Assembly (NCBI RefSeq): GCF_016469035.1
Contig: NZ_JAEHJZ010000046.1
Location: forward strand, 1 to 64,000
Source: Gelidibacter salicanalis
GTDB taxonomy: Bacteria > Bacteroidota > Bacteroidia > Flavobacteriales > Flavobacteriaceae
Direction: 5' to 3'
Length of the DNA stretch: 64,000 nucleotides
Numbering within the stretch: the stretch's first letter is position 1; each line of letters starts with the position of its first letter. Positions 1 to 64,000 of the stretch are shown piece by piece. The notes below the pieces were generated by a model that saw only the letters and a program-made list of their open reading frames with translations, had not been told where the DNA came from and made no database searches. A program made the position numbers and the translations under genes.

Positions 1-181
1 TACCGACCAGACACTAATTAGAAATCCGTTGATATGAATTGGTGTCCCTAATGATATGGTCATGGAATAAAGGTTGCCAAATAAAATCGATCAAATTCGT
101 GGTGGCATAGGTTTTCACAGATGATTTATATCCGCGGATTATGGATGCCAAATTTTTGGATTGTGGGCCAAATTTATTTGG

Positions 182-250
<69 letters not shown>

Positions 251-425
251 CGCACCCGCACCCGTCCCCGTTTCCATCCCCACACCCATCGGTTTATCAA
301 TAATGATAATTCCGTGTACATGATTTGGCATAATCACATGATTACCAATTTTACAAATGGAAAATGTTCAGGGATTGACAACCAATTTTGATCTGCGATT
401 TTCCCAATTTCTGATAATTGCATTT

Positions 426-453
426 GTAGAGACGCAATATTTTGCGTCTCTAC
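426..453. repeat. REP-like palindrome, copy 2 (inside RAYT)
   Basis: This is an identical 28-bp copy of the palindrome at 223-250 (12-bp arms, TATT spacer, GTAG foot). It is again in the frame that yields VETQNIASL and interrupts the transposase N-terminal region. It is directly followed by AATATTTTGTGACC, which repeats the centre of the element. Confidence 0.9.
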
Positions 454-620
454 AATATTTTGTGACCCTACCACATCCCCAAAATAATGGATTCTATTTT
501 TTGTACAAATGGTTATAAAATAAGCGCCATTACTTCCATAATCCCAACTCTTCAATCGGGTAGATTCTATTCTATATTGATTTCTAAATTTTTCAGACAT
601 TTGTTACGGTATTTTGCTTT

Positions 621-670
621 GGTGGAGATGCAAAATATTGCTTTGGTGGAGACGCAAAATATTGCGTCTC
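621..670. repeat. REP-like palindrome, degenerate tandem pair, abutting the pyc stop
   Basis: An incomplete copy (GGTGGAGATGCAAAATATTG, 621-640) is followed by an intact core at 649-670 (GAGACGCAA, centre AATA, then TTGCGTCTC reading across). The foot here is GGAG, the other tetranucleotide known for REPs. The right arm shares a base with the pyc stop codon (670-672), so the hairpin would form at the very 3' end of the pyc message. Confidence 0.8.
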
Positions 671-3600
671 TATTCCACCGTCAGCACCAAATCATCTTGC
701 ATCACCATGGTTCCTTCCTTAAGTAGAACAGACTTTACTTTTCCGGCTTTAAATGCGGTTACGGTAGTTTCCATTTTCATAGCCTCAATGATAAATAAAG
801 GGTCATTTTCTTGTACTTTCTGTCCGCGTTTCACTAATACCTTATACAACGAACCTTGTAAAGGTGCACCAATATGACTGGTATTGGAGGGGTCGATTTT
901 CTCGTGGGTCTCCTTTTTTATATTGAGCGATTTGTCTAACACTTCCACAAATCTGTTTTCGCCATTTACGCTAAAGAATACAATTCTGACGCCATCTTCA
1001 TTAGGGATGCCTACAGACAATAGTCTGACGATAATTGTTTTTCCTGGTTCTAGTTCAATCAGGGTTTCTTCACGCGGCTTCATGCCATAGAAAAAGTTTT
1101 TGGTAGGTACCAAACTCAAGTTTCCGTAAAGTTTATAATTTTCGTGGGCTTGTTCAAACACCTTAGGATATAGTGTATAGGACAAGAAATCTTCAATCTC
1201 GATAGCACGTGTAAATCCTTTTTGGAATTTCTTCTTGAAGGCTTCAAATTCTACGTCAAAATCAATCGGTTCTAAATGTGCGTTGGGCCTGTCAGTATAG
1301 GCTTTGTGGTTTCTTAAAATGATCTTTTGTAATTTTTTAGGAAATCCGCCGACGGGTTGGCCTAAATCACCTTTAAAGAAATTGATCACCGATTCTGGAA
1401 ACGAAATTTCCTCACCGCGTTGCATCACGTCTTCTGGGGTCAGATTGTTGGTCACCATAAATATAGCCATATCTCCCACTACTTTAGAACTTGGGGTTAC
1501 TTTAATCAAGTTCCCAAACATAGTGTTTACTTTGGTATACATCTTTTTAACCTCATCAAATCGATCGCCCAAACCAAGAGCAATGGCTTGCGGACGTAAA
1601 TTGGAATATTGTCCACCAGGAATTTCGTGTTGAAAAACTTCAGCAGTTCCTGCTTTAAGGCCAGATTCAAAAGGATAATATAATTCTCGGGTATCTTCCC
1701 AATAATTCGAAAATTGGTTCAACGTATTGATATCAAAATCGTGTGCTCTTGGCTGCCCTTTCATCATTTCTACCACAGCATTGAAATTTGGTTGAGAGGT
1801 CAGGCCAGACAATCCACCCAATGCTACGTCCACAACATCCACACCAGCCTCGATGGCTTTTAAATAGGTTGCCGTTTGTAAGGATGAGGTATCATGGGTG
1901 TGTAAATGAATAGGGAGATTGACCGTGTCTTTTAAAGCACCTACCAATTCCGTTGCCGCATATGGTTTTAATAATCCAGCCATATCTTTAATGGCGATCA
2001 TATGCGCCCCAGCATTTTCAAGGTCTTTGGCTAATTGGGTATAGTACTTTAAATTGTATTTGGTCTCCTTAACATCTAAGATATTTCCGGTGTAACTGAT
2101 GGCGGCTTGCGCAATACCTCCCGTTCTATCTCGCACATAATTGATGCTTGGCTCCATAGCTTTTACCCAGTTAAGCGAGTCAAAAATTCTAAAGATATCC
2201 ACGCCGTTTTCCCACGATTTTTCAACAAATTTTTCAATCAAATTGTCAGGATAGGCTTTATAACCTACGCCATTACTGCCTCGCAGAAGCATTTGGAATA
2301 AAATATTTGGGACAGCCTTTCGCAATTCGCGCAAACGGGTCCATGGGCTTTCGTGCAAAAAGCGTAAGCAGACATCAAAGGTAGCACCTCCCCACACTTC
2401 CATACTAAAGGTGTTGGGATGATTTTTTGCATAACTCTCCGCCACCCTCATCATATCAAAGGTTCGCATACGGGTGGCGAGCAGCGATTGATGGGCATCG
2501 CGCATGGTGGTATCCGTATAATGGATTTTAGTGTCATCTTTTAACCATTGGCAGAATTTTTCAGGACCCATTTCCGTCAACATGTCTTTGGTTCCTTTTG
2601 GATGTGCTGCTGTTAAATTAAACTTTGGCACTTTCGGGTTCCTAAAAACCTTGTTGTCCTCTTTATTTTTGACATCAGAATTGCCATTCACAATCACTTC
2701 TGCCAAAAACTGCGTCACTTTGGTCGTTCTGTCTTGTGGTAATTTTATCTTGAATAGAGAAGGGGTGTTTTGAATGAAATTAACCGTCACTTTTCCTTCC
2801 TTGAAGGTATCATGAAGAATCACATTCTGTAAAAAGTGAATGTTGGTATTGACACCTCTAACTCTAAATTCCTTTAAGGCCCTCACCATTTTACGTATGG
2901 CACCATCCAAAGTCCGCCCTTGGGCAGAAACTTTAACCAGCATGGAATCAAAAAACGGACTCACACTGTAACCTTGGTAGATGCTTCCGGCATCCAAACG
3001 AATACCCATACCTGAGGCACTTCGGTAAGTGGTTATCGTACCGTAGTCTGGGGTGAAATTATTACTAGGATCTTCTGTGGTCAATCGGCATTGCAATGCA
3101 AAACCATTTGTTTTTAATGATTCCTGTTCATAAATCTTAATTTGTTGATCGGATAATTTATAGCCCCCAGCCACAAAAATCTGTGTTTTTACCAGATCGA
3201 TCCCCGTTACCATTTCCGTTACGGTATGTTCCACCTGAATCCGAGGATTTACTTCAATAAAAAAGACATTGTCTTCCTTATCCACCAAAAATTCGACAGT
3301 TCCAATATTATTATAATTGACTTCCGTGGTAATATCAATCGCGTATTTATAAAGGTCTTGTTTAACCTTTTCTGAAACGTTATGTGAAGGGGCAATCTCC
3401 ACCACTTTTTGATGGCGACGTTGTACAGAGCAGTCGCGTTCAAACAAATGGCGAATGTTACCGTGATTATCGGCTACTATTTGTACTTCAATATGTTTTG
3501 GATCTTCCACATATTTCTCAAGGAACATGGTGTCATCACCAAAAGAATTAAGCGCTTCGTTTCTGGCAGAATCAAAATTCTGTTCCAAATCTTCATCTTT

Positions 3601-4122
3601 TCTGATGATGCGCATCCCACGTCCGCCGCCGCCAGATGCCGCTTTCAACATTAATGGGTAGCCAATGGTTTTAGCTTCTGATAAGGCAATTTTTAAAGAC
3701 GTTAACTGCTTTTTGCTACTTTCAATAATGGGTACATTACATTTTACGGCAATTTTCTTGGCCGTAATCTTATCGCCCAAAGCATCCATAACCTCTGGAT
3801 TTGGACCGATGAAGATAATGCCGTTTGCAGCACATTTTCGGACAAATTCTGAGTTTTCAGCCAAAAAACCATAACCAGGATGGATGGCATCCACATTTTT
3901 GGACTTCGCCAAAGCGATAATTTCGTCCATATCCAAATACGGCTTTAATGGCTGATTGTCTTCACCAATTTGATAGGATTCATCTGCTTTATTACGGTGT
4001 TGGGAATACCGATCTTCATACGTGTAAAGCGCAACAGTAGCTATATTCAGCTCTGTACAGGCGCGCATAACACGAATGGCAATTTCTCCTCGATTGGCAA
4101 TAAGTACCTTTTTAATTTTCAT
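670..4122 (-). CDS. pyc: Pyruvate carboxylase
   Basis: Cytoplasmic biotin enzyme that carboxylates pyruvate to oxaloacetate with ATP and bicarbonate, refilling the TCA cycle. The 1150 residues carry the whole single-chain form: biotin carboxylase from KVLIANRGEIAIRV at residue 5, with the ATP-grasp glycine loop GGGGRGM at 164-170; a carboxyltransferase domain opening with DTTMRDAHQS at 537-546; and a C-terminal biotinyl domain with EAMKMET, in which K1116 is the expected biotinylated lysine. The length matches the usual 1140-1180. The start ATG at 4120-4122 fits the family N-terminus exactly. The gene appears to be a monocistronic unit, and its stop overlaps a REP-like hairpin that may serve as a 3' end signal. 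Confidence 0.97.
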   Translation of the reverse strand: MKIKKVLIANRGEIAIRVMRACTELNIATVALYTYEDRYSQHRNKADESYQIGEDNQPLKPYLDMDEIIALAKSKNVDAIHPGYGFLAENSEFVRKCAANGIIFIGPNPEVMDALGDKITAKKIAVKCNVPIIESSKKQLTSLKIALSEAKTIGYPLMLKAASGGGGRGMRIIRKDEDLEQNFDSARNEALNSFGDDTMFLEKYVEDPKHIEVQIVADNHGNIRHLFERDCSVQRRHQKVVEIAPSHNVSEKVKQDLYKYAIDITTEVNYNNIGTVEFLVDKEDNVFFIEVNPRIQVEHTVTEMVTGIDLVKTQIFVAGGYKLSDQQIKIYEQESLKTNGFALQCRLTTEDPSNNFTPDYGTITTYRSASGMGIRLDAGSIYQGYSVSPFFDSMLVKVSAQGRTLDGAIRKMVRALKEFRVRGVNTNIHFLQNVILHDTFKEGKVTVNFIQNTPSLFKIKLPQDRTTKVTQFLAEVIVNGNSDVKNKEDNKVFRNPKVPKFNLTAAHPKGTKDMLTEMGPEKFCQWLKDDTKIHYTDTTMRDAHQSLLATRMRTFDMMRVAESYAKNHPNTFSMEVWGGATFDVCLRFLHESPWTRLRELRKAVPNILFQMLLRGSNGVGYKAYPDNLIEKFVEKSWENGVDIFRIFDSLNWVKAMEPSINYVRDRTGGIAQAAISYTGNILDVKETKYNLKYYTQLAKDLENAGAHMIAIKDMAGLLKPYAATELVGALKDTVNLPIHLHTHDTSSLQTATYLKAIEAGVDVVDVALGGLSGLTSQPNFNAVVEMMKGQPRAHDFDINTLNQFSNYWEDTRELYYPFESGLKAGTAEVFQHEIPGGQYSNLRPQAIALGLGDRFDEVKKMYTKVNTMFGNLIKVTPSSKVVGDMAIFMVTNNLTPEDVMQRGEEISFPESVINFFKGDLGQPVGGFPKKLQKIILRNHKAYTDRPNAHLEPIDFDVEFEAFKKKFQKGFTRAIEIEDFLSYTLYPKVFEQAHENYKLYGNLSLVPTKNFFYGMKPREETLIELEPGKTIIVRLLSVGIPNEDGVRIVFFSVNGENRFVEVLDKSLNIKKETHEKIDPSNTSHIGAPLQGSLYKVLVKRGQKVQENDPLFIIEAMKMETTVTAFKAGKVKSVLLKEGTMVMQDDLVLTVE

Positions 4123-4426
4123 GATGTGTTTATGTTATGTTGTTGTGGATGGCTTAGAATATGGAATCTTTGAGCGAAGCGGTCAGATGTTTTTTCCAAA
4201 AACAAGGGCTTTTGAAATGGTAATTCTGTTTTGGAAATGAGCTTTTTGTTCACAGATTTTCTAGGATTTGCTCGAAGATAATTTTTAAATTATTCAAAAA
4301 CAAAAATGTTGACTCAAAATATAAAGGAGATTTATGCCGTGGCGTGCTTTAGTGTGCAGAATTTTTTGTGAGCCATCCGCGCTATTTGGGATGAAAATTA
4401 ACTGTTACTAATTGACGACCTTGCAT
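4123..4426. other. Intergenic gap between htpG and pyc
   Basis: About 300 bases without a credible gene. It should contain the pyc promoter (minus strand), but no clean TAnnTTTG box was found; the nearest is TATATTTTG near 4315 read on the minus strand, which has one extra base in the spacer. No riboswitch-like structure was recognised. Confidence 0.6.
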
Positions 4427-4459
4427 AAAAAAACCACCCCGTTTGCACGAAGTGGTTTT
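4427..4459 (-). terminator. Intrinsic terminator of htpG
   Basis: On the minus strand the stem AAAACCAC (4452-4459) pairs with GTGGTTTT (4430-4437), and a run of T residues follows. It lies 65 bp past the htpG stop codon and ends transcription before pyc. Confidence 0.85.
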
Positions 4460-4484
4460 GTCTTAATACTTAATTCTAAAAGCG

Positions 4485-4512
4485 ACTTGTGCTGAGCGCA
4501 GTCGAAGCAAGT
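4485..4512. repeat. Short hairpin repeat with GCTGAGCGCAGTCGAAG core
   Basis: ACTTGTGCT (4485-4493) pairs with AGCAAGT (4506-4512) with one bulged base. The core, read on the minus strand as CTTCGACTGCGCTCAGC, is a motif I recall as widely dispersed in Bacteroidetes intergenic DNA. It sits between the htpG stop and the terminator. Only one copy was seen in this window. Confidence 0.6.
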
Positions 4513-4523
4513 GTTCTTAATTC

Positions 4524-6437
4524 TTATTTAATCATTTCATAAGAACGTTTGATGAATTCGCTCAACTCTTTTCCTTTTAGCAAGCCTTGAGATAAACGTG
4601 CTAAATCTAAACTTTGAGAGATTAAACGCTCTTGTTTTTTCTTGGTTTTGGTACTTAAAATCTCACCTACCAATTCAGAATTGGTATTGACCACCAAGTT
4701 GTACATTTCTGGCATATTGCCCATTCCGAACATACCGCCACCGCCAGTTGCCTGCATCTCTTTCATACGACGCATAAACTCTGGTTGGGTGATGATGAAA
4801 GGCGACGCATCACTATCCATAGCTTCTAATTGTACCATGAACTTCTCAGATGGAATAGCTTCTTTTAAAATAGCATCCAACTCTTTTTGTTGCTCATCCG
4901 TTAATTTTGAAATCTTAGTATCATCTTTCTTGATCAGATTGTCAATATGATCAGCATCTACACGTGCAAAGGTAATGTTCTCTTTAGAAGATTCCATTTT
5001 TTGCATTAAGTGACTCACAATTGGAGAATCTAATAGTAACACTTCATAACCTTTCGCCTTTGCAGCTTCCGTATAGCTGTGTTGTGCATCTTCATTGGAT
5101 GCATATAAGATGACCAATTTACCGTCTTTATCGGTTTGGGTGTCCTTTATCTTATCAAATAACTCTTGATAGGTATAGTACTTACCGTCTACCGTTGGGT
5201 ATAGTGCGAATGCATCTGCTTTGTCATAGAATTTATCTTCTGAAAGCATGCCGTATTCAATAACTATCTTAATGTCGTTCCATTTTTTCTCGAAATCGGC
5301 ACGGTTTTCATTGAACAACGATTTTAATTTGTCAGCCACTTTACGAGTGATGTAAGACGAAATTTTCTTCACATTGCCATCAGCTTGCAAGTAACTACGC
5401 GACACGTTTAATGGGATGTCTGGAGAATCAATCACCCCACGTAACATCGTTAAGAATTCAGGAACAATACCTTCAACATTATCCGTTACGAAGACTTGGT
5501 TTTGGTACAGCTGAATTTTATCCTTCTGCATGTTTAAATCGCCCGTCATTTTTGGGAAATATAAGATACCAGTTAAGTTGAACGGGTAGTCCACATTCAA
5601 ATGGATATGAAATAACGGCTCCTCAAACTGCATTGGATACAGCTCTCTGTAAAAAGCATTGTAATCCTTATCTTCTAACTCGGTTGGTTGTTTTGTCCAA
5701 GCCGGGTTTGGGTTGTTGATAATGTGGTCAACCGTAATTTTCTTTTGAGGCTCAGTAGTTTCCTTACCGTCCTTGTCTTTTACAGTTTCAGGTTTGTGAT
5801 CTGGATCATTCACTTCCTTAGTTCCAAATTTGATTGGAACAGGCATGAACTTATTGTACTTGGTCAATAGCTCACGGATTTTAGATTCTTCTAAAAACTC
5901 AGTAGAATCTTCAGCAATGTGAAGGATGATTTCTGTACCACGTTCTGATTTTTCAGCAGGCTCTAAAGTGAATTCTGGAGAACCATCGCATGTCCAACGT
6001 GCAGCTTCTGTACCTTCTTTATAAGATTTGGAAATGAGTTCCACTTTTTCTGCCACCATAAAAGCAGAGTAGAAACCTAACCCAAAATGTCCGATGATGC
6101 CTGAATCTTTTCCGGCATCTTTATATTTATCCAAAAACTCTTCAGCACCTGAAAAAGCAATTTGGTTGATGTATTTTTCAATTTCTTCAGCAGTCATCCC
6201 AATACCTTGGTCAATGATGTGTAGTTTTTTGCCTTCCTTATCGATTTTTACTTCAATTTGTGGATTGCCATACTCTACTGCTGCTTCCCCAATACTAGTA
6301 AGGTGCTTTAGTTTTAAAGTTGCATCTGTGGCGTTACTAATCAACTCACGTAAAAATATTTCGTGATCGCTGTATAAGAACTTCTTAATTAAGGGAAAGA
6401 TATTCTCTACCGAAACATTAATATTTCCTTTTGTCAT
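4524..6437 (-). CDS. htpG: Molecular chaperone HtpG (Hsp90)
   Basis: ATP-dependent cytosolic Hsp90 chaperone. The GHKL ATP-binding site is visible as ELISNATDA, DQGIGMT and GHFGLGFYSAFMV in the first 150 residues, followed by the middle domain and a C-terminal dimerisation domain. The chosen start is the internal ATG (6435-6437), giving MTKGNINVSVENIF and 637 residues. An ATG eight codons upstream (6461) is in frame but adds a non-conserved MGTFNKLN. An acidic stretch around residues 215-235 (KPETVKDKDGKETTE) is a loop often seen in bacteroidete versions. A terminator lies downstream. A palindrome, CCCGATA-GT-TATCGGG, lies just upstream of the start and may be a scattered repeat rather than an operator. 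Confidence 0.97.
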   Translation of the reverse strand: MTKGNINVSVENIFPLIKKFLYSDHEIFLRELISNATDATLKLKHLTSIGEAAVEYGNPQIEVKIDKEGKKLHIIDQGIGMTAEEIEKYINQIAFSGAEEFLDKYKDAGKDSGIIGHFGLGFYSAFMVAEKVELISKSYKEGTEAARWTCDGSPEFTLEPAEKSERGTEIILHIAEDSTEFLEESKIRELLTKYNKFMPVPIKFGTKEVNDPDHKPETVKDKDGKETTEPQKKITVDHIINNPNPAWTKQPTELEDKDYNAFYRELYPMQFEEPLFHIHLNVDYPFNLTGILYFPKMTGDLNMQKDKIQLYQNQVFVTDNVEGIVPEFLTMLRGVIDSPDIPLNVSRSYLQADGNVKKISSYITRKVADKLKSLFNENRADFEKKWNDIKIVIEYGMLSEDKFYDKADAFALYPTVDGKYYTYQELFDKIKDTQTDKDGKLVILYASNEDAQHSYTEAAKAKGYEVLLLDSPIVSHLMQKMESSKENITFARVDADHIDNLIKKDDTKISKLTDEQQKELDAILKEAIPSEKFMVQLEAMDSDASPFIITQPEFMRRMKEMQATGGGGMFGMGNMPEMYNLVVNTNSELVGEILSTKTKKKQERLISQSLDLARLSQGLLKGKELSEFIKRSYEMIK

Positions 6438-6465
6438 ATTTAATTTATTAAATGTTCCCACGAAT

Positions 6466-6481
6466 CCCGATAGTTATCGGG
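6466..6481. repeat. CCCGATA palindrome upstream of htpG
   Basis: CCCGATA, GT, TATCGGG is a perfect 7-bp inverted repeat 29 bp upstream of the htpG start. The same palindrome is found inside the dispersed repeat at 24132-24147, and in shortened form at 15107-15120. It therefore belongs to a repeat family rather than being htpG-specific. Confidence 0.7.
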
Positions 6482-6565
6482 AGGGAAACTGTTTGCACTA
6501 TAAGTTTATTTCCGTAAGTAGTAGTCAACAAAAATGCCAATTCAACATTTGTGACAAGATGACAT

Positions 6566-6597
6566 AGAAAAAAGCCATTCTGAATGAGAATGGCTTT
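6566..6597 (-). terminator. Intrinsic terminator of the S9 peptidase gene
   Basis: The 11-bp stem AAAGCCATTCT (6571-6581) / AGAATGGCTTT (6587-6597) has a 5-nt loop. On the minus strand it is followed by a run of six or more T residues. It lies 21 bp beyond the stop of the S9 peptidase gene. Confidence 0.9.
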
Positions 6598-6618
6598 AGA
6601 TGATAACTATTACTGTAG

Positions 6619-9069
6619 TTAATTTTTAATCGTCTCCGTTGTTTCAATAGGAGCTTCCTTCTTTTTATTCTTCACATAAGTTTCCAGCCATTGGTCCTGT
6701 TCCCAAAGCATATGCATTACAGACTCTTTGGCACTGTACCCATGACTTTCTTTAGGCAACATGACTAATCTAACAGGAGCTCCCAATCCTTTTAAGGCAT
6801 TAAAATAACGCTCACTTTGCATTGGGTAAGTCCCTGAATTGTTATCCGCTTCTCCATGGATTAATAATAACGGTGTTTTCATTTTGTCAGCATTCATAAA
6901 TGGCGACATGGTGTTGTACACTTCTGGTGCTTCCCAATAGTTACGTTCTTCACTCTGGAAGCCGAACGGTGTTAAGGTTCTGTTATAAGCGCCACTTCTG
7001 GCAATACCAGCGGCAAATAAATTGGAATGCGACAATAAATTGGCTGTCATAAAGGCGCCGTAAGAATGGCCTCCAACTGCAACACGGTCGCGATCAATAT
7101 AGCCCATAGCATCCACTGCGTCGATAGCCGCTTTAGCGTTTCCTACTAATTGGGCAACAAATGTGTCATTAGGCTGGTCATCTCCTTCACCAACAATAGG
7201 GAATGCGGCATCATCCAAAACTACATAGCCTCTGGTTACCCAATATAAAGGAGAACCGTATGATGGATAGGTGAATTCATTTGAATTGGACGTGTTTTGG
7301 CCAGCGCTATTTTTGTCTTTAAATTCACGAGGGTAGGCCCACATGATCATTGGATACTTTTCACCTTCCTTATAATCAGTTGGTAAATACAGTGTTCCTG
7401 TAAGTGGTAAGCCGTCATCACGTTTATAAGTAATCACTTCTTTATGCACATCTTGAATACTTTTGAATGGATTTTCAAATTGGGTTAAAGGTTGTATGGC
7501 GATGCGCTTTTTGATGTTTCTAATATAATAATTCGGGTATTCGTTTTTAGATTCAATTTGAACCACAAACTCGCCAGCTTTCGCATCTAATGCAAAGACG
7601 ATGTTCTCAACTTTATCTGTGTAAGCTGATTGATACAAACGCTCTGTCTTTTGCGATTTCAGATTCATTTCATCTATAAAAGGAAATTGACCTTTATCAC
7701 TAAAGCCATCACCAATTAAGTAAGCTTTGCCATCATTAAGATCTAATACGGATTCGTCGTAAGCATTTAAAGTGGTTACGAAATTTCCTGGATCACTATA
7801 CACATCTTGGTAATTTCTATCTGAAAGCACTTTTGGTGCTTTACTGGCATTAGAAGGGTCAAATAAATAGGTTCTTGTGTTTCTACTATTCCACCATCTG
7901 TCATAAGCAATGGCAGTGGTTTCATTCCCCCAACGGATGCCGGAAAAACGATCTTTAGTTTTTAAAAGGGATTGCTTTTTAGCCGTGAATGGCGCCTTTT
8001 GTTGGAAGACTTCATCTCTGTAAGCTACTTCATTTGCAGGATCTCCACCGTCTAAGGCCTCTGTCCATACTAAGGTTGCAGGATGGTCATTACGCCATGT
8101 TAAGTCGCGCATGCCTGTACGTTCCGCCATAAAGCCTTGGGGTAAATCTTCAATAAGCGGAACTTCCAATACTTTTTTAACCAAGGTGCCGGCAGCGTCA
8201 TAAATGGTGGTGGTGGAAGGGAAGCGGCTATACGGTACCAAATAGGAAAAAGGTTTGTTAATTGTGGTGACCAATATATAATTGCCATCTGGTGAAAAAT
8301 TCAAGCTTTGGTAAATGTCTGTAGATTTCCAATTATAAGACGAACCATCTAAGTTTACTTTTTTAATGTCAGATAACGCTAACTGCTCAAAATTGTATTC
8401 GTCATTTGGATTTTTAAGTAAATCTTGATAGGTTCTGTTTTGAGCTTTTACTCCAGCTTCACTTACGGAGATTGTTGGACCTTCCGGAACAGAAGCTTTA
8501 GGATCAATCAATTCTTTTTTTGAGGTTGGCAATGTTTGGACCAAAAGTGAGTTGCTGTCTTTAAACCAGGTATAGGGCCTGCCCATATTGGCATTAAGAT
8601 TGTCAGTGGTCAATTTTTTTGCATCTGAACTATTGATGTCCACAATCCACAACTCAACACCTTTAAGGGTCGTATTTGTAAAAGCGGCATAATTTTGGTT
8701 TGGCGACCAAGAAACATAGGCGAAACGTCCGTTTTCTGGCAATCCCTTGATGTCCTGTGGATCACCCTCTCTACCTTTTCTCATTTTGATATCGGTATAA
8801 AAGGTAGTTCTGCTCCCAATATTTGTTATCGGATTAATTCTTAATCCGCCCAAACGCATTTCAGTTTCAGAAAGTTCATCAATGCTTTTATAATTGCTTC
8901 TGTAAAGAAAAAGAATGTTTTCACCATTGTTATCCATACTGATACGCGGTGCCAAAGGAGCTTCTGCAAGATTTAGGATACTTTGATCGGGTTTTTGGTA
9001 GGACAAATTGACTTGTCCCACACTTATCACGGACCAGGTCAATAGGAAACTCACTAATAATGCTTTCAT
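6619..9069 (-). CDS. Secreted S9-family serine peptidase (prolyl oligopeptidase-like, glutamyl endopeptidase type)
   Basis: An 816-residue exported peptidase. The N-terminus MKALLVSFLLTWSVISVGQ is a Sec signal peptide. Residues up to about 560 form a beta-propeller-like region, and the rest is an alpha/beta-hydrolase domain. The catalytic triad is readable: nucleophile S669 in GGHSYGAF, D742 in HGEADNNSG and H776 in PKESHGYS. The order and spacing match the S9 subfamily that includes plant chloroplast glutamyl endopeptidase and its bacteroidete homologues; the substrate is not certain from sequence. It is probably periplasmic and involved in peptide breakdown. The lysine- and glutamate-rich tail after residue 800 is unlikely to be part of the fold. 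The gene is monocistronic with its own terminator. Confidence 0.9.
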   Translation of the reverse strand: MKALLVSFLLTWSVISVGQVNLSYQKPDQSILNLAEAPLAPRISMDNNGENILFLYRSNYKSIDELSETEMRLGGLRINPITNIGSRTTFYTDIKMRKGREGDPQDIKGLPENGRFAYVSWSPNQNYAAFTNTTLKGVELWIVDINSSDAKKLTTDNLNANMGRPYTWFKDSNSLLVQTLPTSKKELIDPKASVPEGPTISVSEAGVKAQNRTYQDLLKNPNDEYNFEQLALSDIKKVNLDGSSYNWKSTDIYQSLNFSPDGNYILVTTINKPFSYLVPYSRFPSTTTIYDAAGTLVKKVLEVPLIEDLPQGFMAERTGMRDLTWRNDHPATLVWTEALDGGDPANEVAYRDEVFQQKAPFTAKKQSLLKTKDRFSGIRWGNETTAIAYDRWWNSRNTRTYLFDPSNASKAPKVLSDRNYQDVYSDPGNFVTTLNAYDESVLDLNDGKAYLIGDGFSDKGQFPFIDEMNLKSQKTERLYQSAYTDKVENIVFALDAKAGEFVVQIESKNEYPNYYIRNIKKRIAIQPLTQFENPFKSIQDVHKEVITYKRDDGLPLTGTLYLPTDYKEGEKYPMIMWAYPREFKDKNSAGQNTSNSNEFTYPSYGSPLYWVTRGYVVLDDAAFPIVGEGDDQPNDTFVAQLVGNAKAAIDAVDAMGYIDRDRVAVGGHSYGAFMTANLLSHSNLFAAGIARSGAYNRTLTPFGFQSEERNYWEAPEVYNTMSPFMNADKMKTPLLLIHGEADNNSGTYPMQSERYFNALKGLGAPVRLVMLPKESHGYSAKESVMHMLWEQDQWLETYVKNKKKEAPIETTETIKN

Positions 9070-9244
9070 TGTAGATAGTTTAAGTTAAAGCTCTAAAAAT
9101 ACTCAAAACCATACGAGATAGTCATACAGTAAATGTTAAAAAGCGTCGCTTTTAGCTGCATTCTGCATTTAAAACAGGTAATTTTATGAAAACTATGAAT
9201 AATGTTTAAATTGCAAGACTTTTTAATTCTAAATAAATTGACTT

Positions 9245-10255
9245 ATGTATAACTCCAAAATAATTGGATTAGGGCATTACGTTCCTGACAATGTGGTGAC
9301 CAATGACGATCTATCCAAAATGATGGATACTAATGACGAATGGATCCAAGAACGTACGGGAATAAAAGAACGCCGCTGGGCAATTGAAAATTCAGGAGAT
9401 ACAACATCTGCGATGGGGGTAAAGGCCGCTAAGGTGGCTATAGAACGCGCAGGTATAGATAAGGACGATATTGATTTTATAGTGTTTGCAACCTTAAGTC
9501 CGGATATGTATTTTCCAGGTCCAGGGGTTCAGGTGCAACATGCGCTCGGTATTAAAACGGTGGGTGCATTAGATGTTCGGAATCAATGTTCAGGCTTTAT
9601 TTACGCGCTTTCAGTGGCCGATCAATATATAAAAACCGGCATGTATAAAAACATTTTGGTTATTGGTAGTGAGTTGCATTCTCATGGATTGGACAAAACA
9701 ACACGTGGACGTGGCGTGACCGTAATTTTTGGAGATGGGGCAGGAGCCGCAATTTTGTCAAGAGAAGAAGATAATACTAAAGGTATTTTATCCACGCACT
9801 TGCATTCTCAAGGTGAACATGCTGAAGAATTGGTGCTCGTGGCTCCAGGAATGGGAAAACGTTGGGTGAATGACATTCTTAGAGATAATGACCCGAATGA
9901 CGAAAGCTATTTCCCTCATATGAACGGACAGTTTGTGTTTAAAAACGCTGTGGTGCGCTTTAGCGAAGTGATTATGGAGGGTTTGATGCAAAACAATTTA
10001 CAAAAGGAATCTATTGATATGCTGATTCCACATCAAGCCAATTTAAGAATTGCACAATTTATTCAGAAAAAATTCGGGTTGAATGATGATCAAGTGTTCA
10101 ACAACATTCAAAAATACGGTAATACTACGGCTGCATCTATTCCTATAGCACTTACTGAGGCTTGGGAAGAAGGAAAAATAAAAGAAGGTGATGTGGTGGT
10201 CTTAGCGGCTTTTGGTAGCGGCTTTACTTGGGGGAGTGTAATTATAAAATGGTAG
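9245..10255 (+). CDS. fabH: Beta-ketoacyl-ACP synthase III
   Basis: Condenses acetyl- or branched acyl-CoA with malonyl-ACP to begin fatty-acid synthesis. The thiolase-fold triad is present: C115 in RNQCSGFIYAL, H263 in IPHQANLRIA and N293 in KYGNTTAASIP. The GDGAGAAI glycine motif is at 163-170, and the 336-residue length is normal. The gene stands alone rather than in the common plsX-fabH pair, so it could be a second synthase III paralogue used for a specialised acyl primer. FabH is still the best name. It is divergent from the S9 peptidase gene and ends before a strong hairpin terminator. Confidence 0.92.
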   Translation: MYNSKIIGLGHYVPDNVVTNDDLSKMMDTNDEWIQERTGIKERRWAIENSGDTTSAMGVKAAKVAIERAGIDKDDIDFIVFATLSPDMYFPGPGVQVQHALGIKTVGALDVRNQCSGFIYALSVADQYIKTGMYKNILVIGSELHSHGLDKTTRGRGVTVIFGDGAGAAILSREEDNTKGILSTHLHSQGEHAEELVLVAPGMGKRWVNDILRDNDPNDESYFPHMNGQFVFKNAVVRFSEVIMEGLMQNNLQKESIDMLIPHQANLRIAQFIQKKFGLNDDQVFNNIQKYGNTTAASIPIALTEAWEEGKIKEGDVVVLAAFGSGFTWGSVIIKW

Positions 10256-10336
10256 CAACAGGTTTCTAAAATAAAGATATTTCTAAGTCAAACAGAACAT
10301 CTGCAAAGCTTGTTGCCTAACAAATTTATGTGTCAT

Positions 10337-10367
10337 AAAAAACCCGAGACCTAACATCTCGGGTTTT
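10337..10367. terminator. Bidirectional terminator after fabH
   Basis: The perfect 11-bp stem AAAACCCGAGA (10339-10349) / TCTCGGGTTTT (10357-10367) has a 7-nt loop. T-runs occur on both strands, longer on the minus strand. It can end fabH and also stop readthrough from the convergent beta-barrel gene. Confidence 0.85.
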
Positions 10368-10635
10368 CCTGCTATTAATCAACATTAACTAACACTTTTG
10401 ATTAAATTACATTAACATCAACTAAGGCATTCATTAACCAATAACTTAAAAACTTATCACTACTTATATGACGTAAAAAGTTGATTTTTATTTCGTTAAA
10501 ATGTAATTTTAACTATCAATTTAACATAGAGACGACAATTTGAAAGTTTACCCTTTCAATATTAACAAAGTTGTATGACATGGCTCTCTAAACCCGATAG
10601 TTGATTTGAGTTGTCTCTCAGGTTAAATTTAATTG
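10368..10635. other. Intergenic AT-rich gap
   Basis: No coding potential was found between the fabH terminator and the stop of the beta-barrel gene. The stretch is very AT-rich, with a fragment resembling the CCCGATAGTT palindrome near 10592 but lacking its second arm. GAGACGACAA near 10530 and TTGTCTCTC near 10611 are complementary, but they are too far apart to call a terminator. Confidence 0.5.
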
Positions 10636-13098
10636 TTACATAAAGCCACCGCTTCCCGATTTTTCATTACTATCTCTATTCTTTCTTTGCAAGGCACGAT
10701 ATTTTCCACCCCCAAAACGGTAAGACAAGCCTATGTTCCAAGTGTTGCTTTCCCAATTAAACTGTCCAACCTGTATATACGGTCTAGTGCTTTCAAACCT
10801 GGCCTTCATAGTGTTGAATATGTCATTGTAATTAAAGCTAAAAGTGGCTGCATCATCCAGAAAATTATAGCGCAACCCCGTATTGATAAAATACATAGAT
10901 TTGCCCATAAACTGTAAGCCTTCACGTTTTGATCTATACATCCCAAATACCGAGAGACTCAAGTTTTTAGTGGCTTTAAAAGTATTGTTCATTCTGAAAT
11001 TATAAGCAATATTGTCTACTTTAATTTCCGTGAGTGCAATATCATCTACCGTTGGATTTTGTCCGATAGGGGTGTTTAAAACTTCAGAAATCCCTTTTTG
11101 GGTCTGTGCAAAAAGATCAAAACTGGTATTAAAGTTCCACCATTTGGTCGGCTTATAGGAGCTTGATAGCTCCACACCATATGCAGTGGTATTATCAAAA
11201 TTGTCATAGGTAAGGATGACTTTATTCAGATCCAATCGGTCAATAAAAACCGCACGGTTGATTTCATCTTCAATAATTCTGTAAAATACACCTCCAGTGA
11301 TAGAGCCATTTTCAAGTTTTCTGGTGTAGTTGACTTCAACTGAATTGGTAAATTGAGGCTGTAGTTCAGTATTTCCAAAGGATGAAATTAATGGGGTACT
11401 CCATTCTCTAATAGGGTTGACTTGTTTTAAGCCCGGTCGGTCTACACGTCTGCTTACACTGGCCTGATAAGAATTTTTTTCACTTGGGGTATAGGTTAAA
11501 AAAGCAGAAGGATACACCTGGAAATAATCATTTTTAAATGGTGTTGTTTTGCTAGAGTTTTCTAAGGTGCTTATGGCTTTGGCATCATCTGTGACAGCTT
11601 CTGCTCGCGCTCCAAATTGATAGCTCCATTTGTCAAAAGTTTTACCGTAAGTGATATATGCGGAATAAATGTCTCTTTGGTAATTAAAATCTGTACTTGG
11701 CGTATTAATGATCATTCCTGATTCATCAAACGATTGTCCCGTGGACGTATAATTGACATCGGTATTGAATAATCGTGCCTCAAGGCCCACTTCCAACTTT
11801 GCTTTATCACTTAGCGGATTCACATAATCTAAATTAATCGTGGTCTGATCGCGTTGTGTGTTTACAAAATCTTCATAATTTGGAGGGAATGCAATATTAA
11901 AATAAGTAAAGTCTGAAGTTTCATGTTCTTCATAGGCATTATAATCTGCTTCTAACTCTATTTTTTCGCCTTCTTTGGCAAAATTGTGTTTGTAAACTAA
12001 GTTGTATTGGGATGAAATGTTATCTGAAACATTGCCGAAAAGTTGCTTTTGTTCTTCAGTATTGGAAGAGAAAATGCTAGTGGAACCATTTCCCTTGCCA
12101 TCATACGTGTTCTGATTTGTAAATACAGAAATGGTATTGTTATCATCAGCATAAAAGTCAACGCCAAACTTGTAAAGATGCGACTTGTTATTATTGAAAA
12201 AATTAAATACCTGTTCCGAATTATCATCAGGTCTTGTGATCGTTCCATAATTGGTGCTTTTGCCAATATTGTTTCCGTAATTTCCGTAAAGGTTGAATTT
12301 TCCGTTTCTATAGTTTAAATCGATGGAGCTGTTAAATCTCGCGTTGATTTCTTTGGTCAAGCCGATATTAAGGTTTCCGTTAAACCCAATATTGGTATTT
12401 TTATGAAGAATGATATTGATAATACCACTCATACCTTCAGGGTTGTATTTTGCTGAAGGATTGGTTATCAACTCAATTTGTTTGATAGAGGTTGACGGAA
12501 TTTGTTTTAACAATTGATCTACCGGAACATTGGATAACTTGCCGTCTACCATCACCCGAACATTTTCATTGCCACGCAAGCTCAAATTACCGGTTTGCTG
12601 ATCAATACTTACAGAGGGGATATTGTTCATGATATCTGATGCCGTAGCTCCAGATGTGGTCAGGTCTTTGCCAACGGTAATGACCTTTCTGTCTACTTTT
12701 TGTTGAATGGTAGATACTTCTGCAATAACGGTAACTTCATCTAGTGCCGCCACGTCTTCTTCTAAAAGGATGTTGCCCAAGTTGACATCATAACTGTCTT
12801 TCCCTATTTGAAAAGATTGCGTAACAGTTTTGTAACCCATATACTGAATGAGCACAGAAAATGTACCTTCAGACAGTTTCGAAATTTTAAAACTTCCATC
12901 TTCTTGAGTAATGGCGCCAGTAACGTTAACGTTGCTGCCGTTTTTAATAACAATGCTAACATAGGCTAAGGGTGCATTGAGTTTTGCGTCTAAGACAGTT
13001 CCAGAAACTGAGCCTTCTTTTAGTAAGGTGGTGGTGGCGGATGTTTGTGCCGTTAATGTGGAACACATTATTAAGCAGCATAAAATTAATAATTTCAT
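10636..13098 (-). CDS. Outer-membrane beta-barrel / TonB-dependent receptor-like protein with carboxypeptidase-regulatory N-domain
   Basis: An 820-residue outer-membrane protein. A signal peptide (MKLLILCCLIMCSTLTAQ) is followed by a carboxypeptidase D regulatory-like domain (about 27-112: GSVSGTVLDAKLNAPLAYVSI). A plug-like region (about 118-225) contains SDIMNNIPSVSIDQQTG and VRVMVDGK, and the rest is a long barrel of aromatic-ended strands finishing in a C-terminal segment rich in basic and serine residues. This layout is that of the bacteroidete outer-membrane beta-barrel family related to TonB receptors. No TonB box or SusD partner was identified, so the substrate is unknown. It is divergent from the CoA-binding gene and monocistronic. 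Confidence 0.85.
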   Translation of the reverse strand: MKLLILCCLIMCSTLTAQTSATTTLLKEGSVSGTVLDAKLNAPLAYVSIVIKNGSNVNVTGAITQEDGSFKISKLSEGTFSVLIQYMGYKTVTQSFQIGKDSYDVNLGNILLEEDVAALDEVTVIAEVSTIQQKVDRKVITVGKDLTTSGATASDIMNNIPSVSIDQQTGNLSLRGNENVRVMVDGKLSNVPVDQLLKQIPSTSIKQIELITNPSAKYNPEGMSGIINIILHKNTNIGFNGNLNIGLTKEINARFNSSIDLNYRNGKFNLYGNYGNNIGKSTNYGTITRPDDNSEQVFNFFNNNKSHLYKFGVDFYADDNNTISVFTNQNTYDGKGNGSTSIFSSNTEEQKQLFGNVSDNISSQYNLVYKHNFAKEGEKIELEADYNAYEEHETSDFTYFNIAFPPNYEDFVNTQRDQTTINLDYVNPLSDKAKLEVGLEARLFNTDVNYTSTGQSFDESGMIINTPSTDFNYQRDIYSAYITYGKTFDKWSYQFGARAEAVTDDAKAISTLENSSKTTPFKNDYFQVYPSAFLTYTPSEKNSYQASVSRRVDRPGLKQVNPIREWSTPLISSFGNTELQPQFTNSVEVNYTRKLENGSITGGVFYRIIEDEINRAVFIDRLDLNKVILTYDNFDNTTAYGVELSSSYKPTKWWNFNTSFDLFAQTQKGISEVLNTPIGQNPTVDDIALTEIKVDNIAYNFRMNNTFKATKNLSLSVFGMYRSKREGLQFMGKSMYFINTGLRYNFLDDAATFSFNYNDIFNTMKARFESTRPYIQVGQFNWESNTWNIGLSYRFGGGKYRALQRKNRDSNEKSGSGGFM

Positions 13099-13159
13099 TT
13101 GTGTGTGATTTTTTGATTTGATTGATGAATTTTGATTTGATTGTTATAAAAGAGACGTG

Positions 13160-13167
13160 TACTTTTG
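13160..13167 (+). promoter_or_regulatory. Bacteroidete promoter -7 box for the CoA-binding gene
   Basis: TACTTTTG fits the TAnnTTTG consensus, and a TTG at 13141-13143 lies about 16 nt upstream as a possible -33 element. The implied start of transcription leaves a leader of about 45 nt. Confidence 0.6.
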
Positions 13168-13218
13168 CATATTGTTACGCTCTTATAAACTTTTTTTACA
13201 AAAAACAATCTTGAAACT

Positions 13219-13587
13219 ATGCAAACAAATAAAAAAACCTTGGTTTTTGGAGCTTCTTTAAACCCGAGTCGGTATTCAAATTTGGCCATGCACAAATTGG
13301 TGGCTCACAAACATGAAATTGTCGCTTTCGGATTGCGGGAAGGGGAAGTTGCGGGTATTACAATTGATACAGAATTGATCCCCTATACAGATATTGATAC
13401 GGTCACTTTATATATGAATGCCACAAGACAGGCGCCATTTTATGAGTATCTGATTGGTTTAAACCCTGAGCGTGTAATATTCAATCCCGGTACAGAGAAT
13501 CCTGAGTTTTTTAAGTTATTGAGAGCGGCTCAAATTGATTTTGAAATGGCCTGTACTTTAGTGATGCTTGGTACGAATCAATATTAG
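13219..13587 (+). CDS. CoA-binding domain protein (YccU-like)
   Basis: A 122-residue single-domain protein with a Rossmann-type fold. It starts KKTLVFGASLNPSRYSNLA, the nucleotide-binding turn of the CoA_binding_2 family, and ends with conserved FNPGTENPE and the FEMACTLVML segment. No enzyme activity is established for stand-alone members; binding of CoA is inferred from the family. The ATG at 13219 lies just after a good promoter box. The 3' end overlaps the convergent symporter gene by 30 bp, so the two messages would be antisense to each other over their ends. Confidence 0.85.
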   Translation: MQTNKKTLVFGASLNPSRYSNLAMHKLVAHKHEIVAFGLREGEVAGITIDTELIPYTDIDTVTLYMNATRQAPFYEYLIGLNPERVIFNPGTENPEFFKLLRAAQIDFEMACTLVMLGTNQY

Positions 13588-15000
13588 TCCTGAAAATGTT
13601 AAGAGGCCATTGAGGATGAGAATAAAATATCCAAACTCAAGGCCCAACCACTTTAAGCTGTTAACACTGATAATGTACGATAGGATTGGAGACAGAATGG
13701 CAATAACAGGAACCCATTTGTCTTTTATTTGCCAGGTGGTGAATAATCCAAAAGCATAAAGCCCCAGCAAGGGGCCATAGGTATAGCCCGCAAAAAGCAA
13801 GAGTTTAGCAATGACACTTTCGTCTTTAATGGCATATTTAAAAGCGATGATGACCAAGATTAATACCAACGAAATCATAATGTGAATGCGCTTTCTAATT
13901 GCAATTTGCTTAGCCGGATCATACTTTTTTTCAATGTCTAAAATGTCAATGCTAAAGGATGTAGTCAACGCTGTCAAGGTACTATCGGCACTACTGTATG
14001 CGGCAGCGATCAATCCCAGTAAAAAGAATACAAATACGCCAATACCTAAATGGTTTTTTGCCAAAATAGGGAAGAGCTCATCTTTGTGCGCATCAATGCC
14101 ATTCTTTTGGGCATAGACGGTTAACAATAATCCCAAGCTTAAAATTACAAAGTTGACAATGGTTAAAATGATGGTAAACCAGAACATGTTTTTCTGTGCA
14201 TCTTTTAGAGTTTTGCAGGTTAAGTTTTTTTGCATCATGTCCTGATCCAATCCGGTCATGACGATGGCAATAAACGCGCCGGATATAAACTGGTTCCAGA
14301 AATAATCGCCCGATTTAAAATCGTCAAAAAAGAAGGTTTTAGAGAGGTCGCTTTCTAGGATATAACCTAAAAGATTGCCGCCACTAATCCCCAAATCATC
14401 GCTCACATAGTAAATTGTTACGCCAACGGCAATGAGCATAAATAAGGTTTGCAGCGCATCAGTCCAAATAATGGTCTTAATGCCAGATTTAAAGGTATAG
14501 AGCCATATTAAAAAAACGGTGATGGTTACCGTTTGCCAAAAGCTGATGCCCAAATCGTCAAAAAGAAGCACCTGTAGTACATTGGCCACTAAATACAGCC
14601 GGAAACTCGAGCCTACCATTCGAGAGATAAGAAAGAAGGACGCACCTGTTTTATAGGAGGCGTTTCCAAAGCGCTGCTCTAAATAGGTGTAAATAGAGGT
14701 GAGATTGAGTTTGTAATAAACAGGAAGAAGCACCGTACCAATCACGAGATACCCTACAATATAACCCAACACCATTTGCATATAGCTAAATTGTGAGGAC
14801 TCTATCCAACCCGGAACTGAAATAAAGGTCACGCCAGACAGTGAGGCGCCAATCATCCCGAAGGCCACCACATACCACGGTGCCTGTTTATTTGCTTTAA
14901 AGAAGGTGTTATTATCAGATTTTTGTCCTGTGAGTAAAGAGATTAAAACAAGTACTCCAAAATAAGAGAGTATAAGCAGGATATTGGCTGTAGAATTCAT
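13558..15000 (-). CDS. Sodium:solute symporter (SSF family)
   Basis: An inner-membrane transporter of about 480 residues with roughly 13 hydrophobic segments, which couples Na+ entry to uptake of an organic solute. Family features include GMIGASLSGVTFISVPGW near the N-terminus and AAAYSSADSTLTALTTSF in the second half, the serine-rich Na+-site helix. The chosen start is the ATG at 14998-15000 (MNSTANILLILSYFG), where a membrane helix begins. An in-frame ATG at 15063 would add 21 unconserved residues and run to the edge of the dispersed repeat. The substrate cannot be read from the sequence; sugars, sialic acid or amino acids are possible. Confidence 0.88.
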   Translation of the reverse strand: MNSTANILLILSYFGVLVLISLLTGQKSDNNTFFKANKQAPWYVVAFGMIGASLSGVTFISVPGWIESSQFSYMQMVLGYIVGYLVIGTVLLPVYYKLNLTSIYTYLEQRFGNASYKTGASFFLISRMVGSSFRLYLVANVLQVLLFDDLGISFWQTVTITVFLIWLYTFKSGIKTIIWTDALQTLFMLIAVGVTIYYVSDDLGISGGNLLGYILESDLSKTFFFDDFKSGDYFWNQFISGAFIAIVMTGLDQDMMQKNLTCKTLKDAQKNMFWFTIILTIVNFVILSLGLLLTVYAQKNGIDAHKDELFPILAKNHLGIGVFVFFLLGLIAAAYSSADSTLTALTTSFSIDILDIEKKYDPAKQIAIRKRIHIMISLVLILVIIAFKYAIKDESVIAKLLLFAGYTYGPLLGLYAFGLFTTWQIKDKWVPVIAILSPILSYIISVNSLKWLGLEFGYFILILNGLLTFSGLILIRTKHH

Positions 15001-15063
15001 GTATTGTAAATATGGCGCAAATAACTTATTAAAAAAATCAAATTCCAAAATTATAAGAATCAA

Positions 15064-15299
15064 TCATTATTGTCCGGTAAAGAATTAAGATCGCTGCGCT
15101 TATAGTCCCGAACTATCGGGAAAAGAACCAAGACTTGATAGTAACTGACTGATAAACGGTCGTCATTCTAAATTAAATTTGCCCAATCACTCTGAGTGAA
15201 ATTGGTTTCAAAAACAAGGTGTCATTTTTAAGTTCTCGAACCAGATCATGTTTTAAGGGGATTTACAAACTTTTCACCTGCTATACCGGACACTGATGC
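15064..15299 (+). repeat. Dispersed ~237-bp non-coding repeat, copy 1
   Basis: A non-coding element lying between the symporter and recR. It is about 90% identical to the reverse complement of 23953-24190, and a decayed third copy is at 27277-27486. The ends are imperfect inverted repeats: TGTCCGGTA at 15071-15079 and TACCGGACA at 15284-15292, with ATCA-like sequence outside each. Inside are a CCCGA/TCGGG palindrome (15107-15120) and a hairpin CCAAT-CACTC/GAGTG-ATTGG (about 15183-15205). No open reading frame of note is present. MITE-like is the best description. Confidence 0.85.
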
Positions 15300-15353
15300 G
15301 CATCAATGTAAAATAAGTCTGAAGTAAAGCGTTCAAAATGTGGACTAAAATTG

Positions 15354-15361
15354 TAATTTTG
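15354..15361 (+). promoter_or_regulatory. recR: Promoter -7 box immediately before recR
   Basis: TAATTTTG matches TAnnTTTG perfectly and ends only 5 nt before the recR ATG at 15367. Transcription would start at or within a few bases of the ATG, implying a leaderless or nearly leaderless message. Confidence 0.65.
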
Positions 15362-15366
15362 TACCC

Positions 15367-15984
15367 ATGGAATTTTCTTCAAAACTACTCGAAAAAGCAG
15401 TATATGAAATGTCACAGCTCCCAGGAATTGGGAAACGTACGGCGTTGCGTTTGGTCTTGCATCTACTAAGACAACCTCAAGAACAAACCGTGCATTTGGC
15501 TTCCGCCTTGCAACACATGAGGAATGATATTAAGTTTTGCTCAAGTTGCCACAATATAAGTGATACACAACTTTGTGAGATTTGCGCCAATCCGCGTAGA
15601 ACTGAAGACATCATTTGTGTGGTAGAAGACATTAGAGATGTGATGGCCATTGAAAATACAAGTTCCTTTAAAGGCCTGTATCATGTGTTGGGCGGCAAGA
15701 TTTCACCTATGGACGGGATCGGTCCCAATGATCTGAATATTACAACCTTGGTCAGTAAAGTAAAAGAAGGCCGTGTAAAGGAATTGATTTTTGCATTGAG
15801 CTCCACAATGGAAGGCGATACTACCAACTTTTATATTTTTAAGCAAATTCAAGACTGTGAGATTGTCACGTCTACCATTGCCAGAGGAATTTCAGTGGGC
15901 AACGAGTTGGAATATACAGATGAGGTCACCCTTGGAAGAAGTATTTTAAACAGAATCCCGTTTGAAGCGTCCTTAAAATCCTGA
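15367..15984 (+). CDS. recR: Recombination protein RecR
   Basis: A 205-residue protein that works with RecF and RecO to load RecA on gapped DNA. It has an N-terminal helix-hairpin-helix ([18 protein letters not shown]), a four-cysteine zinc site C58, C61, C70 and C73 (CSSCHN, CEIC), and a Toprim domain beginning [17 protein letters not shown], followed by [18 protein letters not shown]. The ATG start gives the family N-terminus. The glycosyltransferase start codon lies 6 bp after the stop, so the two are cotranscribed. The gene is flanked upstream by dispersed repeat copy 1. Confidence 0.97.
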
Positions 15985-15990
15985 TTTTCT

Positions 15991-17085
15991 TTGAAACTAT
16001 CTGTCGTCATAGTAAATTATAATGTACGTTACTTTTTGGAGTTATGCCTAAAAAGTGTGCAAGCCGCGATTACCACCTTGGACGCTGAAATACTGGTGGT
16101 CGATAACCATTCTTCAGATGATAGTTGCCAAATGGTAAAGCAGCTTTTCCCAGAGATCACATTAATCCAAAACGAGCAAAATCTCGGGTTTTCTAAAGCT
16201 AATAATAGGGGCGTTGCCCACGCAAAAGGCGAATATGTGTGCATGTTGAATCCTGATACTGTAGTGGCTGAAGATACGTTTATCAAATGTTTGGCATATG
16301 CTGATAGTGTTTCTAAATTGGGCATTTTGGGCTGTCAACTCATTGATGGGCGCGGTCAGTTTCTTCCAGAGAGCAAACGAAATATTCCAACACCAAAAGT
16401 GTCATTTAAAAAAATCCTCGGCTTTCCAAAGTCCTATTATGCCACTCATTTGGCGCCGTCAGATATTGGAAAGGTTGAGGTGCTGGTAGGAGCTTTTATG
16501 TTGTTAAAAAAATCAGTTTTCCATCAGGTTAACGGGTTTGATGAAGATTATTTTATGTATGGTGAGGATATTGATCTTTCCTATAAGGTTTTAAAAGCCG
16601 GCTATCAAAATGTTTATTATGGAGAAATGACTATCCTTCATTATAAAGGAGAGAGCACGCTTAAAAACAAGGTTTATATATCCCGTTTTTATGGGGCGAT
16701 GCAGATTTTTTACACTAAACATTTTAAATCCAATCCTGCTTTTAATACGATGGTATGGATGGGGGTCAAATGGTCGCGTTTCCTTTTTAAATCACCAAAA
16801 CAAATAGAGCCCCACACCAGTAATTACGTGGTAGTGTCTGACCAGCTCAATTTTAATAAGAAACTTCCATTTCAGTTTCAGGTAGTTGCGAATAGCAAAA
16901 GTGTTTCTACACATACCCAATTTATTTTTGACGGGAATGTTATAAAGTATAAGGACATTATTGCGGATATGGCTACTTTAGACAAGAAAAAATCTTTCAC
17001 CTTTAGAATTTTACCATCCAACGCCCAATTTATTATTGGTAGCGATAGCTCAGAGCAGCGTGGCGAAGTGCTTTTATTCCCATAA
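15991..17085 (+). CDS. Family 2 glycosyltransferase
   Basis: A 364-residue GT-A fold enzyme that transfers an activated sugar to a cell-surface acceptor, probably at the inner face of the membrane. It opens with KLSVVIVNYNVRYFLELCL; NLGFSKANNRG and MLNPDTVV (the DxD-equivalent region) follow; FDEDYFMYGEDIDLSYK is the acceptor-side motif of rhamnosyltransferase-like members. The start is TTG at 15991, chosen because it directly precedes the conserved first strand, and no ATG is nearby. It follows recR by 6 bp, a pairing known from flavobacteria. About 90 C-terminal residues are not conserved to my eye. Confidence 0.88.
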   Translation: MKLSVVIVNYNVRYFLELCLKSVQAAITTLDAEILVVDNHSSDDSCQMVKQLFPEITLIQNEQNLGFSKANNRGVAHAKGEYVCMLNPDTVVAEDTFIKCLAYADSVSKLGILGCQLIDGRGQFLPESKRNIPTPKVSFKKILGFPKSYYATHLAPSDIGKVEVLVGAFMLLKKSVFHQVNGFDEDYFMYGEDIDLSYKVLKAGYQNVYYGEMTILHYKGESTLKNKVYISRFYGAMQIFYTKHFKSNPAFNTMVWMGVKWSRFLFKSPKQIEPHTSNYVVVSDQLNFNKKLPFQFQVVANSKSVSTHTQFIFDGNVIKYKDIIADMATLDKKKSFTFRILPSNAQFIIGSDSSEQRGEVLLFP

Positions 17086-17156
17086 TACGAATGAATATAT
17101 GCACCGTGAAGTCGGAAATTATAGAGGATTATGTAATGAAGTATGGCATTTTTAAT

Positions 17157-17164
17157 TAATTTTG
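17157..17164 (+). promoter_or_regulatory. Promoter -7 box for the E2 gene
   Basis: TAATTTTG matches the bacteroidete consensus. It lies 37 nt before the start codon of the 2-oxoacid dehydrogenase E2 gene. Confidence 0.55.
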
Positions 17165-17201
17165 CAAGAGCAAATAAAAATTTTAGCATTAGAATAACAA
17201 T

Positions 17202-18572
17202 ATGGCAAAGTTTGAATTGAAACTTCCAAAGATGGGAGAAAGCGTAGCAGAAGCAACCATTACCTCATGGTTGAAAAATGTTGGAGACACTATTGAAGCT
17301 GATGAAGCAGTGTTGGAAATCGCAACCGATAAAGTGGATAGTGAAGTGCCCAGTGAAGTGGATGGCATCTTGACCGAGATCCTTTTTAATGTGGATGATG
17401 TAGTAAAAGTGGGTCAAACTATAGCGATTATTGAAACTGAAGTGGATGCAGCCACAGTGCCTTCTTCATCACAAGAGACACCAGGGCAAGCACCGGTAAC
17501 TGAAACAGCTGAGGTAGCGCAAGTTATACAAACTGTTGAAGCAGCAAAAACGGCGGTAGCAGCACCGGTAACTTCTACTGAAGATCGTTTTTATTCGCCA
17601 TTGGTTAAAAACATAGCCAAACAAGAAGGCATTTCGCAATCTGAATTGGATAAAGTTTCTGGAACAGGAAAAGAAGGGCGTGTCACCAAAAGTGATATTC
17701 TGGACTATATTGAAACGAGAAAATCTGCACCGGCAGCAGCATCTCAGGTTTCTACAAACGTTGTCAATGAAATTCAACAATCAACTGTGCAAGCTGAAAA
17801 ACAACCGGCTGTAGCAAAACCAGCACCTGAGAAAGCCAAGGCAGCTTCTGAAGTCTTAGAGAATGGCGACGAAATTATTGAGATGAGCAGAATGGGCAAG
17901 CTCATTGCACATCATATGGTAGAATCTGTACAAAAATCAGCACATGTCCAAAGTTTTATTGAGGCTGATGTTACCAATATTTGGAACTGGCGTAATAAAG
18001 TTAAAAACGATTTTGCAAAACGCGAAGGTGAGAGTTTGACGTTCACTCCAATTTTTATGGAGGCCATTGCAAAAGCATTGCGTGAATTCCCCATGATGAA
18101 TATTTCGCTTCAAGACGATAAAATCATTAAAAAGAAACATATTAATTTAGGAATGGCTGCGGCACTACCTGACGGAAACTTGATTGTTCCAGTTATTAAA
18201 GATGCTGACCAATTGAATCTTATCGGCATGACCAAGCGGGTTAATGACTTGGCCAACAGAGCCCGTTTAAATCAATTGAAACCAGACGATATTCAAGGAG
18301 GCACCTATACCGTTACTAATGTGGGAACGTTTGGGAGTATTATGGGTACTCCAATTATCAATCAGCCACAAGTTGGTATTTTAGCATTGGGTGCTATCAG
18401 AAAAGTACCGGCGGTTGTAGAGACGCCTCAAGGCGACTTTATTGGCATTCGTTATAGGATGTTCCTTTCCCATTCCTATGACCACCGTGTTGTTAATGGG
18501 GCTCTTGGTGGACAATTTGTAAAAGCTGTTAAAGATTATTTGGAAGCTTGGGATGTGAACAGAGAGATTTAA
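17202..18572 (+). CDS. 2-oxoacid dehydrogenase E2 component (dihydrolipoyl acyltransferase)
   Basis: The 456-residue core subunit of a pyruvate, 2-oxoglutarate or branched-chain 2-oxoacid dehydrogenase complex. There is one lipoyl domain (1-77) with K44 in EIATDKVDSE as the lipoylation site, an Ala/Pro/Thr-rich linker, an E3/E1-binding domain near 130-170 (YSPLVKNIAKQEGIS), a second linker, and the catalytic domain with H428 in SHSYDHRVVNG. The last residue of the usual HRxxDG motif is Asn here rather than Asp. The substrate class cannot be fixed from the sequence; the single lipoyl domain and no linked E1 gene leave branched-chain as a good guess. A terminator follows. Confidence 0.9.
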   Translation: MAKFELKLPKMGESVAEATITSWLKNVGDTIEADEAVLEIATDKVDSEVPSEVDGILTEILFNVDDVVKVGQTIAIIETEVDAATVPSSSQETPGQAPVTETAEVAQVIQTVEAAKTAVAAPVTSTEDRFYSPLVKNIAKQEGISQSELDKVSGTGKEGRVTKSDILDYIETRKSAPAAASQVSTNVVNEIQQSTVQAEKQPAVAKPAPEKAKAASEVLENGDEIIEMSRMGKLIAHHMVESVQKSAHVQSFIEADVTNIWNWRNKVKNDFAKREGESLTFTPIFMEAIAKALREFPMMNISLQDDKIIKKKHINLGMAAALPDGNLIVPVIKDADQLNLIGMTKRVNDLANRARLNQLKPDDIQGGTYTVTNVGTFGSIMGTPIINQPQVGILALGAIRKVPAVVETPQGDFIGIRYRMFLSHSYDHRVVNGALGGQFVKAVKDYLEAWDVNREI

Positions 18573-18648
18573 TATATCTACCTTACCTTATAGTCCTGAA
18601 ACTTGGGAACTGTAAAGTCTTTATAAATACAAAGCCTAAACAAATCAT

Positions 18649-18679
18649 AAACCCAATCTTAAACTAGTTGGGTTTTTTT
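18649..18679 (+). terminator. Intrinsic terminator of the E2 gene
   Basis: The stem AAACCCAA (18649-18656) / TTGGGTTT (18668-18675) is followed by further T residues to 18679, 77 bp beyond the E2 stop. Confidence 0.85.
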
Positions 18680-18732
18680 ATTTTTACGCTGATGAATATC
18701 AGACCAATAAAAACATTTAATACAATTTTATT

Positions 18733-19509
18733 ATGACACTTAATCTTACCAAACCCATCTGCTTTTTCGACCTTGAAACTACAGGCATCAATATTACAAA
18801 TGACCGCATTGTTGAGATTGCTATTTTAAAGGTCTTTCCTGACAGCAAAGAAGAACGGAAAACATGGTTGGTCAATCCGGAAATGCCAATTCCCGCTGAG
18901 GTTACGGCTATTCATGGTATTTCTGATGCAGATATAGCAGACAAGCCTACCTTTAAGGAATTGGCCAAGGAAATTCATACCATGGTTAAAGATTCTGATT
19001 TGGCAGGCTTCAATTCCAACCGTTTCGATATTCCGTTATTAGCGGAAGAAATGTTACGTGCAGAGGTTGACTTTGATATGAAAGGACGCGTGGCTGTTGA
19101 TGTGCAAACAATTTTTCATAAAATGGAACAACGCACACTTTCTGCCGCTTATAAATTTTACTGTGATAAAAATTTAGAGGATGCCCATAGTGCCGCTGCA
19201 GATACAGATGCCACTTATGAAGTCCTAAAAGCACAGTTGGCCAGATACGATGAACTGGAAAACGACACCAAGTTTTTGGCCGAATTCAGCTCTCGCAAAA
19301 AGTTTGCAGATTTTGCCGGATTTATCGTGTACAACAAATATAATGAAGAATGTTTTTCTTTCGGTAAGCATAAAACCAAGAGGGTAGAAGATGTCTTAAA
19401 TGAAGAACCCGGCTATTTTGGCTGGTTGCTTAATGCTGATTTTCCGCTGTATACTAAAAAAGTCTTGACGGCCATTAAGTTACGAGCGTTCAATAATAAA
19501 TTGGCGTAG
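18733..19509 (+). CDS. 3'-5' exonuclease, DnaQ-like (DEDD), with C-terminal DUF3820/ExoX-like domain
   Basis: A 258-residue nuclease that removes nucleotides from DNA 3' ends. Exo I is CFFDLETTGIN with D13 and E15, Exo II is GFNSNRFDIPLL, and Exo III is HSAAADTDATY. After about residue 185 a small extra domain (CFSFGKHKTKRVEDVL ... YFGWLLNADFP) resembles the C-terminal domain of exonuclease X and the stand-alone DUF3820 protein at 40312-40542. It is not fused to a polymerase, so a role in repair or as an editing subunit is inferred. The ATG start immediately precedes the first strand. Confidence 0.87.
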   Translation: MTLNLTKPICFFDLETTGINITNDRIVEIAILKVFPDSKEERKTWLVNPEMPIPAEVTAIHGISDADIADKPTFKELAKEIHTMVKDSDLAGFNSNRFDIPLLAEEMLRAEVDFDMKGRVAVDVQTIFHKMEQRTLSAAYKFYCDKNLEDAHSAAADTDATYEVLKAQLARYDELENDTKFLAEFSSRKKFADFAGFIVYNKYNEECFSFGKHKTKRVEDVLNEEPGYFGWLLNADFPLYTKKVLTAIKLRAFNNKLA

Positions 19510-19649
19510 TTCAGTTGGCAGTTGTAGGGTTATAATGGACGGTTAGGGAAAAAAGTAGCCTAAATGGAATAATTTGTAAGCCGAATTTTAACTGCTTTTC
19601 GCGAATCAGAAAGTCAGTGTTCAATACTAATATAAAATAAATTTACCAC

Positions 19650-20261
19650 GTGAAAATCATCTGCATAGGTCGTAATTATACGGAACACATCAAGGAGTTG
19701 GCCAATGAAAAACCGACAGATCCCGTGGTGTTCTTAAAACCAGACACGGCCATCCTCTTAAAAAAACAACCGTTTTTTATTCCTGATTTTTCCAATGATG
19801 TGCATCACGAAGTGGAGATTTTGGTCAAAATCAATAAGGTCGGAAAATACATTGATAAAAAATTTGCCCATAAATATTATGATGACATCGGTCTTGGCAT
19901 TGATTTTACAGCGCGCGATTTACAGCAGCATTTAAAAGATAAAGGCTTACCCTGGGAAAAGGCTAAAGCTTTTGATGGTGCAGCAGTCATAGGTGAATGG
20001 TTGCCAAAATCAGAATTTGAATCTGTAGATGCACTTAGTTTTACCTTAGAAAAAAATGGAACTGTTGTACAACAGGGCAATACAAGTCATATGCTTTGGA
20101 AAATTGATGAGCTTATAGAATATGTCTCAAAATATTTCACTTTAAAGATCGGAGACATTATCTTTACGGGAACCCCTGCAGGAGTTGCTAAGGTAGAAGC
20201 TAATGATGAATTGAGGGGGTGTATTGAAAACGTTGAAATGTTTAAAATAACAGTCAAGTAA
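19650..20261 (+). CDS. Fumarylacetoacetate hydrolase family protein
   Basis: A 203-residue FAH-fold enzyme. GRNYTEHIKEL is the family N-terminus; HHEVEILVKI carries the metal-binding His and Glu residues; GLGIDFTARDLQ, WEKAKAFDGAA and IIFTGTPAGVAKV are conserved. Members are divalent-cation-dependent hydrolases or decarboxylases of beta-keto acids, for example oxaloacetate or acylpyruvates; the substrate here is unknown. The start is GTG at 19650. The HPt-domain gene begins 2 bp after its stop and cinA follows, so the three form one operon. Confidence 0.88.
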   Translation: MKIICIGRNYTEHIKELANEKPTDPVVFLKPDTAILLKKQPFFIPDFSNDVHHEVEILVKINKVGKYIDKKFAHKYYDDIGLGIDFTARDLQQHLKDKGLPWEKAKAFDGAAVIGEWLPKSEFESVDALSFTLEKNGTVVQQGNTSHMLWKIDELIEYVSKYFTLKIGDIIFTGTPAGVAKVEANDELRGCIENVEMFKITVK

Positions 20262-20263
20262 AA

Positions 20264-20605
20264 ATGGAAAATAATTATAAACTCTATCGTGTTCGAGAGC
20301 TCGCAGATGGGGATGAGGATTTTGTTAAGGCACTTGCCGCTGCATTTTTGGAAGAAGTTCCGGAAGATGCCGCGCGTCTAAAAAAAGCGGTTGCTGAGGT
20401 AGATTATTATACGACCTATCAAGCGGCGCACAAAATGAAGCCAACTATTGATTTGTTTGAGCTTGGTGTTTTGGAAGATTTAATCGTCGTGCAGGATTGG
20501 GGTAAATTGGAAAAAAAAGAAGATGATGTTTCCGTGCAATTACAATCGGTTTTGGAGGCAATAGAAAAAACTGTTGAAGAAATTAAAAGTGATTTCAATC
20601 TCTGA
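20264..20605 (+). CDS. HPt (histidine phosphotransfer) domain protein
   Basis: A 113-residue, all-helical protein. The segment YTTYQAAHKMKPTIDLF matches the HPt signature, with H56 as the phosphorylatable residue. Such proteins relay phosphate between response-regulator receiver domains. No histidine kinase or receiver is encoded nearby, so its partners are elsewhere in the genome. The acidic N-terminal half is like that of bacteroidete stand-alone HPt proteins. It lies 2 bp after the FAH gene and overlaps cinA by one base, which suggests translational coupling. Confidence 0.8.
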   Translation: MENNYKLYRVRELADGDEDFVKALAAAFLEEVPEDAARLKKAVAEVDYYTTYQAAHKMKPTIDLFELGVLEDLIVVQDWGKLEKKEDDVSVQLQSVLEAIEKTVEEIKSDFNL

Positions 20606-21852
20606 TGTTAGCAGAAATCATAACCATTGGAGACGAAATTTTAATTGGACAAGTTGTTGATACCAATTCTGCATTTATCGCCAAACAACTTAATAAAATT
20701 GGGGTGTCTGTATATCAGATTACCTCTGTTCAGGATGATAAAGAACATATCTTAAAATCTCTTAGGGAAGCAGAGGAGAATGCAAGTATCATTATTCTTA
20801 CGGGTGGATTAGGCCCCACTAAAGATGATATCACCAAAAACACCCTTGCCGAATATTTTGACGATACCCTGTTAAGAAACGAGGCCGTTACACAAAATAT
20901 CAAGCGTCTTTGGGCTGATTTTGTCAATAATATTCCCACCCAAGTCAATTTGGACCAAGCGTTAGTGCCTTCTAAAGCACAAGTGTTAATGAATTTACAC
21001 GGGAGTGCCCCAGGCATGTGGATCGAAAAAGATGGTAAAGTGTTTATCTCGCTACCTGGTGTCCCATATGAGATGAGAGGATTGATTGACGATGTGGTAA
21101 TTCCGAAGTTAAGAAAGCAATTTAAATTCCCCTATATACAACATGACACCTTATTGACCTATGGTTTGGGTGAAAGCGCTTTAGCAGAACGTATAGAGGC
21201 ATGGGAAGACCAATTGCCTCACTATATAAAACTCGCGTATTTGCCTAGCTTAGGACGCGTGCGCTTGCGACTTTCAGGCAAGTCCATGGACAAACAAATG
21301 ATTCAAAATGAAATAAAACATCAAATAGCGTTGGTATTGCCACTAATTGAAGATGTCTTTGTGGGCTTTGAACGCGATGAGTCTATTGAAGCGGTTATTG
21401 GGAAACAATTAACCGCAATGGGTAAAACGGTGGCCACTGCAGAAAGTTGTACAGGCGGAAAAATAGCCGAATTATTTACGGCCAATGCAGGTGCGTCACG
21501 TTATTTTAAAGGCAGTGTAGTCAGCTACGCTACACAAGCCAAGATAGATGTACTGGGGGTTGACGCTCAGTTGATTGAAGAATTCTCAGTAGTCAGCGCA
21601 CAAGTGGCAGAAGCCATGGCTACAGCGGCCATAAAACTTTTTGATTCAGACTTTGCCATTGCTACTACAGGAAATGCAGGACCTGAAAAAGGCGATGCCG
21701 ATACTGAAGTGGGGAAGGTGTTTTTAGCTATTGCCACACGGGATAAGGTGTTTTCAGAACAATTTACGTTTGGAAACCATCGGCTTAAGGTGATTGATAG
21801 GGCAGTAAATAAGGCCTTTGAAATGCTTCAAAAAGAAATTTTAAAAAAGTAA
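20605..21852 (+). CDS. cinA: CinA-like protein (nicotinamide-nucleotide amidase / competence-damage protein)
   Basis: 415 residues with two domains: an N-terminal MoaB-like molybdopterin-binding fold (AEIITIGDEILIGQVVDTNS, TGGLGPTKDD) and a C-terminal PncC amidase domain beginning VATAESCTGGKIAELFT. The C-terminal domain deamidates NMN to NaMN in related proteins, and the N-terminal one is associated with ADP-ribose pyrophosphatase activity. The start ATG overlaps the preceding stop (ATGA-type junction). Gene order cinA-rpmB-rpmG-DUF4295-ftsY is one I recall from other Flavobacteriaceae. Confidence 0.93.
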   Translation: MLAEIITIGDEILIGQVVDTNSAFIAKQLNKIGVSVYQITSVQDDKEHILKSLREAEENASIIILTGGLGPTKDDITKNTLAEYFDDTLLRNEAVTQNIKRLWADFVNNIPTQVNLDQALVPSKAQVLMNLHGSAPGMWIEKDGKVFISLPGVPYEMRGLIDDVVIPKLRKQFKFPYIQHDTLLTYGLGESALAERIEAWEDQLPHYIKLAYLPSLGRVRLRLSGKSMDKQMIQNEIKHQIALVLPLIEDVFVGFERDESIEAVIGKQLTAMGKTVATAESCTGGKIAELFTANAGASRYFKGSVVSYATQAKIDVLGVDAQLIEEFSVVSAQVAEAMATAAIKLFDSDFAIATTGNAGPEKGDADTEVGKVFLAIATRDKVFSEQFTFGNHRLKVIDRAVNKAFEMLQKEILKK

Positions 21853-21861
21853 CAATATTAG

Positions 21862-21893
21862 TTTGTGGGTATTGTAAAGTTTTACTAAATTTG
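21862..21893 (+). promoter_or_regulatory. Promoter of the rpmB-rpmG-DUF4295 operon
   Basis: A -33 TTTG at 21862-21865 and a -7 TAAATTTG at 21886-21893 are separated by 20 nt, the best match to the bacteroidete consensus in the window. Transcription should start near 21900, about 30 nt before rpmB. Confidence 0.75.
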
Positions 21894-21930
21894 CAAACTG
21901 TTTTAAATAACATCATTAAAGTTAGAAAGA

Positions 21931-22167
21931 ATGTCAAGAGTTTGTGAACTTACTGGAAAAAAAGCGATGGTTGGAAACAACGTATCTCATGCGATGAATA
22001 AAACGAAACGTAAATTTGATGCAAATCTGATTAAAAAACGTTTCTATATTCCTGAAGAGGATAAATGGGTGACTTTAAAAGTTGCTACATCTGCATTGAA
22101 GACCATCAATAAAATTGGAATTTCTGCTGCGATTAAGGAAGCAAAATCTAAAGGATTTTTAAAATAA
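21931..22167 (+). CDS. rpmB: 50S ribosomal protein L28
   Basis: 78 residues beginning MSRVCELTGKKAMVGNNVSHA, the standard bL28 start, followed by NKTKRKFDANL and the basic C-terminal helix. A structural component of the large subunit. It is first in a three-gene ribosomal operon with rpmG and the DUF4295 gene, behind a strong consensus promoter. Confidence 0.98.
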   Translation: MSRVCELTGKKAMVGNNVSHAMNKTKRKFDANLIKKRFYIPEEDKWVTLKVATSALKTINKIGISAAIKEAKSKGFLK

Positions 22168-22224
22168 TAGCCAACAAGGATGAGGTTTCCGTAGTTGCGG
22201 AAATGATAAATAAAATATTTTACA

Positions 22225-22407
22225 ATGGCAAAAAGAGGTAATAGAATACAAGTCATATTAGAGTGTACTGAGCATAAAGAGTCTGGACAACCAGGAACTT
22301 CTCGTTACATCACTACAAAAAATAAAAAGAATACGCCAGATAGAATGGAGATTAAGAAATTTAATCCTATCCTTAAGCGTATGACAGTTCATAAAGAGAT
22401 AAAATAA
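22225..22407 (+). CDS. rpmG: 50S ribosomal protein L33
   Basis: 60 residues: [20 protein letters not shown], then [15 protein letters not shown] and [13 protein letters not shown], as usual for bL33. The zinc-binding cysteine pairs of the C+ form are absent; only C14 remains, so this is the zinc-independent type. It is 57 bp downstream of rpmB. Confidence 0.97.
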
Positions 22408-22452
22408 ATGTAGATTCCCATTTTCATGGGAATTGTAAAAATAAGTTTTCCA

Positions 22453-22605
22453 ATGGCAAAAAAATCAGTAGCATCGTTACAAACAGGATCTAAAAGATTA
22501 ACCAAAGCTATTAAAATGGTTAAATCCCCAAAAACAGGAGCTTACCAGTTCGTTGAACAAGTCATGGCACCTGAGTTTGTTGACGAATTCTTAAAGAAAA
22601 AATAA
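22453..22605 (+). CDS. DUF4295 small ribosomal protein (bL38-like)
   Basis: A 50-residue, very basic protein: MAKKSVASLQ, then KRLTKAIKMVKSPKTG and a short acidic end. Its position directly after rpmG and its MAKK start identify the bacteroidete family DUF4295. From memory, this family was seen as an extra 50S protein (bL38) in the structure of a flavobacterial ribosome; that part is recall, not sequence evidence. The start ATG is at 22453 and the stop at 22603-22605. A hairpin terminator follows within 21 bp, closing the operon. Confidence 0.9.
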   Translation: MAKKSVASLQTGSKRLTKAIKMVKSPKTGAYQFVEQVMAPEFVDEFLKKK

Positions 22606-22625
22606 ATATATACACTATATTTTTT

Positions 22626-22657
22626 AAAAACTGCTTTCATTTGAAAGCAGTTTTTTT
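22626..22657 (+). terminator. Terminator of the rpmB operon
   Basis: The stem CTGCTTTC (22631-22638) / GAAAGCAG (22643-22650) has a 4-nt loop and flanking A5 and T7 runs. It is a textbook rho-independent terminator. Confidence 0.95.
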
Positions 22658-22662
22658 ATGTC

Positions 22663-22670
22663 TATATTTG
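22663..22670 (+). promoter_or_regulatory. ftsY: Possible promoter -7 box for ftsY
   Basis: TATATTTG sits just past the rpmB-operon terminator. If used, it gives ftsY an unusually long leader of about 135 nt (start codon at 22815) with no open reading frame of note in it. Confidence 0.45.
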
Positions 22671-22814
22671 AGTTAAATATGACAAATTAGCAGATTGTAC
22701 TTTAGGGCAAGAAATTTGTTATCAGTTTTTTGTGCGTTAGCTTACAGGTTACCGCAATTTAGGCGTCACAACTAACATAAGACGTTATAACCAACTACAA
22801 CTAACTTAAAGACA

Positions 22815-23768
22815 ATGAGCTTTTTTAAAAAAATATTCTCTTCTGAAAAAAAGGAAACCTTAGATAAAGGATTGGAAAAATCCAAAGCTTCTTTTTTCAC
22901 CAAGCTCAATAAGGCCGTTGCCGGAAAATCCAAAGTCGATGAAGACGTTCTAGATAACCTGGAAGAAATTCTGGTAGCAAGTGATGTCGGTGTAAATACA
23001 ACCTTAAAGATCATTACAAGAATTGAGGAGCGGGTGGCTCAAGACAAATATCTTGGTACTTCTGAACTCAATCAAATTTTGAGAGAGGAAATTGCCGGAT
23101 TATTATCTGAAGTGGATAGTGGTGAAGCTACCGAATTTACAGTTCCAAAAGATAAAAAACCATATGTGATCATGGTGGTTGGGGTGAATGGTGTTGGAAA
23201 AACGACCACCATTGGTAAACTGGCATCCCAATTTAAAAAACAGGGGTTAAGCGTCGTTCTGGGTGCTGCTGACACCTTTAGGGCTGCAGCTATTGATCAA
23301 CTTCAAATTTGGGCAGACCGTGTAGATGTGCCCATGGTACGCCAAGATTTTGGGAGTGATCCAGCTTCTGTGGCTTTTGATACTCTAAAAAGTGGGGTCA
23401 ACCAAAATGCTGATGTAATTATTATTGACACCGCTGGGCGTTTGCATAATAAAGTAAACTTGATGAACGAGTTGACAAAAATCAAACGTGTGATGCAAAA
23501 AGTTATCGTTGATGCGCCTCACGATGTGTTGTTGGTATTGGATGGTTCTACAGGACAGAATGCTTTTGAACAAGCCAAACAGTTTACCGCAGCTACTGAA
23601 GTCACTTCTTTGGCAGTGACAAAACTCGACGGAACCGCCAAAGGTGGGGTGGTGATCGGAATTTCTGATCAGTTTAAAATTCCAGTAAAGTATATTGGGG
23701 TAGGCGAAGGAATAGACGATTTACAAGTCTTTAACAAATTCGAATTTGTCGATTCTTTCTTCAAATAA
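22815..23768 (+). CDS. ftsY: Signal recognition particle receptor FtsY
   Basis: A 317-residue SRP GTPase at the inner face of the membrane that docks ribosome-SRP complexes to the translocon. It has a short N-terminal NG-type helical region, the P-loop GVNGVGKTTT at 123-132, GAADTFRAAAIDQL, IIDTAGRLHNK and the closing TKLDGTAKGG. The long acidic N-terminal A domain of E. coli FtsY is missing, as is normal in bacteroidetes. It is the last gene of the plus-strand run bounded by the two inverted repeat copies. Confidence 0.97.
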   Translation: MSFFKKIFSSEKKETLDKGLEKSKASFFTKLNKAVAGKSKVDEDVLDNLEEILVASDVGVNTTLKIITRIEERVAQDKYLGTSELNQILREEIAGLLSEVDSGEATEFTVPKDKKPYVIMVVGVNGVGKTTTIGKLASQFKKQGLSVVLGAADTFRAAAIDQLQIWADRVDVPMVRQDFGSDPASVAFDTLKSGVNQNADVIIIDTAGRLHNKVNLMNELTKIKRVMQKVIVDAPHDVLLVLDGSTGQNAFEQAKQFTAATEVTSLAVTKLDGTAKGGVVIGISDQFKIPVKYIGVGEGIDDLQVFNKFEFVDSFFK

Positions 23769-23952
23769 TTGGTGCTTTAACTGTTGTCAAATTTCAATTT
23801 ATACTGAGAATGCCATAATTTACTATTTCTATATACCAACATTATAGTAGTCATACGTATTTGCGGTTTTAACTGCATCGAATCATTCTTCATAAAGTCT
23901 TAGGTTTAATTCAACGACCTCACCATAATTGATGGGTTTTTATTATTTTTAA

Positions 23953-24190
23953 GCATCAGTCCGGTATTATGACAGGTGAAAAGTTTACAAACCCCTTAAA
24001 GCATAATCTGGTTCGAGAACTTAAAAATGACACTTTGTTTTTGAAACCAATTTCACTGAGAGTGATTGGGCAAATTTAATTTAGAATAACGATTGTTTAT
24101 CAGTTAGTTACAATCAAGTCTTTGTTCTTTTCCCGATAGTTATCGGGACTATAAGCGCAGCGATCTTAATTCTTTATCGGACAATAATGA
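23953..24190 (-). repeat. Dispersed ~237-bp non-coding repeat, copy 2 (inverted)
   Basis: The reverse complement of this stretch aligns with 15064-15299 from end to end with roughly 90% identity and only short indels. One end reads ATCATTATTGTCCG and the other GCATCAGTCCGGTA, imperfect terminal inverted repeats. It carries the full palindrome CCCGATA-GT-TATCGGG at 24132-24147. Its left end lies 21 bp from the amidase ATG, so the amidase promoter must lie within or at the edge of the element. The preceding 23769-23952 holds nothing recognisable. Confidence 0.85.
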
Positions 24191-24211
24191 TTTTTAATAA
24201 AAATACCCACT

Positions 24212-25846
24212 ATGAAATATCTTTTAGTTTGTACTGCCTTTTTATTTGTCTTTTCCTGTAAGAATTCTCACAATACAACCAAGCCCACTACTGATACGGA
24301 TATCAGTGCTATTTCCACTAAGGAGTACACTGAATTTAAAGTTTTAGATTCCAAATATATTAACACTGATGAGCTATGGCAGCCATTTCATAAAGATCTG
24401 GAAGCGTTTACTGAAAAAGAATATCAGGCTTTGAAGCCGCTCATCTTAGAGCAGGATATTCCAACCTTACAAGCCCATATTCAAAATGGCAATCTGACTT
24501 ATGAAAATCTGACAAAATTTTACCTCTATCGCATCCGGAAATTTGATCGGGAGAATGCCTTGTCGTTAAATTCTGTCATTTCTTTAAATCCAAACGTTAT
24601 TTCTGAAGCTCAACAAAAAGACGAGGCATTAAAAAATAGGATGCGCAAACACCTAATCTTTGGAATGCCCATTCTTTTAAAAGATAATATCAATACAGCT
24701 ACTATGCCTACCACTGCAGGTGCTGTAGCCTTTCAAAATAATACCACTGCTGATGCGTTTATTGTTGAGCGCTTAAAGGAAAACGGTGCTTTAATTTTAG
24801 GAAAAGCCAACTTAAGTGAATGGGCGTATTTCTTTTGCGGCGATTGTCCTAGCGGGTATAGCGCCATTGGCGGTCAAACCTTAAACCCTTACGGTCGTAA
24901 AGTAATGGATACCGGTGGATCGAGTTCTGGGAGTGGGGTAGCAGTAGCCGCTAACTTCTGTGTTGCTGCTATCGGCAGTGAAACTTCAGGGTCTATTCTT
25001 TCGCCATCAAGTCAGAATTCGGTTGTCGGTTTAAAACCGACCATAGGTGTGTTGAGTAGGAGTGGTATTATCCCAATTTCTTCAACCCTTGATACCCCTG
25101 GGCCAATAACAAAAAATGTTACAGACAGTGCGATAGTCTTGGATGCCATGTTGGGGTATGATGGTAATGATTCTAAATCCATGTCTACAAATTGGGACAA
25201 TGGTTCGCTTTATGAAAATTTTGATGACCACACATTAAGAGGAAAACGTTTTGGTGCATTCAAAGAACTATTAGAAGACTCTTTATATGTGAGAGCGCTT
25301 ACAGATTTAAAATCGAAAGGAGCCATCATTATTGAGATTGATGAAGAAAAAGTTAAGCTCCCAGGGTTTATAAGACTTTTAAATTTAGACATGCAGAATG
25401 ATTTCCCTAGTTATGTTGAAGCTTCCGGAGATCCATCTCTACATTTAAAGTCCATTCAGGATGTTATCGCTTTTAATAAAAAAGATTCCATTACTACTAT
25501 GCCATACGGGCAAAAACTGTTTGAAGGTGTCGTTACCGATCGTGCATCAGAAGCTGAATTTGATGAGATTAAGACCATACTCAAAACCAACGGTCGATTG
25601 TTTTTTGACACCCCAATGGAAACTCTTAGTTTGCACGGATTTCTCTCTGTAAATAACTATCATGCGGGTGCTGCGGCCGTGGTGGAATATCCAGCTATTA
25701 CTGTGCCAATGGGGTATAAGGACAATGGCGAGCCAAAAGGCTTGACCTTTATAGCTAAACCGTTGTCAGAAAATGACCTCTTGTCATGGGCGTATGCCTA
25801 TGAACAGGCCTCCCACAGACGCATGGCTCCAAAGAATTATAACTAA
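24212..25846 (+). CDS. Amidase-signature lipoprotein
   Basis: A 544-residue exported lipoprotein. MKYLLVCTAFLFVFSC is a lipoprotein signal with C16 as the lipidated cysteine, so it is probably anchored in the periplasm. The Ser-Ser-Lys machinery of the amidase signature family is readable: K157 in ILLKDNIN, the GGSSSGSG stretch (235-242), and nucleophile S261 in ETSGSILSPSS. The signal peptide rules out GatA of the tRNA amidotransferase; a peptide or amino-acid amidase is more likely. It lies between ftsY and rimO, which I recall as adjacent in relatives, and directly behind a dispersed repeat, so it may be a later insertion. Confidence 0.85.
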   Translation: MKYLLVCTAFLFVFSCKNSHNTTKPTTDTDISAISTKEYTEFKVLDSKYINTDELWQPFHKDLEAFTEKEYQALKPLILEQDIPTLQAHIQNGNLTYENLTKFYLYRIRKFDRENALSLNSVISLNPNVISEAQQKDEALKNRMRKHLIFGMPILLKDNINTATMPTTAGAVAFQNNTTADAFIVERLKENGALILGKANLSEWAYFFCGDCPSGYSAIGGQTLNPYGRKVMDTGGSSSGSGVAVAANFCVAAIGSETSGSILSPSSQNSVVGLKPTIGVLSRSGIIPISSTLDTPGPITKNVTDSAIVLDAMLGYDGNDSKSMSTNWDNGSLYENFDDHTLRGKRFGAFKELLEDSLYVRALTDLKSKGAIIIEIDEEKVKLPGFIRLLNLDMQNDFPSYVEASGDPSLHLKSIQDVIAFNKKDSITTMPYGQKLFEGVVTDRASEAEFDEIKTILKTNGRLFFDTPMETLSLHGFLSVNNYHAGAAAVVEYPAITVPMGYKDNGEPKGLTFIAKPLSENDLLSWAYAYEQASHRRMAPKNYN

Positions 25847-25935
25847 GATTTTCATGCACATTATACTTGGAATGATTCATTTTTTCACATCCCAGAGAAA
25901 AATAAATCCTATCCTATAAATCGTAAATCATTACG

Positions 25936-25943
25936 TATCTTTG
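25936..25943 (+). promoter_or_regulatory. rimO: Promoter -7 box for rimO
   Basis: TATCTTTG matches TAnnTTTG and lies 20 nt before the preferred rimO ATG (25964). Confidence 0.6.
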
Positions 25944-25963
25944 CACACTTAATTTTTGTGGAT

Positions 25964-27271
25964 ATGAGAACGAAATCGCTTAAAAAGAATCGCATCAATG
26001 TGGTCACACTAGGTTGTAGCAAGAATGTATACGACAGTGAAGTCCTTATGGGGCAACTTAAAGCGAGTGGTAAAGATGTGGTACATGAAGAAGAAGGTAA
26101 CATTGTAGTGATCAATACCTGTGGCTTTATCAATAATGCCAAAGAAGAAAGCATCAATACCATTCTCGAATTTATGCAGAAAAAGGAAGATGGTGAAGTA
26201 GACAAAGTATTTGTTACCGGATGTTTGAGTGAACGTTATAAGCCAGATTTGCAAAAGGAAATCCCAAATGTGGACCAATATTTTGGAACTACGGAACTCC
26301 CCGGATTATTAAAAGCCTTGGGTGCAGATTATAGACATGAACTGATTGGAGAACGTTTAACCACGACGCCTAAAAACTATGCCTATTTAAAAATTGCTGA
26401 AGGTTGCGACAGGCCATGTAGTTTCTGTGCCATTCCGTTAATGCGTGGTAAGCATAAAAGTACACCCATTGAAAATCTTGTCATTGAAGCTGAAAAATTA
26501 GCCGCTAATGGCGTAAAAGAGTTGATCTTGATTGCTCAGGATTTAACTTATTACGGACTCGATATTTACAAAAAGCGTAACCTGGCAGAATTGCTGGAAG
26601 CGCTTGTAAAAGTTGATGGTATTGAATGGATCCGACTGCATTATGCTTTTCCTACGGGCTTCCCTATGGATGTGCTGGATGTTATGAACAGAGAGTCGAA
26701 AATATGCAATTATCTGGATATTCCTTTACAACATATTTCCGATACGATCCTTAAAAGTATGCGACGAGGGACGACTAAAGAAAAAACCACTAAGCTTTTA
26801 AATGAATTCAGAAAAACAGTTCCGGAAATGACCATCAGAACCACATTAATTGTGGGGTATCCTGGAGAGACAGAGGAGAATTTTCAAGAATTGAAACAAT
26901 GGGTTACCGAGATGCGTTTTGAGCGTTTGGGTTGTTTTACGTATTCTCACGAGGAAAATACTCACGCTTTTAATTTAGAAGATGATGTTCCGGAAGAGGT
27001 TAAAATGCAACGAGCCAATGAGATTATGGAAATCCAGTCGCAAATTTCATGGGAATTGAATCAGGCCAAAATTGGAAATGAATTTAAAGTAGTCATTGAC
27101 CGTAAGGAGGGCAACTATTTTGTTGGCCGTACAGAATTTGATTCGCCAGACGTTGATAATGAAGTGCTGATTGATGCCTCTAAATGCTATTTAAAAACAG
27201 GTGAGTTTACTACGGTAAAAGTTACTGAAGCGGAAGATTTTGATTTGTACGCGGAGGTTGTGGCTTCGTAA
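25964..27271 (+). CDS. rimO: Ribosomal protein S12 methylthiotransferase RimO
   Basis: A radical-SAM enzyme that attaches a methylthio group to the conserved aspartate of ribosomal protein S12. The 435 residues hold the N-terminal UPF0004 domain with cluster cysteines C18, C53 and C87 (TLGCSKN, NTCGFIN, TGCLSER), the radical SAM CxxxCxxC at C148, C152 and C155 (GCDRPCSFC), and a C-terminal TRAM domain. ATG 25964 is preferred; a GTG two codons upstream (25958) is also possible. It is followed within 10 bp by the decayed third copy of the dispersed repeat. Confidence 0.95.
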   Translation: MRTKSLKKNRINVVTLGCSKNVYDSEVLMGQLKASGKDVVHEEEGNIVVINTCGFINNAKEESINTILEFMQKKEDGEVDKVFVTGCLSERYKPDLQKEIPNVDQYFGTTELPGLLKALGADYRHELIGERLTTTPKNYAYLKIAEGCDRPCSFCAIPLMRGKHKSTPIENLVIEAEKLAANGVKELILIAQDLTYYGLDIYKKRNLAELLEALVKVDGIEWIRLHYAFPTGFPMDVLDVMNRESKICNYLDIPLQHISDTILKSMRRGTTKEKTTKLLNEFRKTVPEMTIRTTLIVGYPGETEENFQELKQWVTEMRFERLGCFTYSHEENTHAFNLEDDVPEEVKMQRANEIMEIQSQISWELNQAKIGNEFKVVIDRKEGNYFVGRTEFDSPDVDNEVLIDASKCYLKTGEFTTVKVTEAEDFDLYAEVVAS

Positions 27272-27276
27272 AGAAC

Positions 27277-27486
27277 CATTGTTGTCAGATAAAGAATAGA
27301 GAATAGAGAATAGAGAATAGAGAGTAGTTCATAGAGAAAATTAACTGACTGATAAACAATCGTTATTCTAAATTAGATTTGCCCGCTCACTCTAAGTGAA
27401 ATTAGCTTCAAAAAGCAAGGTATCATTTTAAGATTACATATCAGGTTTTGCTCTAGCTGGGTTTGTAGACTTTAATCTGGTTTACC
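27277..27486 (+). repeat. Dispersed repeat, copy 3 (decayed)
   Basis: The left end CATTGTTGTCAGATAAAGAAT matches the end of the other copies. The middle (about 27342-27430: ACTGACTGATAAACAATCGT, GCCCGCTCACTCTAAGTGAA) is clearly homologous, and the right end up to about 27486 is diverged. The segment with the CCCGATA palindrome is replaced by a 7-bp tandem repeat. The orientation is that of copy 1. Confidence 0.75.
27293..27327. repeat. (AGAATAG) heptanucleotide tandem repeat
   Basis: Four perfect AGAATAG units and a fifth with one change (AGAGTAG). It sits inside dispersed repeat copy 3, in the place where copies 1 and 2 have the CCCGATA palindrome. Confidence 0.9.
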
Positions 27487-27513
27487 ATAGAAAATAGTCT
27501 TATGATATCAATA

Positions 27514-27557
27514 AAACCAAATCTGGATCTTAATAAAGACTTTCATCTGGTTTTTTT
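27514..27557 (+). terminator. Probable terminator between rimO and mgtE
   Basis: AAACCAAAT (27514-27522) pairs with ATCTGGTTT (27545-27553) with one mismatch and is followed by T residues. The loop is 22 nt, longer than usual. It would serve rimO, 240 bp upstream. Confidence 0.55.
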
Positions 27558-27566
27558 ATGTAATTA

Positions 27567-28907
27567 TCAGAATCCGAAATATTTTGATGCAATAGAAAAA
27601 TAAATAAGCACCCCACAAATATCAGAAAGTGATGTGACCAAGGGCGCACTAGCGGTAGCAGGATCAATTTTTAATTTGGTAAATATGAACGGCAATAACA
27701 TGCCTATTAAACTCCCCAGCATAACATTGAGCACCATGGCAATACAGACTACCACGATGACTTCCGGCGCTCTAAAACTCGCTACCGCGGCAACACTTGC
27801 TGCCATGGTAAGACCCAGCAAAAATGAGATGATCAGCTCCCTGCCAATCAGTTTATACCAGTCTGATATTTGAATTTCTCCCAAAGCTAAATAGCGAATC
27901 ATTAAGGTAGCAGATTGTGATCCGGCATTTCCGCCACTGTCTATCAGTAACGGTAAAAAGAACACCAGGGCCACCACTTGCTGAATCACATCTTCAAAGT
28001 TCGCTAAAGCAGCGCCAGAAAAGACATTCATAAAAACGAGAAGCACCAACCAGACAATTCGATTTTTATACAAAATAAGAATGCGTTCCTTTAGTGGGTT
28101 CTTGCTCGCATTTTGAATGGAACCGAATTTATGAAAATCTTCTGTAGACTCTTCTTCTATAACATCCAGGATATCATCAAAGGTGACAATTCCTAAAAGC
28201 ACACCTTCTTCATTCAGCACCGGTAAGGCTTCCCGATCATAATCTTTAAACACCTGAATGGCTTTTTCCTGATCGTCCAAAGCATTTAAAAACACAAACC
28301 GATGGTCTATAAGGTCGGCTACACGTTCTTCAGGACCGGCCAAAATTAAATCTTTAATGGAGAGATCGTCAATTAATTTCCAATGTTGGTCAATGACATA
28401 TATAATGTTTAATGTTTCAGAATCCTGTCCAAATTTTCTAATATGTTCAAACGCCTTCGCAACGGTAAAGTCTTCCTTAATGGCTACAAACTCAGGAGTC
28501 ATTAGTCGCCCAATACTGTCCTTTGGATAGCCCAATAACTGCACTGTTATTTTGCGCTCTTCGGGAGATAATTTTTGTAACAGTTGACTTACAATGTCTG
28601 GGGCTAAATCTTCAAAAAAAGCCGTTCTATCATCAGGTTCAATGTCATTGAGCAATCGCGATAGCTTTTGGGAATTTTGAGATAAGCCTTCAATGACGTC
28701 TTGCTGATCAGCTCGCGACAGCATTTTAAAAACCTTTTTCGCCCGCCTTCTCGATAATAACCGGATCAAAATAATTTTATCAGTTTTTGAAGCCTCTTTT
28801 ATCAGAAGAGCAACATCTAGAGTGTCTCTATTTTCCAATAATAATTTGAGCTCTCGCCAGTTACTATTGGAAATTAGATTTTGGACATTAGGTTTTGTGG
28901 TGCGCAT
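27567..28907 (-). CDS. mgtE: Magnesium transporter MgtE
   Basis: A 446-residue Mg2+ channel of the inner membrane. The cytosolic N domain (about 1-125) is a helical superhelix (SRADQQDVIEGLSQNSQKL). Two CBS domains follow (about 130-255; LPVLNEEGVLLGIVTFDDILDVIEEE), which sense intracellular Mg2+ in the family. Five transmembrane helices then start near 285, with the pore segment LPLLIDSGGNAGSQSATLMIR. The length and domain order are standard. It is divergent from nothing and monocistronic; the 195-bp gap upstream holds no gene. Confidence 0.95.
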   Translation of the reverse strand: MRTTKPNVQNLISNSNWRELKLLLENRDTLDVALLIKEASKTDKIILIRLLSRRRAKKVFKMLSRADQQDVIEGLSQNSQKLSRLLNDIEPDDRTAFFEDLAPDIVSQLLQKLSPEERKITVQLLGYPKDSIGRLMTPEFVAIKEDFTVAKAFEHIRKFGQDSETLNIIYVIDQHWKLIDDLSIKDLILAGPEERVADLIDHRFVFLNALDDQEKAIQVFKDYDREALPVLNEEGVLLGIVTFDDILDVIEEESTEDFHKFGSIQNASKNPLKERILILYKNRIVWLVLLVFMNVFSGAALANFEDVIQQVVALVFFLPLLIDSGGNAGSQSATLMIRYLALGEIQISDWYKLIGRELIISFLLGLTMAASVAAVASFRAPEVIVVVCIAMVLNVMLGSLIGMLLPFIFTKLKIDPATASAPLVTSLSDICGVLIYFSIASKYFGF

Positions 28908-29102
28908 AAAAATAGAGTCTTATACCATGAAATCCATCTAAACAAAAGCTCGTTTTAGGGGCTTCTATGGATTAATGTGTATAAATATAAACCTTATATC
29001 TTGTATAATTTAACCGTTGGGATTATTCATGAAAGGAAGCCTATTTTTGATATTTTATAGAAGGTTTTTTGAGTCTCATTCAGCGATTTTTGATGTGAGT
29101 CA

Positions 29103-30413
29103 TTAGTTTGTTTCCTTTTGTTTTTCCAAATGCCTGTTGATTTTATCAATAGCCGATTCTATGGATTTTTCGGGTTCTATTATATTGTATTCACCCCAAA
29201 ATGCCGGATCAGAAAATCCAGAAGCTTCTTCGCTTAATATGACTGTCGGGCGTAAGGTCTCTCTTCGGGTTGGGTCGTCGTTCAATGTCTTTGCCCAGTC
29301 CGTTACCGCCATTTCACTACTTAAAGTATATACGCTATTAAACAAGCGGCCCTTCCAATTTACTTTAAAAGTCAAGAGGATGTTACTATAGCCATAATGC
29401 CATTTGTTATCCTTGAGTCTGTAATCTACCCGATAAGCGGCCTCAGTAGGGTAAACCGTAACTCTGTTAGGTTTCTTTTTCACAAAAAGTTCGGCAGCCC
29501 TTTCTCTGTTTTCAACATTTAAATTGTAGATGGCGCTAATGAGCGAGAAGGTTTCGGCATCAATATAAAGTTTTCCATAATGCATCGGTTCAGTGATGTT
29601 GGGGCGTTGTTTAAATTTAACCACATAGACTGATCGGTTATTAATTTCAGTCGGTTTATCGAATGAAAACTCATATTCGGCAAAGGTAATATCGTTAAAA
29701 ATAAACTGCGGATATTTGATGACATCAGCATAAATAGCGCTGAATGGACCGCCTTGCAACTTTACTGCGAGCGTATCCAATCGGCTATAGTCTGTGCTTT
29801 TACGAGCTTTGATAAGCTTAATTTTATCTGCTTTAGACGAACTAGAAGGTTGTCGATAAATTTCGACGATAGCTTCAGATAAAGAGGCATCGCGACGTCT
29901 CTTTTTGATGGTTTCCCGGTAAAACGCCGTCATTACCGTTTCTTCACTCAGGTTGTACTCGCCTTTTTTGTCTAGGGCTGCCTTTACTAATGACTTGGCG
30001 TCTTTGGGAGCGTTAATTTTTATTTCGGACAGCTGCATGGCGGCTTCTTCCAATAAAATATGGATGTCTTCACCATTCAGACTCGATAGGGGGATGGTTT
30101 TAGTCTGATACCCCAAGAATGAAATATGAATGCTATTGGATATATAAGAACTAGGGACTTTTAACAGAAACTCGCCATCTGAATTGGTAATGGTACTGAT
30201 ATTGGTTTCTAAAACGTTTATTGTCGCAAAAGCGAGTGGCTCTTTCGATTGACTATCAATGATGGTGCCTCTAAACTCGCTAAAATCCTGTATGGCTTCA
30301 GGGAGTTGTTGTAACGTCTTCGCGGTCAGTGGAATTCCAGACAACACAAGGAAAATCACCAATATCCAAAGATTCTGGAATTTAGAAATGCTTAATTTGA
30401 TTGTACGATTCAT
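29103..30413 (-). CDS. Exported protein with carboxypeptidase-regulatory-like domain, function unknown
   Basis: 436 residues. The hydrophobic stretch LWILVIFLVLSGIPLTA (about 15-31) is a signal peptide or anchor. A carboxypeptidase D regulatory-like beta-sandwich follows (about 48-130: EFRGTIIDSQSKEPLAFATINVL ... SFLGYQTKTIPL, given in pieces), then a domain of about 280 residues rich in beta strands with VMTAFYRETIKKRR, which recurs in bacteroidete cell-surface proteins. The family is common in Flavobacteriaceae but has no assigned biochemical role that I can name. There is no barrel. It is upstream of mgtE on the same strand but 195 bp away, so probably separate. Confidence 0.7.
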   Translation of the reverse strand: MNRTIKLSISKFQNLWILVIFLVLSGIPLTAKTLQQLPEAIQDFSEFRGTIIDSQSKEPLAFATINVLETNISTITNSDGEFLLKVPSSYISNSIHISFLGYQTKTIPLSSLNGEDIHILLEEAAMQLSEIKINAPKDAKSLVKAALDKKGEYNLSEETVMTAFYRETIKKRRRDASLSEAIVEIYRQPSSSSKADKIKLIKARKSTDYSRLDTLAVKLQGGPFSAIYADVIKYPQFIFNDITFAEYEFSFDKPTEINNRSVYVVKFKQRPNITEPMHYGKLYIDAETFSLISAIYNLNVENRERAAELFVKKKPNRVTVYPTEAAYRVDYRLKDNKWHYGYSNILLTFKVNWKGRLFNSVYTLSSEMAVTDWAKTLNDDPTRRETLRPTVILSEEASGFSDPAFWGEYNIIEPEKSIESAIDKINRHLEKQKETN

Positions 30414-30490
30414 AACACGCTATTTTGTAATGATTAAATTACTAAAAATATGCAGGTTATGAGGTGTTTTAGCTGTTAATATTGAAGGAT

Positions 30491-32980
30491 TTATAATTTG
30501 AAAGCATTGTTATTCACAAAGAAAATGGCATTTACGAAGAATAACTTACCATTTTCCCAGAAATTACGGAACAGTATATTATCAGCCATATAAATGATGC
30601 TACCATTACCTAAGCGTTCTTCACCAAAAATCAAGGAGTTTTCTAGATTTTTTAAAGTATGTTTTCCAGCAAAACCAGATACATTTTTAGGATCCTCGCC
30701 TAAATACGCCACATTATAACCGTCTTCTAAAAGACTATAGGCGCTAGAGCCCGATTTTAAAGTAAAGTAATTTTTATCATACCCAAACGCCAAGGGGTGC
30801 GTAGGGTCGACTTTCGATTTAAAAATGGCACCAGTAATCATCCCATTGGTGGCTTCACGTTCGCGTTCAGCATAGGGCGTGAGGTTTGTTTTGGTTGCGG
30901 TCGAATCTTTGGTAGTGTTGCGTTTCAGACCAAAATCTTTATGATCAGCAAATATATTGAGCGCCCCATCTATGGCAATAACTTTACCGCCTTTCTTGAT
31001 CCAATGCTGTAGTTTTTCCAAATTCGATTCGTTAAAGAAGCGATTGTAATACCCATTAGGAATTACCAAAACAGAATAGGCATCAAGGTCTGTTTGGGCA
31101 AAATTGTCAGTATTTATAGAGGTTACGGGATACTGCAATTGCTGTTCAAAAAAGTGCCACACTTCGCCATAAGCCAATGACGAGGTGTAATTTCCGGAAA
31201 GTAAGGCTACCTTCTGCTTATGGACCAATTTGACATCTGGTGATCCGAAATCTGGACCCGTTTGAGAAAATCCGCTAGCAATAGCCACGATTTTTCTCTT
31301 GAATTTATTGGCAGCCGCAATTACAAGAGCATCAAAGTTGTCTATTTTTTTATTGTCACCTCTAACAATAATCAATGCCCCACTATCAAAAGACTGCTCT
31401 GGATTTTTAGTGGTCAGTGCTTTTTCTGTAAAACGGACTTTAATATTCTGTTTTAATAATTCAGCCAAAAATGCAGCATCCTTCATATGATCCCATTTGG
31501 CCATATAGCCGGTAGCACTTGTGTTTTTCTGATTTGTTTCGACCGTTGTTGATGTGGTGGTTGTAGCAGCCAAAGTGGTACTAGCAATGGCATCCAAGCC
31601 GTAAGCATGCGGTAAACTCCATGCAGTAATATCGTACGTAATTGAATCGGCCAAGGTCGTATTCGGCTCAAACAACACTTGCACCATTTGGCCTTTTGGC
31701 TGATTGGTACTCACTACTAAATCTTCAGAAGTTCCGCTCAAGTTTCCACTTTTGTTGTCTTGATACTTATACCCAGAAATTTTTCCGGAGGCTGCGGCAC
31801 CATAGGTAATATCATGCTTGTCTAATAAGGTTTTTAAACCTTCAATTTTATCAGAACTGCCACGCAACACATAACTCTTGTATTTAAAATTTGTATTGGC
31901 AAAATACTTTTTAAATTCCGTGTTTAATTTTTCAGCATTTTTTGAGGCAATTTCTACTGTAGACAAACCTGTGGTGTGGTGGTGTTCCACCCGATCTACA
32001 AGGGTTAATACATTGCCTTCATCATTTAGAATGCCTAATCCTGATTGTCCGCCTTGCTCATAAGTCATCCCGATGGCGCCAAGATAGGTAGGGTAGGTAT
32101 CGCCGTAGCTTGGGTATAGCAGATCAAAGCGTTCGCGTGTAAAATATAACCAGCCATTGGCGTCAAAATATTTCGCGTGATTTTCCCCAATTTGCGTTTG
32201 GAAATCGCGTTGCCAATCCGTAATGATCTCATGAAAAGGTTCCGCTGCCGGTGCAAAATAATAGGGCTCATTGATGCCTTGTTCATGAAAATCCACATGA
32301 ATTTGTGGTAACCATTTGTTGTACACTTTTAAACGCGCTTGGGTTTCCTTTTGGCTCGCCCAAACCCAATCTCTATTTAAGTCAAATAAATAATGGTTGG
32401 CTCTTCCTCTTGGCCAAGGCTCATTTTGTTCATTAGCTTGTTGGTCGGTATCATACGGCGTGCTTTTGGTTTGGTTATACCAATTCACATACCGGTCACG
32501 CCCATCAGGATTGAGACAAGGATCAATAATAACCACCGTATTTCTTAACCATTCTTGTTTTTCCGTCAACAAGCTGTGAATGGTTTTCATGGAAGCTTCC
32601 GTGCTAGATGCTTCGTTGCCGTGTACATTGTAACTTAACCAGACAATGGCAATACCATTTGAGCCTAGATTTCCGTCGCCAATTCCTGCATTTTTCAGAT
32701 GGTCTAGTCGGATGTTTTCGAGGTTTTTTATGTTGTCTTCAGAAGAAATAATAGCCGTGTACAAGGGCCGTCTTTCATAAGTTTCGCCATAGTTTTCAAG
32801 TTTTACTTGATTGGGCAGTTGTGAAGCTACCATTTTAAAGTAATCAACAACTTGATGGTGTCTGGTAAATTCTGTACCTAAAGTATAGCCTAGAAAATCT
32901 GACGGCGATTGGAGGTTTTGTGCTTTTGAGACAAAGATACTGCTCATAAGAACAAAAATAACAACGGATATTTTTTGCAT
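30491..32980 (-). CDS. Secreted M14-family zinc carboxypeptidase
   Basis: 829 residues with the signal peptide MQKISVVIFVLMSSIFVSKA. The N-terminal third is an M14 peptidase domain: zinc ligands H120 and E123 in NVHGNEASS, the substrate-binding LNPDGRDRY and LFDLNRDW, and a third ligand at H228 or H232 in PQIHVDFHEQG. The remaining ~450 residues include a glutamine-amidotransferase-like segment (LDAYSVLVIPNGYYN), typical of the large bacteroidete M14 proteins. It probably removes C-terminal residues from peptides in the periplasm or outside the cell. TATCTTTA on the minus strand (33011-33018) is a near-consensus promoter box 30 bp upstream. Confidence 0.88.
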   Translation of the reverse strand: MQKISVVIFVLMSSIFVSKAQNLQSPSDFLGYTLGTEFTRHHQVVDYFKMVASQLPNQVKLENYGETYERRPLYTAIISSEDNIKNLENIRLDHLKNAGIGDGNLGSNGIAIVWLSYNVHGNEASSTEASMKTIHSLLTEKQEWLRNTVVIIDPCLNPDGRDRYVNWYNQTKSTPYDTDQQANEQNEPWPRGRANHYLFDLNRDWVWASQKETQARLKVYNKWLPQIHVDFHEQGINEPYYFAPAAEPFHEIITDWQRDFQTQIGENHAKYFDANGWLYFTRERFDLLYPSYGDTYPTYLGAIGMTYEQGGQSGLGILNDEGNVLTLVDRVEHHHTTGLSTVEIASKNAEKLNTEFKKYFANTNFKYKSYVLRGSSDKIEGLKTLLDKHDITYGAAASGKISGYKYQDNKSGNLSGTSEDLVVSTNQPKGQMVQVLFEPNTTLADSITYDITAWSLPHAYGLDAIASTTLAATTTTSTTVETNQKNTSATGYMAKWDHMKDAAFLAELLKQNIKVRFTEKALTTKNPEQSFDSGALIIVRGDNKKIDNFDALVIAAANKFKRKIVAIASGFSQTGPDFGSPDVKLVHKQKVALLSGNYTSSLAYGEVWHFFEQQLQYPVTSINTDNFAQTDLDAYSVLVIPNGYYNRFFNESNLEKLQHWIKKGGKVIAIDGALNIFADHKDFGLKRNTTKDSTATKTNLTPYAEREREATNGMITGAIFKSKVDPTHPLAFGYDKNYFTLKSGSSAYSLLEDGYNVAYLGEDPKNVSGFAGKHTLKNLENSLIFGEERLGNGSIIYMADNILFRNFWENGKLFFVNAIFFVNNNAFKL

Positions 32981-33100
32981 GATAAAGTGGTGTGGTGTAA
33001 TTAGTAGAGTAAAGATAGCTAGTCAAAGTGAATTAACTAAAATTTAGTACTCAAAAAAAGTTAAGAGCGCTATCTTTACATCTCAATTTTAAATTCTAAT

Positions 33101-34702
33101 ATGCCAACCGATTGTATCCCATTTAGAGACACCAATTATTTTTCGTCATTGATCACCGATTATCTGGATGAAAAAGAGGACTTAAAGCCATTTTATAATC
33201 GGTTTCCATCGCTTGAGAATTTTGAAGCGCAAATTGAAGAAAAGCAACAATCATACAATAAAAGCAATCGATCAGATGTGGTAAAGGCATTGATGATGCA
33301 ATATGAAGGCTTGAGTATTTCTTCTATGACGCTAACCAATATTGATCTCCTAAAACACGGTACAACCTTTACGGTGACCACAGGACACCAGCTGAATTTA
33401 TTTACAGGTCCGTTGTATTTTTTCTATAAAATTATCTCCACAATAAATTTATGTAAAACCCTTAAAGAGAAATATCCGCATTACAATTTTGTACCTATTT
33501 ATTGGATGGCAACGGAGGATCATGATTTTGAGGAAATCAATTTTTTTAATTTTAAAGGCAAAAAAGTTCAGTGGAATAGAGATGCTTCTGGTGCAGTGGG
33601 CGAATTTGATCTGCAAGGTTTAGATCAGGTGTATGAGGTATTTGCGGCACAATTGGATACTAGCCTCAATGCAAAGTCTTTAAAAAAGCTATTTCACCAA
33701 ACGTATTTAGAACATGATAATCTAACTACAGCCACACGATTTTTGGTCAATAAATTATTTTCAATTAGTGGTTTGGTCATTTTGGATGGTAATGATCCCA
33801 TCTTAAAAAAACTTTACAAACCTTATATCGAAGACGAATTAATACATCAGTCTTCATTTAAAAAGGTATCAAAAACCAATGAAGACATCAATGCATTGCC
33901 TTCTAATTACAAAATACAGGTTAATCCGAGAGAGATTAATTTGTTCTATATCCATAACGCTATAAGGGAGCGCATTCTCGAAACAGATGGTGTTTTTGGC
34001 GTGTTGGATACAGATATACGTTGGACGAAAGATGAATTATTAGCTGAGGTGAATGAACATCCAGAGCGTTTCAGTCCGAATGTCATTTTACGTCCGCTCT
34101 ATCAAGAAATTATTTTGCCTAACCTCTGTTATATTGGAGGTGGTGGTGAATTGGCGTATTGGTTACAGTTAAAGTCCAATTTTGAAGCTCAAAATGTTGC
34201 GTTTCCAATGCTGCTGTTGCGTAATTCCGTATTGCTCATTACTGAAAAACAGAAAGAGAAACTTGAAAAGATGAATATTTCTGTAACTGATTTGTTTTTG
34301 AAACAGGATGATTTAATGACTAAGGTTACAAAAGCTATCTCAGAGATCAACATTGATTTTAGTCCACAAAAGGAACAACTTCAAAAACAATTTGAAGACC
34401 TCTATGATTTGGCAGAGCAGACGGATAAATCTTTTAAAGGTGCTGTTGCTGCTCAGGAAGTCAAACAAATTAAAGGCCTTGAACATCTTGAAAAACGCTT
34501 GTTAAAAGCCCAAAAAAGAAAATTGGAAGATGTGTTGGAGCGGGTTAGACTGTTGCAAGATGAATTATTTCCGGGCCAAAGTCTACAAGAACGCCAGATG
34601 AACATTTCAGAATTTTACTTAGAATATGGCGAAGAGATCATTCTAACATTGGTTCAAAACTTAGATCCTCTACATTCTGAATTTCTAATATTAGAAGTAT
34701 AA
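33101..34702 (+). CDS. bshC: Bacillithiol biosynthesis cysteine-adding enzyme BshC
   Basis: 533 residues. It adds cysteine to glucosaminyl-malate in the last step of bacillithiol synthesis. The family segments TGHQLNLFTGPLYFFYKI (about 97-114), FVPIYWMATEDHDFEEIN and LCYIGGGGELAYWLQLK are present, followed by a C-terminal coiled coil (about 430-500), which is usual for the family. BshA and BshB are not in this window. TATCTTTA at 33071-33078 is a near-consensus promoter. The PLP decarboxylase begins 25 bp downstream, so the two are probably cotranscribed. Confidence 0.93.
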   Translation: MPTDCIPFRDTNYFSSLITDYLDEKEDLKPFYNRFPSLENFEAQIEEKQQSYNKSNRSDVVKALMMQYEGLSISSMTLTNIDLLKHGTTFTVTTGHQLNLFTGPLYFFYKIISTINLCKTLKEKYPHYNFVPIYWMATEDHDFEEINFFNFKGKKVQWNRDASGAVGEFDLQGLDQVYEVFAAQLDTSLNAKSLKKLFHQTYLEHDNLTTATRFLVNKLFSISGLVILDGNDPILKKLYKPYIEDELIHQSSFKKVSKTNEDINALPSNYKIQVNPREINLFYIHNAIRERILETDGVFGVLDTDIRWTKDELLAEVNEHPERFSPNVILRPLYQEIILPNLCYIGGGGELAYWLQLKSNFEAQNVAFPMLLLRNSVLLITEKQKEKLEKMNISVTDLFLKQDDLMTKVTKAISEINIDFSPQKEQLQKQFEDLYDLAEQTDKSFKGAVAAQEVKQIKGLEHLEKRLLKAQKRKLEDVLERVRLLQDELFPGQSLQERQMNISEFYLEYGEEIILTLVQNLDPLHSEFLILEV

Positions 34703-34727
34703 ATTCCACATAATATATAGTGAACTT

Positions 34728-36107
34728 ATGACGAGTATGCATAAAATTGACATGGACCTCATTGAGATGACTTTAGATGTTATGAAATATGCTATTGGGC
34801 GTATTTCAGCAACTGAGCATCCTATTGGGAAACCTAAAAAAGAAGAAGAACTCAAAGCATTGGTAGGAGAAACCATTACGGCGAAAGGCGTGGGTGGCGA
34901 ATATGCGTTTAATTTGTGGAAGGAACATTTAGCAAAGGCTAATGTACCGGTAGATCATCCGCGGAATTTGGCATTTGTACCAGCTTCGCCAACTAAGGCC
35001 GCTATTATGTTTGATTTGGTCACTTCGGCGTCCAGCATTCACGGCGCGTATTGGATGGAAGGTGCAGGCGGTATTTTTTGCGAAAATGAAGCTATGAAGT
35101 GGATGGTGTCCCTCACCGGACTGCCAGAAGGTGCTTTTGGGGTGTTCACCAGTGGCGGAACGGCGGCAAATTTATCTGCCATTGTAACAGCAAGGGAACA
35201 TTGGCGCGAAAACCCAGAATTTCAGCGCGAAAAAGGCTTGATCATTACGTCAATTGGTGCGCATTCGTCCATCAAAGCCATGGCAAAAGTGGCTGATGTC
35301 GATATCCTTTTGGTCGATTCAGAAGAGCGTCTTACAGGGGACGATTTAATGACTACTATTAAAAGCTTGGACGACCATCAGCGTAAACGTCTTTTTGCTG
35401 TAGTAGCCACTGGAGGTACTACTAACGCAGGAATTATTGATGATTTAGAAAGTGTCGCTCAGGTTTGCGAACAAGAAAATCTATGGTTCCATGTGGATGC
35501 CGCTTACGGTGGCGGTGCATTGGTGGCAGACTCTGTGCGTCATTTATTTAATGGTATTGAAAAAGCAGATAGCATTACTATAGATCCACACAAATGGATG
35601 TTTTCACCTTATGATTGTGGGGCGGTAATTTATAAAGAACCTGAATTGGCAAAAAATGCCCATTCCCAACAAGGATCGTATTTAGATATTTTTAAAGATG
35701 AAGGCGCACATGGTTTTAATCCTACAGATTACCAAATTCAATTAACCCGACGTGTGCGTGGTTTACCATTGTGGTTTTCTTTGGCCACACACGGTACTGA
35801 TCGTTATAAAGAAGCTGTAGAACGCGGTATAGAACTGGCTCAAATTGCAGGTAAAATGATTGAGGCGCATCCAGATCTCGAACTGGTGCGAGAACCAAGT
35901 TTATCTTGTGTGTTGTACAGAAGAAAAGGCTGGGATCCTGAGGACTATACACACTGGACCTATGAAAACCATCGTAAAGGGTTTGCTTTGGTAACACCAA
36001 CCAAATGGAAAAATGGCGACACTTTTGAAACCGTTTCCCGCTTCTGCTTCATTAATCCTGATACAACAGAGAAAGATATTGAAATGATTTTGGAGACCAT
36101 GGTCTAA
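34728..36107 (+). CDS. Group II PLP-dependent decarboxylase (glutamate/aromatic amino acid decarboxylase-like)
   Basis: 459 residues of the fold-type I decarboxylase family. The cofactor site is visible: FTSGGTAANLSAI for phosphate binding, HVDAAYGGGAL with D257 holding the pyridine nitrogen, and TIDPHKWMF with K289 forming the Schiff base. The substrate is unresolved: aspartate, glutamate, diaminobutyrate or an aromatic amino acid are all handled by close relatives. The product may be a beta-alanine-like amine or GABA. It lies 25 bp after bshC. The second ATG (codon 4) is an alternative start. Confidence 0.87.
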   Translation: MTSMHKIDMDLIEMTLDVMKYAIGRISATEHPIGKPKKEEELKALVGETITAKGVGGEYAFNLWKEHLAKANVPVDHPRNLAFVPASPTKAAIMFDLVTSASSIHGAYWMEGAGGIFCENEAMKWMVSLTGLPEGAFGVFTSGGTAANLSAIVTAREHWRENPEFQREKGLIITSIGAHSSIKAMAKVADVDILLVDSEERLTGDDLMTTIKSLDDHQRKRLFAVVATGGTTNAGIIDDLESVAQVCEQENLWFHVDAAYGGGALVADSVRHLFNGIEKADSITIDPHKWMFSPYDCGAVIYKEPELAKNAHSQQGSYLDIFKDEGAHGFNPTDYQIQLTRRVRGLPLWFSLATHGTDRYKEAVERGIELAQIAGKMIEAHPDLELVREPSLSCVLYRRKGWDPEDYTHWTYENHRKGFALVTPTKWKNGDTFETVSRFCFINPDTTEKDIEMILETMV

Positions 36108-36255
36108 TTCTAGTGATATAATACTTAAGAGTTGCTATTTTATAAGAGTTTCAGAGCTAAATGCCTTTAAAATTTCAGAATCAAGCGCTCACTAAAACCT
36201 AGTGTTTTTTATTAATTTTCATTGGCGCTAAATGGTAAATCTAAAAATCAATCCT

Positions 36256-36263
36256 TATTTTTG
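36256..36263 (+). promoter_or_regulatory. guaA: Promoter -7 box immediately before guaA
   Basis: TATTTTTG matches TAnnTTTG and ends 3 nt before the guaA ATG at 36267. It excludes the longer in-frame start at 36222 and implies transcription beginning on the start codon. Confidence 0.65.
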
Positions 36264-36266
36264 CGC

Positions 36267-37802
36267 ATGCAACACAACAAAGTCCTTATTTTAGATTTCG
36301 GTTCGCAATACACACAGCTTATTGCGAGACGCGTTAGAGAACTCAACATTTACTGTGAGATCCATCCATTCAACAAAATCCCAACTGACATTGACAGTTT
36401 TAAAGCCGTCATTTTATCTGGTAGCCCATCTTCTGTGAGAGCAGAAAATGCGCCTCATCCGGATTTGTCAAAAATAAGGGGACAGGTTCCATTGCTCGCT
36501 GTATGTTATGGCGCACAATACTTATCGCATTTTTCTGGAGGATTGGTGGAGCCGTCCAATACACGTGAATATGGTAGAGCCAATTTGACTTTTATAAAAG
36601 AGAATGAACCTTTATTCAATCAAATTGAGGTCAGAAGTCAAGTATGGATGAGCCATAGTGATACCATTAAAAATTTACCAACCAACGGAACGCTGATTGC
36701 CAGTACGACTGATGTGGAAAATGCCGCTTTTACAATTGAAGGCGAGCAAACCTATGGCATTCAATTCCATCCTGAAGTGTATCATACTACAGATGGGAAA
36801 CAATTGCTGGAAAACTTTTTAGTGCATATTGCCCGCGTGGAGCAAGATTGGACGCCACAGTCATTTGTGGAAGAAACGGTAGAAGCGCTTCAAGAAAAAA
36901 TAGGTAATGATAAAGTTGTATTAGGTCTTTCAGGAGGTGTAGATTCATCGGTAGCGGCTATTTTATTACATAAATCCATCGGCACAAATTTATACTGCAT
37001 TTTTGTGAATAATGGTTTGCTTCGTAAAAATGAATATGAAAGTGTCCTTGCCCAATATGAAGGTATGGGACTCAATGTAAAAGGCGTTGATGCTTCGGCA
37101 CGTTTTTTGGATGCCCTTGCAGGATTGAGTGATCCGGAAATGAAACGAAAGGCTATAGGTCGTGTGTTTATTGAGGTTTTTGACGATGAGGCGCATCAAA
37201 TTAAAGATGTAAAATGGTTGGCGCAGGGTACTATTTATCCAGATGTGATAGAGAGTGTTTCTGCAACCGGAGGGCCAAGTGCGACCATAAAAAGTCATCA
37301 TAATGTTGGTGGGTTACCAGATTTTATGAAATTACAAGTGGTAGAACCTTTAAAAGCATTATTTAAGGACGAAGTGAGACGTGTTGGGGCATCAATGGAG
37401 ATGGACGCAGCAATTTTAGGACGTCATCCTTTTCCTGGTCCTGGATTGGCTATTCGTATTTTGGGGGATATCACCGCGGAGAAAGTACGCATCTTACAAG
37501 AAGTTGATGCCGTATTTATTGACAACCTGAAGTCATGGAATCTCTACGATAAAGTTTGGCAAGCGGGAGCAATCCTTTTGCCAGTTAATAGCGTAGGAGT
37601 GATGGGTGATGAACGTACTTACGAAAAATGCGTGGCCTTAAGAGCTGTTGAAAGTACTGACGGAATGACCGCAGATTGGGTGAATTTGCCGTATGAATTT
37701 TTGCAAAAGACCTCAAATGAAATAATAAATAAAGTAAAAGGCGTTAATAGAGTAGTGTATGACATTAGTTCTAAACCGCCAGCAACTATTGAATGGGAAT
37801 AG
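36267..37802 (+). CDS. guaA: GMP synthase (glutamine-hydrolysing)
   Basis: Amidates XMP to GMP in purine synthesis. The 511 residues hold a class I glutamine amidotransferase domain with nucleophile C80 in [10 protein letters not shown] and the His/Glu pair in FHPEVYHT, an ATP-pyrophosphatase domain with P-loop [13 protein letters not shown], and the C-terminal dimerisation domain ending [21 protein letters not shown] 36267 ([17 protein letters not shown]) is chosen over an in-frame start 15 codons upstream because it fits the family and lies directly behind a promoter box. No purine riboswitch was found upstream. Confidence 0.96.
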
Positions 37803-37862
37803 ACAGTAAGCAATTTTCAATTATCGGTCATCTCGCAACGAGCAATTACATCTAAAAGGAAC

Positions 37863-39767
37863 ATGAAAAAACTTATATTAATTTGTATCATTACTTTGTC
37901 TTGCAATTTATTTGCACATGCACAAAAGTTCAAGGCACATACCGTTCAGGCAGGTGAAACTGTAGAGTCCATCGCAAAGAAATATCAAGTTTCTGTGTCG
38001 GATATTTATGCGTTAAATCCGGATGCCAAACGCAAATTGAATCCTAATGCGGTATTGATTATTCCCAATGCTACAATTCCATTGGCATCGCAAGAAGTAA
38101 CTAAAGAGCTCATTGGCTATGAAGATCATAAAGTGAAACGCAAAGAGACCTTATATAGTATCTCTAAGGAATATAATGTTGATATTGAAGATATTAAAAA
38201 GCACAACAAAAGCCTTTATGCTGAAAATTTAAGAAAAGGTGATCAAATTCGGATTCCGCGTTATAAAACTATTTCTTCTCAAGTAACCCCTGGAAATGCC
38301 ATTAAAACCTATACAGTTCAGCCGAAAGAAGGCAAATGGCGTGTGGCCTATAAATTTGGTATTTCTGTAGCAGAACTAGAGGTCTTAAATCCAGAAATGA
38401 ATGAGGTATTACAGCCAGGAGATATAGTCAACATTCCTAGTGCTTCTGATGAAAAGAGTATCGATGAGAATTTTGATTATTATACCGTTCAAAAGAGCGA
38501 AGGCTACTATCGTTTAAAGGTGAAGTTAGGTTTGACGCAAGAACAATTGGAAAAGCTAAATCCTGAATTGAAGACTGATGGTTTAAAGGATGGTATGGTC
38601 TTAAAAGTGCCACAGAAAACGAATGTTGGTGAAGTAACAGGTCCTATTGAGGAAACCAATTTGACCAATAAATTAAGAAATTTAAAAACGAAACAAATTG
38701 CTGTCATGTTACCATTCCGTTTAAATAGGGTGGATACTGATTCTATACAAGAAGCGAAAGATCTGATCAAAACAGACCGACGTTTATCTGTTTCCTTAGA
38801 TTTCCATTCTGGAGTTTTAATGGCAATCGATTCGGCAAAGCAGTTAGGTATTTCTACAAAATTGAAAGTATTTGACACCCAAGATCAGCTTGCTGAAATT
38901 TCAAAAATTTTAAACAGTACTGATTTTTCTAACTATGATGCCATTATTGGGCCCCTAATGCCTACTAATTTAGACCGTGTGGCAAGGGCAGTACAAAAAG
39001 ATGGAGTGCCTGTAATTTCTCCCATTACCAAACCAGATCAGTTGCTTGAGAATGTATTTCAAACCGTTGCTGACGCTGAAATGCTTGAAAATGCCATCAT
39101 CAAATTTGTGGGATCAGATGTGTTAAAACGAAATGTGGTGATTATTGCTGACCAATCGCATAGGGCCATTAGTAACCGTTTAAAATCCGAGTTTGGAAGT
39201 GCGAGACAAGTGTTTTCTAGAAAAAACAAGAGTGGAAATGATGGGTATTACATTATGGCTGCCGATTTGAGTGGCGTTTTTGTAAACGGTAAAAATTACG
39301 TGTTTTTGGAAACTGCCAATGAAGCTTTAGTTTCTACCGTAACTAGTATGTTGAATGGATTGACCAATAAAAATCAAGAAATCATTATAGTAAGTACCAA
39401 TAAAACCGATGCTTTTGAAGGTCCAAATGTGTCTAATTTTCATTTGGCGAATTTAAAATTCCATTACCCATCCATTAATAAAAGCTTCAATATTGACCAG
39501 CCGGATACTTTTGTAAAAGCTTACAAAAAAAAGTATGGCATTGAACCTAATAAGTTTGCGGTAAGAGGGTTTGACCTAACTTTAGATGTTCTTTTACGAT
39601 TGGCCTCTGATGAAAACTTATACAAAGCCTCCACCAATGGTATTGAAACACAGTATACTGAAAATAAGTTTAGATATTCTAAAAAACTATCCGGTGGGTA
39701 CTTTAACGAAGCGGTTTATATTGTAAAATATACAAGTGATCTCACTATAGAAGAAGCAAAATTATGA
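37863..39767 (+). CDS. Exported multi-LysM protein with periplasmic ligand-binding domain
   Basis: 634 residues. The signal peptide MKKLILICIITLSCNLFAHA is followed by four LysM-type peptidoglycan-binding repeats (about 24-68, 88-133, 148-193 and 205-248; e.g. HTVQAGETVESIAKKYQVS). From about 275 there is a type 1 periplasmic-binding fold like that of branched-chain amino-acid receptors (QIAVMLPFRLNRVD, IIGPLMPTNLDRVARAV). No permease or ATPase genes are adjacent, so a structural or sensing role in the wall is as likely as transport. It overlaps the OsmC gene by 4 bp. Confidence 0.85.
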   Translation: MKKLILICIITLSCNLFAHAQKFKAHTVQAGETVESIAKKYQVSVSDIYALNPDAKRKLNPNAVLIIPNATIPLASQEVTKELIGYEDHKVKRKETLYSISKEYNVDIEDIKKHNKSLYAENLRKGDQIRIPRYKTISSQVTPGNAIKTYTVQPKEGKWRVAYKFGISVAELEVLNPEMNEVLQPGDIVNIPSASDEKSIDENFDYYTVQKSEGYYRLKVKLGLTQEQLEKLNPELKTDGLKDGMVLKVPQKTNVGEVTGPIEETNLTNKLRNLKTKQIAVMLPFRLNRVDTDSIQEAKDLIKTDRRLSVSLDFHSGVLMAIDSAKQLGISTKLKVFDTQDQLAEISKILNSTDFSNYDAIIGPLMPTNLDRVARAVQKDGVPVISPITKPDQLLENVFQTVADAEMLENAIIKFVGSDVLKRNVVIIADQSHRAISNRLKSEFGSARQVFSRKNKSGNDGYYIMAADLSGVFVNGKNYVFLETANEALVSTVTSMLNGLTNKNQEIIIVSTNKTDAFEGPNVSNFHLANLKFHYPSINKSFNIDQPDTFVKAYKKKYGIEPNKFAVRGFDLTLDVLLRLASDENLYKASTNGIETQYTENKFRYSKKLSGGYFNEAVYIVKYTSDLTIEEAKL

Positions 39768-40165
39768 CCTCAAAAGTAGTTTACCTTGGCGATTTAAGAA
39801 CGGAATGCACACACGAGCAATCTGGAAATGCTTTTATTACAGATGCACCAACAGACAATAATGGTAAAGGCTTGGCATTCTCACCAACAGACACTGTTGC
39901 TACAGGAGTGGCAAGCTGCATGATGACCGTAATGGGCATAAAGGCACGTGATATGCACGTAGACATGACTGGTACGACTGCTGAGGTTACAAAAACAATG
40001 GCTAGTAATCCGCGTAGGATTTCAAAAATTGAAGTTGTGATGACCTTGCCTTTTGAGGCTGATCAAAAAACGAAAACAATTCTTGAGAATATTGGTAATA
40101 CCTGTCCTGTACTGAACAGTCTTCACCCTGATATTGAAAAAGCCATTACCTTTAACTGGGCTTAA
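39764..40165 (+). CDS. OsmC/Ohr family peroxiredoxin-like protein
   Basis: A 133-residue cytosolic protein. The two redox cysteines of the family are in ATGVASCMMTVMGIKARDM and NTCPVLNSLHPD. Family members reduce organic hydroperoxides with lipoylated or thiol partners. The start codon overlaps the previous stop (ATGA), so it is translated together with the LysM protein. Its function in that pair is not obvious; the pairing itself may be a flavobacterial habit. Confidence 0.88.
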   Translation: MTSKVVYLGDLRTECTHEQSGNAFITDAPTDNNGKGLAFSPTDTVATGVASCMMTVMGIKARDMHVDMTGTTAEVTKTMASNPRRISKIEVVMTLPFEADQKTKTILENIGNTCPVLNSLHPDIEKAITFNWA

Positions 40166-40311
40166 CTAGTCTCACTCTTTTTTAAGATTTTGAAGCTTAT
40201 TCCAAGATCATAATTATGTTAGTGTTTTAAGAGAATCGCTTAATAGCTATGTCTGTCTAAATAGACAATGCAATAAATCTTTATAACAACTACAAAACAA
40301 CATTGTAACCT

Positions 40312-40542
40312 GTGCTGCAACCAGATAAAAATTTTCTCATCAAATTAGCCCATACAAAAATGCCGTTTGGCAAATATGAAGGAAAGTTCCTGATTGATCT
40401 GCCAGAATATTATGTGGTTTGGTATCATAACAAAGGGTTTCCAAAAGGACAATTGGGACTAATGCTTGAAACTGTGTATGAGCTAAAACTAAATGGTTTA
40501 GAGGAACTAATTAGGAATATAAAATTGAGGTATCCAAAGTAA
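40312..40542 (+). CDS. DUF3820 family protein
   Basis: 76 residues: KMPFGKYEGKFLIDLPEYYVVWYHNKGFPKG is the family core (positions about 17-47, conserved FGKYxG and W). The start is GTG at 40312, or a site further in. The same motif forms the C-terminal domain of the exonuclease at 18733-19509. Function is unknown; a nucleic-acid-related role is inferred from that link. It lies 32 bp before the YihY gene on the same strand. Confidence 0.75.
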   Translation: MLQPDKNFLIKLAHTKMPFGKYEGKFLIDLPEYYVVWYHNKGFPKGQLGLMLETVYELKLNGLEELIRNIKLRYPK

Positions 40543-40574
40543 TTTTTTAATTTTGAGCTTAAATTATTTACCTC

Positions 40575-41516
40575 ATGGCTGAAGCACATATCGAAAAAAA
40601 ATTCAAACTAAAGCACTTGCCGTCTTTATTTGCAAATGCTTTTAAGGCATGGAATGATGATGATCCGTGGCGGTTAAGTGCGGTAGTTGCCTATTATGCA
40701 GTTTTATCCTTGCCTGGGCTTATCGTTATTTTAATCAATGTGGTGGGCAGTATTTGGGGGCCAGAAATTGTGCAAGGCCACTTGACCGATGAGATATCTA
40801 CAGTTTTGGGACAAGATGCGGCGGATACCATAAAGGTGATGATCACGGAGACCCTCAATACTGAAAAGAACATTATCTCAACACTGATTGGTATTGCCAG
40901 TATTATTTTTGGTGCAACAGGTGTGTTTTACCAACTTCAGATATCCCTTAACAAAATTTGGAAGATAGAAGACTCAGGTAAATTCAGTTTTAAAAGATTA
41001 CTGACTGATCGCGCCAGAAGCTTTGCGTTCATATTGGTTATTGGGTTTTTGCTGCTGATCAGTTTTATGGTTACTGCAATTTTGGGGGCTTTGAACACCT
41101 ACATAAAGGAGATGTTTCCTAATATCGTATTATATGTGGCATACCTATTGGATCTTATCCTATCTGTTAGTGTGGTCACCACACTGTTCGCACTAATGTT
41201 TAAGTATATGCCTGATACCCAGATTAGATGGAAAACTGTTTGGATAGGCGCGTTTATAACAGCCATTCTTTTTACGCTCGGCAAATATTTATTGGGACTT
41301 TATTTTGGAACTGCCAACCCCGGATCGACCTACGGCGCAGCGGGAACCATAGTTTTAATCCTATTATGGGTGTCGTATTCGTGTCTCATTTTCTTTTATG
41401 GCGCCGCTTTTACGCGCGTGTTCTCTCTACGGTATGGGCATGATTCCCATACGTTATCTGAAATACTGACGGATATTCGCAATGAAGATGGGCTTCCGAA
41501 TAATCAATCGGTTTAA
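40575..41516 (+). CDS. YihY/BrkB-family inner-membrane protein
   Basis: 313 residues with six predicted membrane helices. DDPWRLSAVVAYYAVLSLPGL at the first helix, GATGVFYQLQISLNKIW, and PGSTYGAAGTIVLILLWVSYS near the end are the conserved signatures. Formerly annotated as ribonuclease BN, which was an error for this family. The role is unknown and transport or efflux has been suggested. The C-terminal tail (SLRYGHDSHTLSEIL) is cytoplasmic. Era begins 36 bp downstream with its own promoter box. Confidence 0.9.
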   Translation: MAEAHIEKKFKLKHLPSLFANAFKAWNDDDPWRLSAVVAYYAVLSLPGLIVILINVVGSIWGPEIVQGHLTDEISTVLGQDAADTIKVMITETLNTEKNIISTLIGIASIIFGATGVFYQLQISLNKIWKIEDSGKFSFKRLLTDRARSFAFILVIGFLLLISFMVTAILGALNTYIKEMFPNIVLYVAYLLDLILSVSVVTTLFALMFKYMPDTQIRWKTVWIGAFITAILFTLGKYLLGLYFGTANPGSTYGAAGTIVLILLWVSYSCLIFFYGAAFTRVFSLRYGHDSHTLSEILTDIRNEDGLPNNQSV

Positions 41517-41528
41517 AATTTTAAAACT

Positions 41529-41536
41529 TATCTTTG
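41529..41536 (+). promoter_or_regulatory. era: Promoter -7 box for era
   Basis: TATCTTTG matches TAnnTTTG and lies 16 nt before the era ATG (41553). Confidence 0.6.
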
Positions 41537-41552
41537 TAGAAATTATTAGAAT

Positions 41553-42434
41553 ATGCATAAAGCTGGTTTTGTAAATATCATAGGAAATCCTAATGTTGGT
41601 AAATCGACATTGATGAATGCCTTTGTGGGCGAGAAATTATCGATTATCACCTCAAAAGCACAAACTACAAGGCACCGTATTCTTGGTATTGTCAATGGTG
41701 AAGATTTTCAGATGATTCTATCTGACACTCCCGGAATTATCAAACCCGCTTATGAACTTCAGGAATCGATGATGGATTTTGTAAAGTCTGCTTTTGATGA
41801 CGCTGATGTGCTGCTTTACATGGTAGAAATTGGAGAACAGGAACTGAAAGATGAAGCGTTCTTTAGGAAAATTACCAATTCAAAAATTCCGGTGTTATTG
41901 TTACTGAACAAGATTGATAAATCTGATCAGCAAGAATTAGAAGCCCAAGTGCAGTTATGGACTGAAAAAGTACCCAATGCTGAGATTTACCCAGTCTCTG
42001 CTTTAGAAGGTTTTAACGTTAGGGAAATCTTCAACAGAATAATTGAATTGTTACCAGAATCGCCTGCATTCTATCCGAAAGATCAACTCACAGACAGACC
42101 AGAACGGTTTTTTGTAAACGAAACCATCCGGGAAAAAATCTTAATACACTACAAAAAAGAGATTCCGTATGCCGTTGAAATCGATACCGAAGAGTTTTTT
42201 GAAGAAGAAACCATCATCAGAATGCGCGCTGTAATTATGGTAGAGCGTGAAACACAAAAAGGGATTATCATTGGACATAAGGGCGCTGCCCTTAAAAGAG
42301 TAGGTGTCGAAGCTAGAAAAGATCTGGAGCTGTTTTTTGGTAAACAAGTCCATCTGGAACTCTATGTAAAAGTGAATAAAAACTGGAGAAGCGACCAGAG
42401 GCAATTGAAGCGCTTTGGGTATAACCAGAAATAG
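41553..42434 (+). CDS. era: GTPase Era
   Basis: A 293-residue ribosome-assembly GTPase that binds the 3' end of 16S rRNA. The P-loop [12 protein letters not shown] is at residues 10-21, SKAQTTRHRI is the switch I region, DTPGI the G3 motif and NKID the G4. The C-terminal KH domain contains IIGHKGAALKRVG. The length is standard. It is followed by a stretch of repeat-derived sequence before the convergent small membrane protein. Confidence 0.97.
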   Translation: MHKAGFVNIIGNPNVGKSTLMNAFVGEKLSIITSKAQTTRHRILGIVNGEDFQMILSDTPGIIKPAYELQESMMDFVKSAFDDADVLLYMVEIGEQELKDEAFFRKITNSKIPVLLLLNKIDKSDQQELEAQVQLWTEKVPNAEIYPVSALEGFNVREIFNRIIELLPESPAFYPKDQLTDRPERFFVNETIREKILIHYKKEIPYAVEIDTEEFFEEETIIRMRAVIMVERETQKGIIIGHKGAALKRVGVEARKDLELFFGKQVHLELYVKVNKNWRSDQRQLKRFGYNQK

Positions 42435-42436
42435 GG

Positions 42437-42600
42437 TTTAGTTGGCAGTTTTTAGTAGGCAGTATTCAGTTGGCAGTATTCAGTAGCTAGTATCGCTATA
42501 TGTACAATTGTAATTTTCGGACGAGTCATTTACATAAAACTCTCTGTGTAACTCCGTGAGCCTCTGTGGATCTCTGTGTAATAACCTATACAGTCCTCAA
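42437..42600. repeat. Low-complexity repeat segment (GGCAGTATTCAGT and CTCTGTG motifs)
   Basis: Begins with several copies of TTGGCAGTATTCAGT-like sequence and ends with CTCTGTGTAACTCC, CTCTGTGGATCTCTGTGTAA. The reverse complement is related to 47455-47678, where CACAGAG and GAATACTG motifs recur in the same order. No coding capacity. Confidence 0.75.
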
Positions 42601-42620
42601 ACCCCACACCTCAAACCCCA

Positions 42621-43136
42621 TTAGACCAACCCATTGTTGCTTAACGTCGTATTCATAAAATCATAAAGTTCATGCATTTCTGCTTTCCCTTTTGCTCTTC
42701 CAAAACGACCTGCAACATAGAGCACCACCCAGATAACAACCATTAAAAGCATCATCCCCAACTGTATGCCATACGGATTACTCAACGTCCAATTGGTATA
42801 CGTCCAGATACCAAAAGCAATGAACAGTCCTGCTACTAAAAAATGCAGGAACATAAACATGGTCCAAACGGTAGGATTAGGCCCAAATAAACCATGAAGC
42901 ATGGAGGTGTTTTGATCCACCTCATTAATTTCTAAATGTAATTGAGGCGACCAAAAATGCTGTTTATGAGTAGGCAAGCGGATAAAGATATGATCGTCAA
43001 CCCTAACAATCTTAAAGGTTTTATTTGTAGTCTTAGTCTCTTCAAAGACTTTTAAAACGGTAGCATGATCGTGATTTAATTCTTTTTTAAACCGTGGTCT
43101 TAAAACAATTTCGTTCGTAATTGGCATGGTTATCAT
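42621..43136 (-). CDS. Conserved two-helix membrane protein, function unknown
   Basis: 171 residues that I do not recognise by name. The N-terminal ~88 residues form a soluble region (FKKELNHDHATVLKVFEE, FIRLPTHKQHFWSPQLHLEI). Two membrane helices follow at about 90-112 and 122-142 with a short loop, then a basic and polar tail. The start is either 43136 or the ATG three codons inside (43127, MPITNEIVL); both are plausible. It is divergent from der and convergent with era. The pattern of conserved-looking charged and aromatic residues supports a real gene. Confidence 0.7.
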   Translation of the reverse strand: MITMPITNEIVLRPRFKKELNHDHATVLKVFEETKTTNKTFKIVRVDDHIFIRLPTHKQHFWSPQLHLEINEVDQNTSMLHGLFGPNPTVWTMFMFLHFLVAGLFIAFGIWTYTNWTLSNPYGIQLGMMLLMVVIWVVLYVAGRFGRAKGKAEMHELYDFMNTTLSNNGLV

Positions 43137-43179
43137 TTAATGCGCTGAAAAATACTCTTTTTTTTTAGAAAGGAAACAC

Positions 43180-43187
43180 TACCTTTG
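43180..43187 (+). promoter_or_regulatory. der: Promoter -7 box for der
   Basis: TACCTTTG matches TAnnTTTG and lies 17 nt before the der ATG (43205). Confidence 0.6.
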
Positions 43188-43204
43188 CAAACAATTTAAT
43201 AGAC

Positions 43205-44509
43205 ATGAGTAATATAGTAGCCATCGTTGGTCGCCCAAATGTAGGGAAATCAACCTTATTTAATCGTTTAATTCAGCGTAGAGAAGCCATTGTTGATGCC
43301 GTAAGCGGTGTGACCAGAGATAGACACTACGGGAAATCAGAATGGAACGGTCGAGAATTTTCTGTTATTGATACGGGAGGCTATGTCATTGGGAGTGATG
43401 ATGTCTTTGAGGCCGAAATTGATAAACAAGTTGAACTTGCTATTGATGAAGCTGATGTGATTGTGTTTTTGGTGGATGTAGAAACCGGTGTTACCGGAAT
43501 GGATGAAGATGTTGCTGAACTCCTCAGAAAAGTCAATAAACCTGTGTTTTTGGCCGTAAACAAAGTAGATAATAACAAGCGTGCGCAAGATGCCGTGGAA
43601 TTTTATGCATTAGGTTTAGGCGAATATTTTACCATTGCAAGTATTAATGGTAGTGGTACTGGAGATTTGTTAGATGCTGTAGTCAATGCATTGCCAGAAC
43701 ATGTTGAAGAAGAAGAAAGTGATTTACCGAGATTTGCTGTGGTGGGGAGACCTAATGCTGGAAAATCGTCGTTTATAAATGCTCTTATTGGTAAAGACCG
43801 GTATATTGTGACTGATATTGCAGGGACAACAAGAGATGCTATAGATACGAAATATAACCAATTCGGATTTGAATTTAATTTGGTCGATACTGCGGGAATC
43901 CGTCGTAAATCAAAAGTAAAGGAAGATTTAGAATTCTATTCGGTAATGCGTAGTGTTAGAGCCATTGAACATTGTGATGTATGTTTATTAATTCATGATG
44001 CCACACGTGGGTTTGACGGACAAGTACAAAATATTTTTTGGTTGGCTGAACGCAATAGAAAAGGTATTGTGGTTTTGGTCAACAAGTGGGATTTGGTTGA
44101 TAAAGAGACCAATTCCGCTAGAGATTATGAAAAGCAAATCCGTAAGGAAATGGAACCATTTACAGATGTTCCTATTGTCTTCATTTCAGTGCTCAATAAA
44201 CAACGTATTTTTAAGGCCATTGAAACCGCCGTGGAAGTATATAATAACCGTACCAAGAAAATAAAAACGAGCAAGCTTAACGAGATCATGTTGCCTATTA
44301 TTGAGAATTATCCTCCACCAGCTCTAAAAGGCAAATTTGTTAAGATTAAATATATCATGCAGTTGCCAACGCCGCAACCTCAATTTGCATTTTTCTGTAA
44401 TTTGCCCCAATATGTCAGAGAGCCATACAAACGCTTTTTAGAAAACAAATTACGTGAAGAATTTGACTTTCATGGGGTGCCTATTAGCATTTATATGCGT
44501 AAAAAGTAA
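43205..44509 (+). CDS. der: GTPase Der (EngA)
   Basis: A 434-residue double GTPase needed for 50S maturation. G domain 1 has [12 protein letters not shown] (residues 8-19), DTGGY and NKVD; G domain 2 has [12 protein letters not shown] near 182, [11 protein letters not shown] and NKWDLVD; a KH-like domain ends with [16 protein letters not shown]. It is 770 bp from era, the other ribosome-assembly GTPase, with only the small membrane protein between. Confidence 0.98.
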
Positions 44510-44566
44510 GGGGTCCAATTGATTGGATGAGAGTTTTTATCAAAGAAATATGTAGGTTTTCTCGTA

Positions 44567-44574
44567 TATATTTG
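44567..44574 (+). promoter_or_regulatory. Promoter -7 box for the second beta-barrel gene
   Basis: TATATTTG matches TAnnTTTG and lies 38 nt before the preferred ATG at 44613. Confidence 0.55.
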
Positions 44575-44612
44575 TTTATTTGACAGCTATTTAATTGTCA
44601 TCAATCAAAATC

Positions 44613-47390
44613 ATGAATAAATTACTCTGCATCCTTGCGTGCTTATGCACATGCTTGGCCTATTCTCAAAGTACCCCATTTAAAATTTCTGGAAAATTAA
44701 TTAGTGAAGAAGATCAATCGCCATTAGAATCCGCAACCATTTATTTGGAAACGCTCAAGGATTCTACGCTGATAACCTATACCATTTCAGATAAAAATGG
44801 CGAATTTGTCTTGGACAATACTACATATGAAGACTCTCTAAATCTTACCATTTCCTACATCGGTTTCGAGTCGCATTTGCAAATTATAAAAATAGGAAAA
44901 GACCCTATCACTCTCAAAACCGTCCGACTGAAAACCGCTAATTTATTAGAAGAGGTGATCATCAGGTCGCGGGCACCCATCACTGTAAAAAAGGATACTT
45001 TAGAATTTAATGTGGCATCTTTTAAAACTAAAAAAGATGCAAATGTTGAAGATTTGCTAAAGGAGCTTCCAGGAGTAGAGGTTGAAGAAGACGGTAGCAT
45101 TAAGGTAAATGGGAAAGCTGTGAGTCAAATATTTGTGAACGGCAAACCGTTTTTCGGAAATGATCCCACCATTACTACCAGGAATCTGACCAAAGAATTG
45201 ATTGAAAAAGTGCAGATCACCGATACGAAATCTAAAGCAGAAGCCTTTAGTGGTGAAAAGGGAGATAGTGAGAGCAAGACCATAAATCTAACTATTAAGG
45301 AAGAGAATAATAAGGGTGTGTTTGGCCGGGTCTCGGCAGGAGCTGGCACAGATGAACGTTATGAGTATGCCGGAATGGTGAATATATTTGATAATGAACA
45401 ACGCATTAGTATTCTTGCCGGTGGAAACAACATCAATTCTTCAGGATTTAGTTTTGGCGAAATCCGTAAAATGTTTGGTGGCGCCAGAAACATGTCGATG
45501 AGTGGCGGCGGCTCCTTTACCATTGACGGGCGTTCCTTTGGAGGTGGTCAAGGTATTACTACATCAAATACTGCAGGTGCTAACTACGCTGACGAATTAG
45601 GAAAGGGCAACGATTTTTCCGGGGATTATTTTCACTCTGGTAGCCGCTCTAAAGATGCCACAAGAACACAACGCGAGAATATTTTACCAACTTCTAGATA
45701 TTTTACAAATTCAGAGTCCAATTCTGATAATACCACGGATAGTCATAGTGCAAACATGACATTTAATATTAAAGTTGATTCTACATTCATGGTCAATGTG
45801 AGACCTTCCTTTCGATTGTCAAATTCGAGCACAACGTTTGACAGGCAAGAGGCATCCAGGGATGAAAATGAGGTGTTGACCAATCAGTCAGAAACTGCAT
45901 CTTTTGTGGAATCTATTGGGAGAAATTTTGGTAATGATGTCGATATCACCAAACGGTTTGGCAGTAAGGGTTCATTCTTAAGATTGAATGCTAATATGGA
46001 TGTTAATGATACGGGATCAGATGATTTCCTAAATTCAGAAACCAATATCTATGGTGATGCTTCAGAAGATATTAGCAGAAAACAGTTTACAGACGGTGAT
46101 ACAAGATCAAACAATTTTAATACTGGTATTACCTACCGATTGCCGTTGGAAGCGAAGAAATGGTTTCTCGACTTTAAATATGGCTTTGGATCATCCAATC
46201 GTAAAAATGTCAGAAGTACATATGATTTTGACCTGGAGGCGCAGGCATATGATGATTTCAACACAGAGTTGAGTACTGATTTTACCAATAAAAATCTACG
46301 CCACAGTCCGAATATTAGGCTTGTTTACAACGATGAGAAAATGTCTTTTAGAGTGGGCTCAGGTTATACTAATAGAACAATTGAAAATTCAGATAGATTA
46401 CGACCTGAATTGAGCTTAAAGCAAACCTTTAATTTTTTGGATCTAGATGCAAATATGAATTACCGTTTTAGTCCAAAGTCATCTCTAAATTTCAATTATG
46501 ATTTTGACAATGATGCGCCTTCAATTTCCCAGTTGCAACCCTTTAAAGATGTCTCTGATCCTTTAAATACAATTACAGGAAATCCAGATTTGAAGCCTTC
46601 TCAACGTCACAGTTTAAATTTTGGTTATAATAATTATGATTTTCAAAAGAGAACAGGATTTTACATCTATGCAAATGCTAACCTTATAGAAGACAAGGTG
46701 GTATCTAAAACTACCGTGGATGAGAATTTTGTAAGAAATACAAACTATACCAATGTTGACGGCAACTATTGGATGTACATAGGGTCTAGTTATAGTAAGG
46801 ATTTTAAAGTAGATTCACTGCAAACCGTCAAAATACGACTAGGCCTTTCAGGTAATGTAAACAAACAGGTAAACTTCAATAACGGTATAGAATATGCCAC
46901 AACAAGTAATCGGTTAAATCCAAATTTAGGGATCACTTACACATGGAATAAGCTTTTTGAAATCATGCCAAACTACCGATTGTCCTTTACGAAAACTCAT
47001 TATGATTTGGATGATTTTGAAGATCGTAATTTCATCAGTCACAACTTAGGAATTCGTACGGCAACCTTCTTTCCAGATAAATTGGAATGGCGAAATGATA
47101 TTAGTTTTATGTACAACCCCAATGTTGCCCAAGGCTTTCAAAAAAGTGCCTGGTTTTGGAATGCGACCTTAGCGTATTCCATACTCAAGGATAATGGAAC
47201 GGTGACGTTAAAGGTGTACGATCTCTTAAATCAGAATACCAATGCACAACGTACAACAACTGAAAACTATATCCAAGATTCACAAAGTACCGTCTTAGAA
47301 CAGTATTTTATGTGGAGTTTTAGTTGGAAATTCAATAGTTTAGGGCCTAAAGGTGAAAGTAGGGGTGGAGATATGCATTTTATGATGTAA
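44613..47390 (+). CDS. Outer-membrane beta-barrel / TonB-dependent receptor-like protein
   Basis: A 925-residue outer-membrane protein. The ATG at 44613 gives a clean signal peptide (MNKLLCILACLCTCLAYSQ); an in-frame TTG at 44595 adds six residues and is not favoured. A carboxypeptidase-regulatory-like domain (about 26-100) is followed by a plug-like segment with DLLKELPGVEVEEDG, VNGKPFFGNDP and LIEKVQITDTKSKAEAFSG. The barrel follows, with a Gly/Ser/Met-rich insert (about 300-330: MFGGARNMSMSGGG). The C-terminus ends in SFSWKFNSLGPKG. It is the type of barrel often found with GLPGLI proteins in relatives, but no such gene is adjacent here. Substrate unknown. Confidence 0.85.
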   Translation: MNKLLCILACLCTCLAYSQSTPFKISGKLISEEDQSPLESATIYLETLKDSTLITYTISDKNGEFVLDNTTYEDSLNLTISYIGFESHLQIIKIGKDPITLKTVRLKTANLLEEVIIRSRAPITVKKDTLEFNVASFKTKKDANVEDLLKELPGVEVEEDGSIKVNGKAVSQIFVNGKPFFGNDPTITTRNLTKELIEKVQITDTKSKAEAFSGEKGDSESKTINLTIKEENNKGVFGRVSAGAGTDERYEYAGMVNIFDNEQRISILAGGNNINSSGFSFGEIRKMFGGARNMSMSGGGSFTIDGRSFGGGQGITTSNTAGANYADELGKGNDFSGDYFHSGSRSKDATRTQRENILPTSRYFTNSESNSDNTTDSHSANMTFNIKVDSTFMVNVRPSFRLSNSSTTFDRQEASRDENEVLTNQSETASFVESIGRNFGNDVDITKRFGSKGSFLRLNANMDVNDTGSDDFLNSETNIYGDASEDISRKQFTDGDTRSNNFNTGITYRLPLEAKKWFLDFKYGFGSSNRKNVRSTYDFDLEAQAYDDFNTELSTDFTNKNLRHSPNIRLVYNDEKMSFRVGSGYTNRTIENSDRLRPELSLKQTFNFLDLDANMNYRFSPKSSLNFNYDFDNDAPSISQLQPFKDVSDPLNTITGNPDLKPSQRHSLNFGYNNYDFQKRTGFYIYANANLIEDKVVSKTTVDENFVRNTNYTNVDGNYWMYIGSSYSKDFKVDSLQTVKIRLGLSGNVNKQVNFNNGIEYATTSNRLNPNLGITYTWNKLFEIMPNYRLSFTKTHYDLDDFEDRNFISHNLGIRTATFFPDKLEWRNDISFMYNPNVAQGFQKSAWFWNATLAYSILKDNGTVTLKVYDLLNQNTNAQRTTTENYIQDSQSTVLEQYFMWSFSWKFNSLGPKGESRGGDMHFMM

Positions 47391-47997
47391 ATAAACCGTA
47401 ACGTTTGTTTGGATCTAGCAGAATAACTGATTACTGAAGACTGCCTACTGCAGACTAAAGAGGTTATTACACAGAGTTGCACAGAGAAGCACAGAGTTCC
47501 ACAGAGTAGAGCAAGCTCTTTGTACCTTAAAGTTTTAAACTTAAATCGTACTAACTGAATAATGAATACTGAATACCGAATACTGAATACTGCCCACTAA
47601 AGAGGTCATTACACAGAGTTGCACAGAGGAGCACAGAGTTTCACAGAGTAGAGCAAGCTATATGTACCTGAAAGTTTTCTTCGTTCCCAATAAGAATCGA
47701 TGCTTTTTTTAGTCTGAAACATGGGATTCCTCCTGACGTCGGAATGACAAAGTAGAGACTGAATGAAAAAGGGCAACAGGAATGACAGGGGCGCAATTTG
47801 TCATGTCGAATGTAATGAGACATCACATAACAGCAGTCTTACCTAGGATTACTGTTATGTGATTCCTCCTAACGTCGGAATGACAAATTGCAAGGGGATG
47901 ACAGGGCGTAGAAATCCCACAACTTTTTGACTTGATCCGTTTTAAACGTAAATCGTACTAACTGAATACTGAATACTGACAACTGAAAACTGAAAAC
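47391..47997. repeat. Composite intergenic repeat cluster
   Basis: 607 bp without a gene. It contains a 142-bp tandem unit at 47455-47596, repeated in part at 47597-47678 (each with CTAAAGAGGT, several CACAGAG motifs and AGAGCAAGCT). GAATACTGAATAC-like arrays occur near 47560-47592 and 47962-47995, and a ~30-bp segment with AAATCGTACTAACTGAATA occurs at both 47532-47563 and 47939-47970. Two inverted copies of the TGTCATTCCGA...GAGGAATC element lie at 47725-47749 and 47861-47885. A perfect 12-bp inverted repeat ATCACATAACAG / CTGTTATGTGAT lies at 47822-47833 and 47852-47863. Confidence 0.8.
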
Positions 47998-48870
47998 CTA
48001 CCATCCTCCAGAAGCGCCTCCGCCTCCAAAGCCACCACCACCGAAGCCACCGCCGAATCCGCCTCCGCCTCCAAAGCCACCGCCTCCGCCAAAGCCACCG
48101 CCGGAAGAACCGCCACCAAGGCCACCGCGACCTAGGCTGCTTAAAATAATGGCATCCCAAATACTAAAATCGTTTCTACGATTATTACCTGGTCCGTTGC
48201 CGCCGCCACCTCGCTTATTTTTAGAGATGGAAATCATGATGATTATAAACACCACAAAAAGCATAAACATAAACCCGATAGGAAGCCCTTCTGTAGTGTT
48301 ATTGACTTGTCGGGTACCTTGGTATTCGCCAGTCATGACTTCAAAAATAGCATCAGCACCTCGGTTGAGTCCGCCGTTATAGTCGTTTTGTTTAAAGTAT
48401 GGAATGATGTCTTGTTCAATAATGCGCTTAGACATGGCGTCCGTTAATAAATGCTCTACACCGTAGCCTGTGTTAATGGCAATCTTTCGATCGTCTTTGG
48501 CTAACAATATTAATATGCCATTATCTTCTTTTGCCTGTCCAATACCCCATTTTTGTCCCCATTGCGCACCAAGATAATTGATGTTTTCGCCATTGGTAGA
48601 ACTAATTATAGCCACCACAATTTGTGTTGAGGTCGTATCAGAGTATTTGATTAGTTTTTGTTCTAAACTATTTTTTTGACTTTCAGACAATAAGGGTGTA
48701 AATTGATACACACTGGTTTGTTCTGTAATGCCAGAAGGTTTCTCAGGAATTGTAAACTGAGAAAACCCAGAATGTATACCACATATAATCATCAGTGCGC
48801 TAAAAAGAAAGCGTTGAAAAACGCTGTTCTTAATACGGAATAAATGTTGACTGCCGATTGCTGTTTGCAT
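47998..48870 (-). CDS. TPM-domain protein with glycine-rich tail
   Basis: 290 residues. The N-terminal hydrophobic segment (FLFSALMIICGIHSGFSQ) is a signal peptide. A TPM domain follows (about 50-180: STQIVVAIISSTNGENI, WGIGQAKEDNGILILLAKDDRKIAI and GYGVEHLLTD as separate pieces), then one membrane helix (about 198-220) and a tail of about 40 residues made of GGGFGGGG-type repeats ending in GGW. In the TPM fold this class has been linked to photosystem repair in plants, and the bacterial versions are envelope proteins. It is the last gene of an operon with a second TPM protein, lemA and merR. Confidence 0.85.
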   Translation of the reverse strand: MQTAIGSQHLFRIKNSVFQRFLFSALMIICGIHSGFSQFTIPEKPSGITEQTSVYQFTPLLSESQKNSLEQKLIKYSDTTSTQIVVAIISSTNGENINYLGAQWGQKWGIGQAKEDNGILILLAKDDRKIAINTGYGVEHLLTDAMSKRIIEQDIIPYFKQNDYNGGLNRGADAIFEVMTGEYQGTRQVNNTTEGLPIGFMFMLFVVFIIIMISISKNKRGGGGNGPGNNRRNDFSIWDAIILSSLGRGGLGGGSSGGGFGGGGGFGGGGGFGGGFGGGGFGGGGASGGW

Positions 48871-48963
48871 ACTTGGATCCTTCTTTTTAATTGCTGTTAT
48901 GTTCCATCTTAAAGAACTTAAAATAAGCTATGATATCTTATAGACCTCAAAATATTGAGGTTT

Positions 48964-49401
48964 TTAACCTATAGAAATATCGTCCGGAATTTCATTTCTA
49001 TCGTCGCTTTGCCATGGAAAATGCTCTTCTAATTGTTTTCCGGCCTTTAAAATACCATCCACCAGACCTTGCTTAAAATGCCCTCTCTTAAAATGGCCTT
49101 GCATGATATTTTTGGTGCTTTCCCAAAAATCATCTTCCACTACATTATTAATACCTTCATCACCAAAAATAACGAACGTTTTGTCTTCCACGGCCACATA
49201 AATCAAAACACCATTTTGAAGTTTTGTATTGTCCATTTTTAGCATATGAAAGACCTCTAATGCGCGTTCATAGGTGTCTATTTTAGAGGTTTTTTCAAGG
49301 TGCACACGAATTTCTCCTGAGGTATTCTTTTCGGCGGTCCGGATGGCGGCAACAACTTGTTGCTCCTCTTCAGGTGTAAGAAAATCTTCTGTTTTAGACA
49401 T
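48964..49401 (-). CDS. TPM-domain protein, soluble
   Basis: 145 residues with a single TPM domain: EEEQQVVAAIRTAEKNTSGEIRV at the N-terminus (in pieces), NGVLIYVAVEDKTFVIFGDEGI in the centre, and GHFKQGLVDGILKAGKQL. No signal peptide or membrane helix, so cytoplasmic or peripheral. It is a shorter companion of the following TPM gene. It lies 68 bp after lemA in the same operon. Confidence 0.85.
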   Translation of the reverse strand: MSKTEDFLTPEEEQQVVAAIRTAEKNTSGEIRVHLEKTSKIDTYERALEVFHMLKMDNTKLQNGVLIYVAVEDKTFVIFGDEGINNVVEDDFWESTKNIMQGHFKRGHFKQGLVDGILKAGKQLEEHFPWQSDDRNEIPDDISIG

Positions 49402-49469
49402 GCTTTTTGGTTCTTTTTATTGAGTGATTTTCTCAGGTTTATACTTGTAACACAAGAATATGACTAGAT

Positions 49470-50069
49470 TTATTTGAAATCGAAATCCACATCTGGTGCT
49501 TTTTCAGCACCTGCATCTGCTTTGTAGTAGCTCATGTCTTCAAAATTAAAGAGTCCTGCCAATACAGTGTTTGGAAACGTTTTGATGTGTTTGTTATACG
49601 GCTCTACGGATTCGTTAAAACGATCTCTTGCCACATTGATTCTGTTCTCGGTACCTTCCAACTGCGATTGTAATTCCAAGAAGTTTTGGTTGGCTTTTAA
49701 TTCAGGATAACGCTCCACAGAAACTAATAATCTGGAAAGTGCACCACTCAAACCATTTTGCGCTTCTTGAAATTGCGCCATATTTGCTTCATTAAGATTG
49801 CTGGCATCAATAGTAGTAGACGTTGCTTTTGCTCTCGCTTCAATTACGTCTGTCAATGTTCCACGCTCAAAATCAGCGGCACCTTGTACTGTTTTCACAA
49901 GATTGCCAATAAGATCATTACGGCGTTGGTAGCTGCTCTCTACGTTACCCCAGCTTCTTGTAGCTGTTTCTCTAAGTTCTACTGCTGTATTGTTAAAGTT
50001 TTTTCCCCAAGTGTAAAGTGCTATAGCAATTAAGCCGATAATTATTACAGGAATAAGCCATTTTTTCAT
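49470..50069 (-). CDS. lemA: LemA family protein
   Basis: 199 residues. An N-terminal membrane anchor (WLIPVIIIGLIAIALYTWG) precedes a long helical bundle with the family residues SYQRRNDLIGNLVKTVQG and VERYPELKANQNFLELQSQLEG (split here). It is presumed to project helices from the inner membrane. LemA and TPM genes are very often linked, and the sequence shows that arrangement with two TPM genes. Function is unknown. Confidence 0.93.
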   Translation of the reverse strand: MKKWLIPVIIIGLIAIALYTWGKNFNNTAVELRETATRSWGNVESSYQRRNDLIGNLVKTVQGAADFERGTLTDVIEARAKATSTTIDASNLNEANMAQFQEAQNGLSGALSRLLVSVERYPELKANQNFLELQSQLEGTENRINVARDRFNESVEPYNKHIKTFPNTVLAGLFNFEDMSYYKADAGAEKAPDVDFDFK

Positions 50070-50081
50070 AGTGAGTTGGTT

Positions 50082-50411
50082 TTAAAGTTGATTTTTAATT
50101 TTTAAAAGTTGAGATTTTATATGTTCTAATTTACTGATAATTTCAAAAGTATTAAGTGCTTGTTGTTTTTCTTCCTTTAAGTGGGTTTTTGCACCTTCTA
50201 ACGTAAAACCGCGTTCTTTGACCAGATGAAAAATGAACTTGAGGTTCTGAATGTCTTCTGGTGTAAATTTACGGTTGCCCTTAGCGTTCTTTTTAGGTTT
50301 GAGGATGTCAAATTCCTTCTCCCAAAACCGGATTAAAGAGGTGTTGACTTTAAATGCCTTAGCCACTTCGCCAATGCCATAATATCTTTTTTCGGGGAGG
50401 TCGATGTGCAT
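50082..50411 (-). CDS. MerR-family transcriptional regulator
   Basis: 109 residues with the N-terminal winged helix YYGIGEVAKAFKVNTSLIRF and FDILKPKKNAKGNRKFTPEDI, then a long dimerisation helix (GFTLEGAKTHLKEEKQQAL). There is no C-terminal ligand or metal domain and no cysteine cluster, so the signal it senses is unknown. It is 12 bp from lemA and one base after the M23 peptidase stop, the middle gene of a five-gene operon, so it may control its own operon. Confidence 0.9.
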   Translation of the reverse strand: MHIDLPEKRYYGIGEVAKAFKVNTSLIRFWEKEFDILKPKKNAKGNRKFTPEDIQNLKFIFHLVKERGFTLEGAKTHLKEEKQQALNTFEIISKLEHIKSQLLKIKNQL

Positions 50412-50412
50412 A

Positions 50413-51384
50413 TTAATCCAGGGATTGATTTTCTAAGGCAGCGTGTTCCAATAAATTGCTATATTCTTCAGCTGATAAATTGCCATAATAGAAATTAATA
50501 GGGTTGATACGGTCATTGTCCTTCCATACTTCATAATGCAAATGCGGTGCTTCAGACCGTCCAGTGCTTCCCACAAAACCTATCAAATCGCCACGTTTCA
50601 CTTTTTGATTGGCGCGTACATTGTACTTGTAAAGATGGGCGTATAATGATTCGTAACCGTAACCATGATCTATACGGATATGGTTGCCATAACCTGTTGC
50701 CGTATTATCTGCTCTGGTAACTACCCCGTCTCCTGCTGCGTAAATAGGACTGCCTCGAGGCGCTGTAAAATCCATACCGTAATGGAATTTTCTAACCTTC
50801 GTAAAAGGATCTGTTCGATACCCATAGCCCGAGGCCATTCTGGTTAAATCTTCATTATTTACAGGTTGGATTGCAGGTATTGAAGCTAAAAATTTTTCCT
50901 TATCAGACGCTAACACGGCTATTTCATCTAAAGATTTAGACTGTACAACAATCTGCTTTTGCAAGATGTCCATACGTTTATTGGTTTCGATGATGATTTT
51001 TGAATTGTCAAATCCCTCTAAACTTTTATAGCGATTAATCCCACCAAAACCTGCTTTACGCTGTTCTTCCGGAATAGGATTCGCTTCAAAATAAAGTCGG
51101 TATATGGCGTTGTCACGTTCTTCAACATTGGACAGAACTGATTGCGCTTCGTCCATCTTCTTATTCAAAAGCCGATACTGTAATTCCATATGCTGAAGTT
51201 CTCTAGCTAAAGCACGCTCTTTAGGCGATTTTACAAATTGGCTAGCTAAAAACACAAAAAGAAATGCAAAAAGCGCTGAACCCAAAATAAAAATAGCGCC
51301 ATACTTAAAGGTATTCCTTTTTTTGCGCTCTATTTTCTTATAAGAGAGGGTGTCAGAATCGTAATAATATTTTACCTTACTCAT
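50413..51384 (-). CDS. M23-family peptidoglycan endopeptidase
   Basis: 323 residues. One N-terminal membrane helix (about 28-50), a coiled-coil stretch (about 57-165), and a lysostaphin-like zinc domain. The ligands H202 and D206 are in FHYGMDFTAPRGSP, and the HxH motif in EAPHLHYEVW. It cleaves peptide cross-links in the wall or helps to activate other hydrolases. This anchored form with a coiled coil is common next to alaS in bacteroidetes. First gene of the operon that continues with merR, lemA and the TPM genes. Confidence 0.92.
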   Translation of the reverse strand: MSKVKYYYDSDTLSYKKIERKKRNTFKYGAIFILGSALFAFLFVFLASQFVKSPKERALARELQHMELQYRLLNKKMDEAQSVLSNVEERDNAIYRLYFEANPIPEEQRKAGFGGINRYKSLEGFDNSKIIIETNKRMDILQKQIVVQSKSLDEIAVLASDKEKFLASIPAIQPVNNEDLTRMASGYGYRTDPFTKVRKFHYGMDFTAPRGSPIYAAGDGVVTRADNTATGYGNHIRIDHGYGYESLYAHLYKYNVRANQKVKRGDLIGFVGSTGRSEAPHLHYEVWKDNDRINPINFYYGNLSAEEYSNLLEHAALENQSLD

Positions 51385-51540
51385 TTCCTAATTTATACTA
51401 TTTTTGCACAGTTAAAATGACACTAAAAACGTCATTAAACATTAACCAAACGGACAAGCCTACAAAATATTTCAATTGTAAATTTAGTAAAACTAAACCA
51501 AAATCGATTAATGTAGACCTGCGATATGCAAACTTTAAAA

Positions 51541-51548
51541 TAAATTTG
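51541..51548 (+). promoter_or_regulatory. alaS: Promoter -7 box for alaS
   Basis: TAAATTTG matches TAnnTTTG and lies 54 nt before the alaS ATG (51603). A second candidate, TATTTTTG near 51410, is farther upstream. Confidence 0.55.
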
Positions 51549-51602
51549 TGATAAAATGTGCATTCAGGCCATTTTGAATACTAATAAGACATCAATACCA
51601 TC

Positions 51603-54215
51603 ATGAAATCTCAAGACATACGATCAAAATATTTAACTTTTTTTAAGAATAAACAGCATGATATTGTGCCTTCAGCTCCTATGGTGTTAAAGGATGATCC
51701 CACCTTAATGTTTGTCAATTCTGGAATGGCACCTTTTAAGGAGTATTTTTTGGGCAATGCACAACCAAAAAACACCAGAATTGCCGATAGCCAAAAATGC
51801 TTACGAGTTTCAGGAAAACATAATGATTTGGAGGAAGTAGGGTATGATACCTATCACCATACCTTGTTCGAGATGTTGGGCAATTGGAGTTTTGGAGATT
51901 ACTTTAAAAAAGAAGCCATAGCTTGGGCTTGGGAATTGCTGACCGAAGAATATGGTATTGATAAAGATATCCTCTATGTTACGGTGTTTGAAGGCGATAA
52001 GGATGATAATTTACCAATGGACCAGGAGGCTTACGATTTATGGAAATCCTTTATTTCTGAAGATCGTATTTTGATGGGTAATAAAAAGGATAACTTTTGG
52101 GAAATGGGCGATCAAGGGCCGTGTGGGCCATGTAGTGAAATTCACGTTGATATCAGATCAGCAGAAGAAAAAGCAAAAGTAGATGGTAAGATCTTGGTGA
52201 ATATGGACCACCCGCAAGTAGTGGAAATATGGAACCTCGTATTCATGCAATACAACAGAAAAGCAAATGGATCCTTAGAAAACTTGCCACAAAAACATAT
52301 CGATACAGGTATGGGGTTTGAGCGGTTGTGTATGGTATTACAGGGCGTTCAGTCTAATTATGATACCGATGTCTTTACGCCAATTATTCGTGAAATTGAA
52401 ACCATTGCCAATAAAACGTACGGAAAAGACGAAGAGATAGACGTCGCTATTCGTGTGATTTCTGATCACGTACGTGCCGTGGCCTTCTCTATTGCAGATG
52501 GGCAGCTGCCCAGTAATACAGGCGCCGGTTATGTGATTCGTCGAATTCTACGAAGAGCCATTCGTTATAGTTTTACCTTTTTAGATCAAAAGGAACCATT
52601 TATCTATAGATTGGTAGATATATTGAGCAAGAAAATGGGCGATGCTTTCCCAGAATTGAAATCACAGAAACAATTGATTGAAAATGTGATTAAGGAAGAA
52701 GAGCAATCGTTTTTAAGAACTTTAGATCAAGGTTTAGTCTTATTAAACAGGGTTGTTGAAGAATCCACTTCTAAAGTCATCTCTGGAGAAAAAGCCTTTG
52801 AACTTTATGATACTTTCGGATTCCCGATCGATTTAACCGCATTAATACTGCGCGAAAAAGGATTGGAATTGGATGAGACCGGTTTTAAGTCTGAAATGAA
52901 AAAACAGAAAGACCGTTCGCGTGCCGCTGGTGAAATGTCTACCGAAGATTGGATCGTTTTAAAGGAGGATGATCACCAAGAATTTATAGGCTATGATGTA
53001 CTTGAAGCCAATGTAAAAATTACCCGCTACAGAAAAGTGGTTTCTAAAAAGGATGGGGAGATGTACCAATTGGTGTTTAATTTGACCCCTTTTTATGCTG
53101 AGGGTGGCGGACAGGTAGGCGATAAGGGCTATTTGGAAGACAGCCATGGCGATGTGGTATATATTTTGGATACCAAAAAGGAGAACAACGTCACGATTCA
53201 CTTTACCAAGAATTTACCCAAAGATCTGAACGCTGCATTTAAGGCGTCAGTAGATGACAAGCAACGGAGACGGACGGAAGCAAATCATACCGCAACACAT
53301 TTATTGCACCAAGCGTTGCGTGAAATATTAGGAGCGCATGTAGAGCAAAAAGGGAGTGCCGTACACTCTAAATATTTGCGTTTTGACTTTTCACATTTTT
53401 CAAAAATGACCGCAGAAGAATTGCGTGATGTTGAAGATTTTGTCAACGCACGGATTGATGGCAAGCTGCAACTCCATGAACAGCGCAATATTCCTATGCA
53501 AAAGGCCATCGATGAAGGTGCCATTGCCCTTTTTGGTGAAAAATATGGCGATACCGTAAGAACGGTCCGTTATGGGCAGTCGTTTGAATTGTGTGGCGGG
53601 ACGCATGTGAAAAACACAGCAGATATCTGGTATTTTAAAATTATATCAGAAGGCGCAGTGGCTTCAGGTATTCGGCGTATTGAAGCCATTACCAATGATG
53701 CCGTTAAAACGTATTACCAAGACCATGATCGTGCCTTCTTTGAAATAAAAGGATTGTTGAACAATGCTCAAGAACCGGTAAAAGCCATTCAAAGTTTGCA
53801 ATCAGAGAATGCTGATTTAAAGAAGCAACTGGAAGGCTTATTGAAAGACAAGGCGAAAAACATGAAAGCTGATCTTAAACATGAATTGTCTGAGATTAAC
53901 GGTGTCCAATTTTTAGCTAAAAAAGTAGATTTGGATGCCTCCGGAATTAAAGATCTATCCTTTGAATTGGGTCAACAGTATGAGAACTTATTCTTATTGT
54001 TTGCCGCTGAAAATGATGGCAAAGCACTTTTATCCTGTTATATTTCTAAAGAACTGGTAGCGAGTAAAGGCTTAGATGCAGGTACCATTGTGCGCGAATT
54101 GGGTAAATATATCCAAGGCGGCGGCGGCGGACAGCCCTTCTTTGCGACTGCCGGTGGTAAGAATCCTCAAGGCATTGATCAGGCATTAGCCGCAGCTCAA
54201 GAGTATTTGAAATAA
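51603..54215 (+). CDS. alaS: Alanine-tRNA ligase
   Basis: 870 residues charging tRNA(Ala). The class II catalytic core comes first ([45 protein letters not shown]), then the tRNA-recognition region and the editing domain with [11 protein letters not shown] and the CGGTHV zinc ligands. The C-terminal C-Ala domain is recognisable by [17 protein letters not shown] near the end. All domains are present and the length is normal. It is divergent from the M23 peptidase, and its 3' flank is a tandem repeat array. Confidence 0.98.
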
Positions 54216-54250
54216 TTGGTTTTGGCCCTCACAAATGACAGCGTGTTTTT

Positions 54251-54580
54251 TGTCATTCCGAGGCACGACGTCTGGTTGTCATTCCGAGGCACGACACATA
54301 ATTGTCATTCCGAGGCACGAGGAATCCCATAATACTAAGTTCTTTAAAAGAAGGAACGGAATCATAAGAATAGCAAACAACCCTTAAAAACGAAGCACCA
54401 ATAATTGTCATTCCGAGGCACGACACATAATTGTCATTCCGAGGTACGAGGAATCCCATAATACTAAGTTCATTAAAAGAAGGAACGGAATCATAAGAAT
54501 AGCAAACAACCTTAAAAACGAAGCGCCAATAATTGTCATTCCGAGGCACGACGTCTGGTTGTCATTCCGAGGCACGAGGA
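54251..54580. repeat. Tandem array of TGTCATTCCGAGGCACGA elements
   Basis: Seven copies of the core TGTCATTCCGAGGCACGA start at 54251, 54277, 54303, 54406, 54432, 54534 and 54560. The larger repeating unit is about 129 bp (54276, 54405 and 54533 begin equivalent points), containing a 26-bp doublet of the core plus about 100 bp of linker with AAGAAGGAACGGAATCATAA. Three cores end in GAGGAATC. It lies between alaS and the GSCFA gene and makes the apparent minus-strand reading frame a false one. Confidence 0.9.
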
Positions 54581-54610
54581 ATCACATCACATCACATCAC
54601 ATCACATCAC
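54581..54610. repeat. (ATCAC)6 pentanucleotide repeat
   Basis: Six perfect ATCAC units continue directly from the GAGGAATC end of the last element of the 129-bp array. Likely to vary in number by slippage. It lies about 85 bp upstream of the GSCFA start codon, within the region where its promoter is expected. Confidence 0.95.
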
Positions 54611-54695
54611 ATCTCGTCCCCTAAAAATGACAGGAAAACAGTAACTAATTTTTATGCGGAGAACTTAACATCTCCGCACCTTTGCAAGAAAAAAA

Positions 54696-55646
54696 ATGAA
54701 ACTACAAACCCAAATCCCACTCCACAAAAGGACTGATAAGCTTATCAACTATCAGTCTAAACTGTTGTTATTGGGATCGTGTTTTGTGGAAAATATGGGA
54801 CAAAAGCTAAAGTACTTTAAATTTCAAGCCACTCAAAATCCATTTGGCGTATTGTTTCACCCTCAAGCGATCGAAACCCTTGTTTTGAGAGCTTTTCAGG
54901 ATAAAAAGTATGTGGAAGACGAGGTTTTTTTTCACAATGAACAATGGCATTGTTATGATGCCCACTCTCAATTGAGCAACAGTTCTAAATCAGAAGTGCT
55001 CAATCAGTTAAACACACAACTCGAAACTACAAAGCTGCTGTTAAATGAAGCGAGCCATGTAGTTATTACTTTAGGAACTGCTTGGGTTTATAAGCAAAAG
55101 TCTACTGACATAACGGTAGCAAATTGTCACAAAGTACCGCAAGTTAATTTCCAAAAAGAATTGTTATCAGTAAAGGAGATCGTTGAGACGCTTCAGGTGA
55201 TCCTTGAAGCAATTAGAACTTTAAATCCGGCTGCTATTGTCATCTTCACAGTATCTCCTATTCGGCATCTTAAAGATGGTTATGTTGAAAACACACGAAG
55301 TAAGGCCCATTTAATCTCATCAGTTCATGAAGTCGTTTCGGAAGCACATAACAATTGTTATTTCCCGTCCTATGAAATTATGATGGACGAACTCAGAGAC
55401 TACCGCTTTTATGCAGAAGACATGCTGCATCCAAATGCTACAGCCATCAATTATATTTGGGAGAAATTTCAGAAGGTTTGGATCTCTGACGAAGCTTTAG
55501 AGATTATGTCTGAAGTTGACACTATTCAAAAAGGACTTTTGCATCGACCATTTAACCCAGATTCAGAGGGACATCTTAATTTTCTTAAACAGCTTGAGCT
55601 CAGAAAAGAAAATGTCAAATCTAGAATTCAACATATTCGTTTTTAA
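54696..55646 (+). CDS. GSCFA-domain protein
   Basis: 316 residues of the GSCFA family, named for the motif seen here as LLLGSCFVENMG (residues 25-36). Further family segments: ATQNPFGVLFHP, VVITLGTAWVY, IVIFTVSPIRHLKDG and the AEDMLHPNATAINYIW near 245. The fold resembles SGNH hydrolases, with S28 as candidate nucleophile and the D/H pair in DMLHPN, so an esterase acting on a surface polymer is inferred. It is preceded by a CACCTTTG box that is one base off consensus. Confidence 0.85.
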   Translation: MKLQTQIPLHKRTDKLINYQSKLLLLGSCFVENMGQKLKYFKFQATQNPFGVLFHPQAIETLVLRAFQDKKYVEDEVFFHNEQWHCYDAHSQLSNSSKSEVLNQLNTQLETTKLLLNEASHVVITLGTAWVYKQKSTDITVANCHKVPQVNFQKELLSVKEIVETLQVILEAIRTLNPAAIVIFTVSPIRHLKDGYVENTRSKAHLISSVHEVVSEAHNNCYFPSYEIMMDELRDYRFYAEDMLHPNATAINYIWEKFQKVWISDEALEIMSEVDTIQKGLLHRPFNPDSEGHLNFLKQLELRKENVKSRIQHIRF

Positions 55647-55839
55647 ACTTGACAAAACAGTTTTGGTTAATTGAAGGAAGTCTCTCAACGCTCTAATTTA
55701 TAGTATTTTGTAAAGTCCGAATAAAAATGAATTGCATTTGTTAGAAAAGACGCTTAGCCCTTGATTATAGTTTTTTAACGATAAAATACTGACAAATACA
55801 TATTTATAATTATATTAGATATGCTATTGATCAACTTTG

Positions 55840-55896
55840 AAAAAGCATCAGTAATCTGCAAAATTGAAACGTTTTGTTTATGTCTGATGCTTTTTT
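55840..55896. terminator. Bidirectional terminator between GSCFA gene and coaD
   Basis: AAAAAGCATCAG (55840-55851) and CTGATGCTTTTT (55884-55895) are exact inverted repeats with a 32-nt loop and T-runs on both strands. It separates two convergent genes. 55647-55839 contains no gene. Confidence 0.75.
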
Positions 55897-55929
55897 ATGG
55901 GATAAAGTGAAGCTGCGGATAGTTGTTTT

Positions 55930-56391
55930 TTATTCTTGATGAACCCTTACACTAGCGGGTACCAAGACGGTATAATCGCCATCATTTCTTATGACATCCC
56001 TAACGATTGAAGACGAAATATAAGAGGTGCTGGCCGCAGTTAGTAAAAAGACCGTTTCAATGCGGGACAGTTTTCTGTTGGTATGCGCAATAGCCTTTTC
56101 AAATTCAAAATCGGCTGGGTTGCGCAAACCTCTTAAAATAAATTGCGCATCAATTTCTTTGCAAAAATCGATGGTCAAGCCTTTATAGGTCACAACTTTA
56201 ACTTTAGGGTGATCTTTAAAGGCTTCTTTAATAAATTTCTGGCGCTCTTCTAAAGAGAACATATAGTTTTTATCAGCATTAAGGCCAATGGCAACCACCA
56301 CTTCATCAAACAATTTTAGCCCGCGACTAATAATATCAGCATGGCCTAGGGTAAGGGGGTCAAAAGACCCAGGAAAAAGTGCGCGTTTCAT
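55930..56391 (-). CDS. coaD: Phosphopantetheine adenylyltransferase
   Basis: 153 residues catalysing the penultimate step of CoA synthesis. PGSFDPLTLGHADII carries the HxGH-type nucleotidyltransferase motif (TLGH) at residues 16-19; RGLRNPADFEFE and TSYISSSIVRDV are the other family signatures. The length is typical. It lies 104 bp downstream of ddl on the same strand, and a TGTCATTCC repeat element sits between them. Confidence 0.97.
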   Translation of the reverse strand: MKRALFPGSFDPLTLGHADIISRGLKLFDEVVVAIGLNADKNYMFSLEERQKFIKEAFKDHPKVKVVTYKGLTIDFCKEIDAQFILRGLRNPADFEFEKAIAHTNRKLSRIETVFLLTAASTSYISSSIVRDVIRNDGDYTVLVPASVRVHQE

Positions 56392-56402
56392 TGATAAGCT
56401 TT

Positions 56403-56427
56403 TGTCATTCCATCGTAAGAGGGAATC
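56403..56427 (+). repeat. TGTCATTCC...GAGGGAATC element between ddl and coaD
   Basis: A single diverged copy of the element found as an array at 54251-54580 and as inverted copies at 47725-47749 and 47861-47885. It lies in the 104-bp gap upstream of coaD. Confidence 0.6.
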
Positions 56428-56495
56428 TTATGTTAGTTAGTAATTCAAATATACAATTCTTTTCCAGAAATTATTTTTGACAGCAATCGAAAGGG

Positions 56496-57473
56496 TTACA
56501 CTCTAAAGCACTCTTCAATTGCATTTCCAAACAACTCTGCCAAACTAATCCCAGCTACGGCAGCTTGCTGTGGTAAAATACTTGCTTTGGTCATACCAGG
56601 CACGGTATTGACCTCCAACAAATGTGGTTCACCATCCTTAAAAATAAATTCACTGCGGCTAAAGCCCTTCATTTTTAAAACCTCGTAGACCCGTTTGGCA
56701 ATGTCACGAACTTTTTCTTCTTGTTCGGTTGTCAATCGCGCTGGCGTGATTTCTTGAGATTGGCCTAAATATTTGGCCTGATAATCAAAAAAGTCATTAT
56801 TACTTACAATTTCGGTAATAGGGAGCACGGTCACTTCGCCTTTATACGTAATGACACCTACAGATACTTCAATACCATCTAAAAACGACTCAATAATCAC
56901 TTCGTCATCCTCTTTAAACGCGATTTCTAGAGCTTTTTTGAACTCTTCTTTTTTATAAACTTTACTGATTCCGAAACTGCTTCCCGCTTTGTTGGCTTTT
57001 ACAAAACAAGGCAACCCTACTTTGGCAATGATGGCATCTGCATCAATAGCATCGCCTAGATTGACATAAAAAGATTCCGCCGTCTGAATACCATACGGTT
57101 TTAAAGTGCTCAAACAATCGCGTTTATTAAATGTCAGCGCCGCTTGGTACATATTGCAGCTGGTTTGGGGGATGTTTACCAAATCTAAATAGGCTTGCAT
57201 AAATCCATCCTCTCCAGGCGTACCGTGAATAGCATTGAAAACGCAGTCAAATTTGATCTTTTCGCCATCAATGGTCACAGAAAAATCGTTTTTATCAATA
57301 GGATGTTCGTCATTATCAAGGTTTACATACACCCATTTATCTTTGAAAATGTGAATGCGATGTGCATTGTATTTAGAAGGATCAAGCGTTTCGTAAACCA
57401 CTTGTCCGCTATTGAGGGAGATTTCGAACTCACTCGAATACCCGCCCATGATGATGGCAATGTTTTTTTTCAT
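56496..57473 (-). CDS. ddl: D-alanine-D-alanine ligase
   Basis: 325 residues, ATP-grasp ligase making the D-Ala-D-Ala dipeptide for peptidoglycan. IAIIMGGYSSEFEISLNSG at the N-terminus, NAIHGTPGEDGFMQAYLD, PCFVKANKAGSSFGISKV and the metal site LLEVNTVPGMTKASILP are all typical. The gene is divergent from the PASTA gene and upstream of coaD. This coaD-ddl / PASTA-rluD arrangement is one I recall from other Flavobacteriaceae. Confidence 0.97.
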   Translation of the reverse strand: MKKNIAIIMGGYSSEFEISLNSGQVVYETLDPSKYNAHRIHIFKDKWVYVNLDNDEHPIDKNDFSVTIDGEKIKFDCVFNAIHGTPGEDGFMQAYLDLVNIPQTSCNMYQAALTFNKRDCLSTLKPYGIQTAESFYVNLGDAIDADAIIAKVGLPCFVKANKAGSSFGISKVYKKEEFKKALEIAFKEDDEVIIESFLDGIEVSVGVITYKGEVTVLPITEIVSNNDFFDYQAKYLGQSQEITPARLTTEQEEKVRDIAKRVYEVLKMKGFSRSEFIFKDGEPHLLEVNTVPGMTKASILPQQAAVAGISLAELFGNAIEECFRV

Positions 57474-57659
57474 CTCAATTTCCTACAGATGCAGGAATCG
57501 CATTAATAACGTTTATATTCATTTTAATGAGGACAGTAGCTTGTAATTCACAATAAAATAATAGTCAAACTATACCGTTTGATAGTCATGAATTGAAGCT
57601 GTATCTTCACAAACAAAAATATCACATTAAAAGCAAAAGAAAAAACGGTTGTGTTTTTA

Positions 57660-57667
57660 TATATTTG
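57660..57667 (+). promoter_or_regulatory. Promoter -7 box for the PASTA-rluD operon
   Basis: TATATTTG matches TAnnTTTG, ending 19 nt before the PASTA gene ATG at 57687. Confidence 0.55.
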
Positions 57668-57686
57668 CCACTTATAACTAACGTTC

Positions 57687-58250
57687 ATGAGTCTTATAAA
57701 ATTTTTAACGAGTAAAGTTTTTTGGATACAAATAGTACTGGCGGTCGTAGCAGTTGTGGTATTGAGTTTTTTAATGTTGAAATGGCTGGACTATCGCACC
57801 AATCACGGGAGCTTTGTCACGGTTCCTGATTTAGCAGGAAAGACCATAGAAACTGCCAAAATGGAAATTAACGACCATGATTTGACCATGGAAATTCAAG
57901 ATTCAGCCAATTACAACCCGAGTTACCCAAAATTCTCTGTTATTGAACAGTATCCAACAGCGGGAAGTCAGGTTAAAGAAAGCAGAAAAATATATTTAAT
58001 ACTCAATCCGTCAGGTTACCGTAAAGTAGAATTACCTGTGGTGGTTGGGCGTACCTTCCGCCAAGCCAAACCTACTTTAGAAGCCATTGGTTTTGAAGTG
58101 GGTAAAATATCTTATATTGATGATATTGGTAAAGATGAGGTACAATCCATTTCATTTGAAGGCAAATCGGTCAAAGCGGGCGATTTACTCCCGATGACCT
58201 CCAAAATTGATTTGGTTTTAGGAAATGGTAATAGAGGTCTAGACGAATAA
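57687..58250 (+). CDS. Membrane-anchored PASTA-domain protein without kinase
   Basis: 187 residues. One N-terminal membrane helix (about 12-32) and two PASTA domains (about 43-110: VTVPDLAGKTIETAK; about 113-182: VELPVVVGRTFRQAKPTL) facing the periplasm. PASTA domains bind muropeptides or beta-lactams in Ser/Thr kinases and penicillin-binding proteins; here neither partner is fused. It is divergent from ddl and overlaps rluD by one base, which suggests a role in cell-wall growth coupled to it by operon only. Confidence 0.9.
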   Translation: MSLIKFLTSKVFWIQIVLAVVAVVVLSFLMLKWLDYRTNHGSFVTVPDLAGKTIETAKMEINDHDLTMEIQDSANYNPSYPKFSVIEQYPTAGSQVKESRKIYLILNPSGYRKVELPVVVGRTFRQAKPTLEAIGFEVGKISYIDDIGKDEVQSISFEGKSVKAGDLLPMTSKIDLVLGNGNRGLDE

Positions 58251-59302
58251 TGATAGAAGATACCAACCCCAATTTAGACGAGCAGAATGATGATGAGCTG
58301 TATGAGCATTACGCTTTTACAGCCGTTAAAGGTCAAACACCACTGCGTATTGACAAATATTTAATGAATTTTATTGAAAACGCAACGCGTAATAAAATTC
58401 AGGCGGCTGCCAAAAACGGTAGTATTTATGTCAATGACCTTCCCGTAAAATCAAATTATAAGGTCAAGCCTTTTGATAAGATCCGTGTGCTTTTTGAGCA
58501 TCCGCCTTATGAATTTTTGCTGACGCCCGAAGACATTCCACTCAATATTGTGTATGAGGATGATGATTTGCTTGTGGTCAATAAAGAAGCGGGCATGGTG
58601 GTCCATCCTGGTCACGGGAATTATTCAGGCACTTTAATTAATGCCTTGACCTATCATTTTGAAAATCTACCAAACAACTCGAGTAACAGACCGGGCTTGG
58701 TGCATCGTATTGATAAGGATACTAGCGGACTTTTAGTCATTGCAAAAACGGAGGCTGCCATGGTGCACCTTTCTAAACAATTTTTCAATAAAACCAGCCA
58801 ACGCGAATATATTGCGATTGTTTGGGGTAATGTAGAAGTTGACGAAGGTACTATTGAAGGTAATATTGGCAGACACCCTAAAAACCGCTTGCAAAACACG
58901 GTGTATCTTGATGATGAGGCCGATAAAGGCAAGCCTGCCATTACCCATTATAAAGTGCTGGAACGCCTAGGCTATGTAACCTTGGTGTCCTGTAAATTGG
59001 AGACTGGCCGTACGCATCAAATTCGCGTGCATATGAAACATATTGGGCATACACTTTTTAATGATGCCCGCTACGGTGGCGAACGCATTTTAAAGGGAAC
59101 CACCTTTACGAAGTACAAACAATTTGTAGATAATTGTTTTAAAATTCTTCCCCGACAAGCCTTGCACGCTAAAACACTTGGTTTTGAACACCCTACTACG
59201 GGCAAGTTTATGAGTTTTGATTCTGAAGTGCCTCAGGACATTCAAAACTGTATTGAGAAGTGGCAGCATTACGCAAAACATAAGGATATGGAGCTAGAGT
59301 AA
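58250..59302 (+). CDS. Pseudouridine synthase RluD/RluA family
   Basis: 350 residues. An N-terminal S4 RNA-binding domain (about 30-90: LRIDKYLMNFIENATRNKIQ) is followed by the catalytic domain with the active-site Asp in VHRIDKDTSGLLVIAK and the family segment GRTHQIRVHMKHIGH. It modifies uridines in the large rRNA; RluD (23S 1911/1915/1917) is the most likely member, from the S4 domain and length. The ATG overlaps the PASTA stop. Confidence 0.93.
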   Translation: MIEDTNPNLDEQNDDELYEHYAFTAVKGQTPLRIDKYLMNFIENATRNKIQAAAKNGSIYVNDLPVKSNYKVKPFDKIRVLFEHPPYEFLLTPEDIPLNIVYEDDDLLVVNKEAGMVVHPGHGNYSGTLINALTYHFENLPNNSSNRPGLVHRIDKDTSGLLVIAKTEAAMVHLSKQFFNKTSQREYIAIVWGNVEVDEGTIEGNIGRHPKNRLQNTVYLDDEADKGKPAITHYKVLERLGYVTLVSCKLETGRTHQIRVHMKHIGHTLFNDARYGGERILKGTTFTKYKQFVDNCFKILPRQALHAKTLGFEHPTTGKFMSFDSEVPQDIQNCIEKWQHYAKHKDMELE

Positions 59303-59424
59303 ATGGCAATGTCTGTCATTTTTCAAAAAAAGGAAGCTAACTTTAATAGTAAGATAAGGAATTCAGGGCAGGACTTTTAGCTTAATATTAAGGGTTCTCT
59401 CTTGAACGTTCTCTTAAGTAGTTG

Positions 59425-59432
59425 TAACTTTG
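59425..59432 (+). promoter_or_regulatory. yaaA: Promoter -7 box for yaaA
   Basis: TAACTTTG matches TAnnTTTG and lies 55 nt before the preferred yaaA ATG at 59488. Confidence 0.55.
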
Positions 59433-59487
59433 TCAGTCAAATAAATGATAACCTCTTAATACGAAACCCGCTGTTGTGGGCGTTACT

Positions 59488-60246
59488 ATGAAACTTGTAC
59501 TATCTCCAGCAAAATCATTGGATTTTGAAACAAAATTACCCACAGAAAAACATACACAACCTGAATTTTTAAAACAATCAGAACGTTTAAATAAGTTGCT
59601 CAAAAGGAAATCTGTTAAAGCATTATCAGAACTTATGGGCATTTCTAAAGATTTGAGCCAGCTTAATTATGAACGCAATCAGGAATGGGAAGTACCCTTC
59701 ACAAAAAACAATGCCAGACCTGCTATATATGCCTTTAATGGCGATGTGTATAGAGGATTGGACGCTTCCACCATTCCTAAAAACAAAATAGATAAGGTTC
59801 AGGATACAGTTAGAATTCTTTCAGGATTGTATGGCATTTTAAAACCGTTGGATTTAATACAACCTTACCGTTTGGAAATGGGTACTCAAATGGGCGTCGG
59901 AAAGCATAAAAACCTATATGAGTTTTGGAAGAAAGACATCACTGAAGCGTTGAACAGTGAATTAGAGGTGGATGAAGTATTTCTTAATTTGGCCAGTGTT
60001 GAATATTTTAAGGCGGTAGATACAAAAGCCCTAAAAGTGCCTGTAGTAGATGTTGATTTTAAGGAATTGAAAAATGGCGACTATAAAACGATTGGCATTT
60101 ACGCGAAAGTAGCGCGTGGACTCATGACGCGTTATATCATTGACAATAATGTAGACAGTATTGAGGATTTAAAAGGCTTTGATTTAGAAAATTACAGATT
60201 TCATGAAAAGCTTTCCGAAGACAACAAATTGGTATTTACCAGATAA
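59488..60246 (+). CDS. yaaA: Peroxide stress protein YaaA (UPF0246)
   Basis: 252 residues from the ATG at 59488 (MKLVLSPAKSLDFE). An in-frame GTG four codons upstream is possible but adds only MGVT. Family segments AIYAFNGDVYRGLDA, ILSGLYGILKPLDLIQPYRLEMGT (in pieces) and FHEKLSEDNKLVFTR are present. In E. coli the homologue limits free iron during H2O2 stress and binds DNA. Flanked by rluD and the THX gene, with its own promoter box. Confidence 0.93.
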   Translation: MKLVLSPAKSLDFETKLPTEKHTQPEFLKQSERLNKLLKRKSVKALSELMGISKDLSQLNYERNQEWEVPFTKNNARPAIYAFNGDVYRGLDASTIPKNKIDKVQDTVRILSGLYGILKPLDLIQPYRLEMGTQMGVGKHKNLYEFWKKDITEALNSELEVDEVFLNLASVEYFKAVDTKALKVPVVDVDFKELKNGDYKTIGIYAKVARGLMTRYIIDNNVDSIEDLKGFDLENYRFHEKLSEDNKLVFTR

Positions 60247-60336
60247 AACAATATGGGCGCATTCCTAAATTTTATCGACAATTAAGATAATGTTTAGTGC
60301 AAAGACTCTTGAGAAAGGAATTCTAATTGAATCCAA

Positions 60337-60468
60337 TTATGGTTTAGATTTTTTATCTATGCTAATCTTTTCAAGTGTGGTTGGTCTTTTTTTAATGCGA
60401 GGGCGTCTCACACCGTAGCTACCACGTTGAATCTTTCCTCGTCTCGATTTTTTATCACCTTTTCCCAT
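60337..60468 (-). CDS. 30S ribosomal protein THX (bTHX)
   Basis: A 43-residue, very basic protein: MGKGDKKSRRGKIQRGSYGV, followed by RRPRIKKRP and a lysine-rich end. The GKGDKK start and the GxYG-xRP core match THX, a small protein bound in the head of the 30S subunit. The start codon is the ATG at 60466-60468 (minus strand) and the stop is at 60337-60339. It is antisense-oriented to its neighbours yaaA and the TPR protein and is easily missed because of its size. Confidence 0.9.
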   Translation of the reverse strand: MGKGDKKSRRGKIQRGSYGVRRPRIKKRPTTLEKISIDKKSKP

Positions 60469-60567
60469 GTTTTTTAAATTTAATGTTGTTAAATAAAGTA
60501 AACTTTAAGATACTTACTTTTTATAACTTCTAACCAATATATTTAGACTTTAATCATAATTTAACAG

Positions 60568-61290
60568 ATGTACTATTATTTTATTATTGCTTTTCAAGCC
60601 TTTTGTATTTACCATCTTTTCAAACACAAAAATTCCTTTTATTGGATTTTTGCAATCATCTTTTTGCCGCTTGTAGGCTGCATTGTATATTTGGTGACCC
60701 AAGTGTTTACAAAGCGCGATTCTGAGAAAATTCAGGATAACCTAACCACCATTATTGATCCCTCTAAGAAATTAAGAGATCTTGAACGGAAACTCGAATT
60801 CACGGACACCTATGAGAATAGAGTCAATCTTGCCGATGCCTATTTGGCCTCACATGCAGAAACCAAAGCCATTGAACATTATAAGATAGCGCTAGAAGAT
60901 AAAACGCAGAATGGTTTTTATGTTAAAACCCAAATGGCAAAAGCCTATTATAACACTAAAAATTTTGATCAGGTTATTGCCTTGGGTGAAATTTTAAAGG
61001 ATCATAAGGAATTTAATAAATCTGATGTGCCATTTTACTATGGAATGGCATTGGCAGAAAAAGGCAGGACCATAGAGGCGGAGGCGCAGTTGGAAACAAT
61101 GGACAGACCTTACTCCAATTACAATGAGCGTTTGGCCTTTGCTAAATTTTTACTGAGTATTGACAAGTCCAACGATGCAAAAGCACTATTGGATGAACTT
61201 CACGAGGAAATGCAAAACATGACCAAGATGAATTTACGGATTTATAAAACTACCATCCTTGAGGTTGAAAAACTAAGAGCCAAGGTCTAA
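60568..61290 (+). CDS. Membrane-anchored tetratricopeptide-repeat protein
   Basis: 240 residues. Two short hydrophobic helices at the N-terminus (about 2-17 and 25-46, YWIFAIIFLPLVGCIVYLV) resemble the phospholipase D N-terminal membrane domain. A helical region of about four TPR-like repeats follows (residues 80-230: YENRVNLADAYLASHAETKAIEHYKIAL in pieces, KAYYNTKNFDQVIALGEIL). A scaffold at the inner membrane is inferred. It is one base before the next gene's start, so cotranscribed with the UDG-like protein. Confidence 0.75.
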   Translation: MYYYFIIAFQAFCIYHLFKHKNSFYWIFAIIFLPLVGCIVYLVTQVFTKRDSEKIQDNLTTIIDPSKKLRDLERKLEFTDTYENRVNLADAYLASHAETKAIEHYKIALEDKTQNGFYVKTQMAKAYYNTKNFDQVIALGEILKDHKEFNKSDVPFYYGMALAEKGRTIEAEAQLETMDRPYSNYNERLAFAKFLLSIDKSNDAKALLDELHEEMQNMTKMNLRIYKTTILEVEKLRAKV

Positions 61291-61291
61291 A

Positions 61292-61972
61292 ATGTTCGTT
61301 CATCAGCATCCATATCCGCCGTTTATTAAAGAAGATACTACAAAACTTATTGTGGGTACCTTGCCACCACCTCGATTTTCAGTAGGAGCGTTGTTGGAAA
61401 AGGATGTCGATTTTTGTTATGGCAGTTATTTTAACTCGCTGTGGTTATTTATTGATAAAATTCACCAGCTCAATTTAAGATTTGATAATTCAGAAGAAGC
61501 TGTAATACAACGCAAAGAATTTTTAATCGCTAATAAAATTGGCATTTGTGATATTGTAGAAACTGCGGAACGTAAAAAAATTGATGCGTCAGATCTGGGC
61601 ATGACCAACATTGAATTACGGGATGTTGTCGGATATCTGCAAAACTATCCCAAGATTGATACCTTACTCTTTACCGGTGGCAATAGTAAAAACGGTCCGG
61701 AATATTTTTTTAGAAAACATTTAAAAACTTACGGATTAAAATTAAAAGTGGTTTCTAACGAGGTGCCTCGCATTCATGAGTTTGAACTTTCTAATACAAC
61801 ATCCGCAGAAAAATTAACGAGTAGAACCATCAAAACTGTGTCCCTAACCTCAGGTTCAGGTGCTGCCAATATTTCCATTAGCAGAATGCCTTTGTATCAA
61901 CATCTTAAGGCTAAAAACCCTAATTTCAACACCTTCGATTTTAGAGTGCTGCAGTACAGTGAGTTTATTTGA
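61292..61972 (+). CDS. Uracil-DNA glycosylase superfamily-like protein
   Basis: 226 residues. The N-terminal KLIVGTLPPPRF and CYGSYFNSLWLFIDKI resemble the GTxPP/GS and NxLW motifs of UDG-fold glycosylases such as TDG/MUG types. NKIGICDIVETAERKKIDASD fits the DVV-like motif and TLLFTGGNSKNGPEYFF the substrate-binding end. Catalysis by a classical Asp or Asn is not clear from the motifs alone. It may repair deaminated bases or act on other DNA lesions. It starts two bases after the TPR gene. Confidence 0.6.
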   Translation: MFVHQHPYPPFIKEDTTKLIVGTLPPPRFSVGALLEKDVDFCYGSYFNSLWLFIDKIHQLNLRFDNSEEAVIQRKEFLIANKIGICDIVETAERKKIDASDLGMTNIELRDVVGYLQNYPKIDTLLFTGGNSKNGPEYFFRKHLKTYGLKLKVVSNEVPRIHEFELSNTTSAEKLTSRTIKTVSLTSGSGAANISISRMPLYQHLKAKNPNFNTFDFRVLQYSEFI

Positions 61973-62083
61973 GTCAACAGCGCCTTTAAAAGTGTTAATT
62001 TACTTCAGCGCATTTTGTAAATTTAACACTAGCAATCAACCACTTTTAACTAACCTCTAATTTCTCATACAGGGAACAGTCCT

Positions 62084-62878
62084 ATGAAAAAAATTCTTCA
62101 AATAAGTAATGGGATTGCACTTGTGTCCACAATTATCATCAATTATCTTTCAAACACAGGATTGATAAATGACACCACCATAGGGGAGGTGTCTAATGAT
62201 TTCAATTCGTTATTTACTCCTGCAGGGTATGCCTTTGCTATTTGGGGGTTTATTTATTTGTTGTTGCTCGCTTTTATAGTATACCAAGGCAGAAGTTTGT
62301 TTGTTAAAGTTAGAAATGATGATTTTGTAGTGAAAATTGGATGGTGGTTTGTGGTGTCTTGCCTAGCAAATGCGGCATGGGTATTCTTATGGATTTACGG
62401 ATTTACTGGGTGGTCTTGCGTTTTTATATTTCTATTGTTGTTCTCTCTTATAAAAATTGTGATGAACAATGCCATGGAACTTTGGGATGCTCCAATTGCA
62501 GTCATCGCTTTTTTATGGTGGCCGTTTGTGTTTTATAGCGGTTGGGTTGCGGTAGCAAGTATCGTAAACGTAGCAGCATATTTGGTTAAAATTGGATGGG
62601 GAGGATTTGGAATGTCAGCTGTGGCTTGGACCATTTTGATGATCATCGTTGCTTTAATAATCAATCTGGTGATTACCTGGACGCGTAATATGCGAGAGTT
62701 TGCATTGGTAGGCGCATGGGCTCTTGTAGCTATAGCATACGCCAATTATGAAGAAACCATAATTATTACATATGTGGCAGGATTTGCAGCACTTATTTTG
62801 TTGATAAGCAGCTTGATGCACGGTTATAAAAATAAGGAAACCAGCCCTTTGGTAAAGTTGAAACAATATTTTCAGTAA
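62084..62878 (+). CDS. TspO/MBR-like membrane protein (tryptophan-rich)
   Basis: 264 residues with seven or more membrane helices and a high tryptophan content (AFAIWGFIYLLLLA, GWWFVVSCLANAAWVFLWIYG as two pieces, WWPFVFYSGWVAVASI). The WGxIY and ANxxWxFLW patterns match the tryptophan-rich sensory/translocator family, but the protein is longer than bacterial TspO (about 160), so it may be a related transporter. The substrate (tetrapyrroles in TspO) is inferred only. Confidence 0.7.
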   Translation: MKKILQISNGIALVSTIIINYLSNTGLINDTTIGEVSNDFNSLFTPAGYAFAIWGFIYLLLLAFIVYQGRSLFVKVRNDDFVVKIGWWFVVSCLANAAWVFLWIYGFTGWSCVFIFLLLFSLIKIVMNNAMELWDAPIAVIAFLWWPFVFYSGWVAVASIVNVAAYLVKIGWGGFGMSAVAWTILMIIVALIINLVITWTRNMREFALVGAWALVAIAYANYEETIIITYVAGFAALILLISSLMHGYKNKETSPLVKLKQYFQ

Positions 62879-62948
62879 CGGGCCTTGACATCACTTTAGT
62901 AGGTTTTAACAACTTCAATTGTGAGCAGATGAATGCCTGCTGTCAGAT

Positions 62949-64000
62949 TTATTCTTTCTTGGCTTTAAATGTGCCGTTCGGTTGGATTAAGTTCATGTCT
63001 GTAATGCGATCATCAGTCTCTAAAAATTCAATTTTAAAACCCTCCACAGCTTTAAATGAGAATTTGTGTGCTTCAGTGGGCATTAATTCGTATTCAGGTT
63101 GCCCTGCAACAAAGAGATACAACACCGATTCATTTTTAATATAGATTTTTATCGTGGCACCCATCAAACTATAGTTGCCAACATACTTTTCCAAATCAGT
63201 AGCGCTCACATCTATTGTATTTGGTGTGCGCTTAAAGGCAATTGGTTCTAAAGCCGCTTCAGCTTTCATGGTCATTTTTATAATTTCACCACCGTCGCCA
63301 GTTGCAAAATTAAAAAGCATGGGGTTCGCCTCTGTAGTGTCAATGCCCGTTGTGGCCACTTCCCAAGGTTTAAACACATCATAATGGTAATGTTTCAAAA
63401 ACATTTTTACCCGTTTAAAGTTGGCAAATAAAGAGTCGTTTTCAAGTGTGACATTCAATTGACCATAACCTTCATTTTCATAAGTGCCAGTGTAGTCTTG
63501 TTTTACGTGAGAAGGTTTTGTGTTTTTAACTTGGGTTGAAGGACTCTCTTCCAAATTCAGCTCTTCTTCCATTTTTTTTGCTTTTGCTTTCGCTTCAACG
63601 ACACGTTTGATCCAATCGGTCTTTTTGTCACCAAAAATTTTATCGGCAATGGTGTTTCTGACGATGCTCGGGACGGATGATGCATTTTGATTTGCCAAAA
63701 CTACAATGCCTAAGTTGTCACTTGGGTAAAACGCAACACTTGCTGAAAAACCATTAATATTCCCACCATGTTCCACACGATAATGGCCTCTATAAGATGT
63801 CATCATCCATCCATAACCGTAATTTGACATATGCATATCCGGGTGGTCTTCATCAGGCAAAGCCCCTGACATTACCATCTGGGAGCTCATGGCCTCGGTA
63901 ATATATGTTTCTGGTAGAATTTCTTTGTCGTTATATTTTCCTTTGTTGATCCACATTGTTAGCCATTTGGCCATATCATTGGCGCTGCTGTAAATACTAC
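62949..64000 (-). CDS. Beta-lactamase-family serine hydrolase, C-terminal part (truncated by window edge)
   Basis: The reading frame runs off the right edge, so the N-terminal SxxK active site is outside the window. The visible part begins YSSANDMAKWLTMWINKGKY, the end of the beta-lactamase domain, followed by GYGWMMTSYRGHYRVEHGGNING with the HGG that serves as KTG-equivalent. It then has a C-terminal domain of about 170 residues similar to DUF3471 (KQDYTGTYENEGYGQLNVTLE). Likely a periplasmic peptidase or esterase of the class C group. At least 350 residues are present. Confidence 0.88.
   Translation of the reverse strand, partial: SIYSSANDMAKWLTMWINKGKYNDKEILPETYITEAMSSQMVMSGALPDEDHPDMHMSNYGYGWMMTSYRGHYRVEHGGNINGFSASVAFYPSDNLGIVVLANQNASSVPSIVRNTIADKIFGDKKTDWIKRVVEAKAKAKKMEEELNLEESPSTQVKNTKPSHVKQDYTGTYENEGYGQLNVTLENDSLFANFKRVKMFLKHYHYDVFKPWEVATTGIDTTEANPMLFNFATGDGGEIIKMTMKAEAALEPIAFKRTPNTIDVSATDLEKYVGNYSLMGATIKIYIKNESVLYLFVAGQPEYELMPTEAHKFSFKAVEGFKIEFLETDDRITDMNLIQPNGTFKAKKE

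Follow-up and report, generated by a model that had tools for sequence, protein, structure and literature searches.

A family of MITEs with 9-bp target duplications in Gelidibacter, very probably moved in trans by an IS4-family transposase

The closest parallels to the repeat family described here are MITEAba12 and BrickBuilt. According to the parts of the reports available to us, MITEAba12 of Acinetobacter is likewise short and non-coding, with 16-bp imperfect ends and 9-bp duplications, is distributed across one family, the Moraxellaceae, and is also proposed to be moved by a co-resident IS (ISAba12), with which its identity is limited to the ends (PMC6382973). BrickBuilt of Porphyromonas gingivalis is, like the present family, a MITE-like element of the Bacteroidota, intergenic and with another repeat trapped inside it (PMC4596501, in the sections consulted). 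MITECca01 of Cardinium is a further high-copy Bacteroidota MITE for which dependence on an IS in the same genome is assumed (PMC9769881, from the portion at hand). The family in Gelidibacter has the features by which MITEs are recognized, being short and non-coding with terminal inverted repeats, a duplication of fixed length (9 bp), many copies and empty sites.

Copies in the window and in the genome

An earlier note had described three copies of a non-coding repeat in the window, i.e. the whole 64,000-nucleotide stretch of DNA analyzed. All three copies are there, and the imperfect inverted repeats that bound the element proved to be 17-bp terminal inverted repeats; copies 1 and 2 lay where the note had placed them, except that each of their borders had been drawn 1 bp too far out. 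The features of the window are as follows.

15065-15298, + strand: MITE copy 1, 234 bp long and lying between a sodium/solute-symporter-like and a recR-like gene (named by eye from their ORFs).
15065-15081, + strand: left terminal inverted repeat of copy 1, CATTATTGTCCGGTAAA.
15282-15298, - strand: right terminal inverted repeat of copy 1, reading inward CATCAGTGTCCGGTATA.
15056-15064, no strand assigned: left 9 bp of the target duplication of copy 1, AGAATCAAT.
15299-15307, no strand assigned: right 9 bp of the same duplication, CGCATCAAT, matching at 7/9 positions.
15082-15140 (approximate), + strand: conserved inner block of copy 1, with AAGA heptads around CGCTGCGCT, then CTTGATAG...
15106-15121, no strand assigned: REP-like palindrome TCCCGAACTATCGGGA within this inner block.
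23954-24189, - strand: MITE copy 2, 236 bp long, with ATTTTTAAG and ATTTTTAAT on its two sides (8/9).
27277 to about 27490, + strand: MITE copy 3, decayed.
4460-4525, - strand: solo inner core, having no terminal repeats (profile 12.4 bits, E 0.005).

Copies 1 and 2 were 90.5% identical over their full length, in keeping with the roughly 90% given before, with many 1-2 bp indels found between copies and a deletion carried by the right end of copy 2. Copy 3 has a mutated left end, AGAATAG-type repeats in place of the block and no right end; blastn aligned it to copy 1 only at query positions 79-165 (87.5%), and a profile built on the leftmost 100 bp of the element picked up the left portion of copy 3 at 27277-27375 (29.9 bits, E 1.7e-8). 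No ORF of at least 100 aa overlapped copies 1 or 2, the element itself being shorter than an ORF of 100 aa, no match was found in Rfam at gathering scores, and plasmid and phage collections gave no match to the element. The earlier note had also reported that no target-site duplication was evident. A 9-bp duplication does exist at copies 1 and 2, and it may have been overlooked because it is imperfect at both; at copy 3 none was seen.

Three copies are the window's share of a far larger family. The element of about 235 bp (range about 210-260 bp, non-coding) reads CATTATTGTCCGATAAAG...TTTTACCGGACACTGATG, with CATTATTGTCCGATAAAG and CATCAGTGTCCGGTAAAA as its pair of terminal inverted repeats, and a 42-copy alignment showed sharp common ends, some copies being clipped by contig ends. 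Clustering gave 71 genomic places, comprising 44 with a BLAST match, 26 found by the end pattern only (including the autonomous IS discussed below) and copy 3, which was added by hand. The 16-position end pattern had 88 exact matches in the genome, 44 per strand, as compared to 0 for the reversed control, and the abundance of the repeat is thus far beyond chance.

Among the 47 two-ended copies, which window copies 2 and 3 do not belong to as they fall outside the end pattern, the 9-bp duplication was perfect in 28 and matched at 8/9 in 6. Flank identity reached its maximum of 0.865 at length 9, with values of 0.35-0.48 at the other lengths from 3 to 14, and the flanks matched at 7.8/9 positions as compared to a mean of 4.5/9 (highest 4.9) when right flanks were re-dealt. 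The duplicated target is AT-rich, roughly ATTNNAAAT. Apparent short forms of 72, 93 and 117 bp (L068 twice, L073) turned out to be assembly gaps with runs of N; the duplications of these three and of other N-containing copies are included in the 47.

Empty sites and amplification within Gelidibacter

The site of copy 1 was empty in all nine other Gelidibacter genomes examined, and in three of these (G305, G244 and G013, the last with one base different) a single copy of the target was seen. By direct alignment the site of copy 3 was empty in five of the nine; the examination of empty sites covered the three window copies. On the downstream side of the same rimO-like gene, the G. salicanalis genome G013 carries an insertion of its own, whose duplication is 9/9. 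Gelidibacter genomes other than the one under study gave 32 candidate end pairs, two of them supplied by one element, with 16 perfect and six 8/9 duplications.

Amplification has been lineage-specific. For 43 of 45 copies in the genome under study (G000) and 18 of 23 in G013 the nearest neighbour was found within the same genome, and 60 of 253 copy pairs in G013, where BLAST matched the MITE 41 times, exceeded 97% identity. The many copies and empty sites that the earlier note had named as a check on its MITE-like reading were thereby found, as was the IS with such ends that it had proposed to look for, and the reading holds.

These results also bear on whether the repeat is a regulatory or structural element, conserved at fixed sites and immobile. 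The conservation of its inner block between genera nearly equals that of the ends, and the copies are mostly intergenic (2/47 called within an ORF, by a crude caller), as such an element might be. The sites of copies 1 and 3, found empty in relatives, speak against it, however, and for copy 1 they refute it, and the 9-bp duplications at a family spread over about 70 genomic places do not fit a fixed-site element, so that we find this explanation scarcely credible.

An IS4-family element as candidate mobilizer

The same genome contains an intact IS of 1,386 bp (G000:C1:207965-209350) with TGTCCGATAAA ends, reading CATTGTTGTCCGATAAA/CATTAATGTCCGATAAA and of the same type as those of the MITE. 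Its transposase of 400 aa matched NF033592 (E 8.7e-62), PF01609 and PF14294, with D133-D203-E308 and a full YREK motif, YKIRWQIELLFKQLK at 301. The IS4 family is marked by a single ORF with YREK as well as D(60-110)D(100-150)E and by duplications that span about one turn of the helix, and its IS4Sa subgroup by CA ends that carry a T at position 9, a size of 1150-1750 bp and 8-10 bp duplications (PMC2266710, as far as its text was available). Both the D(60-110)D(100-150)E spacing and the Y(2)R(3)E(6)K signature are present in the element found here, and its ends (CATTGTTGT..., CA------T) and length agree with IS4Sa, a placement judged from these features rather than from a tree.

We consider it very probable that the repeat is a MITE family moved in trans by an IS4-family transposase, with 9-bp AT-rich duplications. 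An IS4-family (DUF4372 + DDE_Tnp_1) transposase would recognize CATYAKTGTCCGRTAAA-type ends and move the MITE in trans, presumably by cut-and-paste, and staggered cutting of the target would give rise to the 9-bp AT-rich duplications. The ends, the length of the duplication, the empty sites and the intact co-resident IS with the same ends are all observed, and it is from the shared ends, duplication length and co-residence that this particular transposase appears to act on the MITE.

The same ends and duplication length also occur in some IS relatives of other genera. Among 11 such relatives four had a perfect 9-bp duplication (L191, L192 and L193, with MITE-type ends, and L198, with diverged ends) and one, L195, again with MITE-type ends, an 8/9 duplication; the four with MITE-type ends had transposases 48-50% identical to that of the co-resident IS. 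The remaining 6/11 yielded no pair of ends whose duplication reached 8/9, using a pattern that allowed only three mismatches. A transposase match was present in 9 of 13 genomes with at least eight profile matches as compared to 28 of 286 others (Fisher p 1.3e-6), in a test that takes no account of phylogeny, accepts fragments as transposase matches and solo cores as profile matches, uses the best ~10 matches per genome and presumes from the numbering that its 299 genomes are all among the 397 searched with the profile.

Several observations were counted against mobilization by the IS4-family element. No target duplication was seen at the IS copy in this genome (4/9), the transposase occurs in the G013 assembly only as a 56-residue fragment, and 35 of the 52 profile-positive genomes were without a transposase match. 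The two testable IS copies in G. algens also showed no target duplication, three further copies there being outside the duplication test.

It could further be asked whether the family is a type I MITE, that is, a product of internal deletion in the co-resident IS4-type element or in a close relative, as terminal repeats of the same type and an equal duplication length in MITE and IS might suggest. The best score of the MITE left-100-bp profile at 30 transposase loci was 13.9 bits, with 8.6-10.4 bits at Gelidibacter IS ends (some extending nominally to model position 72), as compared to 42-97 bits for two-ended elements with a duplication of at least 8/9, several of which had gone into the profile, so that their high scores are built in. 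Within-genome best matches between MITE and IS (G000, G088, G257) paired terminal repeat with terminal repeat over 17-25 bp, or a repeat-like site internal to the IS. Subterminal DNA in common with the parent IS, as defines a type I MITE, was not found for the IS elements seen. Because MITE and IS share little beyond their ends, the MITE does not evidently derive from these elements by deletion, and the earlier suggestion of a non-autonomous IS derivative is not upheld in its simple sense; a lost parent IS that carried the block is conceivable, although we hold the deletion origin to be unlikely. More improbable still would be REP/RAYT-type repeats moved by a tyrosine transposase, with incidental terminal repeats. 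The inner core and its palindromes do occur solo without terminal repeats, but 28/47 copies have perfect 9-bp duplications placed exactly at the inverted-repeat ends, and 9-bp duplications are not known for REP-type insertions. That explanation is contradicted for the whole element and may hold for the solo core.

The inner block and comparison with known systems

Using a multiple alignment with a shuffled-interior control, the approximately 50 bp inside the left end showed a conservation between genera of 0.71 as compared to 0.75 at the end and at most 0.364 when shuffled, figures that are to be read with ascertainment bias in mind. Pairwise global alignment had not separated the block from shuffled controls (0.737 vs 0.724), and this measure was replaced because, gaps being cheap, every pair was freely re-aligned. 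The core is also found alone in related bacteria, as a small intergenic repeat lacking terminal repeats, and its internal palindromes likewise occur alone. The solo core at 4460-4525 lies directly 3' of the stop codon of an htpG-like gene and has a different palindrome in the same slot. The palindrome strings were not found in the open-licence literature searched, where, for six core and end strings, only one 11-base string matched, in two papers unrelated by title.

A conserved RNA was considered and rejected. Copy 1 gave fold z values of -2.66 (+ strand) and -1.35 (- strand), yet the consensus of 21 sequences reached -6.56 kcal/mol, with a two-sided change in 1/21 pairs and with 10/21 pairs being the terminal repeats themselves. 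Inspection of the block by eye also took in promoter and host-factor-site (IHF-like) readings.

In the MITE family, the inner block may serve as a cis-acting transposition site or be a REP-like passenger repeat. Tentatively, and as a possibility that we would not put at even chances, the core AAGACCGCTNCGCTNNTAGANNNAAGANNNAAGACTT could be a flavobacterial repeat living either solo between genes or within a lineage of IS4-type MITEs, there as fixed cargo or as a cis-enhancer, the order of end and core being kept in that lineage across at least nine genera, its two slots being hot spots that gain or exchange smaller palindromic repeats, with three nested levels of repeat.

The family accounts for many of the interspersed repeats of Gelidibacter, which it links to a named transposase group, and for some of the contig breaks in the draft genome. 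It also offers a natural series, Flavobacteriaceae-wide, of non-autonomous elements on which one can test directly whether the conserved inner block is needed, and its interior, shared between genera, together with the solo core bears on the origin and persistence of MITEs that share only their ends with an IS.

Compared with the described systems, the likely mobilizer resembles IS4Sa elements in its CA/T9 ends, single ORF and D-D-E + YREK (PMC2266710, in the part available). MITEAba12 differs in being 113 bp and in its proposed mobilizer, which is another IS, and the accessible part of its description does not mention a solo-living core or exchangeable palindromes (PMC6382973). BrickBuilt holds a 23-nt tandem repeat and, in the sections consulted, has duplications in 3/4 testable copies that vary in length and sequence (PMC4596501), unlike the fixed 9 bp seen here. 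MITECca01, finally, has a parent of the IS982 family, and in the portion at hand its authors derive the MITE from that IS (PMC9769881).

Copies and target duplications of the MITE family

The window contains three copies of the approximately 235-bp non-coding element, bounded by imperfect 17-bp terminal inverted repeats:

15065-15298, + strand, MITE copy 1
23954-24189, - strand, MITE copy 2
27277 to about 27490, + strand, MITE copy 3, decayed

In copy 3, a run of an AGAATAG-type 7-bp repeat (window about 27293-27336) took the place of the block of about 50 bp found inside the left end, here called the core, and is perhaps a slippage product of the core heptads. The window's own genome, a draft of 5.16 Mb in 682 contigs, gave at least 41 matches in a first BLAST search (40 of 125 candidates scored) and at least 42 with a second query (40 of 136 scored), and each strand had 44 matches to the end pattern ATNANTGTCCGRTAAA, versus 0 for the reversed control. 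Clustering by a simple distance rule resulted in 71 places, of which 44 were BLAST-matched and 26 carried the end pattern alone (including an autonomous IS), with window copy 3 entered by hand. Contig starts or ends fell within several copies and some held N runs; the copy number is approximate because the draft is broken at repeats. Three seemingly short MITEs (loci L068 and L073) were N-filled assembly gaps within copies, and counts of length variants in this draft would therefore mislead.

Alignment of 42 copies with their flanks gave sharp ends, being CATTATTGTCCGATAAAG at the left and TTTTACCGGACACTGATG at the right. The earlier note had reported no obvious target-site duplication, which must be revised, as 28 of the 47 two-ended elements in loci fetched from this genome had identical 9-bp flanks, the remainder matching at 8/9 (6 elements), 7/9 (4), 6/9 (3) or at most 5/9 (6). 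Mean flank identity was 0.865 when the duplication was taken to be 9 bp long, compared to 0.35-0.48 at all other lengths from 3 to 14, and 7.8 of 9 positions matched, versus 4.5 on average and 4.9 at the highest when right flanks were re-dealt. In the 34 elements whose flanks matched at 8/9 or 9/9, the duplicated target was rich in A and T, approximately ATTNNAAAT; copy 1 is flanked by AGAATCAAT and CGCATCAAT. Using a crude ORF caller, 18 of the 47 sites were convergent, 16 tandem, 8 divergent and 3 at a locus end; two were called inside an ORF, one being window copy 1, for which the caller chose a TTG start that made the ORF too long.

Empty sites and amplification

The neighbourhood 13558-28907 was present in all nine other genomes analyzed of the genus Gelidibacter. 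For the three window copies, the element was excised by script and the joined flanks were aligned to these relatives. At copy 1 they aligned straight through in 9/9, with a single target copy in G305, G244 and G. salicanalis IC162 (G013), and many copies with empty sites were what the earlier note had proposed as support for mobility. At copy 3, the joined flanks aligned through in five of the nine; G302 had both flanks at a spacing 45 bp longer than the empty site, IC162 had different DNA, and only one flank was matched in G244 and G. algens ACAM 536 (G299). For copy 2, surrounded by poorly conserved DNA, the joined flanks never aligned through in the nine relatives. Both of its flanks were found in seven, their spacing differing by at most 35 bp from the element-free length in six of these and exceeding it by 133 bp in G. 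algens, and one flank was matched in G300 and G305. In IC162, that intergenic region, which lies downstream of a rimO-like gene, carried an independent insertion of this family, flanked by ATTATTTAT on both sides.

The nearest neighbour lay in the same genome for 43 of 45 copies here and for 18 of 23 in IC162. Pairs more than 97% identical made up 60 of 253 in IC162 versus 7 of 990 in the window's genome, indicating a younger burst in IC162, in whose assembly the transposase was seen only as a 56-residue fragment.

A co-resident IS4-type element as candidate mobiliser

The family is non-coding, bounded by terminal inverted repeats, 9-bp-duplicating, multi-copy and variable in position, and a co-resident IS has matching ends. 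The search for an IS sharing the MITE ends, suggested in the earlier note, yielded one in this genome: among 14 loci with a DDE_Tnp_1 match, exact TGTCCGRTAAA flanked the gene on both sides only in L046.

G000:C1:207965-209350 (L046 1040-2425), autonomous IS, 1,386 bp, ends CATTGTTGTCCGATAAA and CATTAATGTCCGATAAA

Its 400-aa protein matched NF033592 'IS4 family transposase' (E 8.7e-62), PF01609 and PF14294/DUF4372. By the features given in PMC2266710, residues D133, D203 and E308 with a YREK motif at 301 agree with the IS4 hallmarks, and the CA...T ends with subgroup IS4Sa. G. algens had five open copies at 93% identity. A transposase match, fragments counted, was found in 37 of 299 family genomes, and 11 relatives of the IS were fetched from this search (L190-L200). 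TGTCCGRTAAA-type ends came with perfect 9-bp duplications in L191, L192 and L193 (49-50% identical) and with a duplication of 8/9 in L195 (48%); L198 (32%) combined diverged ends with a perfect 9-bp duplication, L190 and L194 had ends without duplication, and the end pattern used gave no end pair in L196, L197, L199 or L200. A strong hairpin just inside the IS 5' end, e.g. AAGCGGGATTTCC...GGATTTCCCGCTT, was seen by eye in L046, L099, L191, L192, L193 and L195, perhaps protecting the transposase gene against transcription that enters from outside.

The MITE would seem to be mobilised in trans by the co-resident IS4-type transposase. Counting against this link, the flanks of the IS copy in this genome matched at only 4/9, and neither of the two G. 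algens copies amenable to the test had its own target duplication. The sequence GTTCTAAAT flanked one of these (L093) on the left and the other (L099), on a different contig, on the right, which suggests recombination between IS copies or a mis-join. Co-occurrence was analyzed in the 299 genomes, assumed to lie among 397 searched with R1, a profile of the MITE left 100 bp built from 18 sequences. Counting at least eight R1 matches, 9 genomes had both, 28 the transposase only, 4 the MITE only and 258 neither (Fisher p 1.3e-6); when a single match was enough, the numbers were 17, 20, 35 and 227 (p 1.2e-5), in a test that ignores kinship, includes solo cores (inner cores without terminal repeats) and uses match counts that are lower bounds.

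Judged from sequence, the MITE does not evidently appear to be a deletion derivative of the IS. Elements having both ends and flanks duplicated at 8/9 or better, some being part of the profile, scored 42-97 bits against R1, with 81 and 87 bits for copies 1 and 2 of the window. At 30 transposase loci, the best R1 score was 13.9 bits, with 8.6-10.4 bits at the Gelidibacter IS ends, partly extending, nominally, to model position 72. The best MITE-IS matches within a genome (G000, G088 and G257) paired terminal repeat with terminal repeat over 17-25 bp; G088 had an extra match to a terminal-repeat-like site within the IS, and its MITE (L245) lacked a right end.

The conserved core, solo cores and known elements

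An exact 30-base pattern of left end and core matched 30 stretches, all Gelidibacter, in a collection of 84,980 species from which the window's own record may be absent, other-genus forms not fitting it exactly. BLAST with copy 1 matched 9 of 299 family genomes, covering most of the length only in two of the genus; the best other-genus matches were to the left part (4-97, 4-173, 7-79, 4-118, 4-97 and 4-102 of 247). Flavobacteriaceae genomes with an R1 match at E 1e-4 or better, solo cores included, numbered 70 out of 397 and represented 53 of 237 genera. On the same basis R1 matched, own genome included, 7 of 395 genomes sampled from the phylum, all seven Flavobacteriaceae, the share of the sample outside this family not being stated. 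Ten of 30 loci returned by the R1 family search had the two ends together with flanks duplicated at 8/9 or better, scored on the best candidate end pair; these represented nine genera (g1, g8, g27, g31, g88, g125, g186, g217 and g220) and were 175-226 bp in length. Those of g31, g125 and g220 had been found earlier by whole-element search.

A joint alignment was made of eleven elements from ten genera, each from a different genome; ten of them have duplications of 8/9 or better and L248 has 6/9. Mean pairwise identity was 0.71 in columns 19-68, next to the left end on its inner side, versus 0.75 for the end, compared to at most 0.364 for the best 50-column stretch in 20 trials with shuffled interiors, and identity fell to 0.18-0.48 in columns 101-220. 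Finding these loci with a left profile biases toward conserved left blocks; the whole-element search, free of that bias, likewise singled out the left part. The block difference had not shown in an earlier pairwise identity measure. The core may help transposition, keep insertions harmless to the host, or be a passenger with its own mobility.

Within the block, palindromes are exchangeable. This genome had 53 occurrences of TCCCGATNNCTATCGGGA on each strand (control 0), and all ten Gelidibacter genomes contained it. At 19 of 20 places fetched for lying outside already known copies, the pattern was found in its printed orientation, twice in a core (L220 and L223) and 17 times elsewhere. Four of these 17, the standalone palindromes at L225, L226, L227 and L231 of this genome, shared the context GTAACTGCANTGAATCCCGATAGCTATCGGGAGCAGGGTTTT, with small differences and one reversed, apparently a further interspersed repeat. 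At L234 and L237 (G301 and G302), around base 151, TCCCGATAGCTATCGGGA was seen by eye at the tip of hairpins resembling terminators (AGACCTGACGG / AGACCTAACAG ... T run). G. pelagius and G. japonicus share an orthologous MITE insertion at the same site (L143 and L144), with the CCTGTCTGCCGAACAGGCAGG palindrome in only one of the two, so palindromes were gained or lost after the MITE had landed.

In 20 regions chosen since the profile match mostly started past the terminal repeat, 15 held 18 solo cores, none adjoining an intact terminal repeat, and five failed a stricter pattern. One solo core lies in the window:

4460-4525, solo core with another palindrome in the slot, directly 3' of an htpG-like stop codon

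This site also held a solo core in G302 and G300, a different repeat (e.g. GTCATTGCGAGAAGC...AACGAAGCAATCTC) in six relatives and a third one in G. algens, as if the htpG-like 3' untranslated region were a common landing spot of repeat families, with three small repeats in ten genomes. Among the matches listed for the window's solo core, G300 had 11 at dispersed positions; its dispersed solo cores of about 66 bp (e.g. L319 and L328) carried a CTTCGACTGCGCTCAGC-type palindrome. L279 (G305:C4:96200-97100) was a tandem core array, with two cores 113 bp apart and GTGTAATTCGTGTCAAA-type repeats between.

The family fits a known kind of element, the point of interest being a core that is conserved across genera and also lives alone. 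Two MITE types are distinguished in PMC6382973, and the present family is nearer to type II. The closest parallel, described in the same source, is MITEAba12 (113 bp, 16-bp ends, 9-bp duplications), whose identity to its IS elements is limited to the ends, and BrickBuilt, according to PMC4596501, is a MITE holding a trapped repeat.
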